Position numbers and translations under genes: made by a program
The notes under the pieces: generated by a model
What the model was told of the DNA's origin: nothing
Seen by the model: the letters and a program-made list of their open reading frames with translations, nothing else
Databases searched by the model: none
Shown here: piece by piece, positions 1 through 57,985 of the stretch
Layout of the letters: every line of letters begins with the position of its first letter
Numbering within the stretch: position 1 is the first letter of the stretch
From: Solirubrobacter deserti
GTDB taxonomy: Bacteria > Actinomycetota > Thermoleophilia > Solirubrobacterales > Solirubrobacteraceae
Direction: 5' to 3'
DNA length: 57,985 bases
NCBI RefSeq assembly: GCF_027587175.1
Contig: NZ_JAPCID010000051.1
Coordinates: 1 to 57,985, forward strand

Positions 1-839
1 CGCGGGGCGGGACCGGGGTCCCGGCGGCCGCCGCCACGCGCCCCCGTCCAGGCCTGGCCCGCGCCGCGGCGGCCGCCCTCGACGCCGCCGAGCGCGTCGC
101 CGCGGATTCGCCACCCGCACCCGCCGCGGGCTCGCCGGCCGCCCGCGCCATGGGCTCGCCGGCGGCCCCCGTAGGGTCGTCGTCGGCCGCCCCCGTCGCG
201 CCGGCCCTCGTCAGCGTCGGCTGCCGGTTCGTGTGCTCGGGGCCGGGCGAGCGCTTTCTCCATCCCGCGCTGCTCGCGACGCTCGTCTACCGGTACGGGC
301 CGCCGGACGCCGACGCGGACGTGCCGGTCGCGCGGCTGATGATCAACGGGCAGTGCACGGCGGTGCGGCGGCAGGCGCTGCTCGAGGCCGGCGGGTACCG
401 CGAAGCGGCCGGGCACATGACCGACGACGCGGCGTTCGCGCGCGGCCTCGCGCGGCGCGGGTGGCGGGTCGCGTTCCACGACGGCGGCGGGCTGATCGAC
501 GTCGACATGTACGACGGCGCGGCCGAGACCTGGCGGGAGTGGGGGCGCTCGATCGCGCTGCCGGACGTCACCTCGCCGGCGTGGCGGGCGGCGGATCTCG
601 CCGTGGTGTGGCTGACGCTCGGGCTGCCGTGGGTGCGGCTCGCGGCGCGGCGGGCGACGCGGCTCGATCTCGCGTTGCTGGCGCTGCGGCTGGCGATGGC
701 GGGCGCGTTCGCTCCCGCCTACGCGAAGCGAGGCGCGCCGTACTGGCTGTCGCCGCTGGCCGACCTCGCCGCCGCAGTCCGGCTCACGTGGTCGGTGGTG
801 CGCCCGGCGCGGCGCTGGCGGGGACGCGCCTACGGGTGA
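1..839 (+). CDS. glycosyltransferase family 2, C-terminal part (5' end outside window)
   Basis: The reading frame is open from base 3 with no stop, so the N-terminus lies off the window; the first ATG inside (150) is probably internal. The visible part has late GT-A fold features: an acceptor-side segment with NGQCTAVRR, the acidic motif MTDDAAFA, a W-REWGRS motif in place of QxxRW, and a hydrophobic C-terminal region that could be membrane-associated. Carotenoid glycosyltransferases of the CruC/CruG/CrtQ type look like this. The position at the edge of a carotenoid cluster suggests it glycosylates the tertiary hydroxyl made by CruF. It converges on the plsY-like gene and overlaps it by 56 bp. 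The first ~50 codons in view are Ala/Pro-rich and may be a linker. Family is fairly sure; carotenoid substrate is inferred from context. Confidence 0.72.
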   Translation, partial: RGGTGVPAAAATRPRPGLARAAAAALDAAERVAADSPPAPAAGSPAARAMGSPAAPVGSSSAAPVAPALVSVGCRFVCSGPGERFLHPALLATLVYRYGPPDADADVPVARLMINGQCTAVRRQALLEAGGYREAAGHMTDDAAFARGLARRGWRVAFHDGGGLIDVDMYDGAAETWREWGRSIALPDVTSPAWRAADLAVVWLTLGLPWVRLAARRATRLDLALLALRLAMAGAFAPAYAKRGAPYWLSPLADLAAAVRLTWSVVRPARRWRGRAYG

Positions 840-1359
840 CGAACAGCACGCCGATGAACGTCATCAGCGCGCCGATCGCGGCGACGTGCTCGATCGGGTC
901 GGTCACGTACAGCACGAACGGGAAAGCGCCCACGGCGGCGCGCGCGGCGTACTTGAACGCCGCCGCGAGCGTGATGACGATCGCCAGCGCGCCGCAGATC
1001 CCGGCGGCGAGCGGCGAGAGCGCGAAGGCGCCGCCGACGAAGCACATGATCGACTTGCCCCCGCGGCTCGGGTGGGGGACCGGGAACGCGTGACCCACCA
1101 TGGCGCCGGCGACCGCGGCGAACGCGGGCCAGTAGCCGAACGCGAGGTGCGCCGCCGCGGCGGGCACCAACGCCTTCGCGCCGTCGCCCACGAACGCGGG
1201 CCAGGCGCGGCGGGCGCCCAGGTGGTCGAGGGCGTTCCAGGCGCCCGGGTTGCGGTCGCCCACCGTGAGCAGGTCGACCCCGTGCCGGCGCGCGACCAGC
1301 AACGCGACCGGGATCGCGCCGCACAAATAGCCCACCAGGGCTGCTAGTCCGTATTCCAT
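784..1359 (-). CDS. PlsY-like membrane acyltransferase
   Basis: 191 aa, almost entirely hydrophobic, matching the size and layout of glycerol-3-phosphate acyltransferase PlsY, which transfers acyl groups from acyl-phosphate at the membrane. The three PlsY motifs are recognisable but altered: GDRNPGAWN (usual GSGNxGATN), [10 protein letters not shown] (usual DxxKG), and GHAFPV followed by RGGKS (usual GGKGVAT). It lies between a glycosyltransferase and carotenoid genes. It may therefore acylate a carotenoid glycoside instead of glycerol-3-phosphate; this is inference. The ATG start (1357-1359) is 2 bp from the divergent GTG of the CrtA-like gene, so each promoter must lie inside the other gene unless a later start is used. 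Family assignment is good, role uncertain. Confidence 0.75.
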
Positions 1360-1361
1360 CC

Positions 1362-2066
1362 GTGCCCGTCGCCTCGTTCCACCTCGTTCGCTACCCCGGA
1401 ATCCGCGACGGTCTCCCCTACATGGCCTGGGACCGGCCCGTGCTGGGCCGTGTCGAAGGCTTGCGCTTCTTCCGCCTGCTCGGCACCGGCCGCGGCAGCA
1501 CGATGACGCTGTCGGCGGACTTCCGCCGCTGGGCGCTGTTCGCGGTGTGGGACGACGACGCCGCGCTCGACGCCTTCCTCGCCGGGTCGGAGATCGCCGC
1601 CCGCTGGCGCGCGGCGGAGCACTACACGGTGCGGCTCGCCCCGGTCCGCGCGCACGGCGCGTGGAGCGGAGAGAACCCGCTGGCGGGCGGGGCGAGCGAC
1701 GGCGGGCTGGGGGCGACGAGCGGCGACGGCGCGGCCCAACCTGTCGCGATCCTCACGCGCGCTGCGATCCGGCCGCGGCGGCTCGTCGCCTTTCATCGTG
1801 CCGTGCCCGGCCCTGCACGCACGCTGCACGACGCGCCCGGCCTGCTCGCTTCGGTCGCGATCGGCGAGCTGCCCGTGCTGCGCCAGGCGACGTTCTCGCT
1901 CTGGCGCGATCTCGATGCGGCGAAGGGGTACGCGTACCGCAACGCGGCCCACGCGGCGGTGGTCAAGCGGACCCGCGCGGAGGGCTGGTACTCGGAGGAG
2001 CTGTTCGCGCGTTTCGTGCCCTATGGCGCGGAGGGTACGTGGGACGGGCGTGACCCGCTGAGCTGA
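1362..2066 (+). CDS. CrtA-like carotenoid monooxygenase (spheroidene monooxygenase family)
   Basis: 234 aa, GTG start. The N-terminal strand VASFHLVRY, the [16 protein letters not shown] segment, the [11 protein letters not shown] block and the later [12 protein letters not shown] segment resemble the spheroidene monooxygenase (CrtA) family, which adds a keto group at C-2 of acyclic carotenoids. The GTG at 1362 is preferred because the first beta strand precedes the next in-frame ATG at 1422. It is divergent from the plsY-like gene and convergent with the crtD-like gene, overlapping its 3' end by 46 bp. With CrtI, CruF and a CrtD-like enzyme nearby, a 2-keto acyclic carotenoid is plausible. 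Family by recognition of motifs only; substrate inferred. Confidence 0.7.
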
Positions 2067-3370
2067 CGGGCGACGCTGCGCCCGCCGAGCGTGACGAGCG
2101 GCAGGCCGCCGCCCGGGTGCACGGTGCCGCCGGTGAGCCACAGGCCGTCGATGCCGCGGATGCGGTTGCCCGGCCGCAACATCGCGCCGAGCCGGCCGTG
2201 CGGGGCGGCGCCGTAGATCGGGCCGCCGAGGTCCTGCGGCGTCACGCGCTCGACGACGCTCGGCTGCACGCCCAGCCGCTCGACCGCGGCGGCCTGGGTG
2301 GCGTCCCAGTCGGCGGGGGAGGCGGGCGCGTTGACGAGCACGAACCAGCCCTGCTCGGGCGGCGCGCACACGTACAGGGTCGGGTCCTGCGGCATGCGGC
2401 GGTGCGTGAAGATGTCGTCGAACTCGGCGTCGTAGTCGCGCGGGAACAGGATGCGGTGGTGCGCGGGCGCCGGATCGCACACGCCGAGCAGCAGCGCGAG
2501 CCCCGACAGCGACGGCGTGCGCCGCCGCGCGGGCCGGCCGAGCAGGCGCGTGCGCACGACGCGCTCGTCGACGTCCGTGACGACCGCGTCCGCGGCGAAC
2601 GCGCCGTCGCCGGTCTCCACGCCGCGCACACGGCCGTTCGCGACGGTGATCCGCTCGACGGGTGTGTTCAGGCGCAGCTCGCCGCCCAGCGCCTCCAACC
2701 GCCGCGTCATCGCCAACGGGATCGCGTACATCCCGCCGCGCGGGTGCCAGGCGCCGAAGGCGTGCTCGACGTACCCGGCCGTCGCGAGCGCCGCGGGCGC
2801 GCGCCGCGGATCGGCGCCCGCGTAGGTCGCGAAGCGCTCGATCACCATCCGCAGCCGCGGGTCGCGCGCGGTGGCGCGGGCGAGGTCGCGCAGCGTCCAC
2901 CACGGCTTCACGCGCAGCGCGTCGCGTGGGTCGGGCGGCGGCTCGCCCGGCGCGGGCCGGCGCGGCGGGAACGGCGGCGGCCCGGTCAGGAAGCGCTCCG
3001 ACGCCCGCCACATGGACGCGCACACGCTGAGGAAGCGCATCCAGTCCGCGCCCGCGCCCGGCGACCACGCCTCCAGCGCCGCGAGCGCGCGCGGCAGGTC
3101 GGCCGACAGCTCGAGCACCGACCCGTCCGCGAACTCGTACCGCGTGACCGGCTCGACCCGCTCGAGCTCGAGCCCGAGGTCCTCGAACACCCACGGCATC
3201 GTCAGCAGCGAAGGTCCGGCGTCCCACACGAAGCCGTCCCGCTCGACCCGCCCGCACTTGCCGCCCGGCGCGTCCGCGCGCTCGAACACGGTCACCGCGT
3301 GCCCCGCACCCGCGAGCTCGATCGCGGCGGCGAGCCCGCCGACGCCTGCTCCCACGACCGCGACCTTCAT
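2021..3370 (-). CDS. crtD: CrtI/CrtD-type carotenoid desaturase
   Basis: 449 aa FAD-dependent desaturase. The N-terminal dinucleotide-binding motif is [16 protein letters not shown] followed by [12 protein letters not shown]. The substrate-side signature [18 protein letters not shown] and the C-terminal [17 protein letters not shown] are typical of CrtI-type enzymes. Two such desaturases occur in the cluster; this one is joined to cruF by an ATGA overlap, so it probably acts after CruF as the hydroxycarotenoid 3,4-desaturase CrtD. The frame stays open upstream of the chosen ATG, but the ATG sits exactly before the Rossmann strand. It is the last gene of a leftward operon crtI-crtB-cruF-crtD. 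Assignment as CrtD instead of a second CrtI is inferred from gene order. Confidence 0.8.
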
Positions 3371-4092
3371 CGGCGCAGCGCCGGCGCCGCGAACGCGCCC
3401 ATCGCGAGCCCGCCGGCGAGTGCGACCACCGGCCGGCGCCAGATGAACGCGTTGGCGATCGCCTCGCCCGCCCAGGTCCACGCGTACAGGGCCACGGCGC
3501 CCGCGTCGTCGCCGGACGAGCCGCCCTCGCGTTCGAGCGCCGCGAAGGCCGCGAACACGCCGAGGCCGGTCACGAACCAGCCCGCGAAGTTCGACGCCGG
3601 TACGCCCTCGTAGCGGCCGCCGCCGGGCCAGGACCAGTAGCCCTCGCGGACCATGCGCGGGTCCAGGTAGACGTCCCACGCCGTCAGCGCACCGGCGGCG
3701 AGCGGCACCCGCGCGGCCGGATGCCGGGAAAAGCGCCCCGCGACGGCCCACGCCGGCCGCGCCATCATCGCCCACGCCGCGGCGGCCAGCACGGGCACCC
3801 CGCGCACGCGCGGCCCGAGCTGCTCCGAGTACGAGTAGTGCCCGAACGGCTTGCCCGTCGCGACCCCCACGAGCTCGGCGCCGAAGCCGATCGCGCCCGC
3901 GGCCAGCACGGGCCCCGGCCGGCGCGCCTCGGCGAGCGACGTCGCGAGCATCAGCCCCACGATTCCCCGCGTCGCCGCCGGCGTACGGCGGGAGCGCCCG
4001 TACGCGATCTGGGCGGCCGCGAGCGAGCCGAACAGCGCTGGGAAGAGCCGCGGCCGTGCCAGCCTGTCGCGCGCCGTGGCGAGCGCCTTCAC
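3367..4092 (-). CDS. cruF: CruF-type carotenoid 1,2-hydratase
   Basis: 241 aa integral membrane protein. The motifs AWDVYLDPRMVREGYWSW and ASNFAGWF match the CruF family (carotenoid hydratases that add water to the psi end of lycopene-type carotenoids, giving a tertiary hydroxyl). About six or seven hydrophobic segments are visible. Start is GTG at 4090-4092, overlapping the crtB stop as GTGA; its own stop overlaps the next ATG as ATGA, so the three genes are translationally coupled. The hydroxyl it makes would be the attachment point for the glycosyltransferase at the window edge. Confidence 0.82.
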   Translation of the reverse strand: MKALATARDRLARPRLFPALFGSLAAAQIAYGRSRRTPAATRGIVGLMLATSLAEARRPGPVLAAGAIGFGAELVGVATGKPFGHYSYSEQLGPRVRGVPVLAAAAWAMMARPAWAVAGRFSRHPAARVPLAAGALTAWDVYLDPRMVREGYWSWPGGGRYEGVPASNFAGWFVTGLGVFAAFAALEREGGSSGDDAGAVALYAWTWAGEAIANAFIWRRPVVALAGGLAMGAFAAPALRR

Positions 4093-4886
4093 GCGCGCCA
4101 CGCCGCGCGCGCGGCGATCTTCAACTTGCGCGACCGCGGCACGATCGCGCGACCCGGGCGGACCCCGTAGCCCTCGACCTCCAGCTGGCGCAGCAGCTCG
4201 CGGTACATGTTGGCGGCGGCGAGGATCGCGCGGCGCCCGCGCCGGAGCTCGCCGATCCCCGCGATCCCGCGGTCGTACAGCGCGTCGGCGCGCGGGATCT
4301 GGTCGCGCAGCAGCGCCTCGCGGCGACCCGGCTCGAGCGAGCCGAAGCGGTCCAGCGTCGAGCGGGCGAAGTAGATGCGGCCGTTGGCGACGTCCTCGTC
4401 GATGTCGCGCAGGATGTTCGTGCGCTGCATCGCCATGCCGAGGGCGGCCGCGGCCGGGCGGGCTCGCTCGAAGTCGTCTGTGCCCAACACGGCGGCCATC
4501 ACGACCCCGACGGTACCGGCGACGCGGTAGCAGTAGCGGTCCACGTCCTCCTCGGTCTCGTAGACGGCGCCGGTCAGGTCCTCGCGCATCCCGGCGCAGA
4601 AGTCGGCCAGCGCGTCGCGCGGCAACGCGTGCCGGCGCTCGAGGTCCGTGAGGATCGTCGTCTCCGGCGTGACCACGGGCTCGCCGGCGGCCCACAGCTC
4701 CACCGCGCTCACGCGGTCGGCGGCCTCGGGGCGGCCGTCGTCGACGAGGTCGTCCAGCGTGCGGAACACCAGGTACAGCAGGTAGACGTCGTCGCGCACG
4801 TCGCGCGGCAGCAGCCGGCACGCCAGCGCGAACGTGCGCGCGACCTGCTTGGTGGTCGCCCGGGCCTCGTCGAGCACGGCGCTCAA
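4089..4886 (-). CDS. crtB: phytoene synthase
   Basis: 265 aa, head-to-head condensation of two geranylgeranyl diphosphates to phytoene. Both Asp-rich Mg-diphosphate motifs are present: RTLDDLVDDG near residue 40 and NILRDIDED near residue 165. The TTG start at 4884-4886 gives a TTGA overlap with the crtI stop, in line with the GTGA and ATGA overlaps downstream; a GTG at 4875-4877 is the alternative. It lies directly after crtI and before cruF in a leftward operon. Length is a little under the usual 290-310 aa but both active-site helices are complete. Confidence 0.9.
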   Translation of the reverse strand: MSAVLDEARATTKQVARTFALACRLLPRDVRDDVYLLYLVFRTLDDLVDDGRPEAADRVSAVELWAAGEPVVTPETTILTDLERRHALPRDALADFCAGMREDLTGAVYETEEDVDRYCYRVAGTVGVVMAAVLGTDDFERARPAAAALGMAMQRTNILRDIDEDVANGRIYFARSTLDRFGSLEPGRREALLRDQIPRADALYDRGIAGIGELRRGRRAILAAANMYRELLRQLEVEGYGVRPGRAIVPRSRKLKIAARAAWRA

Positions 4887-6358
4887 GCCCGGACCCCCGC
4901 GTCCGCCGCGACCAGCTCGCCGGTGACGGCCGCTCCCATCAGCACGCCGGGGATCCCCGCCCCCGGGTGCGTTCCCCCTCCGACGTGGTAGAGCCCGCGC
5001 ACGCCCGGCACGCGGTTCGGCGCGCGGAAGTAGGCGGACTGGTGCAGCGTCGGCTCGACCGCGAACGCGTTGCCGTCCACGGCGCCGAAGCGCGACGCGA
5101 AGTCCAGCGGCGTCATCCGGTGCTCCACCCGCACCGAAGCGTCCAGCCCGGAAAGCCCGAACGTCGTCTCCATGTCCCGCACGAGCCCGTCCCGCAACCG
5201 GTCCGCAGCGCTGGCCCAGTCCACGCCCGCCCGCAGGTTCGGGACCGGCAGCAGCACCGCCAGCGAGTCGCCGCCGGGCGCCGCCATCGCCGGCTCGGTC
5301 CGGGCCGGGGCGTGCACGTAGGTCGAGTAGGTGGACGGGAGCCCGCGCCCGCGCGTGACGTCCCGGATGAATTCCCGGTATTCGTGCCCCACGAGCAGCG
5401 TGTGGTGCAGCAGCGCGTCGAACTGCCGGTCGCACCCGAGGTAGAGCAGGAAGGCGGACATCGTCGGCGTCAGCCGCCGCCGCGGCGAGCGCCGCCCGAG
5501 GAGCTCGTGGGGGCGCAGCACGTCGGCGTTGGTCACGGCCACGCCGGGCCGGACCCGTTCGCCCGCCCCCCGCCACACCGCGCGCACGCCGCCGGCGCCG
5601 GTCTCGATCCGCTCCACACGAGCACCGCAGCGCACGTCCAGCGGCCGCGCCATCGCCTCCACGAGCGAGTACACGCCGCCGTCCGTGTACCAGCCGCCGT
5701 CCAGCAACTGCAGGTACACGAGCGCGCCGTAGATCGCGGGCACGCGGTACGGGTCGCCGCCGATGAACAGCGAGTGGAAGGAGAACGCCTCACGCACGCG
5801 TGGATTGCGGAAGTGGCGGGAGACGAACGCGTGCAGCGGCAGCACGGCGCGCAGCCGCACCATCGCCGGCACGAGCGCGGCGAACGACAGCGGCGACGGG
5901 AACGCCTTCTGCCCCGCGGCCAGCAGCCCTTCCTCGTAGATCGGCTTCAGCGCGGCCAGGAAGCCGTCCAGCGCCTTCGCGTCCCGCTCGTCGAAGCGCG
6001 CGATCTCCGCGCGCAGCGCGTCCACGTCCGAAAAGAAGTCCAGGTGGCGCTCCTCGCCCGCCCAGCGGATGCGGTAGAGCGGGTCCAGCCGCCGCATCCT
6101 CACCTCGGACCACAGGTCGAGCCCGCCCGCCGCGAACGCCTCCTCGAGCACCCACGGCATCGTGATCAATGACGGCCCGGTGTCCCACGTGAAGCCGTCA
6201 GCGCGCAGACGCGCGGCCCGGCCGCCCGGTGCGGAGCCCTGCTCCAGCACCGTTACGTCGAAACCCTGGCCCTGGAGCCTCAGCGCCACGGCCAGGCCAC
6301 CCAGGCCCGCCCCGATCACCACCGCGCGCGTTCCCCGCGAGAGCGAAGTCACCGTCAT
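4883..6358 (-). CDS. crtI: phytoene desaturase
   Basis: 491 aa, the usual length for CrtI. N-terminal FAD-binding motif VVIGAGLGGLAVALRLQGQG, then SAPGGRAA, then DTGPSLITMPWVLEE; C-terminal YHVGGGTHPGAGIPGVLMGA. It desaturates phytoene to lycopene-type products at the membrane. The ATG at 6356-6358 has an AGAAAGG ribosome site about 4 nt upstream and sits about 11 residues before the Rossmann strand, so the start is secure. The first 161 bp are also read in another frame as the tail of the upstream PAP2 gene, an unusually long same-strand overlap. Confidence 0.92.
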   Translation of the reverse strand: MTVTSLSRGTRAVVIGAGLGGLAVALRLQGQGFDVTVLEQGSAPGGRAARLRADGFTWDTGPSLITMPWVLEEAFAAGGLDLWSEVRMRRLDPLYRIRWAGEERHLDFFSDVDALRAEIARFDERDAKALDGFLAALKPIYEEGLLAAGQKAFPSPLSFAALVPAMVRLRAVLPLHAFVSRHFRNPRVREAFSFHSLFIGGDPYRVPAIYGALVYLQLLDGGWYTDGGVYSLVEAMARPLDVRCGARVERIETGAGGVRAVWRGAGERVRPGVAVTNADVLRPHELLGRRSPRRRLTPTMSAFLLYLGCDRQFDALLHHTLLVGHEYREFIRDVTRGRGLPSTYSTYVHAPARTEPAMAAPGGDSLAVLLPVPNLRAGVDWASAADRLRDGLVRDMETTFGLSGLDASVRVEHRMTPLDFASRFGAVDGNAFAVEPTLHQSAYFRAPNRVPGVRGLYHVGGGTHPGAGIPGVLMGAAVTGELVAADAGVRA

Positions 6359-7046
6359 CGACCTTTCTACGGTGCCCGAGCCGCAGACGGATGCATCGGG
6401 CGGTGAACAATCCGGCGACCGCCGCCGCGGCGCCTCCCATCGCGTCCAGCCAGAAGTGGTTCGCGGTGGCGATGATCACGACGACGACCAGCGCCACGTA
6501 CAGCACCGCGCCCACCCGCAGCGTGCGCGAGCGGACCAGTGCGAACACGACACCCGCCGCCACGCAGGCGAACGCGACGTGCCCGCTCGGCATCGCCGCG
6601 TACGGGCTCTGCACGGAGTGCGCGAGGGAGTCGGCGCTGGTCCCGTAGACGGTGGCGAGCGTGTCGGAGAAGCCGAGCTCCGGCGCCATCCGGGGCGGCG
6701 CGACCGGCCACGCCAGGTAGCCGACGACGGTGAGCAACTGGGTCGCGACGAACGTGTCGCGCGCCAAACCGAACGCGTGCGGGCGCTCGAGCCGCGCCCA
6801 CACGAGCGCGCCGATCGTCGCCGGCACGTGCACCCACACGTAGAACAGGCCCGCGGCCGTCATCAGCGCCGGCCGGTCGGCCAGCCACGCGTGCCAGCCG
6901 GGCTCGAACAGCAGCCCGAGCGAGCGCTCGACGTCCGCGAGCGCACGCGTCCTGCCCAGGGGTGCCTCGTCCGGCGCGAGCAGGGCCACGAGGGGGCACA
7001 GCGCGAGCGCGGCGAGGACGACAGCCGCATCCCGCACCAACTTCAT
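6198..7046 (-). CDS. PAP2-family membrane phosphatase
   Basis: 282 aa. Several membrane helices; the PAP2 (inositol-phosphotransferase-like) phosphatase signature is present as SPYAAMPSGHVAF and, about 55 residues later, TANHFWLDAMGG. Such enzymes remove phosphate or diphosphate from lipid substrates. The core ends near RLRLGHRRK; the following ~50 residues (Gly/Arg/Pro-rich) are encoded inside the 5' part of crtI in another frame and look non-functional. This could mean loss of a stop, a 1-nt error, or a real extended tail. It heads the leftward carotenoid operon, so an isoprenyl-diphosphate or other lipid substrate is possible but unproven. Confidence 0.78.
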   Translation of the reverse strand: MKLVRDAAVVLAALALCPLVALLAPDEAPLGRTRALADVERSLGLLFEPGWHAWLADRPALMTAAGLFYVWVHVPATIGALVWARLERPHAFGLARDTFVATQLLTVVGYLAWPVAPPRMAPELGFSDTLATVYGTSADSLAHSVQSPYAAMPSGHVAFACVAAGVVFALVRSRTLRVGAVLYVALVVVVIIATANHFWLDAMGGAAAAVAGLFTARCIRLRLGHRRKVDDGDFALAGNARGGDRGGPGWPGRGAEAPGPGFRRNGAGAGLRTGRPGRASAR

Positions 7047-7087
7047 TGCGGCCGGGGCTACCCCGGGACAGGCTCACGCAATGTCCT

Positions 7088-8677
7088 TCAGCGCTTGCGG
7101 TACCAGTTCGGCGATGTGTTGGGCGGCGGCACGAGCGGCGTCGGCGTCTTGGCCACCAGCACGGAAGGCTGGCCGGTGTCGACGTGCCGGGCGAGCGCCT
7201 CGCCGAAGTCGTCCTCGAGCCCGAACACGGTTTCCGCCCACACACCGAACGACGCCGCCATGGCCTCGAAATCCGGCGTGTGCAGGTCGACGCCGAACGT
7301 CTCGGTGCCCGCGCGAACCTGGTCGTAGCGCAGCATCCCGTAGCCGCCGTCGTCCACGATCACGGCCGTCAGCGGGATCTGCTCCTGCGCCATCGTGGCG
7401 AGCTCGCCCGCGGCGAACAGGAAACCGCCGTCGCCCGACAGCGACACCGTCGGGCCCGTGCCGGCGAGCGCCGCGCCGAGCCCTGCCGGGAACGCGTAGC
7501 CGAGCGTGCCCCAGCCGAGCGGAACCTGGAGCCGGCGGGGCGCGGCGGGCGTGAAGAACCCGGCCATCCAGTAGCCGGGGATGCACATGTCGACGACGAT
7601 GTTGGCCTCGGCGGGAACGGCGAAGCGCATGGCGTCCAGAAAGCGCAGCGCGGCCGCGTCGAGGCCCGTGCAGGCCTGCGCGCGGGCGGCGGCGAGCTCG
7701 AGCGCGCCCTCGCGCGGCTTGACCTGCTCGGCCAGTTGGGCGGCGACCGCGGCGTCGCCGGGGACGAACACGTCCGCGCGGTAGTTCGTCGGCTCCTCGA
7801 GGGAGATCGCGATCAGCGTCTCGGGCTGCGGCTGCGCGAAGTTCTGCGTCTGGACGCCGTCGAGGTCCGAGCCGATCGCGACGATCACGTCCGCCTCGTC
7901 CCATAGCCGGCCCGCGGCCTCGACGTGCGGCGGGAGCCCGACGAGGTTCGGGTGCCCGGGCGGCAGGACGCCGGCCGCGCCGTAGGTGGTGAGCACGGGC
8001 GCTGCGAGCTTCTCGGCCAGCGCGCGGACCGCCCCGGCCGCGTCGCGGGCGCCGCCGCCGGCCCAGATCAGTGGACGCCGCGCGCCGTCGAGGGCCGCGA
8101 CCACGCTGGAGAGGTCGTACGCGTCCTCGGCCAGGGCCACCGCGAGTGGGTCCCCCTCGGGCACCTCGGCGGCCAGCAGATCCGTGGCGATCTCCAGGTA
8201 CGCGGGCCGGGTCGGCGCGCTCGTCGCGCTGCGCACTGCGGCCGCGGTGGCGTTCGCGACCTCGCCCGCGCTGCACCCGAGGTGCACGGACTTCACGACG
8301 GGCGCGAACATCGCGGCCTGTCCGTCGGTCTCGTGCAGGACGCCGCGGTACTCGCCGGGGCGGCGCAGGCCGCTCGGGATGTCGGTCGCGATCACGAGGA
8401 TCGGCGAGCGGCTCGCCCACGCCTCCCCGACCGCGCCGAGCGTGTTCGCCGCGCCTGGCCCGGTGGTCGTGATCGCCACGCCCAGCCTGCCGGTCGCCCG
8501 CGCGTAGCCGTCGGCGGCGTACGCGGCGGCCTGCTCGTGGCGGACCCCGACGAGCCGGATCGAGGACTCGCGCAGCGCCGCCCAGAGCGCCAGGTTGTGG
8601 ACTCCCGGTAACCCGAAGCAGACGTCGACCCCCGCCCGCTCGAGCTCCTCGACGATCACCTGCGCACCCGTGGACAT
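7088..8677 (-). CDS. thiamine-diphosphate-dependent enzyme, acetolactate synthase/benzoylformate decarboxylase-like
   Basis: 529 aa. The N-terminal Pyr domain carries CFGLPGVHNLALW and the activating Glu in RHEQAAAYAADGYAR; the middle domain follows; the C-terminal PP domain has the ThDP motif LSGDGGFLF with VDDGGYGM downstream. This is the ALS-like 2-oxoacid decarboxylase superfamily. The conserved tail PPPNTSPNWYRKR is typical of uncharacterised actinobacterial members, so the substrate cannot be named; true IlvB enzymes are usually longer. ATG at 8677 is preferred over an in-frame TTG at 8698. It is divergent from the diguanylate cyclase 40 bp away. Confidence 0.82.
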   Translation of the reverse strand: MSTGAQVIVEELERAGVDVCFGLPGVHNLALWAALRESSIRLVGVRHEQAAAYAADGYARATGRLGVAITTTGPGAANTLGAVGEAWASRSPILVIATDIPSGLRRPGEYRGVLHETDGQAAMFAPVVKSVHLGCSAGEVANATAAAVRSATSAPTRPAYLEIATDLLAAEVPEGDPLAVALAEDAYDLSSVVAALDGARRPLIWAGGGARDAAGAVRALAEKLAAPVLTTYGAAGVLPPGHPNLVGLPPHVEAAGRLWDEADVIVAIGSDLDGVQTQNFAQPQPETLIAISLEEPTNYRADVFVPGDAAVAAQLAEQVKPREGALELAAARAQACTGLDAAALRFLDAMRFAVPAEANIVVDMCIPGYWMAGFFTPAAPRRLQVPLGWGTLGYAFPAGLGAALAGTGPTVSLSGDGGFLFAAGELATMAQEQIPLTAVIVDDGGYGMLRYDQVRAGTETFGVDLHTPDFEAMAASFGVWAETVFGLEDDFGEALARHVDTGQPSVLVAKTPTPLVPPPNTSPNWYRKR

Positions 8678-8717
8678 GCTGCGGACCGTACCGCTCAAGT
8701 CGCGGGTGCGGCGGCCG

Positions 8718-10085
8718 ATGGCGAATGCTGTGACCCGTCTTCCTCACGCGATCTTCGCCTGCCTGTTCGCGGGGCTCGCGGTCTTCGCCCTCACCGGCGA
8801 CCTGGTCGTCCGCGACGCCGTCCAGCTGGTCGCGATCGCGCTGATGGCGGTGCAGGCCGTGCGCCGCCCGGACGCGCGGGTCGCGTGGCTGTTGCTGACG
8901 GTCGCGAACACCAGCTGGGCGATCGGCGACCTCGATCCCGAGCGCCTGAACGCGTGCTTCCTCGTGTCCTTCGGCTTCGCGCAGGCGGGCCTGGTGACGC
9001 TCGCCGCGACCCAGATCCGCAGCCGCTGGCTCGCGCTGGACGGCGTCATCGCCGGCCTCACGGCCGCCGCGATCCTGACCGCCTACGTCAGCGACTCACT
9101 CGTCGGGCTCGGGCTGCGCGTGCCGGCCACCGCGCTCGCCGGCGACGCCATGATCGTCACGACGATCCTGCTCGCGTTCGCCGTCAACGGCTGGCGGCCC
9201 GCGCGCGCCTGGTGGATCATCGCCGTCGGCGAGACGTTCCTGGTGGTCAACGACCTCACGCTCACGAACCCGCTCGCGCCGGCGCGGACCACGCTGCTGC
9301 TGTGGGCCGCGGCGCTGGTGCTCACGTCCTACGCCGTCTTCTTTCCGTCAGCCCCGCGCGGCCAGCGCGTCGGTGGCGTGGTCGCCGCGGCCGTGCCCGT
9401 CACGGGCGGCGCGGTCTGCGTCGCGCTGCTCATGCACGCCGCGCTCACCGGCGGGAGCCCGGTCACGGTGTGGCTGGCGGGCGCGGCGCTGTTCGTCGGT
9501 CTCCTCCGCACCGGGTTCCTGCTGCGCGAGAACCAGCGGCTCGTGCGCAGCGCGCGCGAGGAGGCCGTCACCGACAAGCTCACCGGGCTGCCGAACCGGC
9601 GCGCGCTGACCGATGACCTGGACGCCGCCATCGCCGCGCGCACGCCGCACACGCTCGCGTTCTTCGACCTCGACGGGTTCAAGGAGTACAACGACGCCTT
9701 CGGCCACGCGGCCGGTGACGCGCTGCTGCAGCGGCTCGCGCCCAAGCTCGCCGGCGTCGGTCGCGCCTACCGGCTCGGCGGCGACGAGTTCTGCCTGCTG
9801 ACCGACGAGGCGCCTGCGACGGCCCGCGCCGTCACGGCGCTGACCGAGGGCGACATCACGGCGTCACACGGCGTCGTGGCCATCCCGGGCGAGGCCGACA
9901 CCGCCGCCGACGCGCTCCGGCTCGCCGACGAGCGCATGTACGCGCGCAAGCGCCGCCGGCGCGCCGGGCAGGCCGACGCGCTCATGCGGATGCTGGCCGA
10001 GCACGGCATGGACGCCGAACGCGCTGCGCAGCTCGCGGGCGAGTTCGGGCGCCGCTCGCTCAGCGCGGCTTCCGGCGCGCGCTGA
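8718..10085 (+). CDS. membrane-bound diguanylate cyclase (GGDEF)
   Basis: 455 aa. The first ~300 residues contain about eight to ten hydrophobic helices forming a membrane sensor domain I do not recognise by name. The C-terminal GGDEF domain starts at TDKLTGLPNRRAL, with the substrate Asp in FFDLDGFKEYND and an intact active-site RLGGDEF. The RxxD inhibitory site expected just before GGDEF is absent, so product feedback may be lacking. It should synthesise cyclic di-GMP at the inner membrane. The ATG at 8718 is chosen because the preceding frame is low-complexity. It converges with a small gene, overlapping by 26 bp. Confidence 0.86.
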   Translation: MANAVTRLPHAIFACLFAGLAVFALTGDLVVRDAVQLVAIALMAVQAVRRPDARVAWLLLTVANTSWAIGDLDPERLNACFLVSFGFAQAGLVTLAATQIRSRWLALDGVIAGLTAAAILTAYVSDSLVGLGLRVPATALAGDAMIVTTILLAFAVNGWRPARAWWIIAVGETFLVVNDLTLTNPLAPARTTLLLWAAALVLTSYAVFFPSAPRGQRVGGVVAAAVPVTGGAVCVALLMHAALTGGSPVTVWLAGAALFVGLLRTGFLLRENQRLVRSAREEAVTDKLTGLPNRRALTDDLDAAIAARTPHTLAFFDLDGFKEYNDAFGHAAGDALLQRLAPKLAGVGRAYRLGGDEFCLLTDEAPATARAVTALTEGDITASHGVVAIPGEADTAADALRLADERMYARKRRRRAGQADALMRMLAEHGMDAERAAQLAGEFGRRSLSAASGAR

Positions 10086-10212
10086 GCTGGCGCTGCACCT
10101 GGGCGATCTGCTTGCGGCCCTGCGGGCTGCGGGCGTAGGACATGGCGCGGTTCATGGCCCGGCGCCCCTGAGGCGTGCGGGCGAACTTCATCAGGGTGTT
10201 CAGCAACGGCAT
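10060..10212 (-). CDS. small conserved-looking basic protein, function unknown
   Basis: 50 aa, starting MPLLNTLMKFARTPQG and containing two similar segments (ARTPQGRRAMNRAM and ARSPQGRKQIAQV), so it is an internal duplication of about 20 residues. The ATG is preceded at a good distance by GGAG. It is strongly basic, which suggests binding to nucleic acid or an acidic partner; this is inference. It overlaps the 3' end of the diguanylate cyclase by 26 bp on the other strand. No function is recognised. Confidence 0.6.
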   Translation of the reverse strand: MPLLNTLMKFARTPQGRRAMNRAMSYARSPQGRKQIAQVQRQLSARRKPR

Positions 10213-10279
10213 GTCTCCAGGCTGCCCAAATCGCATGAAGGCCAGCCAAAGCCGAATCGCCCAGGGGCCCTGCGGCAAA

Positions 10280-10313
10280 CCTTGACACAACTCTGTCAAG
10301 GTCTCGCTACACT
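10280..10313 (+). promoter_or_regulatory. MerR-type promoter with perfect dyad for merR-ahcY
   Basis: A perfect 8-bp inverted repeat, CCTTGACA (10280-10287) and TGTCAAGG (10294-10301), with a 6-nt spacer. The left arm contains a consensus -35 (TTGACA, 10282-10287). A -10 (TACACT, 10308-10313) follows at a 20-bp spacing, the stretched spacing known for MerR-activated promoters. The predicted transcript start falls on or next to the GTG start at 10322, so the mRNA is probably leaderless. Confidence 0.6.
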
Positions 10314-10321
10314 GGCCCGCA

Positions 10322-10704
10322 GTGGACGCGCTCACGATCAACGAAGCGGCTGAGACCACGGGCTGGAGCCCGCGGATGCTTCGCTACGTCGAGCGCGTCG
10401 GGCTCCTGGAGCCCACCCGCTCGGCCGCGGGCTACCGGCTGTACGGCCCGGCCGAGCTGCAGCGTCTGCGCACGCTGCGCGAGCTGCTGGACGAACACGC
10501 CATCGGGCTCTCCGATCTGGCGTTCGCCTTGCGGCTGCGCCGCGACGACGAGCTCCGCCAGGCCACGGACGCCTGGCTGGAGAGCGAGGCCCAGCGCCCG
10601 GACGACGTCGCGTCGTCCGACTGGCTGCGCTTCGAGCAGGAGAAGCACGAGAAGCTGCTCGCCGCGCTGGCGCGCCGCATCGAAACCCCCACCCCGGAGA
10701 CCGT

Positions 10705-10708
<4 letters not shown>
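10322..10708 (+). CDS. MerR-family transcriptional regulator
   Basis: 128 aa. N-terminal winged HTH typical of Mer[22 protein letters not shown] followed by [15 protein letters not shown], then an HTH-dimerisation helix. There is no metal-binding Cys cluster, so the effector is not a thiol-bound metal. The stop overlaps the ahcY ATG as ATGA, so regulator and enzyme are co-translated. The promoter directly upstream carries a dyad inside a 20-bp-spaced promoter, suggesting self-regulation of the whole operon. The effector might be S-adenosylhomocysteine, adenosine or homocysteine; that is speculation from context. Confidence 0.85.
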
Positions 10709-12126
<1,418 letters not shown>

Positions 12127-12139
12127 GCCTTCAGGGCTA

Positions 12140-13318
12140 TTGCGTATCGACTGGGCGGACGGGCAGATGCCCGTCCTCCGGTCGATCCGTGAGCGGTTCG
12201 CCCGCGAGAAGCCCCTGGACGGGCTGACCGTGGGTCTGTGCCTGCACATCACGTCCGAGACGGGCGTGCTGGTGCGGGCACTGAAGGCGGGCGGGGCGGA
12301 CGTGGTGCTGGCCGCGTCGAACCCCTATGCGACGCAGCACGACGTCGCCGCCGCCCTGCGCGACTCCGCCGACGTTCACGCCGGGCCGCCGGAGGCCTGG
12401 GCCGAGGACGTGGCGTCCGTGGCCGCGCGGGCCCCGCGGATCGTCCTCGACGACGGCGCGGACCTGCTGTCGGCGCTGCACGCCGTCCCCCAGCTGCTCG
12501 AGGGGATGCTGGGCGGGACCGAAGAGACCACCACCGGTCTCGCGCGGCTGCGCGCGATGAACCTCACCGTCCCGGTCTTCGCGGTCAACGAGGCGCGCGC
12601 CGAGAAGGCGCTCAACGATCGCTTCGGCACGGGCCAGTCCGTGATGGACGGCATCCTGCGCACGACGAACATCCTGCTGGCCGGGCAGACCGTCGTCGTG
12701 CTGGGCTACGGCTGGACGGGGCGGGGTGTGGCCTTGGCCGCGCACGGCCTGGGCGCGACCGTGATCGTGTGCGAGGTCGACCCGCTGCGCGCCCTGGAGG
12801 CGCGCATGGAGGGCTTCGCCGTCATGCCCGCGCTGGACGCCGCTGCGCGCGGGGACGTCTTCATCACCGTGACGGGCGGCCAGGACGTCCTGCGCGGCGA
12901 GCACTTCGCGGTGATGAAGGACGGCGCCGTGCTCGCCAACGCGGGGCACTTCGACGTCGAGATCTCGCTGCCCGATCTGCGCGAAGCGGCGGTGTCGGTG
13001 CGGGACGTGCTGCCGCTGGTGCAGCAGTACGACCTCGGCGGGCGGCGGCTGAACCTGCTGGCCGGCGGCCGGGTCGTGAACCTCGCCGCCGCCGAGGGGC
13101 ACCCGGCGGCAGTCATGGACGTCTCCTTCGCGCTGCAGGCGCTGGCCGCCGAGGCGCTGGCGCGCGGCTCGTTCGAACCGGGCGTGCATCAGGTCCCGGA
13201 CGCCATCGAGCGCGAGGTCGCCGCGTTGAAGCTGGCGGCGCTGGGCGTCGAGATCGACGAGCTGACGCCCGAGCAGGCCGCCTACCGGTCGCTCACATCG
13301 CCACCGCTCGGCCGCTGA
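12140..13318 (+). CDS. divergent short-form adenosylhomocysteinase paralogue
   Basis: 392 aa, resembling the shorter SAH/S-inosylhomocysteine hydrolases of archaea and thermophiles: no 40-residue insertion and no C-terminal KPDHYRY. Conserved: RIDWADGQMPVL, VLDDGAD, GGTEETTTGLARL and the NAD motif VVLGYGWTGRG. The catalytic segment reads VNEARAEKALNDRFG where the family has VNDxxTKxxFDNRYG. Aligned without gaps, Lys becomes Glu and the catalytic Asp becomes Asn, with Lys and Asp each one residue later. Activity or substrate may therefore differ. The TTG start at 12140 is chosen because the conserved IDWA...MPVL segment begins there; ATG 12167 would cut it. It follows ahcY in the same operon and converges with phzF (26-bp overlap). 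Confidence 0.82.
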   Translation: MRIDWADGQMPVLRSIRERFAREKPLDGLTVGLCLHITSETGVLVRALKAGGADVVLAASNPYATQHDVAAALRDSADVHAGPPEAWAEDVASVAARAPRIVLDDGADLLSALHAVPQLLEGMLGGTEETTTGLARLRAMNLTVPVFAVNEARAEKALNDRFGTGQSVMDGILRTTNILLAGQTVVVLGYGWTGRGVALAAHGLGATVIVCEVDPLRALEARMEGFAVMPALDAAARGDVFITVTGGQDVLRGEHFAVMKDGAVLANAGHFDVEISLPDLREAAVSVRDVLPLVQQYDLGGRRLNLLAGGRVVNLAAAEGHPAAVMDVSFALQALAAEALARGSFEPGVHQVPDAIEREVAALKLAALGVEIDELTPEQAAYRSLTSPPLGR

Positions 13319-14126
13319 CGCGGATCTCCGGCTCGGTGCCGATGGTGATCGTCAGCAGGCTCGGGCGGCCCATGTCGACGCCCTGGTGGACGGTCACCGT
13401 CGCGGGCGCTTCGATGTTGCCCGTCTCGCGCAGGTAGTTGCCGAACGCGGCCGCCGCCGCGCCGGTCGCCGGGTCCTCGACGACCCCGCCGATCGGGAAC
13501 GGGTTGCGCGCGTGGAAGGTGGTCGCGTCCTCGCGGTGGACGAGGTCGACCGTGATCAGGTCGAGGTCGAGCATCAGCTGCTTGAGGGCCTCGAAGTCGT
13601 AGTCGAGGTCGGCGAGGCGCTCGCGGGTCTTGGCCGCCAGGACGAGGTGGCGGGCGCCGGCGTAGGCGATCTTCGGCGGCAGCGCCGGGTCGAGCTCGCG
13701 CTTGTCCCAGCCGAGGGCGTCGAGCGCGGTGCCCAGCACGTCCTCGGGGACGTCTTCGGTGTGGGGCTTCACGCTCGTCAGCGTGGCGGTGATGGCGCCG
13801 TCGGTGCCTTCGGTGTGCACGGGGATGGTGCCCGCCTGGGTGTGGAAGACGAGCGTGCCCGTGCCGTCGCGGTCGGCGAGCGCGACGCCGGTCGCGATCG
13901 TCGCGTGCCCGCAGAACGGGACCTCGGCCTCGGGGGCGAAGTAGCGCACGTCGTACTCATTGGGGGTGTCGCGTGCAACCACGAAGGCGGTCTCGCTGTA
14001 GCCCAGATCGGCCGCGATCTTGAGCATCTGGGTCTCGTCGAGCCCGCGCGCGTCGAGCACGACGCCGGCGGGGTTTCCGCCCTCCGGGGTGTCGGTGAAG
14101 GCGGCATAGCTCAGGATCGCGGTCAT
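13293..14126 (-). CDS. PhzF-family isomerase/epimerase-like protein
   Basis: 277 aa, two-lobed PhzF/diaminopimelate-epimerase-like fold. Family motifs: GGNPAGVVL near the N-terminus, the catalytic Glu in LGYSETAFV, FCGHATIATG, and the C-terminal EDPATGAAAAAFGNYL. These proteins catalyse isomerisation by proton transfer; most members outside phenazine clusters have unknown substrates and no phenazine genes are visible here. Its 3' end overlaps the ahcY paralogue on the other strand. Confidence 0.87.
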   Translation of the reverse strand: MTAILSYAAFTDTPEGGNPAGVVLDARGLDETQMLKIAADLGYSETAFVVARDTPNEYDVRYFAPEAEVPFCGHATIATGVALADRDGTGTLVFHTQAGTIPVHTEGTDGAITATLTSVKPHTEDVPEDVLGTALDALGWDKRELDPALPPKIAYAGARHLVLAAKTRERLADLDYDFEALKQLMLDLDLITVDLVHREDATTFHARNPFPIGGVVEDPATGAAAAAFGNYLRETGNIEAPATVTVHQGVDMGRPSLLTITIGTEPEIRVSGRAVAM

Positions 14127-14216
14127 GCGGTCGATCGTGGCAGCGCGGTGATCGCCGTTCGGTACGGCTGGCTCGTCATCACGAATCTGTAACCGCCGGC
14201 CAACGTTCGGTTATGT

Positions 14217-14239
14217 CTTGTTGAACGACGGTCAACAAG
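14217..14239 (+). promoter_or_regulatory. inverted repeat overlapping the ribosome site of the CDP-alcohol transferase gene
   Basis: Perfect 8-bp arms CTTGTTGA (14217-14224) and TCAACAAG (14232-14239) with a 7-nt spacer. The right arm runs directly into AAGGAG, the ribosome site for the ATG at 14250. A -10-like TATGTC lies at 14212. It looks like an operator for a dimeric repressor or an RNA hairpin that hides the ribosome site; the sequence cannot distinguish these. Confidence 0.45.
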
Positions 14240-14249
14240 GAGAGATTCG

Positions 14250-14888
14250 ATGCAGGACCGCGAGACGACATTCCTCTTGGCCCGGCCCGAGCGGTGGCTG
14301 CTGCGGGCGATCGCTCGGCGGCTGCCCGGCTTCGTGCGGCCGGACCATCTCACCGTGCTGGCGCTGGCGGCGGCGGTCGCCTTCGCCGTCGCTGCGGCCA
14401 CCGGCCACTTCTGGACGGCCGCGGCGCTGCTGGTCGTGCACTGGTTCGGCGACTCGCTGGACGGGACGCTCGCGCGCGTGCGCCGCGCCGAGCGACCGCG
14501 CTACGGCTACTACGTCGACCACCTCGCGGACGCGTTCGCGACGGTCGCGGTCGGCCTCGGCCTCGGGCTGTCGACGTCGATGCATCTGTGGGCCGGCCTG
14601 GTGCTCGTGATCGTCTACCTGGCGCTGTCGATCAACTCGTACCTGGAGACGCACGCGTTCGGGCGCTTCTCGCTCGGCTATGGGCGGCTCGGGCCGACCG
14701 AGGCGCGGATCGCATTGATCGCGCTCCTGAGCGCCGTCGCGCTGGGCGCTGAGGTCTCGTGGCTCGGGCTGACGCTGCTCGACCTGGTCGCGCTCGGCGG
14801 CGCGGCCGTCATGGGCCTCGCGCTGCTCGCGCGCGCGTGCTCGAACCTGAAGGCGCTCGCCGCGCGCGAGCCCTACACGGTGCCGTAG
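14250..14888 (+). CDS. CDP-alcohol phosphatidyltransferase family membrane protein
   Basis: 212 aa with about six membrane helices. The signature D-x2-DG-x2-AR-x8-9-G-x3-D-x3-D is complete in GDSLDGTLARVRRAERPRYG followed by YYVDHLAD. These enzymes join CDP-diacylglycerol (or another CDP-alcohol) to an alcohol acceptor in phospholipid synthesis. Nothing fixes the acceptor. A strong ribosome site (AAGGAGAG) precedes the ATG. The gene converges with ctaG, overlapping by 16 bp. Confidence 0.85.
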   Translation: MQDRETTFLLARPERWLLRAIARRLPGFVRPDHLTVLALAAAVAFAVAAATGHFWTAAALLVVHWFGDSLDGTLARVRRAERPRYGYYVDHLADAFATVAVGLGLGLSTSMHLWAGLVLVIVYLALSINSYLETHAFGRFSLGYGRLGPTEARIALIALLSAVALGAEVSWLGLTLLDLVALGGAAVMGLALLARACSNLKALAAREPYTVP

Positions 14889-15709
14889 CGCTCGTCGCGC
14901 TCGTCGGCCTCGTCCGCCTCCGACAGCATGCGGATGAACAGGTACGCGAGCGCGACCCCCATCACCAGCGACTGCTCGAGGGCCATCAGCACGCCGGCCA
15001 CCTGCTGGTCCTCGAGCGCGGTCAGGCCCCAGCGGGTGCCTTCGAACCCGTAGATGTCGTAGAGCAGGCTCGGCGCGAAGCCCAGCAGGATGCCGAGGAA
15101 GCCGACCGCGATCTTCGTGATCGCCATGTACAGCACCGGGCCGATCCCGCCCAGGCGCAGCCGCGAGCGGATCGGCGACAGCAGGTGCCACCAGTACAGC
15201 GCACCCGCGGCGGCGAACGTGAGGTGCTCGAGCGTGTGGATGAAGCTGTTGGAGAGCGCGGCCTCGTACATGAACGGGATGTGCCAGATCCACATCGCGC
15301 CCGCGTAGGCGATCACGCCGAACCACGGGTGCCCGAACGGGCCCGCCTTGCGCTCGAGCGTGTGGATGCGGCGCGTGACCGGGCGCAGGATGTGCTTCGT
15401 GAGCGCGACCGTGAGGCAGATCGGCACCAGGTCGGCGAGGATCAGGTGCTGGACCATGTGGAACGTTGCGAACTGCTCGCCGAGCCGGTCGATCGGCGAG
15501 ATCAGCGCGACGAACAGCAGCGCGATGCCGAGCAGCCACAGCGCCAAGCGCCCGTAGCCCGCCGCGCGCGGCCCGCCCTCCCGGCGCGACGTCCGCCACC
15601 GCGCGACATACACGTACACGTACGCCGCGAGCGCGATGAGGATGATCGGCGCGAAGTTCCAGCCGGCATCGACCGGCTCGGCCTGCCCGAACAGAGTTGG
15701 CACGAACAC
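14873..15709 (-). CDS. ctaG: CtaG-type cytochrome c oxidase assembly factor
   Basis: About 278 aa with seven hydrophobic segments. Motifs typical of the caa3_CtaG family: HMVQHLILADLVP, FGVIAYAGAMWIWHIPF, HTLEHLTFAAAGALYWW and LEDQQVAG, rich in membrane His residues that may handle copper. It is needed for assembly of caa3/aa3-type oxidase in Bacillus. The frame is open further upstream but that part is low-complexity; GTG at 15707-15709 (or 15701-15703) just before PTLFGQAEP is the likely start. Charged C-terminal tail. Divergent from comF. Confidence 0.83.
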   Translation of the reverse strand: MFVPTLFGQAEPVDAGWNFAPIILIALAAYVYVYVARWRTSRREGGPRAAGYGRLALWLLGIALLFVALISPIDRLGEQFATFHMVQHLILADLVPICLTVALTKHILRPVTRRIHTLERKAGPFGHPWFGVIAYAGAMWIWHIPFMYEAALSNSFIHTLEHLTFAAAGALYWWHLLSPIRSRLRLGGIGPVLYMAITKIAVGFLGILLGFAPSLLYDIYGFEGTRWGLTALEDQQVAGVLMALEQSLVMGVALAYLFIRMLSEADEADERDERYGTV

Positions 15710-15773
15710 CGCGCAAAATTGTGACGAAGCCCGTGCTGACCCGTGACACGGTTGCCACGAACATGACCCGACG

Positions 15774-16451
15774 ATGTCGTGGCTCGCGGAAATGGTCGCT
15801 CTGGTCGCGCCGCCGGGCTGCCCTGCGTGCCGGCGCGCGCTGGCCCGCGCCGAGGAGCGCCTGTGCGCGACGTGCACCCGCGCGCTGCCCTGGCTCGCGC
15901 CCGGTTGCCCGCGCTGCGCGCTCCCGCGCCATCGCGGCACGGACTGCCCGGCCGCGGCGGCGTCCTTCTCGCGCGCCTGGGCGCCGCTCGCCTACCAGGG
16001 CGTGGCGCGCCGGCTCGTCGCGGCGTTGAAGTTCCGCGCGGCCCTGCCGGTCGCGGACCTGATGGCGGCGCAGATGGCCGCGAACCTCCCCGCGGCCCTG
16101 CGCGGCCTGGACGTGGCGCTCGTGCCCGTGCCGCCCCAGCCCGCGCGGCGCCGCTCACGCGGCTTCGATCCAGCGGGCGTCCTGACGGCCGCGCTCGCAC
16201 GCCGGCTGACGCTGCCGGTCGCGCCGTGCCTGGTGCGCGAGGACCGCGCGGAGCGCCAGGTCGGCGCGAGCGTCCGCACGCGCCGGGCCGAGAACCGCAT
16301 CCTCGTGCGCGTGCGCGCCTCGCCGCCACCGCGCGTCGTGCTCGTCGACGACGTCCACACGACCGGCGCGACGCTGGACGCGTGCGCCCGCGCGCTCGTG
16401 GCCGACGGCGTGCTGGTGGTGGCCGCGCTCAGCTACGCGCGCACGCTGTGA
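15774..16451 (+). CDS. comF: ComF-family phosphoribosyltransferase-like protein
   Basis: 225 aa. N-terminal zinc-ribbon-like Cys pairs (GCPAC, LCATC, GCPRC), then the middle region with ALKFRAALPVAD and PVPPQPARRRSRGF, and the C-terminal PRPP-type motif VVLVDDVHTTGATLDA. In naturally competent bacteria ComF helps DNA cross into the cytoplasm and acts with ComFA; here no comFA is adjacent. A separate ComEC-like metallo-hydrolase occurs at 28.7 kb. Start ATG 15774 sits just before the first helix. Confidence 0.88.
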   Translation: MSWLAEMVALVAPPGCPACRRALARAEERLCATCTRALPWLAPGCPRCALPRHRGTDCPAAAASFSRAWAPLAYQGVARRLVAALKFRAALPVADLMAAQMAANLPAALRGLDVALVPVPPQPARRRSRGFDPAGVLTAALARRLTLPVAPCLVREDRAERQVGASVRTRRAENRILVRVRASPPPRVVLVDDVHTTGATLDACARALVADGVLVVAALSYARTL

Positions 16452-16463
16452 GGCGCGCGGGGC

Positions 16464-17705
16464 CTACGCGATCGCGCGGCCGGTCTCGTCGGCCCACTCG
16501 AGCGCGGCGCGGTAGGCGCCGGCCATCGTGGGGCGGGAGTCGGTCGAGGGCAGCGTCGGGAACTCGCCGCGCTCGTAGGAGGCGACCGCGGCCAGCAGCT
16601 CGCCCTTCGGGCCTTCGTGGCGCAGCAGGGCGGCCTGGATCTCCTCGGTGAACGGGAGCGACTCCAGCACGTCCGCCATCGGCATGTCCAGCAGCGCGTC
16701 GGCGACCGAGAACAGGCCGATCGTGAAGAGCATCTCGCGCTCCTCGTTGCTGGACTGGCCGGCGAGGATCTCGCACATGTGCGCGCGGCGCAGACCCAGG
16801 GCGATCAGCTCGTCCGGCGTGTCCGGGATCGAGGCGAGGACCATCACGGTCGCCCACCGGGAGACCGTGCGCACGCCGAGCAGCGACAGCGCCTCGTGCA
16901 CGGACGACACGTTGCGCGGCAAGGAGAAGAACGCGCTGTTGACGTAGCGCAGCAACTTCAGTGACAGTCCGACATCGGACGAGATGATCCGCTCGAGGTC
17001 CTCGAACGACACGTCGCCCGTGGACAGCTCGGCGAGCCGGCGCAGCGCGCCCAACCCCGCGGTGGCCACGCCGCGGTGCTTGAAGGTGCGCGGCTGGGCG
17101 AAGTACTCGCCCTGGAAGTAGGTGAAGCCGAGCGCCTTACAGCGCTCGAAGGCGGCGTAGTCGCCGACTTCGGTCGCGACCAGCAGCGCGCCCTGCATCC
17201 TGGGGATGCGCAGCACGCGCGGCAGCTCGTCGACCGACAGCCGCGACACGTCGACGCGCACGATCGAGCACAGCGACATGAGCTCCTCGACGTTGGTCGT
17301 CATGTCGCCCTCCCACTCGTCCAGGGCGATCGTGTAGCCCTGGCGGGACAGGCGCTGCAGGATCTGCAACAGGTCGTCGCGCGCGTGATACGCCTTGACC
17401 TGCAGCACCGCACGGTCGGGGCGCACCGGCGGCGGGCCGATCTCGACCAGGAAGTTACGGGCGATCGTGACCCACGCGGGGTGGCGGCCGGCGAGCGTCT
17501 CCAGGCCGATGTCGCCGAAGGCCTCGACGAGCAGGGCGGACGTGGCCTTCGCGTCCATCGACGGGTCGCCGAGGTCGATCGAACCGCCGAAACGCAGCTC
17601 ATAGCCCACGACGACGTTGCGTGCATCGGCGATGGGATGGCGGACGACGGCTACTTCTTGGCGGCCGGCCCGTCCGGAGGCGTCGGCTGGCACGGAGATG
17701 GCCAC
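16464..17705 (-). CDS. degenerate EAL plus HDOD signalling protein (YuxH type)
   Basis: 413 aa. N-terminal EAL-like fold (~20-200) in which the EAL tripeptide is replaced (VVGYELRFGG) and later acidic residues are only partly kept (IALDEWEG, VRVDVSR), so c-di-GMP hydrolysis is unlikely. C-terminal HDOD domain (~210-410) with LERIISSDVGLSLKLLRYVNSAFF, typical of this non-catalytic HD-related output domain. Members of this architecture act as protein-interaction hubs in signalling and motility. GTG start; ribosome site weak. Divergent from hpf. Confidence 0.82.
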   Translation of the reverse strand: MAISVPADASGRAGRQEVAVVRHPIADARNVVVGYELRFGGSIDLGDPSMDAKATSALLVEAFGDIGLETLAGRHPAWVTIARNFLVEIGPPPVRPDRAVLQVKAYHARDDLLQILQRLSRQGYTIALDEWEGDMTTNVEELMSLCSIVRVDVSRLSVDELPRVLRIPRMQGALLVATEVGDYAAFERCKALGFTYFQGEYFAQPRTFKHRGVATAGLGALRRLAELSTGDVSFEDLERIISSDVGLSLKLLRYVNSAFFSLPRNVSSVHEALSLLGVRTVSRWATVMVLASIPDTPDELIALGLRRAHMCEILAGQSSNEEREMLFTIGLFSVADALLDMPMADVLESLPFTEEIQAALLRHEGPKGELLAAVASYERGEFPTLPSTDSRPTMAGAYRAALEWADETGRAIA

Positions 17706-17784
17706 AAGCTACATGGTCGGCCGCATGCGCCTCGGGCTTGAGGGGGTATGGTTCACAAGAAGTTGACCCCGACAGAGGAGTCCC

Positions 17785-18144
17785 ATGCAAATCGAGGTTA
17801 AGGGACGCAACCTTCAGGTCACGGACGAGCTCAGGGAGTACGCCGAGAAGCGATTCGCGAAGATCGCCAAGCAGGTGTCCGACCTGGCCGAGCTCGATCT
17901 CGAGGTGGCCGACGAGAACGTCCCGGGCGACCCGATAGCGGCGGAGGTCGTACTCCGGCTCAAGGGCACGGAGTTGCGCGCCAAGGAGGTCTCCAAAGAC
18001 CCCAAGCACGCCGTGAACCTCGTCGCGGACAACTTGGAGCGCCAGGTCAAGCGCCACCGTGACAAACGCCGCGGCCGGCGCGAGTCGAGGGCCGCCGTGG
18101 ACTCCATGCGCACCGCTGACACGGCCCTCGAAGAGGCGTCCTAA
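17785..18144 (+). CDS. hpf: ribosome hibernation-promoting factor, short form
   Basis: 119 aa. The N-terminal S30AE/RaiA fold is clear: MQIEVKGRNLQVTDEL...YAEKRFAKI and a late basic helix KHAVNLVADNLERQVKRHRDK that contacts 16S rRNA. The C-terminal dimerisation domain of long HPF is missing; only a short charged tail follows. GAGGAG precedes the ATG. It lies 54 bp upstream of secA, the same order as in Bacillus (yvyD-secA). Short HPF without a second domain would normally need a partner to form 100S ribosomes. Confidence 0.88.
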   Translation: MQIEVKGRNLQVTDELREYAEKRFAKIAKQVSDLAELDLEVADENVPGDPIAAEVVLRLKGTELRAKEVSKDPKHAVNLVADNLERQVKRHRDKRRGRRESRAAVDSMRTADTALEEAS

Positions 18145-18198
18145 AAGCGCGTAACCGCTTCATAGTCGGAGGGCGCCCGACCGCTAGGCTAGGGAGCT

Positions 18199-21057
<2,859 letters not shown>

Positions 21058-21222
21058 CGCCGCGTCGCTTGCGCGGCTGAACCACCGGGTCGGTCGCGCG
21101 CGCGCCGTTCAGGGTGTGTCGCATGAGGGCCTGGACGTTGATCGGGTACATGCGACGCAGTCTGTGCGCCGGCGAGCATAACTTCAAATAATCGTTCTTA
21201 CGTCGCGATAAGCTGCGCTTCT

Positions 21223-22077
21223 ATGGACCCGCGCCGCGTGCTGACGTTCCGGGCGGTCGCGCACGAGCGGTCGTTCAGTGCCGCCGCCCGCGCGTTGTCG
21301 CTGACCCAGCCGGCGGTGTCGCAGCAGGTGGCGGCGCTGGAGAAGGAGGTCGGCGCCCGGCTGCTGGATCGCGAGAACGCGATGGCGCTGACGGCGGCCG
21401 GCGAGGTCCTGCTCGCACACGCGGACGCGATCGCGGAACGCTTCGCGCTCGCCTCGCGCCAGCTGGGGGAGCTCACGGCGCCGGGCCGGCTGCGGATCGG
21501 CGCGTTCCCGAGCGCGCTGGCCGCGTTGGTGCCGCAAGCCGCGACCCGGATCGGACAGGTCACCTTGGAGGAGGGCTCGACGCCCGAGCTCGCGGAGCGC
21601 GTCCGCCGCGGCGAGCTTCATCTCGCGGTCGGCTTCCAGGACGCGGCGCAACCGCGGCGCGAGCACGACGGCGTCGAGCGGCTGGACCTCGTGCGCGAGT
21701 CGTTCGTCGCGGCGCTCCCGCCGGACCACCCGCTCGCGGCGCGCGAGGAGATCTCGCTCAGCGCGCTCGCCGACGAGCCGTGGGTCGCGCCCAGCGGCGA
21801 CAATCTGATCGCCCGGGCCTGCCGAGCCGCGGGCTTCGAGCCGCGCCTGGTGATGATCAGCCGCGACCCGCTCGCCAATCGCGCGCTCGTCACGCAGGGC
21901 ATGGCCGTGACGATCATGCCGCGGCTGCTCGCACGCGAGTTCACGGGCGTCGCGCTGCGCCCGCTCACCGACCCGCCGCAGCGCGACCTCTACGTGCTCC
22001 TGCCTCCCGGCGGGCGGCACCCGCTCGCCGAGGACGCCTATCGCGCGCTGCGCGAAGTAGCCTCCGAGCTGTCGTGA
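21223..22077 (+). CDS. LysR-family transcriptional regulator
   Basis: 284 aa. N-terminal [43 protein letters not shown]-terminal periplasmic-binding-like effector domain. The 165 bp upstream (21058-21222) include an unusually AT-rich stretch (about 21175-21215) likely to hold the promoter and LysR sites. The stop overlaps the purU GTG as GTGA, so regulator and enzyme are made together, unlike the usual divergent LysR arrangement. A role in one-carbon/formate control is inferred from that coupling. Confidence 0.86.
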
Positions 22078-22898
22078 ACGGACGCCTCCTGATCACTTGC
22101 CATGACCGGCACGGCATCGTCGCCGCCGTCGCCGGCTTCCTCGCCGCCTCCGGAGCCAACATCGTCAGCTCCGACCAGCACTCGACCGACCCCGAGGGCG
22201 GCGAGTTCTTCATGCGCATGGAGTTCAACCTCGCCCACGGCGACCTCGACGCGCTCGGCCGAGCGTTCTCGCAGGAGGTCGCGGAACGCTTCGACATGCG
22301 CTGGCGCCTCACCGACGGCTCCATCCCGAAGCGGATGGCGGTCCTCGTCTCCAAGGAGGACCACTGCCTCGTGGACCTGCTGTGGCGCCACCGCCGCGGC
22401 GAGCTCGACGCCACGATCCCGCTCGTCGCGTCCAACCACCCGGACTGGGCCAACGACGTGGGCACGTTCAACATCGCCTACCACCACCTCCCGTTCCCGA
22501 ACGAGCCCGAGCTGATCGAGCTGCTGCGCGGGAACTGCGACCTCGTCGTGCTCGCCCGCTACATGCGCATCCTCAGCGCCGACTTCCTCGAGCAGGTCGG
22601 CGTCCCGATCATCAACATCCACCACTCCTTCCTGCCGGCCTTCGCGGGCGCGAACCCGTACCAGCGCGCCTACGAGCGCGGCGTGAAGATCATCGGCGCG
22701 ACCGCCCACTACGTCACCGAGGAGCTTGACGCGGGCCCGATCATCGAGCAGGACGTCGCGCGCGTCACGCACCGCGAGCACGCCGACACGATGGTCCGCC
22801 TCGGCCGCGACATCGAGCGCACCGTGCTCGCCCGCGCCGTCAAGGCGCACCTCGACGACCGCGTGCTGATCTACGGCAACCGGACGGTGGTCTTCTAA
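22074..22898 (+). CDS. purU: formyltetrahydrofolate deformylase
   Basis: 274 aa. N-terminal ACT domain ([20 protein letters not shown]) and C-terminal formyltransferase fold with the catalytic Asn/His/Asp set: [13 protein letters not shown] and [12 protein letters not shown]. It hydrolyses 10-formyl-THF to formate and THF, balancing the one-carbon pool. GTG start at 22074 overlaps the LysR stop by 4 bp. It converges with the broken secreted-protein gene (4-bp overlap). Confidence 0.95.
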
Positions 22899-25042
22899 CA
22901 GCGCGTCGCCGCGCACGCGCGCGCTCGGCTGGAGAAGACGCGCAGCGTCGTCGCCGAGCGGTTGTCGCTCAGGCGCGTCTCGGCCGTGGACGTGTGCACC
23001 GCGACGCGGTTGACGACGCGGCCGAGCAGCGGCGTCGTGTAGGTCGCGTGGAGCGTGACGCGCTGCCCGGGCGCGAGATCCCCGAGCCGGCAGCGCAGTG
23101 GCCGCGTGCCGCGGCAGCGCACGCCGGGCGGCGCCTCGACGTTGACCACGCGGTGCGTCGGCGGCTGCAGCTCCTCCGCGACCACGTCCTCCGCGGTCAC
23201 CGTCCCGGTGTTGGTCACGACCACCGTGGAGCGCGCCGGCCGGCCGCGCACGACCGCGCTCGGAGAGACGCGCTTGGTGATGCGCAGGTTGGTCCGCGGG
23301 TTGGCCTGCGAGGTCTCGCCGCGCCTGCCGCTGTCGCCGTCGCCGCCCTCACCGGGCGCATCGCCGGGCCGCCCCGGCGCGCCGCGCGCGAAGGCGTCCG
23401 TGAACGTGCACGACACGTCCGGCGTCTCGGCGGTCAGGCGCACGCGTACGCGGCCCTGCGCGCTGCCGAACGGCACGCCGTTACAGACGACGCCCTCGAG
23501 CCGCCAGGTGCCGTCTTCGCTGCCGGTCGGGGTGGTCTCCTGGATCTCATAGGTGCCGAGCGGCAGGCTGTCGGTCGTGTCGCCGGCGGCGGTTACGGGC
23601 ACCTCCGGGCGCGCCGTGGACGCCTGCTGGTGGAGCACGACCGGCGGCTCACGGTCGACCGGGCGGATGTCGAACCCGGTCGTGCCGGTCGCGCCGGTCG
23701 TGACCTTGCGCAGCCGGATCGAGCCCTCGGCGACGAACTCGTTGATGAACAGGCACACCGCGCCGGCGCCCGGTCCGATCGGGACCCGCAGCGGATCGGT
23801 GAACGGCGTCACGATCCGCCCGTTGCAGCGCACGGCGCGGCGCTCCCAGTGCCCACCCGGCTGGGCCACGGGCGACTCGCCGATCTCGTAGCGCCCGGTG
23901 GCAGAGGCGGCAGCCGCTCGTAGACCGGCACGTCGACGGCTGTCGTCGTCACCGGCGCCTCGGCCTGCAGACCGGGGCCGCGGATCAGGAAGTCGGTGCG
24001 CCCAGCCGTCCCGCGCGTGGCCTTGCCCACCGTGAGGCCGCTCGGTGCCGGCTCCAGCCCGTTGCGGTACGTGCACGTCACCGTGTCGCCGGCGGCGAGC
24101 GCGATCTCGGCGTCCGCGCTCTCGGCCGGCACCCCGATGCGGCTCGCCCCGGTCTGGGAGACGCAGCTGTGGTCGATCAGCGCCCAGCCCGGCTCCGCGA
24201 TCTCGTGCAACCGCCACGGCGTTCCGCCGGCCGACACGGCTGCGCGGTAGAACGTCTGAGCCGAGGGACGGCCGGGCGCGGCGGTCAGCGCGAAGCGGCC
24301 GTCGGCGTTGAAGGAGAGGTTGCCCTCGAACTGGAAGCGGTGCTCGGCGACGTCGGGCGGGGCGTCGAGCTGTTTGCGGACGACGATCGTGCCGCTCGTC
24401 GGCGGCGGCGTGACGTAGTAGGCGAAACAGAACACGTGCCGCGCGCCGAGTGGGTACGCGATGTACTCGACGTTGTCGCCGTTGTAGTTGTCGATCGCGC
24501 AGCGCAGCGCACCGAAGCCGTACTGGCTCGGGTACGGGCCGTTCAAGATCGGGTCGGCGGGCGTGCCGCCCTGCAGCCACAGCGTGCGCCGCGCCGCCAG
24601 GTCGGCTTCCGCGCCCGACAGCGAGAGCGTGACCGCGCCGCGAGCGTGCGACCGGTGCTCGCGCCCGCCGCGTTCAGGAGCGGCACGGACTCGCGCGTGA
24701 CGATCGAGTCGCTGAACGCTCCCGTGACGATCGACAGCGACCCCACGGCCCGCTGATGGCCCGCGACCGGTAGTTCGTCCCGAGCGTGAAGCGCCAGTCG
24801 GGCAGCGGCCGGCACTGCGGCTGGGCGTTCGCCTCCACGTCCGGATCAATGGGCTGCCCCGAGCGGTACGGCGTGTTCGGGCCGAGATCCTGCAGGCTCT
24901 CCTGGATGTCGTTGCGCGCGAGGTTCGCGGCGATCGCGGCGTAGCTCGGGCACGCGCGGGCGGCGAAGGTGACCGACAGCCGCGCCTGGGCCGACCCGGG
25001 CACGACCAGAACGGCGAACAAGGTGAGCACCATCCACCTCAC
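22895..25042 (-). pseudogene. large secreted DUF11-type surface protein, broken by three apparent 1-nt deletions
   Basis: A continuous protein of about 715 aa can be followed through four pieces in changing frames. It has a Sec signal peptide (MRWMVLTLFAVLVVPGSAQA) from 25042, then several immunoglobulin-like or prealbumin-like segments (for example TTGFDIRPVDREPP and DSLPLGTYEIQETTP), and a final DUF11 repeat (VVVTNTGTVTAEDVV...RLSDNRSATTL). Frame changes fall near 24750 (in a GGGG run), near 24640 and near 23900; each is explained by one missing base. The rest of the sequence is well conserved protein-like, so decay is recent or these are assembly errors. Secreted, probably cell-surface. 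Function unknown. Confidence 0.7.
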
Positions 25043-25075
25043 GCAATCAGCATAAGCCCAGATCGCTCAGTATGT

Positions 25076-26509
25076 CTAGCCGTCGACGACCAATGCGTCG
25101 AGGGGTCCGAGCAACCTGCGCGAGCGGCGGGACACACCGGGCAGCTTGACGAGGTGATGCGTCATCGCCGCGCCCGCGCGCCGTCGCTCGAGCTGCTCGC
25201 TCGCGATCGGATGCCACGCCTCGTCGATGAGCGTCGTGGGGTCGCCCGAAGCGTCCTCGCGCTCGAGGTGCTCGCGCCACAACGTCTCCCGGGTCGCGCG
25301 GGCGAGCGCCGGGTCGCACGTGACCACGTCGACCTCGGTGTCGTTGAACAGCGAGTGCTCGTTGAGGTTCGCGGAGCCGACGGCGAGCCACTCGTCGTCG
25401 ACGATCCCGATCTTGGCGTGCACGTACAGCGGGCCGGACTTCTCGCCCGAGCGGGACATGATCGTCGCGGCCAGGAAGTGCTTGCGCCCGTCGTCGGCGG
25501 CCACGAGCCGGCCGAGCATCCCGCGCGTGTCGTCCTGCCCGTTGTTGGCGCGGTGCGGGAGCAGGACCACGACCCGGAACTCGGGTGACGGGGGGTTGCG
25601 CAGCTTGGTCTCCAGGATGTGGACGATCTCCGGCGACCACAGGAACTGGTTCTCGAGGTAGATCAGCCGCTGCGCGCTGCGCAGCGCCCGCACGTAGGTC
25701 TCCAGCACCGAGAACTCGCCGCGCGGGAGCACGCGGTACGCGCCCTCGGGGACCGTGCGGACGAACTGCACCTCGGTCTCGCCCGCGGCGGGGACGTCGG
25801 TCGGCAGCTCGATCGCCTCCTTCGCGGTCGCCTCCCAGCGCATCGCGAAATGCGCGGCGACGTCGCGCACGATCGGCCCGCGCAGCAGCGCGGTCGCGTC
25901 GTGCCAGCCGATCTCCTCCTTGTACTCGTGCGCGTTGGTGTCGTAGCGGTCGCCCGCGAGCGTCGTGAGGTCGATGCCGCCCACGAACGCGAGCTCGTCG
26001 TCGACGATCACGAGCTTCTCGTGATGGCAGTGCATCAGGCGCGTGCACGAGTCCAGCTGGCACTGGATCTTCGTGCCCCGCACCAGCCGCTCGCGCGCGG
26101 GCCGCACCGCGCCCCGGCGGGGCTGGAAGACGGGCACGGGCGCGCCCGCCCACACGATCACCCGCACCGGCACGCGCTCGGCGACCTCGCCCAGCAGCTC
26201 GCGCACGCCGGTCGACTTGCGCGGGCCGGGATCGAAGTCGGGCTCCAGGTGCCAGGAGCACACGTGGACGTGACGTTGCGCGCCACGGATCGCCTCCGCC
26301 ATCCGCGGCAGCGCGTTCGCGCCGTCGATCAGCAGCTCCATCGAGTTGCCCATCCGGGGCGGCGCCCCGGTCTGTGCCCACAGCCCGGGGGTGGCGGGGG
26401 CGACGGCCCGCAGCTGGCCGTGGCGGCGCATCCGGCGCATGTGGTGGTGGATCATCGCCTGCTCGATCCCGCCGCCCACTGCTGCGTCGAAGCGATCGAG
26501 AACCCTCAT
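25076..26509 (-). CDS. phospholipase D-family protein (cardiolipin synthase-like)
   Basis: 477 aa with two HKD motifs: HCHHEKLVIVDDELAFVGG near residue 190 and HAKIGIVDDEWLAVGSANLNEHS near 385, the paired active site of the PLD superfamily (phosphatidyl transfer or phosphodiester hydrolysis). No N-terminal membrane helices of the classical Cls type are evident, so a soluble or peripheral PLD is possible. The ATG at 26507-26509 is 32 bp from the divergent prfB start. The frame stays open far upstream, inside prfB, but that part is an antisense shadow. Confidence 0.87.
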   Translation of the reverse strand: MRVLDRFDAAVGGGIEQAMIHHHMRRMRRHGQLRAVAPATPGLWAQTGAPPRMGNSMELLIDGANALPRMAEAIRGAQRHVHVCSWHLEPDFDPGPRKSTGVRELLGEVAERVPVRVIVWAGAPVPVFQPRRGAVRPARERLVRGTKIQCQLDSCTRLMHCHHEKLVIVDDELAFVGGIDLTTLAGDRYDTNAHEYKEEIGWHDATALLRGPIVRDVAAHFAMRWEATAKEAIELPTDVPAAGETEVQFVRTVPEGAYRVLPRGEFSVLETYVRALRSAQRLIYLENQFLWSPEIVHILETKLRNPPSPEFRVVVLLPHRANNGQDDTRGMLGRLVAADDGRKHFLAATIMSRSGEKSGPLYVHAKIGIVDDEWLAVGSANLNEHSLFNDTEVDVVTCDPALARATRETLWREHLEREDASGDPTTLIDEAWHPIASEQLERRRAGAAMTHHLVKLPGVSRRSRRLLGPLDALVVDG

Positions 26510-26541
26510 ACGAGACCGCGTACCCGCTAGCCTCATCGGCC

Positions 26542-27649
26542 ATGGCCTCCGATCAGAGCACCAACCAGCGCCTGGCCACTGTCCGCGAGCAGATGTCCCT
26601 GCTCTCGGACTATCTTTGACCCCGCTCAGATGCAGGAGCGCCTGAGCGCGCTCGAAGAGGAGATGGGGTCGGCGGGCTTCTGGGACAACCCGGACTACGC
26701 CGCGAAGGTCGGGGCCGAGCACACGCGTACGCAGCGCCGGCTGGAGAGCTTCGTCAAGCTGCAGGCCGACGCGGAGGACCTTGAAGGCCTGGCCGAGCTG
26801 GCCGAGGAGGACGAGGAGATCGCCGCCGAGCTCGAGGGCGCGATCGCGTCCGTCGAGGCGCGCCTGAGCGAGGCCGAGGAGCAGCGCCTGTTCACCGGCG
26901 ACTACGACGCGGGCGACGCGCTCGTGACCGTCAACGCGGGCGCGGGCGGCACGGACGCCCAGGACTGGGCCGAGATGGTGCTGCGCATGGAGATGCGCTG
27001 GGCCGAGTCCCGCGGCTTCAAGGTCGACTTGCTGGAGGCGAGCGCGGGGGAGGAGGCGGGCATCAAGTCCGCGACTTTCCAGGTCAGCGGCGACAACGCC
27101 TACGGGCTCTACAGCGCCGAGAAGGGCGTGCACCGGCTCGTGCGCCTGTCCCCGTTCGACTCGGCCAACCGGCGCCAGACGTCGTTCGCGGGCGTCGAGG
27201 TCGCGCCCGTGGTCGAAGAGGCGGGCGACATCGAGATCGACGACGACGACCTGCAGGTCGACACCTACCGCGCGTCCGGCGCCGGCGGCCAGCACGTCAA
27301 CAAGACCGACTCGGCCGTGCGCATCACGCACCGGCCGTCCGGCATCGTCGTCCAGTGCCAGAACGAGCGCTCGCAGTCCGCGAACCGCCAGACCGCGATG
27401 AACATGCTCCGCGCGAAGCTGATCGAGCGCCAGGAGGCCGAGCGCCAGGCCGAGATCGCCAAGGAGCGCGGCGAGGCGCAGGACGTGAACTTCGGCTCGC
27501 AGATCCGCTCGTACGTGCTGCACCCGTACACGATGGTCAAGGACCACCGGACCGACTTCGAGGTCGGCAACGCGAACGCCGTACTCGACGGCGACCTCGA
27601 CGGCTTCGTGCGCGCCTGGCTCGAAGCCAACGCGAAGTCTCGGGCCTAG
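26542..27649 (+). CDS. prfB: peptide chain release factor 2 with programmed +1 frameshift
   Basis: The first 25 codons (ATG 26542 to CTT 26614-26616) end at an in-frame TGA (26617-26619) in the classic context CTT TGA C. A +1 slip skips the T at 26617 and continues from GAC (26618) to 27649, giving 368 aa. RF2 itself recognises UGA, so low RF2 raises frameshifting: autoregulation known from E. coli and Bacillus. The second part has the RF2 tripeptide region LVRLSPFDSANRRQTSF and the GGQ motif GAGGQHVNKTDSAVRI for peptidyl-tRNA hydrolysis. The Shine-Dalgarno-like stimulator just before the slip site in E. coli is not obvious here. Convergent with marR (4-bp overlap). Confidence 0.95.
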
Positions 27650-28134
27650 CCGGCCGACAGCTTGGCGAGCAGCTTGCGCGTGATGCGCGCGAGCTGCTCG
27701 CGTTCGTCCGCGCTGATCGCGGACAGCCACTCGTGCTCGCGCGCGAGGTGCTCGGCGATCACGCGGTCGACGAGGTCGTGCCCCTGGTGGGTGAGCTCGA
27801 TCAGCAGCGCACGCCGGTCGGTCGTGTGCGGGACGCGGCGCAGCAGCCCCCGCTTCTCCAGGCGATCCAGGCGACCGGTCATCGTGCCCGTGGAGACGAG
27901 CAGTGACTCCGACAGCTGGCCCGGTGACAGCCGGCCGGCGCGGCGCAGCGTGAACAACACGTCGCCGTCGGCGACCTGAAGCCCGTGCTCCTTGGCGCTC
28001 TCGCCCAGCAGCGCCTCGATCCGGCGCCCGACGTGCAGCAGGCGCGCGATCACGGCCATCGCCTCCACGTCCTGCAGGTCGGGGCGGACGCGCGCCCACT
28101 GCGCGGCCAGGTCGTCCAGGCGGTCGGTCGGCAC
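27646..28134 (-). CDS. MarR-family transcriptional regulator
   Basis: About 162 aa. Winged HTH: VLFTLRRAGRLSPGQLSESLLVSTGTMTGRLDRLEKRGLLRR followed by the wing TTDRRALLIELTHQG. GTG at 28132-28134 is the preferred start because the alternative TTG at 28158 would start inside the operator. It is divergent from a cupin gene, with a 24-bp palindrome between them that it very likely binds, repressing both genes. Ligand unknown; many MarR proteins respond to phenolics or oxidants. Confidence 0.87.
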   Translation of the reverse strand: MPTDRLDDLAAQWARVRPDLQDVEAMAVIARLLHVGRRIEALLGESAKEHGLQVADGDVLFTLRRAGRLSPGQLSESLLVSTGTMTGRLDRLEKRGLLRRVPHTTDRRALLIELTHQGHDLVDRVIAEHLAREHEWLSAISADEREQLARITRKLLAKLSAG

Positions 28135-28152
28135 GCGGTCAAGAATAGCTCT

Positions 28153-28181
28153 TGACAAAGTATCTTGATCTCAAGATACTT
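28153..28181 (+). promoter_or_regulatory. MarR operator embedded in the cupin promoter
   Basis: An almost perfect 24-bp palindrome (28158-28181): arms AAGTATCTTGA and TCAAGATACTT around a 2-nt centre. For the cupin gene, a consensus -35 TTGACA (28153-28158) and -10 GATACT (28175-28180) with 16-bp spacing overlap the palindrome, so binding would block RNA polymerase. A second, weaker CTTG-N4-CAAG follows at 28179-28190. The predicted transcript start is only about 6 nt before the cupin ATG. Confidence 0.7.
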
Positions 28182-28192
28182 GGACTCAAGCT

Positions 28193-28681
28193 ATGAACCA
28201 ACTCATCCTCACACCGCACGAGACCGTCACCGTCGTCGAGCATGCGCCCGAGCGCCTGGTCGTCGACGTCACCTACGTCCCTGGAGGGAAGCAGCCACCC
28301 GCGCACTTCCATCCCGAGCAGGACGAGCACTTCGAGATCACCGGCGGGATCGTCGGCGTCAAGCTGCCGGGCGAACGGCTGGAGCTCGAGCGCGGCGCGG
28401 TGCTGGAGATCCCGCGCGGGACGCCGCACGTGCTCTGGAACGCAGGCACCGAGCCGGCCACGGCACGCTGGACGACCACGCCGGCCGGCCGCACGCTCGA
28501 CTGGTTCGCCAAGCTGGACGCCCTCAACCGCGAGCACGGCAAGCTGCCCGGGCTGCTCGCCTTCGCGCCGGTGCTGGTCGAGTTCGAGGACGTGTTCCGC
28601 GTCGTCGGCCCGCAGTTCGTCATCCGGACGCTGGCACGCTTCGGGCGCGGGGAGGGCGCGGCGCTGGAATCGACGGCGTGA
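28193..28681 (+). CDS. cupin-domain protein
   Basis: 162 aa. Single cupin barrel: first motif PPAHFHPEQDEHFEITGG with the His/His/Glu metal ligands, second motif PRGTPHVLWNAG with the fourth His, then an alpha-helical tail (LDWFAKLDALNREHG). Cupins of this type include dioxygenases and sugar or phenolic binding proteins; the substrate is not evident. Controlled by the divergent MarR gene, it is the likely effector of that response. Almost no 5' leader and no ribosome site, so translation is probably leaderless-like. Confidence 0.78.
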   Translation: MNQLILTPHETVTVVEHAPERLVVDVTYVPGGKQPPAHFHPEQDEHFEITGGIVGVKLPGERLELERGAVLEIPRGTPHVLWNAGTEPATARWTTTPAGRTLDWFAKLDALNREHGKLPGLLAFAPVLVEFEDVFRVVGPQFVIRTLARFGRGEGAALESTA

Positions 28682-28729
28682 ACCGGGTTAGGATCGCGGC
28701 GACCAGTCCACCAGTGAAGGGTTCCGCAC

Positions 28730-30091
28730 ATGTTCGAGCCCGGGACGTACCGCATCGCCGCCGACCTGTTGCGCGTCAGGAGCCGGAGCGACAAGGTGTT
28801 CAGGACGCTGTCGTGGGGCGACCGCCTGAAAGTGACCGGCGCCGACGCCGCCGGCCTGAATGTCGACGTCGACGGGCCGGCGCGGGTGAAGGCGCCGCCG
28901 GCGTCGGCACTCGTCAAGGAGGCTGACGCCCGGTCGCCGCAGGTCCTCAAGGTCGACTTCGTGGACGTCCAGCAGGGCGACGCAACCGTGCTCGAGACCG
29001 CGGACGGCGCCACGATGCTCGTCGACGGCGGAGAGAACCTGCTGTTCGCGCGCTACCTCGCCGGCCGCTTCCGGGGGACGACGAGCGCGGCGCCCAAACC
29101 GATCGACTGCATCGTGGTCTCGCACGGCGACGCCGACCACTTCGCGGGGCTCACGCGGATCTTCGGGACCGAGTCCGAGGCCCGCAAGCAGCTGTTCCTC
29201 GCCCCCGAGCGCATCTTCCACAACGGGATCGTGCGGCGCGCGGCGGAGCCCAAGCTCGGGGCCACCGTGAAGGTCGGGCGCCGGCGGGTGCTGACCGAGC
29301 TCCACGACGACGTCCGCACGCTTCCCACGGCCGACCTGAGCGACGGCTTCGCCGAGTGGCAGGCCGCCGTGAACGCGTGGTCGGCGCGCCGTCCGACGTT
29401 CCAGATGCGCCGCGTGCAGCGCGGAGATCACGCGCAGTTCGACTTCCTGCGCTCGCGCGGCGTGGACGTGCAGGTGCTGGGCCCGGTGACGATGGACGCC
29501 AACGGCGGCCCCGGGCTGCCGTGGCTCACGGACGAGGGCAAGACCATCAACGGGCACTCGGTCGTGCTGCTGGTGCGCTTCGGCAACGTGCGCTTCCTGC
29601 TGGCGGGCGACCTCAACACGGCGGCCGAGAAGACGCTGGTCGCCGACCACGAAGCGGGCACGATCGACCTGCGCGCGGACGTGCTGAAGGTCCCGCACCA
29701 CGGCTCGGCCGACTACCTGCCGGAGTTCCTGGAGCGCGTCGCGCCCGGTGTCTCGGTGGTGTCCTCGGGCGACGAGCGCGAGCACATCCACCCGCGCGCG
29801 ACGCTGCTCGCCGCGCTCGGCCGGCACGCCCGCCCGAGCCTGGCCGAGCCGGTGATGTTCATCACCGAGCTGGCCGCGTTCTTCAAGTCCGTCGGCCAGG
29901 CCGACACCGACGGGGACCGGCCGATCTGGGCGTTCGAACGCTCGGCGTTCGGGATCGTCCGCTGCCGCACCGACGGGCAGCGGCTGCTCGTGTACACCGA
30001 CACCGGCGTCAAGACCAAGAACGAGGCCTACGCGTTCACGGTCGCCGCCGACGGGACGATGGCCGAGGACAAGGTGAGCGTCGTGCCGTGA
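28730..30091 (+). CDS. stand-alone ComEC/Rec2-like metallo-beta-lactamase-fold hydrolase
   Basis: 453 aa. Residues ~1-65 form a small all-beta, SH3-like domain. The metallo-beta-lactamase fold follows: VDFVDVQQGDATVLE, the metal motif SHGDADHFAGL, HSVVLLVRFGNVRFLLAGDLN, VLKVPHHGSADYL and a late SSGDEREHIHPR. These match the C-terminal nuclease-like domain of ComEC, but the membrane channel part is absent and no signal peptide is seen, so it is cytoplasmic. Possible roles are nuclease or phosphodiesterase; the partner and substrate are unknown. It lies 48 bp after the cupin gene. Confidence 0.8.
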   Translation: MFEPGTYRIAADLLRVRSRSDKVFRTLSWGDRLKVTGADAAGLNVDVDGPARVKAPPASALVKEADARSPQVLKVDFVDVQQGDATVLETADGATMLVDGGENLLFARYLAGRFRGTTSAAPKPIDCIVVSHGDADHFAGLTRIFGTESEARKQLFLAPERIFHNGIVRRAAEPKLGATVKVGRRRVLTELHDDVRTLPTADLSDGFAEWQAAVNAWSARRPTFQMRRVQRGDHAQFDFLRSRGVDVQVLGPVTMDANGGPGLPWLTDEGKTINGHSVVLLVRFGNVRFLLAGDLNTAAEKTLVADHEAGTIDLRADVLKVPHHGSADYLPEFLERVAPGVSVVSSGDEREHIHPRATLLAALGRHARPSLAEPVMFITELAAFFKSVGQADTDGDRPIWAFERSAFGIVRCRTDGQRLLVYTDTGVKTKNEAYAFTVAADGTMAEDKVSVVP

Positions 30092-30107
30092 TTTTGGTCG
30101 CGTCGAC

Positions 30108-30113
30108 TATAAT
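30108..30113 (+). promoter_or_regulatory. consensus -10 element for leaderless nadC
   Basis: A perfect TATAAT lies 7 bp before the GTG at 30121, placing the expected transcript start at the start codon itself. No ribosome site precedes that GTG, in line with a leaderless mRNA. No clear -35 is visible at normal spacing. TTTTGGTC just upstream (30092-30099) recurs at 30836-30843 inside nadC, upstream of nadA, and might be a shared regulator half-site. Confidence 0.5.
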
Positions 30114-30120
30114 GGTCGGC

Positions 30121-30942
30121 GTGAACGAGATGATCGACCGCGCGCTCGCCGAGGATGTCGGCGACGGTGACGTGACGACCCTGGCGACCGTCGACGCCGC
30201 CGCGCGGGGCGTCGCCACCATCACCCAGAAGGCACCGGGGGTGATCTCGGGGCTGGAGGTGGCCGAGGCGGTGTTCGCGCGCCTGGACCCGGGGGCCGCG
30301 CTCGAGCGGCTCGGACCGGTGGGGGAGTGGCGTGAGGGCGGACCCGTGCTGCGCGTGACGGGCTCCGCGCGGGCGCTGCTCACGGCCGAACGGACCGCGC
30401 TGAACTTCCTCGGCCGGCTGTCGGGCGTCGCCACGGCGACGGCGCGCGTGGTGCGGTCGCTGCCCGAAGACGCCGCGCGCATCCTGGACACGCGCAAGAC
30501 CACGCCCGGTCTGCGGCTGCTCGAGAAGCAGGCGGTGGCCGACGGCGGCGGCGTCAACCATCGCATCGGGCTCTTCGACTTCATCCTCATCAAGGAGAAC
30601 CACTCCGAGCTGGCCGGCGGCGTCGGGGCGGCCGTGCGGCGCGCCCGCGCGGCGCGGCCCGACCTGCCGCTGGCGGTCGAGGTGCGCGACGCCGCGGAGA
30701 TCGCGGAGGCGCTGGAGGCCGGCGCGCCGCGGCTGCTGCTCGACAACATGACGCCGGACGAGGTCCGCGCGGCGGTCGCCCAGGTGGGTGGCCGCGCGGA
30801 GCTCGAGGTGTCCGGTGGCATAGACGAAAAGACAGTTTTGGTCTACGCGACCATTTCTGGTGTAGACTACGTGTCGATCGGCGCCCTGACCCATTCCGCG
30901 CCGGTCCTCGATCTGTCGCTGATCTTGGAGACCGTCCAGTGA
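30121..30942 (+). CDS. nadC: nicotinate-nucleotide pyrophosphorylase (quinolinate phosphoribosyltransferase)
   Basis: 273 aa, converts quinolinate and PRPP to nicotinate mononucleotide in de novo NAD synthesis. Motifs: ALAEDVGDGDVTT near the N-terminus, TALNFLGRLSGVAT, ARILDTRKTTPGLRLLEK with the phosphate-binding basic residues, and the C-terminal ELEVSGGID and YVSIGALTHSAP. GTG 30121 is chosen because of the TATAAT spacing and the family N-terminus; ATG 30112 lies on the -10. Its stop overlaps the nadA GTG (GTGA). nadB is not in the window. Confidence 0.94.
   Translation: MNEMIDRALAEDVGDGDVTTLATVDAAARGVATITQKAPGVISGLEVAEAVFARLDPGAALERLGPVGEWREGGPVLRVTGSARALLTAERTALNFLGRLSGVATATARVVRSLPEDAARILDTRKTTPGLRLLEKQAVADGGGVNHRIGLFDFILIKENHSELAGGVGAAVRRARAARPDLPLAVEVRDAAEIAEALEAGAPRLLLDNMTPDEVRAAVAQVGGRAELEVSGGIDEKTVLVYATISGVDYVSIGALTHSAPVLDLSLILETVQ
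30841..30867 (+). promoter_or_regulatory. AT-richer hairpin at the 3' end of nadC, upstream of nadA
   Basis: Arms GTCTAC-gcg-ACCA (30841-30853) and TGGT-GTAGAC (30858-30867) pair as a 10-bp stem with a 3-nt bulge and a TTTC loop. TGGTC-N5-GACCA (30839-30853) is an overlapping smaller dyad. It lies within nadC codons, about 70 bp before nadA, in a locally less GC-rich stretch with TTGGTC and TAGACT hexamers 19 bp apart. It may be an internal promoter/operator or chance. Confidence 0.3.
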
Positions 30943-31919
30943 ACCTGCTCACCCTCGAGTCCGTGCCCGCCCTGCAGGCGGAGGTCCGTGCCCTCGCCGC
31001 CGAGCGCGGCGCCGTGATCCTCGCGCACAACTACCAGCGTCCGGAGGTCCAGGACGTGGCCGACTTCGTCGGCGACTCGCTCGGCCTGTCCCAGCAGGCG
31101 GCGAAGACCGACGCGGAGGTGATCGCGTTCTGCGGCGTGCACTTCATGGCCGAGACGGCCTCGGTGCTCTCGCCCCAGAAGACCGTGCTGATCCCCGACC
31201 TGGACGCCGGCTGCTCGCTCGCCGACTCCATCACGGCGCCGCAGCTGCGCGCGTGGAAGGCCAAGCACCCCGGCGCGATCGTGGTGATGTACGTCAACAC
31301 CACGGCCGAGGTGAAGGCCGAGACCGACTACTGCGTGACGTCCTCCAACGCCGTCCAGGTCGTCGAGCACATCTACCGCGAGCACGGCCCCGACACGGAG
31401 ATCCTGTTCGGCCCGGACATGTTCCTCGGCGCCTACGTCGAGAAGCAGACGGGCCGCAAGATGCACGTGTGGGACGGCGAGTGCCACGTGCACGCCGGCA
31501 TCCGCCCGTCGGACATCGCGGACATGCGCGCGGCGCACCCGGGCGCGGACTTTCTCATCCACCCCGAGTGCGGGTGCTCGACGAGCGTCATGGAGTACGT
31601 CGCGGCCGGCGACGTGGACGCCGACGGCGTCCACATGCTCTCGACCGGCGGGATGATGACGTGGGCCGCGCAGGCGCCCGCGGGGGCGACGGCCATCATG
31701 GCCACGGAGACCGGGATGCTGCACCCGCTCCAGATGGCGCGTCCCGACATCGACTTCGTCGCGGCCAACGAGGCGGCCGCGTGCCGCTACATGAAGATGA
31801 TCGAGCTGCCGAAGCTGCGTGACGCGCTGCGCGACCTGTCCGGCGTGGTCAAGGTGCCGGAGGCGATCGCCGAGCGCGCCCGCATCCCGATCGAGCGGAT
31901 GGTCGCGATCAACCCCTAG
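30939..31919 (+). CDS. nadA: quinolinate synthase
   Basis: 326 aa, [4Fe-4S] enzyme condensing iminoaspartate with dihydroxyacetone phosphate. Motifs: ILAHNYQRPEVQDVADFVGDSL, the first Cys ligand in FCGVHFMAETA, AYVNTTAEVKA-type segment (VMYVNTTAEVKAE), the second-region Cys in HPECGCSTSV and a late Cys in NEAAACRYMKM. The GTG start overlaps the nadC stop by 4 bp, so they form one operon. It converges with the calcium-binding protein gene (4-bp overlap). Confidence 0.95.
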   Translation: MNLLTLESVPALQAEVRALAAERGAVILAHNYQRPEVQDVADFVGDSLGLSQQAAKTDAEVIAFCGVHFMAETASVLSPQKTVLIPDLDAGCSLADSITAPQLRAWKAKHPGAIVVMYVNTTAEVKAETDYCVTSSNAVQVVEHIYREHGPDTEILFGPDMFLGAYVEKQTGRKMHVWDGECHVHAGIRPSDIADMRAAHPGADFLIHPECGCSTSVMEYVAAGDVDADGVHMLSTGGMMTWAAQAPAGATAIMATETGMLHPLQMARPDIDFVAANEAAACRYMKMIELPKLRDALRDLSGVVKVPEAIAERARIPIERMVAINP

Positions 31920-32548
31920 GCGAGCTCGTACGCGACGAGGAAGCCGTCCTCGAGCTCGGCGCTCTGGAGCACGACGCCCTTCTCGAGGTCCTCGTCGTCG
32001 TCGCAGGAGGAGGTCTCGGCGTCCACGTCGACCTCTTCCTCGACGCCGTCGTCGTCGGCCTCCTCCTCCTGGAAGAACTGGCCGGCCTCCTCGGTGACGT
32101 CGACGAACGTGGAGTCGTCCGCGGCCACGTCCTCGTCGTCGGCCGGCGCGGGGGTGCACTCGGTGTCGAGCGTGGCCGTGACCTTCTTGCCGGTCGCGAA
32201 CTCGCGGATCGTGATCGTCTCGCCGTCGAACGCGGTGACCTCGCCGGCGTGCTCGGCGCCGTCCTTGGTGCCGTCGCCGTCGGTGTCGGCCTTGCGCGGG
32301 TTGTTGCCCGACTCGACCTCGTCGCCGTCCTTGAGGGCGTCCTTGTCGGTGTCGGCCTTGCGCGGGTCCGTCTTGAGCTTGAACTCCTGGAGGTTCTTCA
32401 GGCCGTCCTTGTCGACGTCCTTGCCCTTCCAGGAGCCGCTGAGACGATGCTTGGCGGCGAAGGCTTCGGCCTTCGACTTCGCGGACGCGGTGCTGACGGG
32501 AACCAGCGTGAGAAGCGCCACGAGGGCGACGGAGCCGAGCTTGCGCAT
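31916..32548 (-). CDS. secreted acidic calcium-binding protein (thrombospondin type 3-like repeats)
   Basis: 210 aa. Sec signal peptide (MRKLGSVALVALLTLVPVSTASA). Residues ~45-100 carry three Asp-rich repeats of the form DKDGLKNLQEF, DTDKDALKDGDEV and DTDGDGTKDGAE, as in thrombospondin type 3 or EF-hand-like calcium loops. The C-terminal ~110 residues are highly acidic with two Cys that could form a disulfide. It is probably exported and calcium-stabilised. Role unknown; a structural or adhesive protein is one possibility. Confidence 0.78.
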   Translation of the reverse strand: MRKLGSVALVALLTLVPVSTASAKSKAEAFAAKHRLSGSWKGKDVDKDGLKNLQEFKLKTDPRKADTDKDALKDGDEVESGNNPRKADTDGDGTKDGAEHAGEVTAFDGETITIREFATGKKVTATLDTECTPAPADDEDVAADDSTFVDVTEEAGQFFQEEEADDDGVEEEVDVDAETSSCDDDEDLEKGVVLQSAELEDGFLVAYELA

Positions 32549-32578
32549 GCCCGGTACATCGGCCGGGAGCCGCGCGGC

Positions 32579-32962
32579 TTAAGCGTGTTCAGGCAGAAGT
32601 TCGAGGCCCCACTCGGCCGCGTCGCGCACGGCCGGCAGGTTCTCGCGCCGGCGCTCGAACTCGACCGGCGTGTACGCGTGCACGTCGGCGGGTGCGCCCA
32701 TCTCGTAGGCGTCCCACAACGTCCCGGTCACGTACACGCGCTCGAGCCACGGCACGCCGTCGAAGTGCTCGGAGACGAGCACGATCACGTACTCGGGCCC
32801 GCGCTCGCGCTGAGCGCCGGCACCACGCAGATCCGCCACCCGCGCGCCGCCGAGCAGCGCGCGGTCAAGCGGCCACCGGTCCGAGACCCGGCGCACGTAG
32901 CGCTCGAGCTCGCGGTGATTGAGCTCGTCGAAAGCGGTCACCCAGCTCCTATTGTGGCCCAT
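32579..32962 (-). CDS. hypothetical protein, possibly minimal nucleotidyltransferase-like
   Basis: 127 aa, no signal peptide. A segment GGARVADLRGAG followed by EYVIVLVSEHFDGVPW faintly recalls the GS-x-aRG and beta-strand layout of minimal nucleotidyltransferases, but the catalytic Asp pair is not clear, so I do not assign activity. The C-terminal half (DVHAYTPVEFERRRENLPAVRDAAEWGLELL) is typical of such proteins' ends. It overlaps nothing and lies between two leftward secreted genes. Confidence 0.5.
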   Translation of the reverse strand: MGHNRSWVTAFDELNHRELERYVRRVSDRWPLDRALLGGARVADLRGAGAQRERGPEYVIVLVSEHFDGVPWLERVYVTGTLWDAYEMGAPADVHAYTPVEFERRRENLPAVRDAAEWGLELLPEHA

Positions 32963-32999
32963 GGGTGGGGACGGGGCAAGCCGCCCCCACAGCCTTTTC

Positions 33000-33349
33000 T
33001 CATGGTTGGACGGTTATCCGGTCCAGGGCGGGCGGCGCGAGCGGGGCGCCGGCCGTTGTGCGGCCCATGTACGCGACGAACGCGTCGAGGTCCACGACGC
33101 CGCCGACGCGGTCGGTTCCTGCGGGCAGCACGGCGAAGTTGTCGCCGCCGTCGGCGAGGTAGTGCTGACCGTGATGCGGTAGTTGCCGCTCGGCGTGACC
33201 GCCTCACCGCCGATGGTGAGATCGGTCACGGGATTGGCGGCCGAGGCGCACGCGGTGTTGAGGATCGAGTCCGCGACGTTGCGGTTGAACGTGTAGCGCA
33301 CGGACGCCGACGGCGAGGTCAGCGCCAGGAGAACGGCGATGCGCTGCAT
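33000..33349 (-). pseudogene. 5'-nucleotidase C-terminal remnant with frameshift
   Basis: Starts with a signal-like MQRIAVLLALTSPSAS and passes directly into the last part of a 5'-nucleotidase/UshA-type C-terminal domain (VRYTFNRNVAD...LTIGGEAVTPSGNYRITVS). At about 33170 the frame must shift by one base to continue as YLADGGDNFAVL...VGGVVDLDAFVAYM, the family's typical end, with the stop at 33000. The catalytic metallophosphatase domain (~400 residues) is missing altogether. It is a deletion remnant plus a 1-nt frameshift, unless the assembly is faulty. Confidence 0.65.
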
Positions 33350-33377
33350 AGGCAGCGCACTGCCCGCTCAGCGGGGC

Positions 33378-34628
33378 CTAGTTGAACTCATCCTGTGAAT
33401 GCGGGCCGACACACGCGACGGAAAGCGATTCCGAGATGCCGCGCGCCACTTCCACGACGTCGTCGTAGGTCACCGCGTCGAGCGCCTCGATCGCCTTGTC
33501 GGGATCGATGTCCTGCCCGAAGACGACGGTCTGCTGCGCCGCGTGGCGGGCGACGGCGTTCGTGTTCTCGAACGCGAGGACGCGCCGGCCGGCCGCGTAC
33601 GCGCGCGCCCGCTCGACCTCCTCCTCGGACGGCCCCTCGGTGCGCAGCTCCTCGACGATCTCGCGCATGCGGGTGAACGCCTCGACGCACTTGCCGGACT
33701 CCAGGCCCGCGGAGAGCTGCAGGATCGGCACGTCCGAGAACGAGTGGTCGATCGCGTACACGCTGTAGGCGAGGCCGCGCTGCTCGCGGATCTCGTCGAA
33801 CAGCCGCGAGCCCATCGAGCCGCCCAGCAGGGTCGAGTAGACGGCCAGCGCGGCGCGCTCGGAACCGACGCGGGGGTCGATCGACGGCCGGTAGGACATC
33901 CGTAGGTGCGACTGGGCCGACTCGCGCTCCTCGACCAGCGTCGTCGGCTGGAACGCCGGCGCCGGCTCGGCCTTGCCGTTGCCCGAGATCGACGGGAAGC
34001 GGCCGAACAGCTCGGCCATCTCGGAGTTCTCGGGCAGGTGGTCCAGGTTGCCGACCAGGAACGCGCCGCCGCGCGAGCCGACCCACTGGCGGCGGCGGAA
34101 GGCGAGGATGCCGTCGCGCGTGAAGGTGTCTCGCAGGTGCTCGGTCGGGCCGAGGACGGGGCGGCCGAGCGGGTGGTCGCCGAACGCGGCCTTGTCGATC
34201 AGGTGCTCGGCGATCACCGACGGCTGGTCGTGCGCGCGCGCGATCTCCTGGATCACGACGCCGCGCTCGCGGTCGAGCTCCTCGGCGTCGATCTTCGGGC
34301 GCCCGACGAAGTCGGTCAGCAGGTCGATCGCCTCCGCGGCGACCTCGGCACGGCACGTGATGTGGAAGGCGACGAGATCGTGGGACGTGTACGCGTTCAG
34401 GACGGCGCCCATGGTCTCCGCGGTCTGGTTGACCTTGCGGTAGTCGTCGTACTTCTGCCCGCCCTTGAAGACCAGATGCTCCAGGAAGTGGGCCATCCCG
34501 TTCTCCTCGGCCCGCTCCGTGCGCGCGCCCGCGTCAAAGGCGACGAGGATCGTCGTCGACCGCGTGGGCAGCTCGACACGGTGCAGCGGCAGGCCGTTCG
34601 GCAGGGATGAGGACTCGATGCGCGCCAT
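33378..34628 (-). CDS. M16-family zinc protease (insulinase/processing peptidase type)
   Basis: 416 aa. Inverted zinc motif HxxEH is present as H47-F-L-E50-H51 (GMAHFLEHLVFKG), with the third ligand Glu in GVVIQEIARAHD about 75 residues on. Two M16 lobes fit the length; the second has YRPSIDPRVGSERAALAVY and EIREQRGLAYSVYA. Bacterial members are cytoplasmic or exported peptide-degrading enzymes; no signal peptide is seen. Divergent from ftsE with 83 bp between. Confidence 0.92.
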   Translation of the reverse strand: MARIESSSLPNGLPLHRVELPTRSTTILVAFDAGARTERAEENGMAHFLEHLVFKGGQKYDDYRKVNQTAETMGAVLNAYTSHDLVAFHITCRAEVAAEAIDLLTDFVGRPKIDAEELDRERGVVIQEIARAHDQPSVIAEHLIDKAAFGDHPLGRPVLGPTEHLRDTFTRDGILAFRRRQWVGSRGGAFLVGNLDHLPENSEMAELFGRFPSISGNGKAEPAPAFQPTTLVEERESAQSHLRMSYRPSIDPRVGSERAALAVYSTLLGGSMGSRLFDEIREQRGLAYSVYAIDHSFSDVPILQLSAGLESGKCVEAFTRMREIVEELRTEGPSEEEVERARAYAAGRRVLAFENTNAVARHAAQQTVVFGQDIDPDKAIEALDAVTYDDVVEVARGISESLSVACVGPHSQDEFN

Positions 34629-34711
34629 GGTCGGATCAGCGTACTCAACCGGCCTTGCAGGGAACCTTGCGTACCGGGCGTATCCCCCCGCGTACCCTCG
34701 ACGGGAGCCTC

Positions 34712-35526
<815 letters not shown>

Positions 35527-35530
<4 letters not shown>

Positions 35531-36420
35531 AGCCCGTCTTCTTCCTGCGCGAGGCGCTGCGGGCGCTCAAGCGCAACGCGATCCCGAGCTTCGCCGCCAT
35601 GGCCACCGTGCTCGTCACGGTGCTCGTGCTCGGCGTGTTCATCCCGGTCGTGCAGGCCACGACCGGCGCGGCCAACGAGGTCCGCGGCAAGGTGATCGCC
35701 GACGTCTACCTCAAGACGGACGCCAAGCGGGCCGACATCGAGCGTGTCGACCGCCTGCTCAAGTCCGAGCCGATGATCTCGAAGGTCGAGTTCATCTCCA
35801 AGGACCAGGCCTACAAGGCCGAGCGCGAGCGCAACCCGAAGGCCTACGAGCTGCTCGGCTCCAACCCGCTGCCGGACACGTTCCGCATCACGCCGGGCAA
35901 TCCGGACGACATCGGCAAGATCCGCGACGCGCTCGCGCCCTCGGCTCCCGGCGGCGGCCGCACGGTCGTCGATCCCGCGATCGACGAGGTGCGCAACCGC
36001 GAGGAGGACACCAACAAGATCCTCGCGGTGACCAACGTCGTGAAGATCACCATGGCGCTGCTCGCGGGCCTGCTCGGCATCGCGTCGATGCTGCTGATCG
36101 CGAACACGATCCGCCTGTCGCTCTACGCCCGCCGGCGCGAGGTCGAGGTCATGAAGCTCGTGGGCGCGACGGACTGGTTCATCCGCTGGCCGTTCGTGCT
36201 CGAGGGCGTGATCGTCGGCCTGTTCGGCGGCGTGGTCGCGATCCTGCTCCTGGCGGTGGTCAAGATCGCCGTGGTCGACCCGCTCGCCGCGGACTTCGCG
36301 CTGATCGCGGCGCCCGAGACGATCGACTTCCCGCTGCTGATCGGCCTGCTGCTCGTCGCGGCCGTGTCGGTCTCCGCGCTGGGCTCCGGCCTCAGCCTGC
36401 GGAAGTTCCTACGCGTCTAG
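35527..36420 (+). CDS. ftsX: cell-division protein FtsX
   Basis: 297 aa with the FtsX layout: one N-terminal membrane helix (VLVTVLVLGVFIPVV), a ~130-residue extracellular domain, then three helices (TMALLAGLLGIASMLLIANTI, VIVGLFGGVVAILLLAVV, LLIGLLLVAAVSVSALGSGL). The cytoplasmic loop with LYARRREVEVMKLVGATDWFIRWPF contacts FtsE. Its extracellular loop probably activates a cell-wall hydrolase; none is adjacent. The 3' end overlaps the LOV gene by 29 bp on the other strand. Confidence 0.93.
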
Positions 36421-38035
36421 CGACCAGCACCGCCACGTCGTCGCGGCGCGCCCCCGCGTGCGCCGCGGCGCGGTCCACCCGCCCGGCGATCGAGGACGCG
36501 TCCTCGCGCGTGGCCGCGCGCAGCAGCGCCTCGAGCCCCGCGAGCCCGTACTGGTCGCCGGTCGTGCGGGCCTCGGTCACGCCGTCGGTGAACAGCACGA
36601 GCGACTCCTGCTCGCCGAGCTCGAACGTGACGTCGAGGAGCTTCGGGTCCGGCACCCAGCCGAGCACGGAGCCGGGCTTGCCGACCGGCTCCACGTCGCC
36701 GTCGCGCCGCATCACGAGCGGCATCGGGTGTCCGGCGCAACAGATCGTCGCTCTGAGATCGACCGGTGGGGCTGCCGCCCCCCCGGAGCCCCCGCGCTTC
36801 CGGCCGTTGACCTCGAGCCGGCAGAACGCAACCGTGCAGTAGCGCCCGCCGCCCTCACCGCGCTCCGACAGCAGCGTGCGGTTGATGACGTCGAGGATCC
36901 TGCTCGGGCTCTCCTCGTACTGGGCCGCGGTGCGCACCGTGTGGCGGACCTGCGCGGTGAGCGCGGCGGCGCGCGCGCCCTTGCCGGTGACGTCGCCGAT
37001 CACCAGATCGATGCCGTTCTCGCGGGGCAGGACGTCGTAGAAGTCGCCGCCGATGAGGCTGCCGTCGCCCGCGGGCCGGTAGCGCGCGGCAATGTCCATG
37101 CCGTCGAACGTCGGCAGGCGCTCCGGGAGCAGGCCCTGCTGCAGCGACCGCGCGACCGTGCCGAGGTTCTCGTACAGGCGCGCGTTGTCGATCGCGAGCG
37201 CGGCGCGCAGCGCGAGGTCCTCGGCCAGCACGAGATCCTGCTGGCCGTACTGGCGACCGGGCTGGCAGGCCGCGAAGGTGACGGCGCCGAAGATCGTCCC
37301 GCGCGCCTTCAGCGGCACGATCATCGCCTTGGCCGGCCGTCCGAGCAGCGTGTCGGTGTCGACGATCTCGGCCCGGCCGCTCTGCACGGCGCGCACGAGG
37401 GACTCGTTGTCCTGCACCGCGGACGGGTTGGGACGCCGGCGCAGCATGTGCTCCATCTCCGCGTCGGCGGCCGCGGACGAGAGCCGGCGCACCTCGTCGT
37501 GGCGGATCTCCTCCACGAGGCAGACGTCGCCCAGGAACGGCACGGACAGGCGCGCCAGCGAGGCGAGCGTCGAGTCCAGGTCCAGCGACGCGTTCAGCAG
37601 CGGACCGGCGTTGGCGAGGAAGCTCGAGCGGCGCTCGGCGATCTCGGCCAGCGCGCGCGGCTCCCGGTAGGCGGTGACGTCGACCTGCACGCCGACGAAG
37701 CGCGCGACCGTGCCGTCCGCGTCGCGCACCGGCGCGATGTGGACCTCGTTCCAGAACGGGGTGCCGTCCTTGCGGTAGTTGCGCAGGTGGACGGTGGTGG
37801 AGCGCTCCTCCGCGATCGCGCGGCGCAGCTCGTCGATCGCCTCCGGGTCCGTGTCGGCCCCCTGCAGGAAGCGGCAGTTGCGCCCGAGCACCTCGTCCTC
37901 GGCGTAGCCCGTCATGTCGAGGAACGACTGGTTGACGTAGACGATCGGGTGGTCCGGCCGGTGCGGGTCCGTGAGCAGGAACCCGGTTCCGGACTGGTCG
38001 AGCGCCTCGTCGAAGAGGGCCAGATCGCCGGCCAC
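36392..38035 (-). CDS. LOV-GAF-PP2C (SpoIIE-type) blue-light-regulated phosphatase
   Basis: 547 aa. Residues ~10-125 form a LOV domain with the flavin signature GRNCRFLQG (photoactive Cys54), then NYRKDGTPFWNEVHIAPV and FVGVQVDVT, which supply the flavin-binding Asn, Phe and Gln. Residues ~145-290 are a GAF domain. Residues ~305-545 are an RsbU/SpoIIE PP2C phosphatase with IGGDFYDVLP, DVTGKGARAA, FTDGVTEART and DDVAVLVARR. It should dephosphorylate a phospho-STAS partner when blue light forms the flavin-Cys adduct. The STAS gene lies directly upstream (3-bp gap) and a HATPase kinase gene is divergent, forming a complete partner-switching module. A ~15-residue Gly/Ala insert sits in the PP2C domain. 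GTG start. Confidence 0.92.
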   Translation of the reverse strand: MAGDLALFDEALDQSGTGFLLTDPHRPDHPIVYVNQSFLDMTGYAEDEVLGRNCRFLQGADTDPEAIDELRRAIAEERSTTVHLRNYRKDGTPFWNEVHIAPVRDADGTVARFVGVQVDVTAYREPRALAEIAERRSSFLANAGPLLNASLDLDSTLASLARLSVPFLGDVCLVEEIRHDEVRRLSSAAADAEMEHMLRRRPNPSAVQDNESLVRAVQSGRAEIVDTDTLLGRPAKAMIVPLKARGTIFGAVTFAACQPGRQYGQQDLVLAEDLALRAALAIDNARLYENLGTVARSLQQGLLPERLPTFDGMDIAARYRPAGDGSLIGGDFYDVLPRENGIDLVIGDVTGKGARAAALTAQVRHTVRTAAQYEESPSRILDVINRTLLSERGEGGGRYCTVAFCRLEVNGRKRGGSGGAAAPPVDLRATICCAGHPMPLVMRRDGDVEPVGKPGSVLGWVPDPKLLDVTFELGEQESLVLFTDGVTEARTTGDQYGLAGLEALLRAATREDASSIAGRVDRAAAHAGARRDDVAVLVARRVGTSAG

Positions 38036-38038
38036 CGG

Positions 38039-38353
38039 CTATTCCTCGAGGTTGAGCCGGTCCGTCACTTCCGCGAGCTCCAGGACACGGCGCGGCTCGC
38101 CGTCACCCGGGATCACGATGAACGTCCGGCCCTCCTCGCGGGCACGGACGTCGGCGTCCAGGACGAGCTGCAGGCCGGTGGAGTCGAAGAACGACACCTC
38201 CCGCAGGTCGAGCACCAGCACCTGGGGCTTGTCCTCCTCGGCGCGGCGGAGCTCCTCCTCCGCGCGAGGCCCCGTCTCCATGTCCAGCTCACCCCGGATC
38301 ACGATCCGGAGCTTGCCGTTGGACTGCTGTCTTTCAACTTTAAATGAGAGCAC
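38039..38353 (-). CDS. STAS-domain anti-sigma factor antagonist
   Basis: 104 aa STAS domain: IRGELDMETGPRAEEEL, then VLDLREVSFFDSTGLQLVLDA with the phosphorylatable Ser in DSTG. In RsbV-type switching the unphosphorylated form sequesters the anti-sigma kinase and frees the sigma factor. GTG at 38351-38353 is chosen because AAGGAA lies 4 nt upstream; the in-frame ATG at 38395 would collide with the divergent gene's start. Co-transcribed with the LOV phosphatase, its predicted activator. Confidence 0.88.
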   Translation of the reverse strand: MLSFKVERQQSNGKLRIVIRGELDMETGPRAEEELRRAEEDKPQVLVLDLREVSFFDSTGLQLVLDADVRAREEGRTFIVIPGDGEPRRVLELAEVTDRLNLEE

Positions 38354-38364
38354 GACGTTCCTTG

Positions 38365-38382
38365 CGGGTACGGCTGTACCCG
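38365..38382 (+). promoter_or_regulatory. inverted repeat between STAS and HATPase genes
   Basis: Perfect 7-bp arms CGGGTAC and GTACCCG with a 4-nt spacer, in the 40-bp divergent gap of the LOV module. It lies 11 bp before the HATPase ATG and just upstream of the STAS ribosome site. It could be an operator controlling both directions or the base of a hairpin in the HATPase leader. Confidence 0.4.
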
Positions 38383-38393
38383 TCAACCGGCCC

Positions 38394-38768
38394 ATGGTCT
38401 ACTCGCAAAGCTTCCCAAAAACTCGAGCGGCAGCCGCCCACGCCCGCGAGATGCTGGCGCAGATGGACGGTGCGCTGCCTGAATCGACGCTCGACGACGC
38501 CCGTCTGCTCACCTCCGAGCTGGTCGCCAACGCCGTCGAGCACGTGCCCGATGACGGCGCGGTCGAGGTCCGGATGGACGTCTCGGATGAGCGTCTACGC
38601 GTCGAGGTGTACGACAATGGCGCCGGGTTCGAGTGGGTGCCCCGGCGCGCCGGCGCGGGCAACGAGCGCGGGTGGGGGTTGCACTTCACCGACGCGGTCG
38701 CCTCCCGCTGGGCGGTGGAGCGCGGGGAGCGCACCTGCGTCTGGTTCGAGCTCGAAGTGCGGGCTTAG
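38394..38768 (+). CDS. RsbW-like HATPase (anti-sigma factor kinase)
   Basis: 124 aa HATPase_c domain of the GHKL type: N-box LTSELVANAVEHVP, G1 box YDNGAGFEW, G2 box RGWGLHFTDAV. Stand-alone domains like this are serine kinases of STAS proteins and anti-sigma factors. Divergent from STAS and LOV-PP2C genes, so it is the probable switch partner: blue light would favour STAS dephosphorylation and sigma release. The cognate sigma factor is not in the window. Confidence 0.86.
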   Translation: MVYSQSFPKTRAAAAHAREMLAQMDGALPESTLDDARLLTSELVANAVEHVPDDGAVEVRMDVSDERLRVEVYDNGAGFEWVPRRAGAGNERGWGLHFTDAVASRWAVERGERTCVWFELEVRA

Positions 38769-38807
38769 CGTCATCTGACAAACGGGCACTAACGTGAGGC
38801 GTCGTCC

Positions 38808-39980
38808 ATGCGAACGCTCCGCACCGCTCTTCTCATCCTCCTCGTCCCGCTCGCGTTGATCGTCGGCATCCTGCTCGGCGGACACCCCGAGTTCCTGCCC
38901 GGCTTCGCGCGTGACACGCTCGTCGCCGACAGCGACGGGCGCCTGTACGAGGAGGCGGTGGACAAGATCGAGGCCGACTACTACCGCGAGGTCGACCGCG
39001 GCAAGCTGCTCAACACGTCGCTCGAGAAGGCCGTGGAGTCGCTCGACGACCAGTTCTCGCACTACTTCTCGCCGACCGAATACCACGCGTTCCAGCTCGA
39101 CACCGAGGGCGCCTTCGAGGGCGTCGGGATGAGCGTGACGGCCGTGGCCGAGGGCCTGCGCGTGGCCGAGGTCTACGACGGCTCGCCGGCCAAGGAGGGC
39201 GGGCTCAAGCCCGGCGACGTCATCACCAGCGCCAACGGCAAATCGCTGAAGGGCAAGACCTCCGAGGAGTCCACGACGCTGATCAAGGGGCCGGCCGGAA
39301 CCGAGGTGACGCTGGGGCTCAAGGACGGGCGCAAGCTCAAGCTCGAACGTGCCAAGGTGGACATCCCGATCGTCCAGAGCCGGACCGAGACCCATGACGG
39401 CAAGAAGATCGCGCACGTGTCGCTCGCCGGCTTCACGTCGGGCTCGGGCGACGACGTCGACCGCGCGGTCAAGGAGCAGCTCAAGCGGGGCGCCGAGGGC
39501 GTCGTGTTCGACCTGCGCCACAACGGCGGCGGGCTGCTCAACGAGGCCGTGGAGGTCGCGTCCGTGTTCCTCAAGGACGGGCGGGTCGTGTCCACCAAGG
39601 GCCGCTCGCGGCCGGAGCGCAAGTACAACGCGACGGGCGGCGCGATCGCGTCCGACGTCCCGGTGGTCGTGCTCGTCGACCAGGGCTCGGCGTCGGCGTC
39701 GGAGATCGTCACGGGCGCGCTGCAGGACCGCAAGCGCGCCAAGGTCGTCGGCACGCGCACGTACGGCAAGGGCGTCTTCCAGGAGATCATGCGGCTCGAG
39801 AACGGCGGCGCGCTGGACATCACCGTCGGCGAGTACTTCACGCCGTCCGGCCGCAACCTCGGCGGCGGTGGGGTGCAGAAGGGCGCGGGTATAACCCCGG
39901 ACATCCAGGCGTCCGACAATCCCGAGACCGAGCCCGACGAGGCGCTCGACAAGGCACTGGAGACGGTGACCAAGGATTGA
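38808..39980 (+). CDS. ctpA: C-terminal processing peptidase (S41 family)
   Basis: 390 aa. One N-terminal membrane anchor or signal (LLILLVPLALIVGILLG), an S41 N-terminal helix bundle (~45-95), a PDZ domain (~95-170: GVGMSVTAV...GLKPGDVITSANGK) and the S41 catalytic core with nucleophile Ser in GSASASEIVTGAL and Lys in RTYGKGVFQE. It cleaves C-terminal tails of secreted or membrane proteins. It sits downstream of ftsEX, the same neighbourhood as ctpB in Bacillus. Its stop overlaps the rnr TTG (TTGA). Confidence 0.94.
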   Translation: MRTLRTALLILLVPLALIVGILLGGHPEFLPGFARDTLVADSDGRLYEEAVDKIEADYYREVDRGKLLNTSLEKAVESLDDQFSHYFSPTEYHAFQLDTEGAFEGVGMSVTAVAEGLRVAEVYDGSPAKEGGLKPGDVITSANGKSLKGKTSEESTTLIKGPAGTEVTLGLKDGRKLKLERAKVDIPIVQSRTETHDGKKIAHVSLAGFTSGSGDDVDRAVKEQLKRGAEGVVFDLRHNGGGLLNEAVEVASVFLKDGRVVSTKGRSRPERKYNATGGAIASDVPVVVLVDQGSASASEIVTGALQDRKRAKVVGTRTYGKGVFQEIMRLENGGALDITVGEYFTPSGRNLGGGGVQKGAGITPDIQASDNPETEPDEALDKALETVTKD

Positions 39981-41623
39981 CGCTGGTCGGCGTCCTCTCC
40001 AAGCACGGCAAGCACTACGCGGTCACGCCGCTCTTCGAGCCCGGGCCGCGGATCGAGGTCGAGAAGCCGCGCCGCGAGGGCGTCGGCGACCTGGTGGAGG
40101 TGGGGGCGGCCAAGGGCCGGCGGTTCCGGGTCGTGCGCCGGCTCGGCCGGCCCGACGTGGCGCGCGACGTGCTGGAGGGGCTGATGCTCCAGCGCGGGCT
40201 GCGGCGGCGCTTCGATCCGCTCGTGGAGCGCGCGGCGCGGGAGGCGGCACCGGACGAGTCCGGGCGGCGCGATCTGCGCGAGCTGCCGACGTTCACGATC
40301 GACCCGCCGACCGCACGCGACTTCGACGACGCGATCTCCGCCGAGGAGCTCGACGACGGCGCCGTGCGCGTGTGGGTGCATATCGCGGACGTGGCGGCGT
40401 TCGTGCCGGCGGGCTCGCCGGTCGACCGCGAGGCCTTCCGGCGCGGGACGTCGGTGTACGTGCCCGGACTGGTGGAGCCGATGCTGCCGGAGGCGCTCTC
40501 GAACGGCGCGTGCTCGCTGGTGCCGCACCAGGACCGGCTGGCGGTGACGGTGGAGCTCGAGTTCGACGGCGCCGCGGTGCGCCGGACCGCGTTCCACCGG
40601 TCGATCATCCGCTCGGACGCGCGGCTGTCGTACCCCGAGGTGGACGAGCTGTTCGCCGCGGGGGAGGCGGGGCCGCAGGGGCTGGCGGCGGCGCGCCGGG
40701 TGGCGCGGGCGCTGGCGGACAAGCGCGCGGCGCGCGGCGCGCTGACCGTCGAGTCCAGCGAGCCGGAGTTCGCCTTCTCGCGCGAGGGCCACGTGCGCGG
40801 CGTCGAGTCCAGCGAGGCGACCGAGTCGCACGAGCTGATCGAGTTCCTGATGATCGCCGCCAACGAGGCCGTCGCCGACCTGCTGGAGAAGCGCAAGCTC
40901 GCCGGCGTCTTCCGCGTGCACGAGCCGCCCGACCCGGCGCGCGTGGAGCACCTTCTCGACCAGCTCACGTCCCTGGATCTGCCGGTGCCGCCCGCGCCGG
41001 AGCACCTGACCGCCAAGCAGGCCGGCGAGCTGGTGGAGGAGGCCGCGCGGCGCGTCCACGGCCCGGCCTACACGTCGCTGATCCTGCGGTCGCTCAAGCA
41101 GGCGCGCTACAGCGCCCGCAACCTCGGCCACTTCGGCCTGCGCTCGGAGCGCTACTGCCATTTCACGTCGCCGATCCGCCGCTACCCGGACCTCATCTGC
41201 CACCGTGCGCTGCTGAACGCGCTGGGGTTCGACGAGCCGACGGTGCGCCCGCACGACCTCGAGCCCGCCGCCGAGTGGTGCTCGCAGCGCGAACGCGACG
41301 CGATGAGCATCGAGCGCGCCGCCGACAACGTCGCCCGCGCCTTCCTGCTCGAGTCCGAGCTCTTCCAGACCAGCTGGCAGCGCGAGTTCACCGGCGAGGT
41401 GCGGGGCGTGATCGGCGCGGGCGCGTTCGTCGCCTTCGACGGCTTCGAGGGCCTGCTCCCGGTGCGGGCGCTGCGCGACGACTGGTGGGACCTGAACGAG
41501 CAGGAGACGATGCTGGTCGCCCGCTCGGGCAAGCGCATCCGCATCGGCGACGAGGTGACCGTGCAGGTGGAGAAGATCGACGCGCCGCGAGGGCGCGTCG
41601 ACCTCCTGCCGGTCACGCTGTGA
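39977..41623 (+). CDS. rnr: RNase II/RNase R-family exoribonuclease
   Basis: 548 aa, shorter than RNase R (700-800 aa). The N-terminal cold-shock part is reduced; the RNB catalytic domain is complete with TIDPPTARDFDDAIS (Asp cluster binding Mg), VHIADVAAFV and CHFTSPIRRYPDLICHRAL. A C-terminal S1-like domain (FTGEVRGVIGAGAFVAFD...) follows. It degrades RNA 3'-5'. TTG start overlaps the ctpA stop by 4 bp. Functional links with smpB/tmRNA, found 4 kb downstream, are known for RNase R. Confidence 0.88.
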   Translation: MTLVGVLSKHGKHYAVTPLFEPGPRIEVEKPRREGVGDLVEVGAAKGRRFRVVRRLGRPDVARDVLEGLMLQRGLRRRFDPLVERAAREAAPDESGRRDLRELPTFTIDPPTARDFDDAISAEELDDGAVRVWVHIADVAAFVPAGSPVDREAFRRGTSVYVPGLVEPMLPEALSNGACSLVPHQDRLAVTVELEFDGAAVRRTAFHRSIIRSDARLSYPEVDELFAAGEAGPQGLAAARRVARALADKRAARGALTVESSEPEFAFSREGHVRGVESSEATESHELIEFLMIAANEAVADLLEKRKLAGVFRVHEPPDPARVEHLLDQLTSLDLPVPPAPEHLTAKQAGELVEEAARRVHGPAYTSLILRSLKQARYSARNLGHFGLRSERYCHFTSPIRRYPDLICHRALLNALGFDEPTVRPHDLEPAAEWCSQRERDAMSIERAADNVARAFLLESELFQTSWQREFTGEVRGVIGAGAFVAFDGFEGLLPVRALRDDWWDLNEQETMLVARSGKRIRIGDEVTVQVEKIDAPRGRVDLLPVTL

Positions 41624-42830
41624 CGAGCCCGTTCGGGTTGATGACGAACTTCACGGACTCGCCCTGGTCGAAGTCCTTGTAGCCCTGCGGGGCCTCGTCG
41701 AGCGAGATCACCTGCGCGTTGACGGCCTTGGCGATCTGCGCGCGGCCGTTGAGGATCGCCTGCATCAGGTCCCGGTGGTACTTCATGACCGGGCACTGAC
41801 CGGTCGCGAAGCTGTGCGACTTGGCCCAGCCGAGCCCGATCCGGATCGACAGCGAGCCCTGCTGTGCGGCCTCGTCGGACGCGCCCGGGTCGCCCGTGAC
41901 GTAGAGCCCGGGGATGCCGAGCTTACCGCCCGCGCGGGTGAGGTCCATTAGGCTGTTGAGCACGGTCGCGGGGTGCTCGGACTCCGAGTCCGCGCCGTGG
42001 CCGCGGGCCTCGAAGCCGACCGCGTCGACGCCGGCGTCCACCTCCGGCACGCCGAGGATCTGCTCGATCTGGTCCTTCGGGTCGCCCTTGGAGACGTCGA
42101 CCGTCTCGCAGCCGAACGACGCCGCCTGCTTCAGGCGCGCCTGGACCAGGTCGCCGACGATCACGACCGCCGCGCCGAGCAGTTGCGCCGAGTGCGCGGC
42201 GGCGAGCCCGACCGGGCCCGCGCCCGCGACGTACACGGTGCTTCCGGGCCGCACGCCCGCGGTCACGCACCCGTGGAAGCCGGTCGGGAAGATGTCCGAC
42301 AGCATCGTCAGGTCGAGGATCTTCTCCATCGCCTGCGCCTTGTCCGGGAACTTCAGGCAGTTGAAGTCGGCGTATGGGACCATCACGTACTCGGCCTGCC
42401 CGCCGACCCAGCCGCCCATGTCGACGTAGCCGTACGCCGCGCCGGGCCGCTCGGGGTTGACGGTGAGGCAGATGCCCGTGTCCTGCTGCTTGCAGTTGCG
42501 ACAGCGCCCGCACGCGATGTTGAACGGCACGGACACCAGGTCGCCCTCGTCGAGGAACTCGACGTCGCGCCCCTTCTCGATCACTTCGCCGGTGATCTCG
42601 TGCCCGAGGATCAACCCCTCGGGTGCGGTCGTGCGGCCGCGGACCATGTGCTGGTCGGAGCCGCAGATGTTGGTCGAGACGATCCGGAGGATCACGCCGT
42701 GATGGCATTCGCGGCCGACGTTCTCCTCCGGCACGCCAGGCCCAGCCTGGACGGTGAAGCTCGGGAAGTCGATGGTCTGCACCTCGACCTCCCCGGGGCC
42801 CATGTAGGCGACCCCTCGATTGTCAGCCAT
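41613..42830 (-). CDS. fdhA: glutathione-independent formaldehyde dehydrogenase (zinc MDR)
   Basis: 405 aa. Catalytic zinc site NICGSDQHM and GHEITGEV; structural zinc Cys set ACGRCRNCKQQDTGIC; Rossmann motif VAGAGPVGLAAAHSA. The N-terminus (NRGVAYMGPGEVEVQTIDFP) and FPTGFHGCVTAGV match the Pseudomonas-type formaldehyde dehydrogenase/dismutase, which binds NAD tightly and needs no thiol cofactor. It oxidises formaldehyde to formate. Convergent with rnr (11-bp overlap). Confidence 0.9.
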   Translation of the reverse strand: MADNRGVAYMGPGEVEVQTIDFPSFTVQAGPGVPEENVGRECHHGVILRIVSTNICGSDQHMVRGRTTAPEGLILGHEITGEVIEKGRDVEFLDEGDLVSVPFNIACGRCRNCKQQDTGICLTVNPERPGAAYGYVDMGGWVGGQAEYVMVPYADFNCLKFPDKAQAMEKILDLTMLSDIFPTGFHGCVTAGVRPGSTVYVAGAGPVGLAAAHSAQLLGAAVVIVGDLVQARLKQAASFGCETVDVSKGDPKDQIEQILGVPEVDAGVDAVGFEARGHGADSESEHPATVLNSLMDLTRAGGKLGIPGLYVTGDPGASDEAAQQGSLSIRIGLGWAKSHSFATGQCPVMKYHRDLMQAILNGRAQIAKAVNAQVISLDEAPQGYKDFDQGESVKFVINPNGLVTA

Positions 42831-42888
42831 ATGGCGCGCGTACCCGTCGGGAAGGCCACGGCGCTTTAGCTCACGCGGACGCGGTCCG

Positions 42889-44229
42889 ATGCACTACGTC
42901 GTGGCGGTTCCTGCGTACAAGGGGTCATTCGGTGAAGAGCAGGCGACGCGGTTGCTGTGGCGGGCGGGGTTCGGTCCCAAGCCGGGGCAGGCGGCGGAGC
43001 TGGCCAAGCTCGGCCTGCGCGGCGCGATCCGTTCGCTGACGCGCCCGGAGTCCAGGCGGCTCGTCGGGCCCAACCCGGCCGTGGACGGCGCGCCGCTCGC
43101 GCCGCGCGACGCCTGGGGACACGACCACCTGTGGTGGCTGGACCGGATGGTGCGGACGGAGGCGCCGCTCGTCGAGCGCATGACGCTCGTCTGGCACGAC
43201 TGGTTCGCGACCTCCAAGGACGGCGTCCCGCAGAAGCTGATGCTGCGCCAGAACGCGCTGCTGCGCCGGCACGCGCTCGGCAACTTCGAGCGGCTCGCGG
43301 TCGACATCACCAAGGACCCGGCGATGCTGCTGTGGCTCAACGGGACGGCCAACAACGTCTGGAACCCGAACGAGAACTACGCCCGCGAGCTGCAGGAGCT
43401 GTTCTGCCTCGGCGCGGGCAACGGCTACAGCGAGGGCGACGTGCGCCAGCTCGCGCGGGCGCTGACCGGGTTCGCCAACGACTGGACGGACTCCGGCCCG
43501 ACGCGCTTCCGCTACGAGCGCAAACTGCACGACGACAGGGCCAAGCGCATCTACGGCAAGAAGGGCAAGTTCACGTGGCAGGAGGGCGTCCGCCTCGTCA
43601 CGCGACACCGCCGCCACCCGGACTTCTTCGTCACGAAGCTGTGGGGCTACTTCATCCCGACCAAGCCGTCGCCCGCGACGCGCAAGCAGCTGGCCAAGCT
43701 CTACCTGAAGTCCGGTCGTGAGGTGCGGCCCGTGCTGGAGGCGATCCTCGCGCACCCGGACCTCTACGACGCGGGCAAGCGGATGGTCAAGCCGCCCGTC
43801 GTCCAGTGCGCGGGCATGCTGCGCGCCGTCGGCCGCGGCATCGACACGCCCGCGTGGTCGTGGATCTGCGACGCCGCCGGCCAGTACCTGTTCCTGCCGC
43901 CGAACGTCTCCGGGTGGGACGACACGCGCTGGCTGGACACGGCCACGTTCCGCGCCCGCTGGCTGATGGCCCAGCACATCTGCGAGCCCGCCCGCCTGAA
44001 CCCGGACACGCAGACCGCGCCCGCCGATCCGGCGCAGCTGGTGGACCAGGCCGCCGCGTTCCTCGGCTCGCCCAAGCTCAGCGGCCCCGTCCGCGCAGGC
44101 CTCGAGCGCTACGCCGCCGACACGCTGGCCACGGCCGACAAGGACTGGAAGCAGAAGACCTACCCGGTGCTCGCGCTGAACGCGCTCCGCATGCTCGTCG
44201 CCACCTCCCCCGACTACCTCACCGCATGA
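42889..44229 (+). CDS. DUF1800 protein
   Basis: 446 aa. Typical DUF1800 segments: ATRLLWRAGFGPKPGQ, LVWHDWFATS, WLNGTANNVWNPNENYARELQELF-type region (NENYARELQELFCLG), and RALTGF. No clear signal peptide is seen at the chosen ATG. DUF1800 and DUF1501 genes occur together in many bacteria but their biochemical role is unknown. It is coupled to the following DUF1501 gene by ATGA. The frame is open ~70 bp further upstream; ATG 42889 is the first sensible start. Confidence 0.85.
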   Translation: MHYVVAVPAYKGSFGEEQATRLLWRAGFGPKPGQAAELAKLGLRGAIRSLTRPESRRLVGPNPAVDGAPLAPRDAWGHDHLWWLDRMVRTEAPLVERMTLVWHDWFATSKDGVPQKLMLRQNALLRRHALGNFERLAVDITKDPAMLLWLNGTANNVWNPNENYARELQELFCLGAGNGYSEGDVRQLARALTGFANDWTDSGPTRFRYERKLHDDRAKRIYGKKGKFTWQEGVRLVTRHRRHPDFFVTKLWGYFIPTKPSPATRKQLAKLYLKSGREVRPVLEAILAHPDLYDAGKRMVKPPVVQCAGMLRAVGRGIDTPAWSWICDAAGQYLFLPPNVSGWDDTRWLDTATFRARWLMAQHICEPARLNPDTQTAPADPAQLVDQAAAFLGSPKLSGPVRAGLERYAADTLATADKDWKQKTYPVLALNALRMLVATSPDYLTA

Positions 44230-45572
44230 ACACTTGCTGCACCGAACACGCCCGCGCGTCCGCCGGCCTGCCCGCGATCGAGCCCGGCATGCCCGAGCCC
44301 GCGGGCACGGGCCTCTCGCGCCGGAACTTCCTGCTGCGCAGCGCCGGCCTCGGCCTGGCCGTCTACGGTGCCGGCAAGCTCGCGAAGCTGCCGGCGTTCG
44401 AGACCGGCGTCGCGCACGCCCAGGGCGCGCCGCAGGGCACCGTGCTGCTCAACGTCTTCCTGGACGGCGGCGTCGACAGCCTCTCCGTGCTGGCCCCGGT
44501 CGAGGACGCGACCTACCGCCGGCTGCGCCCGCGTCTGGCGCTCAACGACGGCCGCCCGTTCGCCGAGGACCCGCGCCTGCGCTGGCATCCGTCCGTGAAC
44601 GCGCTCGCCGACCTGCACGCCGAGGGCAAGGTCTCCGTCCTGCCCGCGGTCGGCTACACGGGCGCCGACCAGTCGCACTTCACCTCGCGCCACTTCTGGG
44701 AGGTCGGTGCGCTGGACGCCAACCTGCGCACGGGCTGGCTCGGCCGCGTGCTCGACGGCGTCGGCGCGCCCGACAACCCGCTGCAGGGCGTGTCGCTCGA
44801 CGGCCATCTCGCACCCGCGCTCGCGACCGCCCGCAACCCCGTCGCCGCGATCGCCAAGCCGGAGGAGTTCGGCTTCTGGGCGCCCGGCGCGTGGGGACCC
44901 GCGGACGAGCTCGCCGTGCCCGCCTTCACGCAGATCGGCCGATCGTTGCAGGGCTCCGGCGATCCCGCGATCGCGCAGGCCGCGCGCGCCGCCGCCTTCG
45001 CCGGCACCGTGCGCGACGCGCTCGCGCCGCTGGGCGCCGACGGCAAGCCGCTGTACGCGCCCGCCGCCGCCTACCCGCAGACCGCGGACAACTTCCCCAA
45101 GCGGCTCGCCGGGTTCGCCGCGATGCTCGCCGCCGGCCTCCCGATCCGCGCCGCCTCCGTCCGTGCGCCCGGCACCTGGGACACGCACGCCAACCAGCAG
45201 GAGACGATGCCCAAGAACCTCCAGCTCACGTTCGACTCGCTGCTCGCGTTCCAGCGCGACCTCGAGGCGCGCGGGCTCGCCGACCGGGTGCTCACGCTCG
45301 TGTGGTCGGAGTTCGGGCGCCGCGCGGCCGAGAACGGCTCGGGCACCGACCACGGCGCCGCCGGCGTCGGCTTCCTCATCGGCACGCGCGCCGCGGGCCG
45401 CATGATCGGCGAGTTCCCGGGCGTGGACAAGCTCGACGCGGGCGGCAACCTGCGCGCCACCTCGGACTTCCGCGGGCTCTACGGCGCGCTGTGCGGCGAC
45501 TGGTTCGGCGTCGACCCGGCGGCGGTCCTGCCCGACGCGCGCGGCCTCGGGAAGCCGGTGATCCTCAAGTGA
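44226..45572 (+). CDS. DUF1501 protein, Tat-exported
   Basis: 448 aa. Twin-arginine signal: LSRRNFLLRSAGLGLAVYGAG, with a cleavage-like VAHAQG about 45 residues on. The rest is a DUF1501 (sulfatase/alkaline-phosphatase-like) fold: LLNVFLDGGVDSLSVL, SHFTSRHFWEVG, TWDTHANQQETMP and WSEFGRRAAENGSGTDHG. Exported already folded, possibly with a bound cofactor. Overlaps of 4 bp on both sides make an operon with DUF1800 and a cupredoxin. Confidence 0.87.
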   Translation: MNTCCTEHARASAGLPAIEPGMPEPAGTGLSRRNFLLRSAGLGLAVYGAGKLAKLPAFETGVAHAQGAPQGTVLLNVFLDGGVDSLSVLAPVEDATYRRLRPRLALNDGRPFAEDPRLRWHPSVNALADLHAEGKVSVLPAVGYTGADQSHFTSRHFWEVGALDANLRTGWLGRVLDGVGAPDNPLQGVSLDGHLAPALATARNPVAAIAKPEEFGFWAPGAWGPADELAVPAFTQIGRSLQGSGDPAIAQAARAAAFAGTVRDALAPLGADGKPLYAPAAAYPQTADNFPKRLAGFAAMLAAGLPIRAASVRAPGTWDTHANQQETMPKNLQLTFDSLLAFQRDLEARGLADRVLTLVWSEFGRRAAENGSGTDHGAAGVGFLIGTRAAGRMIGEFPGVDKLDAGGNLRATSDFRGLYGALCGDWFGVDPAAVLPDARGLGKPVILK

Positions 45573-45919
45573 GGCGCTTGCTGTTCATCTTCGCGCTGCT
45601 GTACCTCGCCGCCCCCGCGCAGGCCGCGGCGCCGCAGCGCCTGCTGGTCGAGGCGACCGAGTTCCGCTTCACGCTCTCGCGCACGAACGTCAAGCCCGGC
45701 GCGGCCATCGTCCAGCTCGCGATCCGGGGCGAGGATCCGCACGACCTCAAACTGCGTCAGATCGGCAAGGTCCGGGCGCAGATCGCCTCGGTGCCGGAGA
45801 CGCTGCCGGGCGGTGTCGCCGAGTGGCGGGGCAAGCTGAGCAAGGGTCGCTGGGAGCTCTACTGCTCGATCGAAGGGCACAAGCGGGCGGGCATGCGCGC
45901 CGTGCTGAACGTGAGGTAG
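45569..45919 (+). CDS. secreted cupredoxin-like copper protein
   Basis: 116 aa with a Sec signal (LLFIFALLYLAAPAQA). The late segment ELYCSIEGHKRAGM has the Cys-x5-His-x4-Met order of a type 1 copper loop, and the first His ligand is likely in EDPHDLKLRQ. So it is a small blue-copper electron carrier on the outer side of the membrane. GTG start overlaps the DUF1501 stop by 4 bp, implying a joint function, perhaps electron transfer to or from the DUF1501/DUF1800 proteins. Confidence 0.75.
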   Translation: MRRLLFIFALLYLAAPAQAAAPQRLLVEATEFRFTLSRTNVKPGAAIVQLAIRGEDPHDLKLRQIGKVRAQIASVPETLPGGVAEWRGKLSKGRWELYCSIEGHKRAGMRAVLNVR

Positions 45920-45939
45920 TTGCCTGTCAAAATGGAGGT

Positions 45940-46380
45940 GTGGCCGATATCGCCAACAACCGCCAGGCTTCCTACAAGTACAACCTGCTCGACAAGTGGG
46001 AGTGCGGCCTCGTGCTCACGGGCACCGAGGTCAAGTCGCTGCGCGACAAGAAGGCGGTCATCAAGGACGGCTACGCGACCGTCTACAACGGCGAGGTCTG
46101 GCTCCACAACGTCCATATCGCGCCGTATCCGCAGGCCACGCGCGAGAACCACGAGCCCGAGCGCCCGCGCAAGCTGCTCATGCACCGGCGCGAGATCGAG
46201 AAGCTGATCGGCAAGACCAAGGAGAAGGGCCTCACGCTGGTCCCGACGCGGCTCTACTTCAAGGGCCGTCACGCCAAGGTCGAGATCGCGCTCGGTCGCG
46301 GCAAGGACGCCAAGGACAAGCGGCACTCGATCAAGGAGCGCGAGATGAAGCGCGAGATCGAGCGCAGCTTCAGGCGGTGA
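45940..46380 (+). CDS. smpB: SsrA-binding protein SmpB
   Basis: 146 aa, complete. NNRQASYKYNLLDKWECG, LVLTGTEVKSLRDKKAVIKDGYA, RENHEPERPRKLLMHRREI, and the basic C-terminal helix that mimics the tRNA anticodon (KRHSIKEREMKREIERSFRR). It carries tmRNA to stalled ribosomes. GTG 45940 is the only sensible start; GGAGG at 45934 is almost adjacent, so spacing is unusually tight. The partner ssrA lies 5 kb downstream in this window. Confidence 0.95.
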   Translation: MADIANNRQASYKYNLLDKWECGLVLTGTEVKSLRDKKAVIKDGYATVYNGEVWLHNVHIAPYPQATRENHEPERPRKLLMHRREIEKLIGKTKEKGLTLVPTRLYFKGRHAKVEIALGRGKDAKDKRHSIKEREMKREIERSFRR

Positions 46381-47206
46381 AGCCCAGGTCGAGCGGCCCC
46401 TGCGGGATGATCCGCTTCGGGTTCAGCTCGTCGTGCGTCGTGTAGTAGTGCTCCTTGACCTCGTCGAGCGCGAACGTCTCGGCGACGTGCGGCTGCGCGT
46501 AGAGGTCCCGGGTGTACCGGAGCAGGTTCGGAAATTCGATCAGGCGCTTGCCGTTGCAGCGGAAGTGCGTGTGGTAGACGGCGTCGAAGCGCAGCAGCGT
46601 GGGGAGCAGGCGCCAGTCGGCGAGCGTGATGTCGTCGCCGGCGAGGTAGGTGCGGTCGGCGAGCAGGGCCTCCAGGCGGTCCAGCGCGGAGAACACGCCG
46701 CGGAACGCCTCGTCGTAGGCCTCCTGTGAGCGCGAGAAGCCCGCGCGGTACACGCCGTTCTGGAACTCCTCGTAGATCCAGCCGTTGAGCTCGTCGATCT
46801 CGGCGCGCTTGTCGGCCGGGTACAGCGTGCCGCCCGTCCACTCGTCGAAGATCACGACGATGTCGGCGGACTCGTTGTTCACGATCCGCCCGGTCTCCTT
46901 GTCCCACAGGACCGGCACCGAGACGCGGCCCTCGAAGCTCGGGTCGGTGACGTCGTAGCCCTGTTGCAGGAAAGCGAAGCCGTTGATCTCGTCCGCGAAG
47001 CGGCCGCCGGGAAACGCCCAGCCGCGCTCGTCGCGGAACGGGTGCGCATACGAGATGCCGATCTCCAACCCCGTGACCGCCCGAACGATCGCCGCCCGCT
47101 GACTCCACGGGCACGCGAGCGCGACGTAGAGGTGGTGGCGTTCCGGTCCACCCTCAGGGCGGTCGCGGAACTTGCTCTGCTGGCGGACGAAGGCTCCGGC
47201 GCTCAC
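46370..47206 (-). CDS. glutathionyl-hydroquinone reductase-like thiol transferase
   Basis: 278 aa GST-fold protein. HHLYVALACPWSQRA holds the active-site Cys (CPW-type motif), followed by VPVLWDKETGRIVNNESADI, and the C-terminal helical domain with DITLADWRLLPTLLRF. The family (YqjG/PcpF) reduces glutathionyl-hydroquinones. Actinobacteria usually lack glutathione, so another low-molecular-weight thiol may be used; that is inference. Overlaps the smpB end by 11 bp. Confidence 0.88.
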   Translation of the reverse strand: MSAGAFVRQQSKFRDRPEGGPERHHLYVALACPWSQRAAIVRAVTGLEIGISYAHPFRDERGWAFPGGRFADEINGFAFLQQGYDVTDPSFEGRVSVPVLWDKETGRIVNNESADIVVIFDEWTGGTLYPADKRAEIDELNGWIYEEFQNGVYRAGFSRSQEAYDEAFRGVFSALDRLEALLADRTYLAGDDITLADWRLLPTLLRFDAVYHTHFRCNGKRLIEFPNLLRYTRDLYAQPHVAETFALDEVKEHYYTTHDELNPKRIIPQGPLDLGFTA

Positions 47207-47222
47207 GGGTGGAGTCTTACCG

Positions 47223-47315
47223 TCAGGGCTTGCCGGTGAACACGACCAGTCTGCGGAACGGGGGCTTGGACGTGGTGGTGGGTGCTGCGGTGGGAGTGGG
47301 CGCGGTCTGGGTCAT
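47223..47315 (-). CDS. 30-residue small ORF with strong ribosome site
   Basis: Too short for ordinary gene calling. Encodes 30 aa: a Thr/Pro/Ala-rich half (MTQTAPTPTAAPTTTSK) followed by PPFRRLVVFTGKP. The ATG (47313-47315) is preceded at optimal distance by AGAAGGAG. The leader-plus-core look resembles a small secreted or modified peptide, but no modifying enzyme is adjacent. It lies 17 bp downstream of nothing in particular: the GST-like gene starts on its 3' side, so the two could be co-transcribed. Confidence 0.45.
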   Translation of the reverse strand: MTQTAPTPTAAPTTTSKPPFRRLVVFTGKP

Positions 47316-47401
47316 GCGGTGACTCCTTCTGCTGGTTCGATGGGGATCGTACCAAAGGTTCGACGCGCATCGAAACAGCGGAAAGAGCGTGCGAAATGTC
47401 A

Positions 47402-47426
47402 CGAGCGCGCTTGCATCGCGCGCTCG
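47402..47426. terminator. GC-rich hairpin
   Basis: 9-bp perfect stem CGAGCGCGC / GCGCGCTCG with a 7-nt loop, no T-run. It is placed between the small ORF's promoter region and the hairpin after the disulfide reductase. Bases 47316-47497 hold no other gene; the GGTTCGAY motif occurs twice (about 47334 and 47359) and TTCGA-N6-TCGAA once, which may be regulator sites for the small ORF. Confidence 0.35.
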
Positions 47427-47446
47427 CGGCGGCGTAGGGTCGGCTC

Positions 47447-47489
47447 AGACGCGGAGGTCGGAGACGCGAAAGTGGCTCCCTCCGCGTCT
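47447..47489 (-). terminator. probable terminator of the disulfide reductase gene
   Basis: 11-bp perfect arms AGACGCGGAGG and CCTCCGCGTCT with a 21-nt loop, beginning 8 bp after the stop of the leftward flavoprotein gene. There is no U-tract, as is common for terminators in very GC-rich actinobacteria. Confidence 0.55.
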
Positions 47490-47497
47490 CGACTTCT

Positions 47498-48859
47498 TTA
47501 AGCGTCGAGCCTGAGCCAGATCTCGGAGCGGGTGGGGAAGCTCGGGATCGCGTGACGCAGCGTGGCGAGCGGCACTTCGCCGACGACCGCGATCGTCGCC
47601 GCGTGCAGGAAGTCCGCGATCTCCGCGCCGGTCATCGTGCAGCCGACGATGATCTTGCGCTCGCGGTCCACCAGCCACTGCACCGTGCCCGGCTGGTCAC
47701 GGCCGTAGAACGAGCCGCCGGCGTTGCCCGAGGTCGAGGTCGTGACGACGTCGACGATCAATCCCGCCTGCTCAGCGGTCTCGGTCGTGTGGCCGACCGC
47801 CGCGACCTGCGGCTCGGTGAAGACGACGCGCGGGGACAGCGGGCCGTCGGCGCCGTGCGAGAGCGCGTGATCGTGGCCGAGCACGTGGTCGGCGGCCACC
47901 CGGGCCTGGTACTTGCCCATGTGGGTGAACAGCGCGCGGCCGTTGACGTCGCCGAGCGCGTACAGCCACTCGTGGCCGGCCACGCGCATGTGCGCGTCCA
48001 CGTGGACGGGCTTGCCGGGTTCGAGCCCGAGCTGCTCGAGCCCGACGCCTTCCGTCTGCGGCTTGCGGCCGAGCGCGACGAGCAGCTTCTCGCCCGTCGC
48101 CGTGGTGCCGTCGTCCATATGGACGGTGACCATCCCGTCCTCGGCCTGCTCGACCTTGGTCGCCTTGCGGCCCGTGCGGATGTTCACGCCGAGCTTGCTC
48201 AGCGCCTCGGTGAGCTCGATGCAGGCGAACTCCTCCTCATTGGGGAGCAGCCGGCGCGCGCCCTCGATCAGCGTCACCTGGGAACCGAGCGTCTGGAACG
48301 CCTGCGACATCTCCACGCCGACGACGCCGCCGCCCATCACCACCACGCTCTCCGGGACCGTCTTGGTGACCGTCGCGTCGCGGTTGGTCCACGCGCCGTC
48401 GATGGCGTCGAGCCCTTCGATCGGCGGCATCAGCGGGAGCGAGCCCGTCGCCAGGAACACGGCGCGCTTGGCCTCGAGCTCCTCGTCGCCGACGGTCACG
48501 CGCCGCTCGCCGGTGATCACGGCGCGGCCGCGGATGAGCTCGATCCCGCGGTCCTCGAGCCACGGCATCTGCGCGCTGTCGTCGAGGTCGTGGATGATCT
48601 CGTCGCGGCGCGCGAGCACGGCCGCGGCGTCGAGCTCGCCCGTTACGGCCTCCGCCGCGCCCGGGATGCGCTTGACCTCGGCCAGCGCCTCATACGGCCG
48701 CAGCAGCGCCTTCGACGGCATGCACGCCCAGTACGAGCACTCGCCCCCGACGAGGCGATCCTCGACGATCGCGACGCTCAGTCCCTTCTCCGCGAGCCGG
48801 CCCGCGGCCACCTCGCCCGCTGGTCCCGCACCGATCACCACGACATCGAAGCTCCGCAT
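47498..48859 (-). CDS. FAD-dependent pyridine-nucleotide disulfide oxidoreductase (Lpd/MerA-like)
   Basis: 453 aa. FAD motif VVVIGAGPAGEVAAGRLA; redox-active disulfide GGECSYWACMPSKALL (Cys-x4-Cys); NAD(P)-binding VVVMGGGVVGVEMSQAF; second FAD motif YALGDVNG; and a C-terminal dimerisation domain ending HAIPSFPTRSE. The catalytic His-Glu pair of Lpd/glutathione reductase is spaced differently, by an extra SF. No 2-oxoacid dehydrogenase genes are nearby, so it may reduce another disulfide or quinone. 4 bp downstream of mmpL. Confidence 0.86.
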   Translation of the reverse strand: MRSFDVVVIGAGPAGEVAAGRLAEKGLSVAIVEDRLVGGECSYWACMPSKALLRPYEALAEVKRIPGAAEAVTGELDAAAVLARRDEIIHDLDDSAQMPWLEDRGIELIRGRAVITGERRVTVGDEELEAKRAVFLATGSLPLMPPIEGLDAIDGAWTNRDATVTKTVPESVVVMGGGVVGVEMSQAFQTLGSQVTLIEGARRLLPNEEEFACIELTEALSKLGVNIRTGRKATKVEQAEDGMVTVHMDDGTTATGEKLLVALGRKPQTEGVGLEQLGLEPGKPVHVDAHMRVAGHEWLYALGDVNGRALFTHMGKYQARVAADHVLGHDHALSHGADGPLSPRVVFTEPQVAAVGHTTETAEQAGLIVDVVTTSTSGNAGGSFYGRDQPGTVQWLVDRERKIIVGCTMTGAEIADFLHAATIAVVGEVPLATLRHAIPSFPTRSEIWLRLDA

Positions 48860-48863
48860 GGCG

Positions 48864-50858
48864 TCACCCTAGCTTCGACGGCCACCAGACCTTCGCGCCG
48901 AGGTCGTGCACGAGGGCGGGCACGAGCACGCTGCGCACGAGCAGCGTGTCGAGCAGGACGCCGAACGCGACCACGGTGCCGAGCTGCGTGAGCACCACCA
49001 GCGGCAGGACGGCGAGCGCGCTGAACGTGCCCGCGAGCACGATGCCCGCCGACGTGATGACGCCGCCGGTGACCGCCAGCGCCGCGATCACCCCGCGGCG
49101 CGTGCCCTGCTGGAGCGCCTCCTCGCGGGCGCGCGCCATCAGGAAGATCGTGTAGTCGATCCCGAGCGCGACCAGGAACACGAACGCGAGCAGCGGAAGC
49201 GCGGGGTCGACCGCCGGCAGGCCGAGGATGACGTCGAAGATCACGACGCCCGCGCCGAGCGCGGCGGCCGCCGACAGCGCGGTCGCGAGCAGCAGCAGGA
49301 CCGGCGCGACGAGCGCGCGCAGCAGGCCGATCAGGACGATCAGGACGACGAGCAGCGTCAGCGGCGGGATCACGAGGTTGTCGCGCTCGGCGGCCTGCCG
49401 CAGGTCGTAGGACTGGGCGGTCTGCCCGCCGACCAGGGCGCGTGGCTCGGCCTGCTGGACGGCGTCCCGCAGGCGCGGGATGGACTGCACCGCCTCCTCG
49501 GAGAACGGGTCGTCGGCGAGCACGACGCTCAGCTGCGTGCCCGGTTCGCCCTCCTCCTCGCGCTGGACCTCGACCGCGTTCTTGACGGCGTCCACGTCGC
49601 CGCCGCGCGGCACGATGACCGTCGCAGGCGCGGAGGTGCCAGGCGGGAACTGCTCGCCCAGGAGCTCCTGGCCTTCAACCGCTTCCGGGTTCCCGCGCAG
49701 CTGCTGCTCCTGCGTGAGCGAGGTGTCCAGGCCCGTGAGGCCGAGCGCGAGGATGACCAGGACGATCATGCTGCCGACCCACAGCGGACGCGGGCGGGCG
49801 GCGATGCGCCGGCCGAGGGCGCGCCAGCTCCTGTAATCGTCGTCGAGGTCGTCGCCGTGGCGCGGGATGAACGGCCAGAACGCGCGCCGGCCGGCGATCG
49901 TGAGCGTGGCGGGGAGGAGCGTGAGGCTCATCAGCAGCGCGACGGCGACGCCCGCCGCGCCGAGCGGGCCGATCGATGCGGACGAGTCCACCGCGGCGAA
50001 GACGAGCGTGAACAGGCCGACGATGACCGTCGCGCCGGAGGCGAGGATCGCGGGCGCGGCGCCCTTGAGCGCGGTGGCCATCGCGTCGGTCGCGCGCTCG
50101 TGGCGGGTCAGCTCCTCCCGGTAGCGGGCGACCAGCAGCAGCGCGTAGTCCGTCGCCGCGCCGAACACGAGCACGGACAGGATGCCCGCGTTCTGGCCGT
50201 TGATGACCAGGCCCGCCTCACCGAGCAGGGCGGCCAGGCCGCGCGTGGCGCCCTCGGTGAGGATGACGGTGAAGAACGGCACCAGCCAGAAGACCGGCGA
50301 GCGGTAGATGAGGATCAGCAGCAGTAGGACGAGCCCGCCGGTCACCGCCAGCAGGCGCGTGTCCGCGCCGGCGAAGACGTTCTTGAGGTCGGTCGAGAAG
50401 CCCGCCGGGCCGGTCACGGCGTGCTCGAGGCCGTCCGGGAAGGACTGCTCGCGCAACGTGTCCACCGCCTCGGCGACGAGGTCGGAGTTCTGGCCCTTGA
50501 GCGGGATCGCGAGCAGGCCGGCGTCGTCGGTGAACGTGGGCTCGGGGACCTGCGGCGTCGCGAGCGGGAGGCCGTCAAGGTCGCGCAGGCCGTTCAGCGC
50601 GTCCTTGTCCTGCTGGGTCAGCCCGCCCTCGCGCGCGATCACGACCACCGCGGGGCTGACGTCGCCGGACGGGAAGGCGCGCGCCGCCTGCAGCGCCTGC
50701 ACCGACTCGGCGTCGCCGGGCAGGAACTCCGCGAGGTCGCTCTTCTGGACCTCCTCGAGCTTGCCCGCCTGGGACGACAGCCCGCCGGCGATCAGCACGG
50801 CCAGCACCGCGACGACGAAGCGCGACCGGCGGCCCGCTGAGATCAAGAGAAGACGCAC
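48864..50858 (-). CDS. MmpL-type RND transporter
   Basis: 664 aa, about 12 membrane helices in two similar halves, each with an N-terminal helix and an external domain. Proton-relay Asp/Tyr motifs appear as GAATDYALLLVARYREEL in the first half and ALGIDYTIFLMARAREE in the second. MmpL proteins export lipids or drugs; smaller ones like this often confer resistance. GTG start with GGAG upstream. Divergent from a TetR gene that probably represses it. Confidence 0.92.
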   Translation of the reverse strand: MRLLLISAGRRSRFVVAVLAVLIAGGLSSQAGKLEEVQKSDLAEFLPGDAESVQALQAARAFPSGDVSPAVVVIAREGGLTQQDKDALNGLRDLDGLPLATPQVPEPTFTDDAGLLAIPLKGQNSDLVAEAVDTLREQSFPDGLEHAVTGPAGFSTDLKNVFAGADTRLLAVTGGLVLLLLILIYRSPVFWLVPFFTVILTEGATRGLAALLGEAGLVINGQNAGILSVLVFGAATDYALLLVARYREELTRHERATDAMATALKGAAPAILASGATVIVGLFTLVFAAVDSSASIGPLGAAGVAVALLMSLTLLPATLTIAGRRAFWPFIPRHGDDLDDDYRSWRALGRRIAARPRPLWVGSMIVLVILALGLTGLDTSLTQEQQLRGNPEAVEGQELLGEQFPPGTSAPATVIVPRGGDVDAVKNAVEVQREEEGEPGTQLSVVLADDPFSEEAVQSIPRLRDAVQQAEPRALVGGQTAQSYDLRQAAERDNLVIPPLTLLVVLIVLIGLLRALVAPVLLLLATALSAAAALGAGVVIFDVILGLPAVDPALPLLAFVFLVALGIDYTIFLMARAREEALQQGTRRGVIAALAVTGGVITSAGIVLAGTFSALAVLPLVVLTQLGTVVAFGVLLDTLLVRSVLVPALVHDLGAKVWWPSKLG

Positions 50859-50860
50859 AG

Positions 50861-50907
50861 AGTTGACTCCAACTGTCTAAATGGCAGTGACTGTCAGCGT
50901 ATACGCT
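50861..50907. promoter_or_regulatory. operator cluster between mmpL and tetR
   Basis: Three dyads in under 50 bp: AGTTG-N4-CAACT (50861-50874), TGAC-T-GTCA (50888-50896), and a perfect 12-bp palindrome AGCGTATACGCT (50896-50907). The last one holds a -10-like TATACG that would place the tetR transcript start next to its GTG. Typical of a TetR-controlled divergent promoter. Confidence 0.5.
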
Positions 50908-50913
50908 TCTCGT

Positions 50914-51504
50914 GTGCCGGAGGATCGCCCGACGCTGCGTGACCGCAACCGCGCCCGTGCGCGGGCCGAGATCGTCGCCGCCGCGCAGACGCTGTTCGTC
51001 GAGCAGGGCTACGCCGAGACGTCGGTCGAGCAGATCGCCGAGGCGGCCGGCGTCGCGCCCCGGACGGTGTTCCGCCACTTCCCGCGCAAGGACGACATCG
51101 TCTTCCACCGGCACGCCGAGCAGGTCGGCCGCTTCGCCGAGCTGCTGAACGAGGCCCCGGCGGCGACGCCCACGCTCGACGCCATGGTCGACGCGCTGCT
51201 CGCGCTCCTGCGCCTGGACGACCCGACCTCCGACGGCACCATGCTCCGTGTCCTGGACCGCGAGCCCGAGCTCCAGCGCCGCGACGCGGCCCTGGTCGCC
51301 GACCACCACGCCGCGGTCGTCACCTTCCTGCGTGGACGCGGTGCCGACGCCCAGCGCGCCGAGCTGCTGGCGGGCGCGTTCATGGGCGCGATGAGCGCCG
51401 CACGCCGGCTCGTGCTCCTGCAGCCGGACGTTCCGCCGCGAGAACACCTGGCCGCGGCCGTCTCACTGCTGCGCGGACTGGATTGGCCGGCCCCGAGCCT
51501 CTAG
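50914..51504 (+). CDS. TetR-family transcriptional regulator
   Basis: 196 aa from GTG 50914 (an ATG at 50881 would add 11 residues reading through the operator). HTH: RAEIVAAAQTLFVEQGYAETSVEQIAEAAGVAPRTVFRHFPRKDDIVF. The C-terminal ligand domain is less conserved. It probably represses mmpL and itself. The stop is 19 bp before mature tmRNA; the ssrA promoter (-10 TAGAAT, 51502-51507) overlaps its end. Confidence 0.9.
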   Translation: MPEDRPTLRDRNRARARAEIVAAAQTLFVEQGYAETSVEQIAEAAGVAPRTVFRHFPRKDDIVFHRHAEQVGRFAELLNEAPAATPTLDAMVDALLALLRLDDPTSDGTMLRVLDREPELQRRDAALVADHHAAVVTFLRGRGADAQRAELLAGAFMGAMSAARRLVLLQPDVPPREHLAAAVSLLRGLDWPAPSL

Positions 51505-51523
51505 AATGTCGTGCTCGACACCA

Positions 51524-51909
51524 GGGGACGACAGGCTTCGACGTGGTCGGTTCGTGGGGTCGGTTGCGAGTCGGGGTACCGGAGGCCCCGTAAAAAACCG
51601 GTACAACACAAATGCGGACAAGAATCCCGCTCTCGTGGCCGATGAGGCTCACGAGTACGCTCTCGCCGTCTAGCCGAAACTAGAAGGTGAGCCTCAGCTC
51701 CCGGAGCCTACGACGGGGATCAGCTGAGTCATAAGTAGGCTCGCCCTCCAGACGCCTGCCTGAGCCGACGGAGGGGACTTCCGATCGGGCTGGCCCCTCT
51801 CAACCTTTGTCGGTGGAGCAAGCGAGGGGCGAGATCCAGACCACCGAATACGCTCGTAGACGCCGGCTTGGCGCGACTGCGGACGCGGGTTCAATTCCCG
51901 CCGTCTCCA
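51524..51909 (+). ncRNA. ssrA: transfer-messenger RNA (tmRNA)
   Basis: About 386 nt. The 5' end GGGGACGACAGGCTTCGAC and the 3' end with T-arm GCGGGTTCAATTCCCGC and acceptor CGTCTCC-A form the tRNA-like domain; the terminal CCA is not encoded (ACT follows). The tag reading frame runs from the resume codon GCG (51614) to TAG (51671-51673) and encodes ADKNPALVADEAHEYALAV, 19 residues. It is longer than most tags and ends ALAV in place of ALAA. It rescues stalled ribosomes together with SmpB (45.9 kb). Confidence 0.95.
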
Positions 51910-51914
51910 CTCGT

Positions 51915-51968
51915 ACAACCCGTCGCGCAGGACCTCGAATTGGGGGCCTGTGCGGCGGGTTGTTCTTT
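51915..51968 (+). terminator. Rho-independent terminator of ssrA
   Basis: 17-bp stem ACAACCCGTCGCGCAGG / CCTGTGCGGCGGGTTGT (two G-U pairs), 15-nt loop, followed by TCTTT. It begins 5 nt after the tmRNA 3' end. Bases 51969-52113 beyond it hold nothing I can identify. Confidence 0.8.
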
Positions 51969-52113
51969 GCGCGGGTCCGAACGGCCGCGCAGCGGAAAAC
52001 CGCTCCTTGCGAGCGCGATCGGGTGCGTAGGGAGCAAGTGGGGAGCACGCTGCTCCCTATCGCGTGGGTCGTGCTCCTCACGTTGTCGCGGTCCGCCTGA
52101 GCGTTCGGCCCAG

Positions 52114-52149
52114 GAACGAAAAAGACCGGGTGCCCGCCCGGTCTCGTTC
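52114..52149. terminator. bidirectional-looking hairpin terminator
   Basis: Stem GACCGGG / CCCGGTC (52124-52130, 52137-52143) extended by GAACGA / TCGTTC across an A-rich bulge. An A-run before and TCTCGTTC after suit termination in either direction. It separates ssrA from the accessory region. Bases 52150-52337 show no gene. Confidence 0.55.
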
Positions 52150-52337
52150 TGCGGCCGTCGCCGGCCACTCCGGCTCTGACGCGGTTCGCGTCGGAGCCCA
52201 CATATGAACTGTTCTTGAATCGTACCCGTCCGCCGGATGGATCGCGTGCGGCCTGATTCGGGACCCTCCCAGCTGCGCCGCGAGCGTCCGTTCGCGAGCG
52301 AGCTGCTTCGTGCTGCCCTGCGCCGCTGGCGCTGGCG

Positions 52338-53933
52338 GTGCCGCTGGACACTGCTTCTTCTCGCCGCCGCTGGTACCGGCCGGCGATCGAGCCGCTGCCG
52401 CCCGAACCGGGCCGCCTCATCGTGTGCGCGCTGCTCAGCCGAGCGCGCGCCGCGCGCGGCTGCAGCACGCCCGGCGACGATCGGCTGGAGACGCGGGTTC
52501 ACGCCGTGAAGCGCTACCTGTTCCGGCTCGGGCACGCGAGCCGCTCGGCGCGCTACGCGACGTCGATCGCGCAGCTTGTCGTCGGGCTCGCGCCGGTCAT
52601 GGGCTGGGGGCCGGTCCCGCGAGGCGGTGCCGCGCGGGAGCGCTTCGTCCGTGCGCATCGGCGGAGCGTGCAGCGCTGGCTCGACGACCTCGAGGCCGCC
52701 GGCGTGGTCGTGCACGAGCCCGAGCGCGACGACGGTGGCCGCCGGTGGCGCACGCAAATCGTCCTGCAGCGGGCACCCGGGCCGGCCGTCCACGAGCTCG
52801 CTGCAGCTCGTCGGCGCGCGTGCCGCTGGCGAGCACGCGAACGAGCTCGGCGGCAAACGGCGCGACGCGCGCCGGCGCTCGGTGCGATCCGTGACCGCAG
52901 CGCCGTCCCGGCCGCTCGGACCCGAGCGCGCCTGGCGGTCGCGCGGCGGGTCGAGGAACACGAGCGTCGACGCCGCGCGGCAGTCGAGGCAGCGATAGCT
53001 CATAGAGAACTGACGCATCCCTTCGGAGCGCCTCCTCCGTCGGCGCCCTCGCCGGTCTCCGCGAAACGCTGTCGGAGACCTGAGACGTCGCAGATCGGGG
53101 TTCCGGCCGTTCGGTTGGCAGCCCGAGCCGCTTGGGAGGTCGAAACCGTTGTCGCTGAGACGGGCGCGCACGAGCGCGAGAACGAGTTCGCCGAGCGCCT
53201 GGCGGCGCTCCGGCGCGCCGCCGCGGAGCGCGCGGCGCTGCTCGCGCCGCAGGTCGAGGCACGAGCCTATGAGGCTCGCCATTGGCCAGCCGGTCAGCGC
53301 TGTCCGCTCGGCCGTCTCCGAGAAGCCTGGGTGGTGTACCGCTACGGGCTGGCCAGGGCGATCGACACGGGCGGCGCCTCCGCCGGTCGCGTCTCCGTCG
53401 AACGCGTCGCTCGCGCCGTCGGACTCTACGAGGCGTTCGCGGCACACCGGCCACCTGGCTGGCCGACCAGCGGAGCGGCAGCGTTGTGCGTGCTGGCCGC
53501 GATCGGACGCGCCGATCGGCTGGCCGGTGATGTCGCGAACCTGCAGCGGCTCGCGTTGGGCATGCGCGCGGTCGCCGGCGAGCGAGACCCCGTTCGGCTC
53601 GCCCGAGCCTGCGGCCGCGCGGAACGGCGCCGCGACGGGCGAAGGGCGCAGCAGCGGTCGATCGCCTTCCGAATGGCGGTGGCCCGGGCGGAGACCGCCG
53701 AGCGCCGGCGCCGGCGTGTGCGCGACCTCGTGCTGCTCGCGGGCGGCAACCCGGCGAGCTGGCCGAACGCCGAGCTCGCCCTTGGGCACCTGCGCGCACT
53801 GGCCGACCGGCAGCCACGGCTGATGGAGCCGGATCGCTTCGAGGAGCTCGACGGGATCGGCGCACGCGTCACCCGCTACCGCGACGAGCTCGCGCAGGGC
53901 CGCTGGCGACTTCAGGAGGACCTCCAGCTATGA
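52338..53933 (+). CDS. Arg-rich protein with N-terminal winged helix, possibly replication/partition-related
   Basis: 531 aa, GTG start (uncertain). Residues ~50-150 look like a winged-helix DNA-binding domain: TRVHAVKRYLFRLGHA, then ARERFVRAHRRSVQRWLDDLEAAGVVVHEPERD with a basic wing (GGRRWRTQIVLQ). The remaining ~380 residues are extremely Arg- and Ala-rich, largely helical, with possible coiled coils (AAERAALLAPQVEARAYEAR). I do not recognise the family. Position between ssrA and a large inverted repeat plus a Replic_Relax-like gene suggests an initiator or regulator of an integrated element; this is inference. Confidence 0.55.
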   Translation: MPLDTASSRRRWYRPAIEPLPPEPGRLIVCALLSRARAARGCSTPGDDRLETRVHAVKRYLFRLGHASRSARYATSIAQLVVGLAPVMGWGPVPRGGAARERFVRAHRRSVQRWLDDLEAAGVVVHEPERDDGGRRWRTQIVLQRAPGPAVHELAAARRRACRWRARERARRQTARRAPALGAIRDRSAVPAARTRARLAVARRVEEHERRRRAAVEAAIAHRELTHPFGAPPPSAPSPVSAKRCRRPETSQIGVPAVRLAARAAWEVETVVAETGAHERENEFAERLAALRRAAAERAALLAPQVEARAYEARHWPAGQRCPLGRLREAWVVYRYGLARAIDTGGASAGRVSVERVARAVGLYEAFAAHRPPGWPTSGAAALCVLAAIGRADRLAGDVANLQRLALGMRAVAGERDPVRLARACGRAERRRDGRRAQQRSIAFRMAVARAETAERRRRRVRDLVLLAGGNPASWPNAELALGHLRALADRQPRLMEPDRFEELDGIGARVTRYRDELAQGRWRLQEDLQL

Positions 53934-53975
53934 CCACGTTCACGACGCTCCGGGCGGATCAGGGGCTACGCAATT

Positions 53976-54146
53976 CGCTACACAACGGATTCTGTAGCGC
54001 CCGTCCGCTGATCCCTGGTGTGGGGCGGTGGTGGTGGGGGGCTTGGATCCGACCCCGCCCGCCCTACGTGACATTTGAGGGTGGTGGCGAGCGGGGTCGG
54101 ATCCAATCCCCCCAAGAGGTGGTGGTGAGGGATCAGCGGACGGGCG
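53976..54146. repeat. large composite inverted repeat (candidate origin or transfer site)
   Basis: Nested dyads. Outer arms 19 bp perfect (CGCCCGTCCGCTGATCCCT 53998-54016; complement 54128-54146). Inner arms 23 bp with one mismatch (54036-54058 and 54091-54113), including 16 perfect bp TTGGATCCGACCCCGC. A 32-nt centre can pair further (CCCT/AGGG). A separate dyad CGCTACA-N10-TGTAGCG (53976-53999) abuts the left arm. No gene occupies 53934-54380; after the repeat, the stretch to 54380 is purine-rich. Such structures are typical of replication origins, transfer origins or strong transcript ends. Confidence 0.7.
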
Positions 54147-54380
54147 AGGTGGTGCAGGGACAGGGGGAAACAGCAGAGAACTGGAAGCGAGGGCAGGGAC
54201 AAGAACGGCAACGGCAGCACGGCCACAGGAGAGAAGAAGGGGAGAGGGCCGTATATCGGCGCGAAAGCCGACGAGCGGCGGGAGTCGCGGGAGACAGCAG
54301 GCGTGCGGCCAGTGGGCAGGAGGCGCGCGGTGAGTGTCCGGGGTGGTCGAGGGCGTGCGCGCGGGCCAGGGCCGCGAAGC

Positions 54381-55097
54381 ATGGAGGCGTTGCGGTGGCT
54401 GGCGCGGGTGGAGGTGGCCGGGATCGAGCCGTTGTGGTGTGCGATCGGCGTCGGCTGGCGCACCGGCTACTCGCACGTCGAGCGGCTCGAGAAGGCTGGC
54501 CTGGTCGAGCGCACCTTCGACCCGGGCGGCTCGGTCGTGTCGATTATCGCCGCGGGCCGGCGGGCGGTGGCCGCCGACCATCGCACCATCCGCGCCCGCA
54601 CGCACGGCTCCGGGCTTCGGCACGCGCGAGCCGTCTCATGGGTCGCCGCGCTCGTCACGGTGCGCGAGCGCATTTGGGTCAGCGACCTCGAGGCGCGATC
54701 GCGCGAGGCGTGGCTGGTCCCGGTGGTGTGGGCCGATCGCCGCGCTCGACATCGTCCCGGCCTCGGGATCGAACTGCGTGGCGCTCGCATCGCGGTCGAG
54801 GTGGAGCTGTCGGCCAAGGCGCCCCGACGCCTTGACGCGATCCTCGGCGGCTACGAGCACGCACTGGCTTCTGGGGCCCTCGCTGGGTTGATCTACGTCA
54901 GCGATCGTCCCGACGTGCTGGAGGCCGTGAATCGGTCCGCCGCTCGGGTCGGACTTCCGCGATCGAAGCTCCGAACGAGAACGCTGGAGAGCGTCAAGGA
55001 CGACGTCCGCCAACGGACGGGGACTCGGTCGGTTATCCCGAGCTCGTCAATCGAGACCGCTGGTCAGCAACGTGATCGGAGTCAGTTACAGCCCTAG
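54381..55097 (+). CDS. Replic_Relax-like (replication-relaxation family) protein
   Basis: 238 aa from ATG 54381; GTG starts at 54303 or 54333 would add a low-complexity Arg/Gly segment. N-terminal winged helix (LRWLARVEVAGIEPLWCAIG...YSHVERLEKAGLVER), then a nuclease-like fold with RHARAVSWVAAL, ELRGARIAVEVELSAK and the Tyr in LDAILGGYEHAL. This matches the general pattern of actinobacterial replication-relaxation proteins found on plasmids and integrative elements, thought to act on element DNA. Directly downstream of the large inverted repeat and upstream of DnaA-box-like sites. Confidence 0.65.
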   Translation: MEALRWLARVEVAGIEPLWCAIGVGWRTGYSHVERLEKAGLVERTFDPGGSVVSIIAAGRRAVAADHRTIRARTHGSGLRHARAVSWVAALVTVRERIWVSDLEARSREAWLVPVVWADRRARHRPGLGIELRGARIAVEVELSAKAPRRLDAILGGYEHALASGALAGLIYVSDRPDVLEAVNRSAARVGLPRSKLRTRTLESVKDDVRQRTGTRSVIPSSSIETAGQQRDRSQLQP

Positions 55098-55173
55098 TTC
55101 GACGCTCGTCGAAAATAGCGTCTATCCACACAAGCGCTACTTTCGATCGCTGTCGAAACAGCGGTTGTCCACC
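55098..55173. other. cluster of TCGA dyads with two DnaA-box-like sites
   Basis: In 76 bp: TTCGACG-ct-CGTCGAA (55098-55113), CTATCCACA (55122-55130), TTTCGA-N6-TCGAAA (55141-55158) and TTGTCCACC (55165-55173). The two nonamers each differ by one base from the DnaA box TT(A/G)TCCACA. The stretch is less GC-rich than its surroundings. It fits a small replication origin of an integrated plasmid-like element; function unproven. Confidence 0.45.
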
Positions 55174-55481
55174 ACCTCCCAGCGCCGAGACACGCATGAA
55201 CACGAGCACTGTTCTCGGACCCGCGTCACGACGCGCCAGCGCGGTGAGTACGGCCAGCTGTCCATGCCTATCGCAGCTGCCGCCGACGCCCTCGCTGACG
55301 ACCAGCCCGACGCGATGCGCAAAGGCTGTTCGTGCAGCATGAGCGTTGACTTTCAGGCCGAGTTGGCCGTGCAACGCACGCTTCTCGATTGCGAACGAGA
55401 CGCCTTGATCGACAAGCGCGACGAGCTCACGGCGTTACCGGAGGTGGCTGAGCACCTCAGCGTCGGTCACGGATCGCTCGA
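55174..55481. other. stretch without a confident gene
   Basis: 308 bp. The best candidate is an ORF from ATG 55339 (80 aa, beginning MSVDFQAELAVQRTLLD, acidic), but it runs about 100 bp into the LysR gene on the other strand and has no clear ribosome site, so I do not call it. Nothing else is identified. Confidence 0.4.
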
Positions 55482-56342
55482 TCAGGTCGTCTGTTGCAGG
55501 TCATCATCTGCGTCGCGGGGTGCCAGTAGGGCCGCCTCGACGAACGCGAATAACGCCGTTGACCGGCGAGACCGTTCGTAAGCGAGCAGCACCTCGTCGG
55601 GCTCTGCGTCGGTGACCGGCACGTAGACGACGTCGGGGCGACGGAAATGCTCGGTCACCGAGCGCGGCAGCAAGATGATCCCGTGACCCGCGGCGACGTA
55701 CTCGAGCTTCTCCTCCACGCCCCGTAGACGCATCGTGCGCCCGTCGGCGCCCTGGACCGGCTGCAGGTACTTGAGGTAGCGCTCACCGGCGAGCTCGCCG
55801 GTCGTGAGCGTCGCGGATCGAGCGAGCGGATGGTCGGCGGGTAGCGCCACGAGCCGAGGCTCGGCGTACAGCGGGGTCAGCCGGATCGCCCGCTCGTCGA
55901 TCGGACGGCGCACGAAGGCGACGTCGACACGCCCCGTGCGGATCGCGTCCTCCTGCTCGTCCCACTCCAGGCGGATGACGTCGACCGTGAACTCCGGGTG
56001 CGCGGCCGTGAAGCGACGCACGGCCGCCGTCGGGAGCACCCCCGTGCGAAAGCCGACAATGAACCGGTCCGCGCCGCGCGCCGCCCGCTGCACGCGTCGG
56101 CGTGCGGCCTCGGCGGCCGCGAGCAGCGGCACCGCGTCCTCGAACAGCTGGCGCCCGGCGGCGGTGAGCGACACCGACCGCCGGTCCCGGTCGAGCAACG
56201 GCGTGCCGAGGTGGCGCTCGAGCGCCTGGATCTGACGGCTCAGCGCGGGTTGCGCAAGGTGCAGCTGCTCGGCGGCGCGACCGAAGTGCAACGTCTCCGC
56301 GACCGCCACAAAGCTGCGGAGCTTGACAAGGTCGAGATCCAC
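55482..56342 (-). CDS. LysR-family transcriptional regulator
   Basis: 286 aa. HTH: LRSFVAVAETLHFGRAAEQLHLAQPALSRQIQALERHLGTPL; effector domain with VGFRTGVLPTAAVRRF and AAGHGIILLPRSV. Classical divergent arrangement with the short-chain dehydrogenase 75 bp away, which it probably controls. Similar in type to BenM/CatR-like regulators of small aromatic or oxidative responses, but the ligand is unknown. Confidence 0.9.
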   Translation of the reverse strand: MDLDLVKLRSFVAVAETLHFGRAAEQLHLAQPALSRQIQALERHLGTPLLDRDRRSVSLTAAGRQLFEDAVPLLAAAEAARRRVQRAARGADRFIVGFRTGVLPTAAVRRFTAAHPEFTVDVIRLEWDEQEDAIRTGRVDVAFVRRPIDERAIRLTPLYAEPRLVALPADHPLARSATLTTGELAGERYLKYLQPVQGADGRTMRLRGVEEKLEYVAAGHGIILLPRSVTEHFRRPDVVYVPVTDAEPDEVLLAYERSRRSTALFAFVEAALLAPRDADDDLQQTT

Positions 56343-56417
56343 CGTGATGCCGCGACGCTATCACCGTGTCCCAGATCGGTCTTGGACGCCGGGCGGTGCG
56401 AGGACGACCCTGTGGAC

Positions 56418-57146
56418 ATGAACGCATTTGACGTGAACGGACAGCGCATCGCGCTCCTCGGGGGCACCTCAGGCCTCGGCCTTGCGACCGCGCAGCTGGC
56501 CGCGGCGCAAGGCGCGCGGGTAGTGATCGCCTCGCGCACCGAAGCTCGCCTCACTGCGGCGCTGGAGACCTTGCCCGCGACCGCCGAAGGCCACGTCGCC
56601 GACCTCGCATCGGAGCATGCGATCAAAGCGCTGATCGCCGGGCTCGGCTCGTTGGACCACCTCGTCTTCACGGCCGGCGAGAACCTCGTCCTGAACGAGC
56701 TCGCCGAGACCGACCTCACCGCCGCGCGGGGGTTCTTCGAGACCCGTCTGTGGGGCGCCCTCGCGGCCGCGAAGCACGCGGCGCCGCGGCTGCGACCCGG
56801 CGGCTCGATCGTCTTGATGTCTGGAAGCGCGGCGACGCGACCGCAAGCGGGGTGGACGGTGGCCGCGGCCATCTGCGGAGCGATCGAAGCGGTCACCCGC
56901 GCGCTCGCCGTCGAGCTCGCGCCGCTACGGGTTAACGCCGTCGCGCCGGGCGTCGTCCGTACACCGCTGTGGGGCGCCATGGGGGAAGCCGACCGCGACG
57001 CGATGTACACCGGACTCGCCGATCAGCTGCTCGTCGGTCGGGTCGGCGAAGCGGCCGACGTCGCGCTTGGCATCCTTCAGCTGATGGCTAACGGCTATAC
57101 GACAGGGATCACGCTGCCCATCGACGGCGGAGCGACGCTCGTGTGA
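56418..57146 (+). CDS. short-chain dehydrogenase-like protein lacking Tyr-x3-Lys
   Basis: 242 aa SDR fold: cofactor motif LLGGTSGLGLATA, basic residue in VVIASRTEARL (NADP preference), catalytic Ser in VLMSGSAA, and C-terminal RVNAVAPGVVRTPLW, ITLPIDGGATLV. Where SDRs have YxxxK before the ELAPLRVN block, this has AAAICG: Tyr becomes Ala and Lys becomes Cys. This matches an atypical SDR group; standard catalysis is doubtful. ATG 56418 chosen; GTG 56412 also possible. Divergent from the LysR gene. Confidence 0.85.
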   Translation: MNAFDVNGQRIALLGGTSGLGLATAQLAAAQGARVVIASRTEARLTAALETLPATAEGHVADLASEHAIKALIAGLGSLDHLVFTAGENLVLNELAETDLTAARGFFETRLWGALAAAKHAAPRLRPGGSIVLMSGSAATRPQAGWTVAAAICGAIEAVTRALAVELAPLRVNAVAPGVVRTPLWGAMGEADRDAMYTGLADQLLVGRVGEAADVALGILQLMANGYTTGITLPIDGGATLV

Positions 57147-57280
57147 CCCGTTCAGTTCCAGTGTTGCCTAACGCGATTGTGGCCCGTTTCGACGATCTCG
57201 CGCATCTGTACCGGTGTTTCCCCGTCTCGCCGCCGCGTCCAAGCTGGAACGGAAGTCCATGGACCTCACTTGAGCGCGGC

Positions 57281-57811
57281 TCAACACGTCCAAATCCATG
57301 GCGTCCGTGTCCACAGCACGAGGGTTATGAACGCGAACGGCGGCACCAGCGCCAGCACCGGGAGAGTGCCGCGCGGCAGCGGCTCCGACCGCTGCCGCGC
57401 CGCTGATCCCGCAATTGCAGACCAGATGAGAAGCGCCAAGACGACGGCCGGCACGACGATGACCGACAGCAGTTGCGACCAGACGTACGCGACGTTCGCC
57501 GGCTGCCAAAGCCAGGTGAGCACCCATGCCAGTCCACTGGTCGCGACGACGCCGAACTTCTTGAGGTCGGCACGCCGCATCACGATCCACGTAGCCGCGA
57601 TGCCATCTGCAATGAGCAGCGGCAGCAGTAAGAAGGGCACGAGTTGCTTCCGATGCAGACTCAGCTCAGCGCCGTTCCATCGGCCGCACCCATTGCCGGA
57701 GGTCTCGGAGACCGGGATGTCCGGCGCCCCGAGCCAGGCGAACATCCCGGCAGCCAGTACGGTCATCCAAGCCAGCGCGAGTCCGCTGCTCCGCAGCTTG
57801 CCGACGCTCAC
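57281..57811 (-). CDS. membrane protein of unknown function
   Basis: 176 aa from GTG 57811 (the frame extends to a GTG at 57868). Five hydrophobic helices are visible: LALAWMTVLAAGMFAW, VPFLLLPLLIADGIAATWIV, GVVATSGLAWVLTWLW, LLSVIVVPAVVLALLIWSAIAG and LPVLALVPPFAFITLVLW. Two Cys lie in the first external loop (GNGCGRW). Base composition is less GC-rich than the rest of the window, consistent with accessory DNA. The 134 bp before it (57147-57280) hold nothing evident. Confidence 0.6.
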   Translation of the reverse strand: MSVGKLRSSGLALAWMTVLAAGMFAWLGAPDIPVSETSGNGCGRWNGAELSLHRKQLVPFLLLPLLIADGIAATWIVMRRADLKKFGVVATSGLAWVLTWLWQPANVAYVWSQLLSVIVVPAVVLALLIWSAIAGSAARQRSEPLPRGTLPVLALVPPFAFITLVLWTRTPWIWTC

Positions 57812-57880
57812 AGCCGGCAGGGTAGGTCCGTCGGCGCAATCGTCCGCTCGGTAAACCGTCCACCGCACCGCTGCACCACC

Positions 57881-57985
57881 ATGGACGCAACAGCGAAGCC
57901 GGCGCCGACAGATGGTTCCTTTTCGACGGTTTCGCTACTTCTCCCCGGTCGCGCTTGCCCTCCGGTTCGGGGTTCGAAGACGTTC
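57881..57985 (+). CDS. possible ORF running off the window end
   Basis: ATG at 57881 opens a frame of 35 codons without stop to the last base (MDATAKPAPTDGSFSTV...). No ribosome site is clear and no family is recognised; it may be chance. Confidence 0.15.
   Translation, partial: MDATAKPAPTDGSFSTVSLLLPGRACPPVRGSKTF

What the first reader, a model, noticed from the sequence alone, without database searches (positions are those of the whole stretch)
36392..38768. Complete blue-light partner-switching module: LOV-GAF-PP2C phosphatase, STAS antagonist, HATPase kinase
Seen: an intact LOV signature (GRNCRFLQG, NYRKDG, VGVQVDVT) fused through GAF to an RsbU/SpoIIE phosphatase. It is operonic with a STAS protein carrying the phospho-site DSTG and divergent from a stand-alone GHKL kinase, with a 7-bp dyad in the 40-bp gap. 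Known: RsbU/RsbV/RsbW logic controls sigma-B-type factors; YtvA is a LOV-STAS input. Inference: light directly sets the phosphatase, so all switch parts sit in one 2.4-kb locus. In a carotenoid maker (cluster 30 kb away), photoprotection is an obvious output.
Basis: partly seen in the sequence, partly recalled or inferred. Interest (0 to 1): 0.75.

Follow-up and report, generated by a model that had tools for sequence, protein, structure and literature searches.

The report
Light-sensing phosphatase switch in Solirubrobacter
A soil bacterium carries a small set of linked genes that should let blue light set a protein switch of the kind that controls stress genes, and two related species seem to have cut the light sensor, or the whole phosphatase half, out of the same spot, which gives natural controls for testing it.

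Summary
Window 36392-38768 encodes a LOV-GAF-SpoIIE/PP2C phosphatase, a DSTG-type STAS protein in the same operon, and a divergent RsbW-like HATPase. The trio occurs in 7 other genomes (one of the same species), 3 genera in all. The dyad holds opposed GGGTAC boxes, is conserved in four species, and resembles two overlapping SigB-type -10 elements; -35 evidence is weak.

A LOV-phosphatase-STAS-HATPase partner switch is the best reading, but the module is not complete: no sigma gene lies in the window or near the module, and the genome holds 6 SigB/F/G-type sigmas and 25 SpoIIE domains, so the output is unknown. The carotenoid cluster is real, but nothing ties it functionally to the module.

Main new result: an erosion series. 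Other genera carry REC-LOV-GAF-PP2C elsewhere in the genome; at the Solirubrobacter ftsX-ctpA site, the window species has LOV-GAF-PP2C, S. soli has GAF-PP2C with a REC scar and no LOV, and G196 keeps only the HATPase plus a STAS scar. Light input looks detachable; the HATPase outlives it. LOV-SpoIIE fusions are a known category, so this is a new member of a known kind.

The parts
36392..38035 (-). LOV-GAF-SpoIIE/PP2C phosphatase gene (547 aa, GTG start, GAGGAA ribosome-binding-like site inside the STAS 3' end)
   Evidence: Pfam PAS_9, GAF, SpoIIE over cut-off
37670..38014 (-). LOV domain (residues 8-122); adduct cysteine C54 codon at 37874-37876; the only match of this LOV in the own genome at E<=1e-10
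37184..37585 (-). GAF domain (residues 151-284), ligand unknown
36413..37018 (-). SpoIIE/PP2C catalytic domain with GGDFYD, GDVTGKG, FTDG, RRDD motifs
38039..38353 (-). STAS protein (RsbV/SpoIIAA-like), start refined to GTG 38353; phospho-site Ser codon at 38180-38182 (DSTG)
38365..38382 (.). dyad CGGGTAC-GGCT-GTACCCG: two opposed GGGTAC boxes, each 22 nt from a start codon; proposed overlapping divergent SigB-type -10 elements
38394..38768 (+). stand-alone HATPase_c_2 protein (124 aa, RsbW/SpoIIAB-like) with R18, E42, N46, D74, G76, G78, G93, G95
35527..36420 (+). ftsX, left neighbour; marks the syntenic insertion site (context, not part of the switch)
38808..39980 (+). ctpA-like protease gene, right neighbour; ftsX and ctpA adjoin directly in 3 of 3 outgroup genomes examined

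Best explanation
It is a blue-light-gated partner-switching module. Shown by sequence: a canonical LOV domain is fused through a linker and GAF domain to a SpoIIE-type phosphatase, encoded just behind an RsbV-like STAS protein and opposite an RsbW-like HATPase. Inferred: in one light state the HATPase holds a SigB-family sigma factor and phosphorylates the STAS serine. Blue light forms the flavin-Cys54 adduct, changes the helical linkers and switches the PP2C domain. Dephosphorylated STAS then captures the HATPase and frees its target. The sigma factor is not encoded here; it would be one (or more) of six SigB/F/G-type sigmas elsewhere in the genome. The opposed GGGTAC boxes suggest that both arms are themselves transcribed by a SigB-type polymerase (feedback), from promoters that cannot both be occupied. 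The LOV domain is a detachable input: S. soli lacks it at the same locus, and in G196 the HATPase persists without either partner.
For: Domains and motifs. The trio is together in G179, G194, G063, S. phytolaccae and the more distant G005, G158, G164; in G164 the HATPase has moved to the other end of the operon but stays linked. STAS Ser58 (8 sequences) and HATPase R18/E42/N46/G76/G78/G93/G95 (9 sequences) are invariant. The HATPase profile's best PDB match is RsbW (8.7e-11); its model (pLDDT 80) matches RsbW and SpoIIAB at ranks 1-13, with UsfX and Rv1364c in the next few ranks beside a Leptospira entry. The phosphatase's best PDB match is Rv1364c. Two lower-identity relatives (L060, L063) are PP2C-HATPase fusions; L060 and L064 have a STAS gene next door and a SigB/F/G sigma gene within about 3 kb. 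GGGTAC lies 12-22 nt upstream of the HATPase start in 8 of 9 module or remnant loci (same-species G179 not counted) against 0.002-0.006 expected per 30 nt. Precedents: S. coelicolor SigB-type promoters with GGGTAC as -10, and divergent anti- and anti-anti-sigma genes at sigI (PMC8346170, passages); PP2C control through dimeric helical linkers below PAS/GAF/receiver domains (PMC12143880, passages).
Against: No sigma gene was found near the LOV trio in any of the eight genomes that carry it (G158's contig is only 8 kb). NCBIfam RsbW/SpoIIAB and anti-anti-sigma cut-offs are not reached. GTTT-N14-16-GGGTAY is not enriched in the genome (4 against 5 in the control), nor clearly GGTT-N15-18-GGGTAC (54 against 44 over 6 genomes), and no convincing -35 precedes the HATPase-side box. 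G164 has no GGGTAC there. Four of the six own SigBFG genes have no GGGTAY within 200 nt upstream. G063's HATPase has Asn at the G1-box Asp. S. soli keeps the switch without LOV, so light is not needed for the rest to be kept; the homologous S. soli HATPase start codon is not ATG/GTG/TTG. The phosphatase model was too poor to use (pLDDT 53).
Confidence: 0.6

Rival explanations
1. The HATPase-STAS pair does not control a sigma factor but another protein (for example a second-messenger enzyme or another STAS/HATPase of the large network); light changes cross-talk in that network.
For: No linked sigma found near any LOV-bearing locus; 25 SpoIIE and many HATPase matches in the genome; in S. [quoted passage not shown] G196 keeps the HATPase with no local STAS or phosphatase.
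Against: The nearest solved relatives of the HATPase are anti-sigma kinases; a homologous PP2C-HATPase/STAS set in L060 and a PP2C/STAS pair in L064 lie near a SigB/F/G sigma gene.
Confidence: 0.2
2. The LOV domain is used mainly as a redox or flavin sensor, or the protein acts light-independently; light is incidental.
For: LovK and YtvA have light-independent roles (PMC4844311, passages); S. soli keeps GAF-PP2C, STAS and HATPase without LOV.
Against: The adduct cysteine is kept in 8 of 8 ortholog loci across three genera, although a sensor that does not use the adduct would not need it (inference).
Confidence: 0.12
3. The dyad is an operator for a dimeric transcription factor rather than two overlapping -10 elements.
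For: Perfect two-fold symmetry of GGGTAC-N4-GTACCC; arms and 4-nt spacing kept in 4 species; SigB-type -35 boxes weak or missing and full SigB-type patterns not enriched.
Against: GGGTACNNNNGTACCC occurs once, only here, in each of 4 of the 9 genomes searched and not in the other 5, so there is no regulon of exact sites; the two boxes overlap in S. soli, are tandem plus overlapping in G196, and only one box remains in G005 and G158, which fits separate -10 boxes better than one fixed operator.
Confidence: 0.3
4. The trio is decaying, with no present function in this species.
For: Two of seven Solirubrobacter genomes have lost parts.
Against: Intact frames and motifs in five genomes of the genus; dN/dS 0.14-0.27 for STAS and 0.14-0.70 for HATPase, below 1 in all pairs computed.
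Confidence: 0.05

Closest known systems
LOV-SpoIIE phosphatases (named as a typical prokaryotic LOV effector class in PMC4844311, passages)
   Same: LOV photosensor fused to a SpoIIE/PP2C domain; 15 of 26 further actinobacterial loci examined also carry GxNCRFLQ, and LOV-GAF-SpoIIE was confirmed by Pfam in the two of those 15 that were tested
   Different: Here the phosphatase comes with its own STAS gene and a divergent HATPase; none of those 15 loci shows either in its fetched flanks of up to 1.5 kb
B. subtilis RsbP/RsbU-RsbV-RsbW-SigB general stress switch
   Same: PP2C phosphatase, STAS antagonist and HATPase kinase, with serine and ATP-binding motifs
   Different: Light sensor on the phosphatase itself; HATPase divergent; no sigma gene in the locus
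YtvA / Lmo0799 LOV-STAS photoreceptors
   Same: LOV input into a STAS/PP2C/HATPase stress pathway
   Different: YtvA acts in the stressosome with LOV fused to STAS; here LOV is fused to the phosphatase and the YtvA-family cut-off is not reached (164.7 against 250 bits)
M. tuberculosis Rv1364c (PAS-PP2C-HATPase-STAS fusion)
   Same: Best PDB match of the phosphatase (6e-11) and among those of the HATPase
   Different: One polypeptide there (PMC12143880, passage); three genes and a LOV domain here
S. coelicolor sigI locus (prsI/arsI)
   Same: Divergently encoded anti-sigma and anti-anti-sigma genes (PMC8346170, passages)
   Different: Those genes lie upstream of their sigma gene; no phosphatase or light input is described in the passages seen

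Membership tests
LOV photoreceptor | GxNCRFLQ with adduct cysteine | tested here: met
   GRNCRFLQG in P0001; kept in 8 of 8 ortholog loci
LOV photoreceptor | flavin-contacting Asn/Asn/Gln positions aligned with solved LOV domains | tested here: met
   NYR, FWN and G(V/I)Q aligned in the three best PDB matches; the roles of these residues are recalled
LOV photoreceptor | binds flavin and forms a light adduct | not testable with these tools
   needs purified protein
RsbU/RsbP-type SpoIIE (PP2C/PPM) phosphatase | SpoIIE domain with acidic metal-binding motifs | tested here: met
   PF07228 125.5 bits against 25; GGDFYD, GDVTGKG, FTDG, RRDD in sequence; their metal role is recalled
RsbU/RsbP-type SpoIIE (PP2C/PPM) phosphatase | helical dimerising linker before the PP2C domain | tested here: inconclusive
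   model mean pLDDT 53
RsbV/SpoIIAA anti-sigma antagonist | STAS fold with phosphorylatable Ser in DS(T/S)G | tested here: met
   PF01740 and PF13466 over cut-off; Ser58 invariant in 8 sequences
RsbV/SpoIIAA anti-sigma antagonist | NCBIfam ant_ant_sig / spore_II_AA cut-offs | tested here: not met
   48.2 against 53.45 and 34.5 against 114.75 bits
RsbW/SpoIIAB anti-sigma kinase | HATPase_c_2 with N box, G1 and G2 boxes, RsbW-like fold | tested here: met
   PF13581 51.2 against 27.4 bits; profile and fold matches to RsbW and SpoIIAB; motifs
RsbW/SpoIIAB anti-sigma kinase | NCBIfam RsbW / SpoIIAB equivalog cut-offs | tested here: not met
   26.9 against 145, 26.4 against 135, 23.4 against 155.05 bits
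RsbW/SpoIIAB anti-sigma kinase | binds a sigma factor and phosphorylates the STAS protein | not testable with these tools
   needs biochemistry
complete SigB-type locus | cognate sigma gene in the locus | tested here: not met
   none of the 24 SigBFG matches (6 over cut-off) lies on the window contig; none in the 8-20 kb stretches around the seven other LOV-bearing loci
YtvA family | LOV fused to STAS, NCBIfam YtvA cut-off | tested here: not met
   164.7 against 250 bits, match in residues 7-131 only

The most novel reading that the evidence does not exclude
Light is a removable accessory of a sigma-control switch whose core is the HATPase. An ancestral REC-LOV-GAF-PP2C/STAS/HATPase set entered the ftsX-ctpA site of early Solirubrobacter and was then trimmed separately in three lineages: REC lost, REC and LOV lost, STAS and PP2C lost. 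The HATPase and a GGGTAC box before it were kept in all six Solirubrobacter species seen. The overlapping divergent -10 boxes form a minimal two-way feedback element in which kinase and antagonist/phosphatase transcription exclude each other.
Probability: 0.3. Interest if true: 0.62.

Novelty: new member of a known kind. Interest (0 to 1): 0.47.

Why it matters
If it works as inferred, blue light acts on the phosphatase of a SigB-type switch through one protein, without a stressosome. The natural LOV-less S. soli version and the HATPase-only G196 version are ready-made controls for what each part adds. A 2022 review says that light-regulated orthogonal sigma factors are 'not realized to date' (PMC9614035, passage); this trio plus its sigma would be a natural starting point. 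It also puts the one LOV domain found in this soil actinobacterium into a testable pathway.

Tried and rejected
Regulon search with the dyad: GGGTACNNNNGTACCC occurs at one place each in G000, G063, G147 and G194, always this locus, and not in the other 5 genomes of the search, so exact copies do not mark a wider regulon.

Canonical SigB promoters genome-wide: GTTT-N14-16-GGGTAY 4 hits against 5 in the reversed control; GGTT-N15-18-GGGTAC 54 against 44 over 6 genomes. The SigB-type reading of the dyad therefore rests on the conserved -10 boxes, on GTTAGA-N12-GGGTAC before the G158 HATPase, GTTAGG-N14-GGGTAC before the own C124 HATPase and a poorer GTAGAC-N15-GGGTAC on the window's STAS side (all read by eye), and on GGGTAC within 100 nt upstream of the profile match of 2 of 6 own SigBFG genes; the other 4 have none.

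Promoter capture of ctpA-rnr by the HATPase promoter, as the reason why G196 kept the HATPase: weakened, because ctpA appears to have its own TANCGT-like box in the HATPase-ctpA gap (by eye).

S. soli N-terminus as a LOV remnant: rejected; it fits the REC start (scores 33-50, shuffle p<=0.001) better than any of seven LOV ends (16-23, p>=0.025). A multiple alignment had placed it against the LOV end.

Carotenoid link: the cluster is real. crtI is about 30 kb away on the same contig in G000, G179 and G063; in the drafts of G194 and G147 it is on another contig, so linkage is not assessable. crtI is not found at 1e-40 in G201 (S. soli) and lies on another contig in G196. Seven genomes, two of one species, are too few to conclude.

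Full-length phosphatase model discarded (pLDDT 53); no fold search was run with it. The dN/dS values are simple Nei-Gojobori estimates in GC-rich genes and only show ratios below 1. Short-fragment shuffle tests use the composition of 12-20 residues and were made after the resemblance was seen.

Literature: searches, 93 of an open-access library showed, in their listings and in the passages opened, LOV-SpoIIE named as a class but no experimental study of a LOV-PP2C/STAS/HATPase module; most hits were seen as listings only and subscription papers are mostly not held.
Full report
What is there. The window belongs to a Solirubrobacter genome: a 100% identical phosphatase lies in Solirubrobacter sp. 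CPCC 204708, and the next hits are S. phytolaccae and S. soli (contig lengths equal those of G179, G147 and G201). At 36392-38035 (-) lies a 547-aa protein with a LOV-type PAS domain (PAS_9, 6.8e-26), a GAF domain and a SpoIIE/PP2C domain (3.2e-36), each above its Pfam cut-off. The LOV part matches solved LOV domains at up to 7.3e-39, with the adduct cysteine (C54), both asparagines and the glutamine aligned. It is the only match of this LOV in the genome at E<=1e-10. Three bases upstream, on the same strand, ends a STAS protein with DSTG. Divergent to it is a 124-aa HATPase. The STAS start is better placed at GTG 38353: AAGGAA lies just upstream, and four other Solirubrobacter species have ATG or GTG at that codon.

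Is the trio more than a chance neighbourhood? Of 201 genomes of the order, 40 have a match to the phosphatase at 1e-60 or better. In the 30 loci fetched from that search, 8 carry GRNCRFLQ (window and same species included) and 22 do not; the other places listed there were not examined for LOV, except that 25 further loci of the genus search were scanned and had none. All 8 LOV loci, from three genera, have the STAS gene just upstream and an HATPase gene next to the operon. In G164 the HATPase sits downstream on the same strand instead of divergent, so the link survives rearrangement. STAS Ser58 is invariant in 8 sequences, and HATPase R18, E42, N46, G76, G78, G93 and G95 are invariant in 9. 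G063 has Asn at the G1-box Asp, which is a caution about its ATP binding.

What the parts resemble. A profile of the nine HATPases finds RsbW first (8.7e-11), SpoIIAB next among anti-sigma factors (about 1e-6), and Rv1364c (3e-4); two blue-light histidine kinase entries score about like SpoIIAB over their ATP-binding part. Its model (pLDDT 80, from three sequences) matches RsbW and SpoIIAB at ranks 1-13, then a Leptospira entry, UsfX and Rv1364c, ahead of ordinary histidine kinases. The phosphatase domain's only PDB sequence match at 0.01 is Rv1364c (6e-11). NCBIfam equivalog cut-offs for RsbW and SpoIIAB, and the anti-anti-sigma superfamily cut-off, are not reached, so the claim is 'works like', not 'is an ortholog of'. 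Lower-identity relatives in the order include PP2C-HATPase fusions (L060, L063; open frames of 1028 and 848 aa). L060 has a STAS gene next door and a SigB/F/G sigma gene within about 1 kb of the phosphatase match; L064 has a PP2C/STAS pair with such a sigma gene about 3 kb from it. This is the best hint that the output is a sigma factor.

What is missing. None of the 24 SigBFG-type matches of the genome, six of them above the cut-off, lies on the window contig. The genome also holds 25 SpoIIE domains and 62 HATPase_c_2 matches, 38 marked as over the cut-off, many of which are probably ordinary histidine kinases. The stretches fetched around the seven other LOV-bearing loci (8-20 kb each) hold no sigma gene found with the six own sigmas at 1e-12. 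So 'complete module' is not right, and the target cannot be named from sequence.

The dyad. CGGGTAC-GGCT-GTACCCG (38365-38382) has its core GGGTAC-N4-GTACCC conserved with identical arms and spacing in four Solirubrobacter species, window included. That pattern occurs at exactly one place, here, in each of 4 of the 9 genomes searched and in none of the other 5. GGGTAC lies 12-22 nt upstream of the HATPase start in 8 of 9 module or remnant loci (window, G194, G063, S. phytolaccae, S. soli, G196, G005, G158; not G164), where about 0.002-0.006 would be expected per 30 nt. These loci are related, so the eight are not independent; in S. soli the distance is to the homologous codon, which is not a standard start. 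In S. coelicolor, GGGTAC occurs as the -10 element of SigB-type promoters and the -35 is less conserved (PMC8346170, passages). Two of the six own SigBFG genes and the own C124 HATPase also have GGGTAC within 100 nt upstream of their profile match; the other four SigBFG genes do not. I therefore read the dyad as two opposed SigB-type -10 boxes, each 22 nt from its start codon, with an operator as the rival. Against this, genome-wide searches for full SigB-type promoters show no clear excess over the reversed control, and the -35 on the HATPase side is not convincing.

A series of losses at one site. In G005, G164 and G025, ftsX and ctpA adjoin with no module between them, and the trio of G005 and G164 lies elsewhere. 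In Solirubrobacter the trio sits between ftsX and ctpA. In S. soli the STAS (71%) and HATPase (51%) are kept, and the phosphatase begins with about 20 residues that match the start of the REC-like domain of G005, G158 and G164 (local scores 38, 47, 33; shuffle p<=0.001), joined to the linker that follows LOV (EQTARVAAQAAERRSTF against EQRARQAAEAAERRSSF in G158). This is what an in-frame deletion of the rest of REC plus LOV would leave. In G196 an HATPase with an open frame and all motifs (54%) remains between ftsX and ctpA; the opposite strand still carries MLPVSIERR, matching the first codons of STAS (shuffle p<0.001 against G194, G063, S. phytolaccae and S. soli, 0.008 against the window), beside GGGTACGGCGGGTACCC. 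The neighbour-gene tree places G196 and then S. soli outside the LOV-bearing clade. The REC match of the outgroup proteins is below Pfam's cut-off (27.9 and 25.7 against 30.2 bits; not reported for G164), so the receiver is divergent and perhaps degenerate. Parsimony gives REC-LOV-GAF-PP2C as ancestral and three separate reductions, but with one genome for each of the two LOV-less states this is an inference.

Wider distribution. In 396 genomes of the phylum, 28 match the phosphatase at 1e-75. Of 26 newly fetched loci, 15 carry GxNCRFLQ, all in one other family (f20), and none of those 15 has a STAS or HATPase profile hit in its fetched flanks of up to 1.5 kb; the two of the 15 that were tested are LOV-GAF-SpoIIE by Pfam. 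LOV-SpoIIE proteins are named as a typical LOV effector class in a 2014 review (PMC4844311, passages). The architecture is therefore a known kind; the linked STAS/HATPase set and the loss series are what is new here.

Mechanism. By analogy with RsbU and RsbP, whose PP2C dimers are proposed to be switched through helical linkers, as in phosphatases with PAS, GAF and receiver domains (PMC12143880, passages; the word LOV does not occur in its main text as a whole word), light would change the LOV dimer and linker and so the phosphatase. Dephosphorylated STAS binds the HATPase, which drops its target. Shown: the parts, their linkage, conservation and losses. Inferred: flavin chemistry, light polarity, kinase activity, sigma target, promoter type. 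My own full-length model was too poor to test the linker.

Carotenoids. CruG, CrtD, CruF and CrtI relatives lie at 0.15-6.4 kb, about 30 kb from the module, also in G179 and G063. crtI is found in all five LOV-bearing genomes of the genus, is not found at 1e-40 in S. soli (G201), and is found on another contig than the HATPase in G196. This is a hint at most.

Noticed in passing
window 51524-51912 (+): tmRNA gene (Rfam 161 bits), tag peptide ADKNPALVADEAHEYALAV.
   Followed up: no
L114 4992-6299; L117: S. soli phosphatase without LOV, with a REC-start scar: apparently a natural in-frame removal of the light sensor.
   Followed up: yes
L147 around 5646-6100: Solirubrobacter G196 keeps only the HATPase between ftsX and ctpA, with a nine-codon STAS scar.
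   Followed up: yes
L028, L029, L030: Orthologs carry an extra N-terminal receiver-like domain (Response_reg below the Pfam cut-off in two, not reported in the third).
   Followed up: partly
L163-L173, L175, L178-L180: LOV phosphatase loci of another actinobacterial family, without STAS or HATPase in the short flanks.
   Followed up: partly
G000:C68 about 44275-55232 (L069): Cluster with a SigBFG sigma, a second sigma-like gene, three STAS, two HATPase and a SpoIIE match: a partner-switch hub in the same genome.
   Followed up: no
window 48864-51504: MMPL-family transporter gene divergent from a TetR-type regulator.
   Followed up: no
window 36392-36420: The phosphatase gene and ftsX overlap tail to tail by 29 bp.
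   Followed up: no
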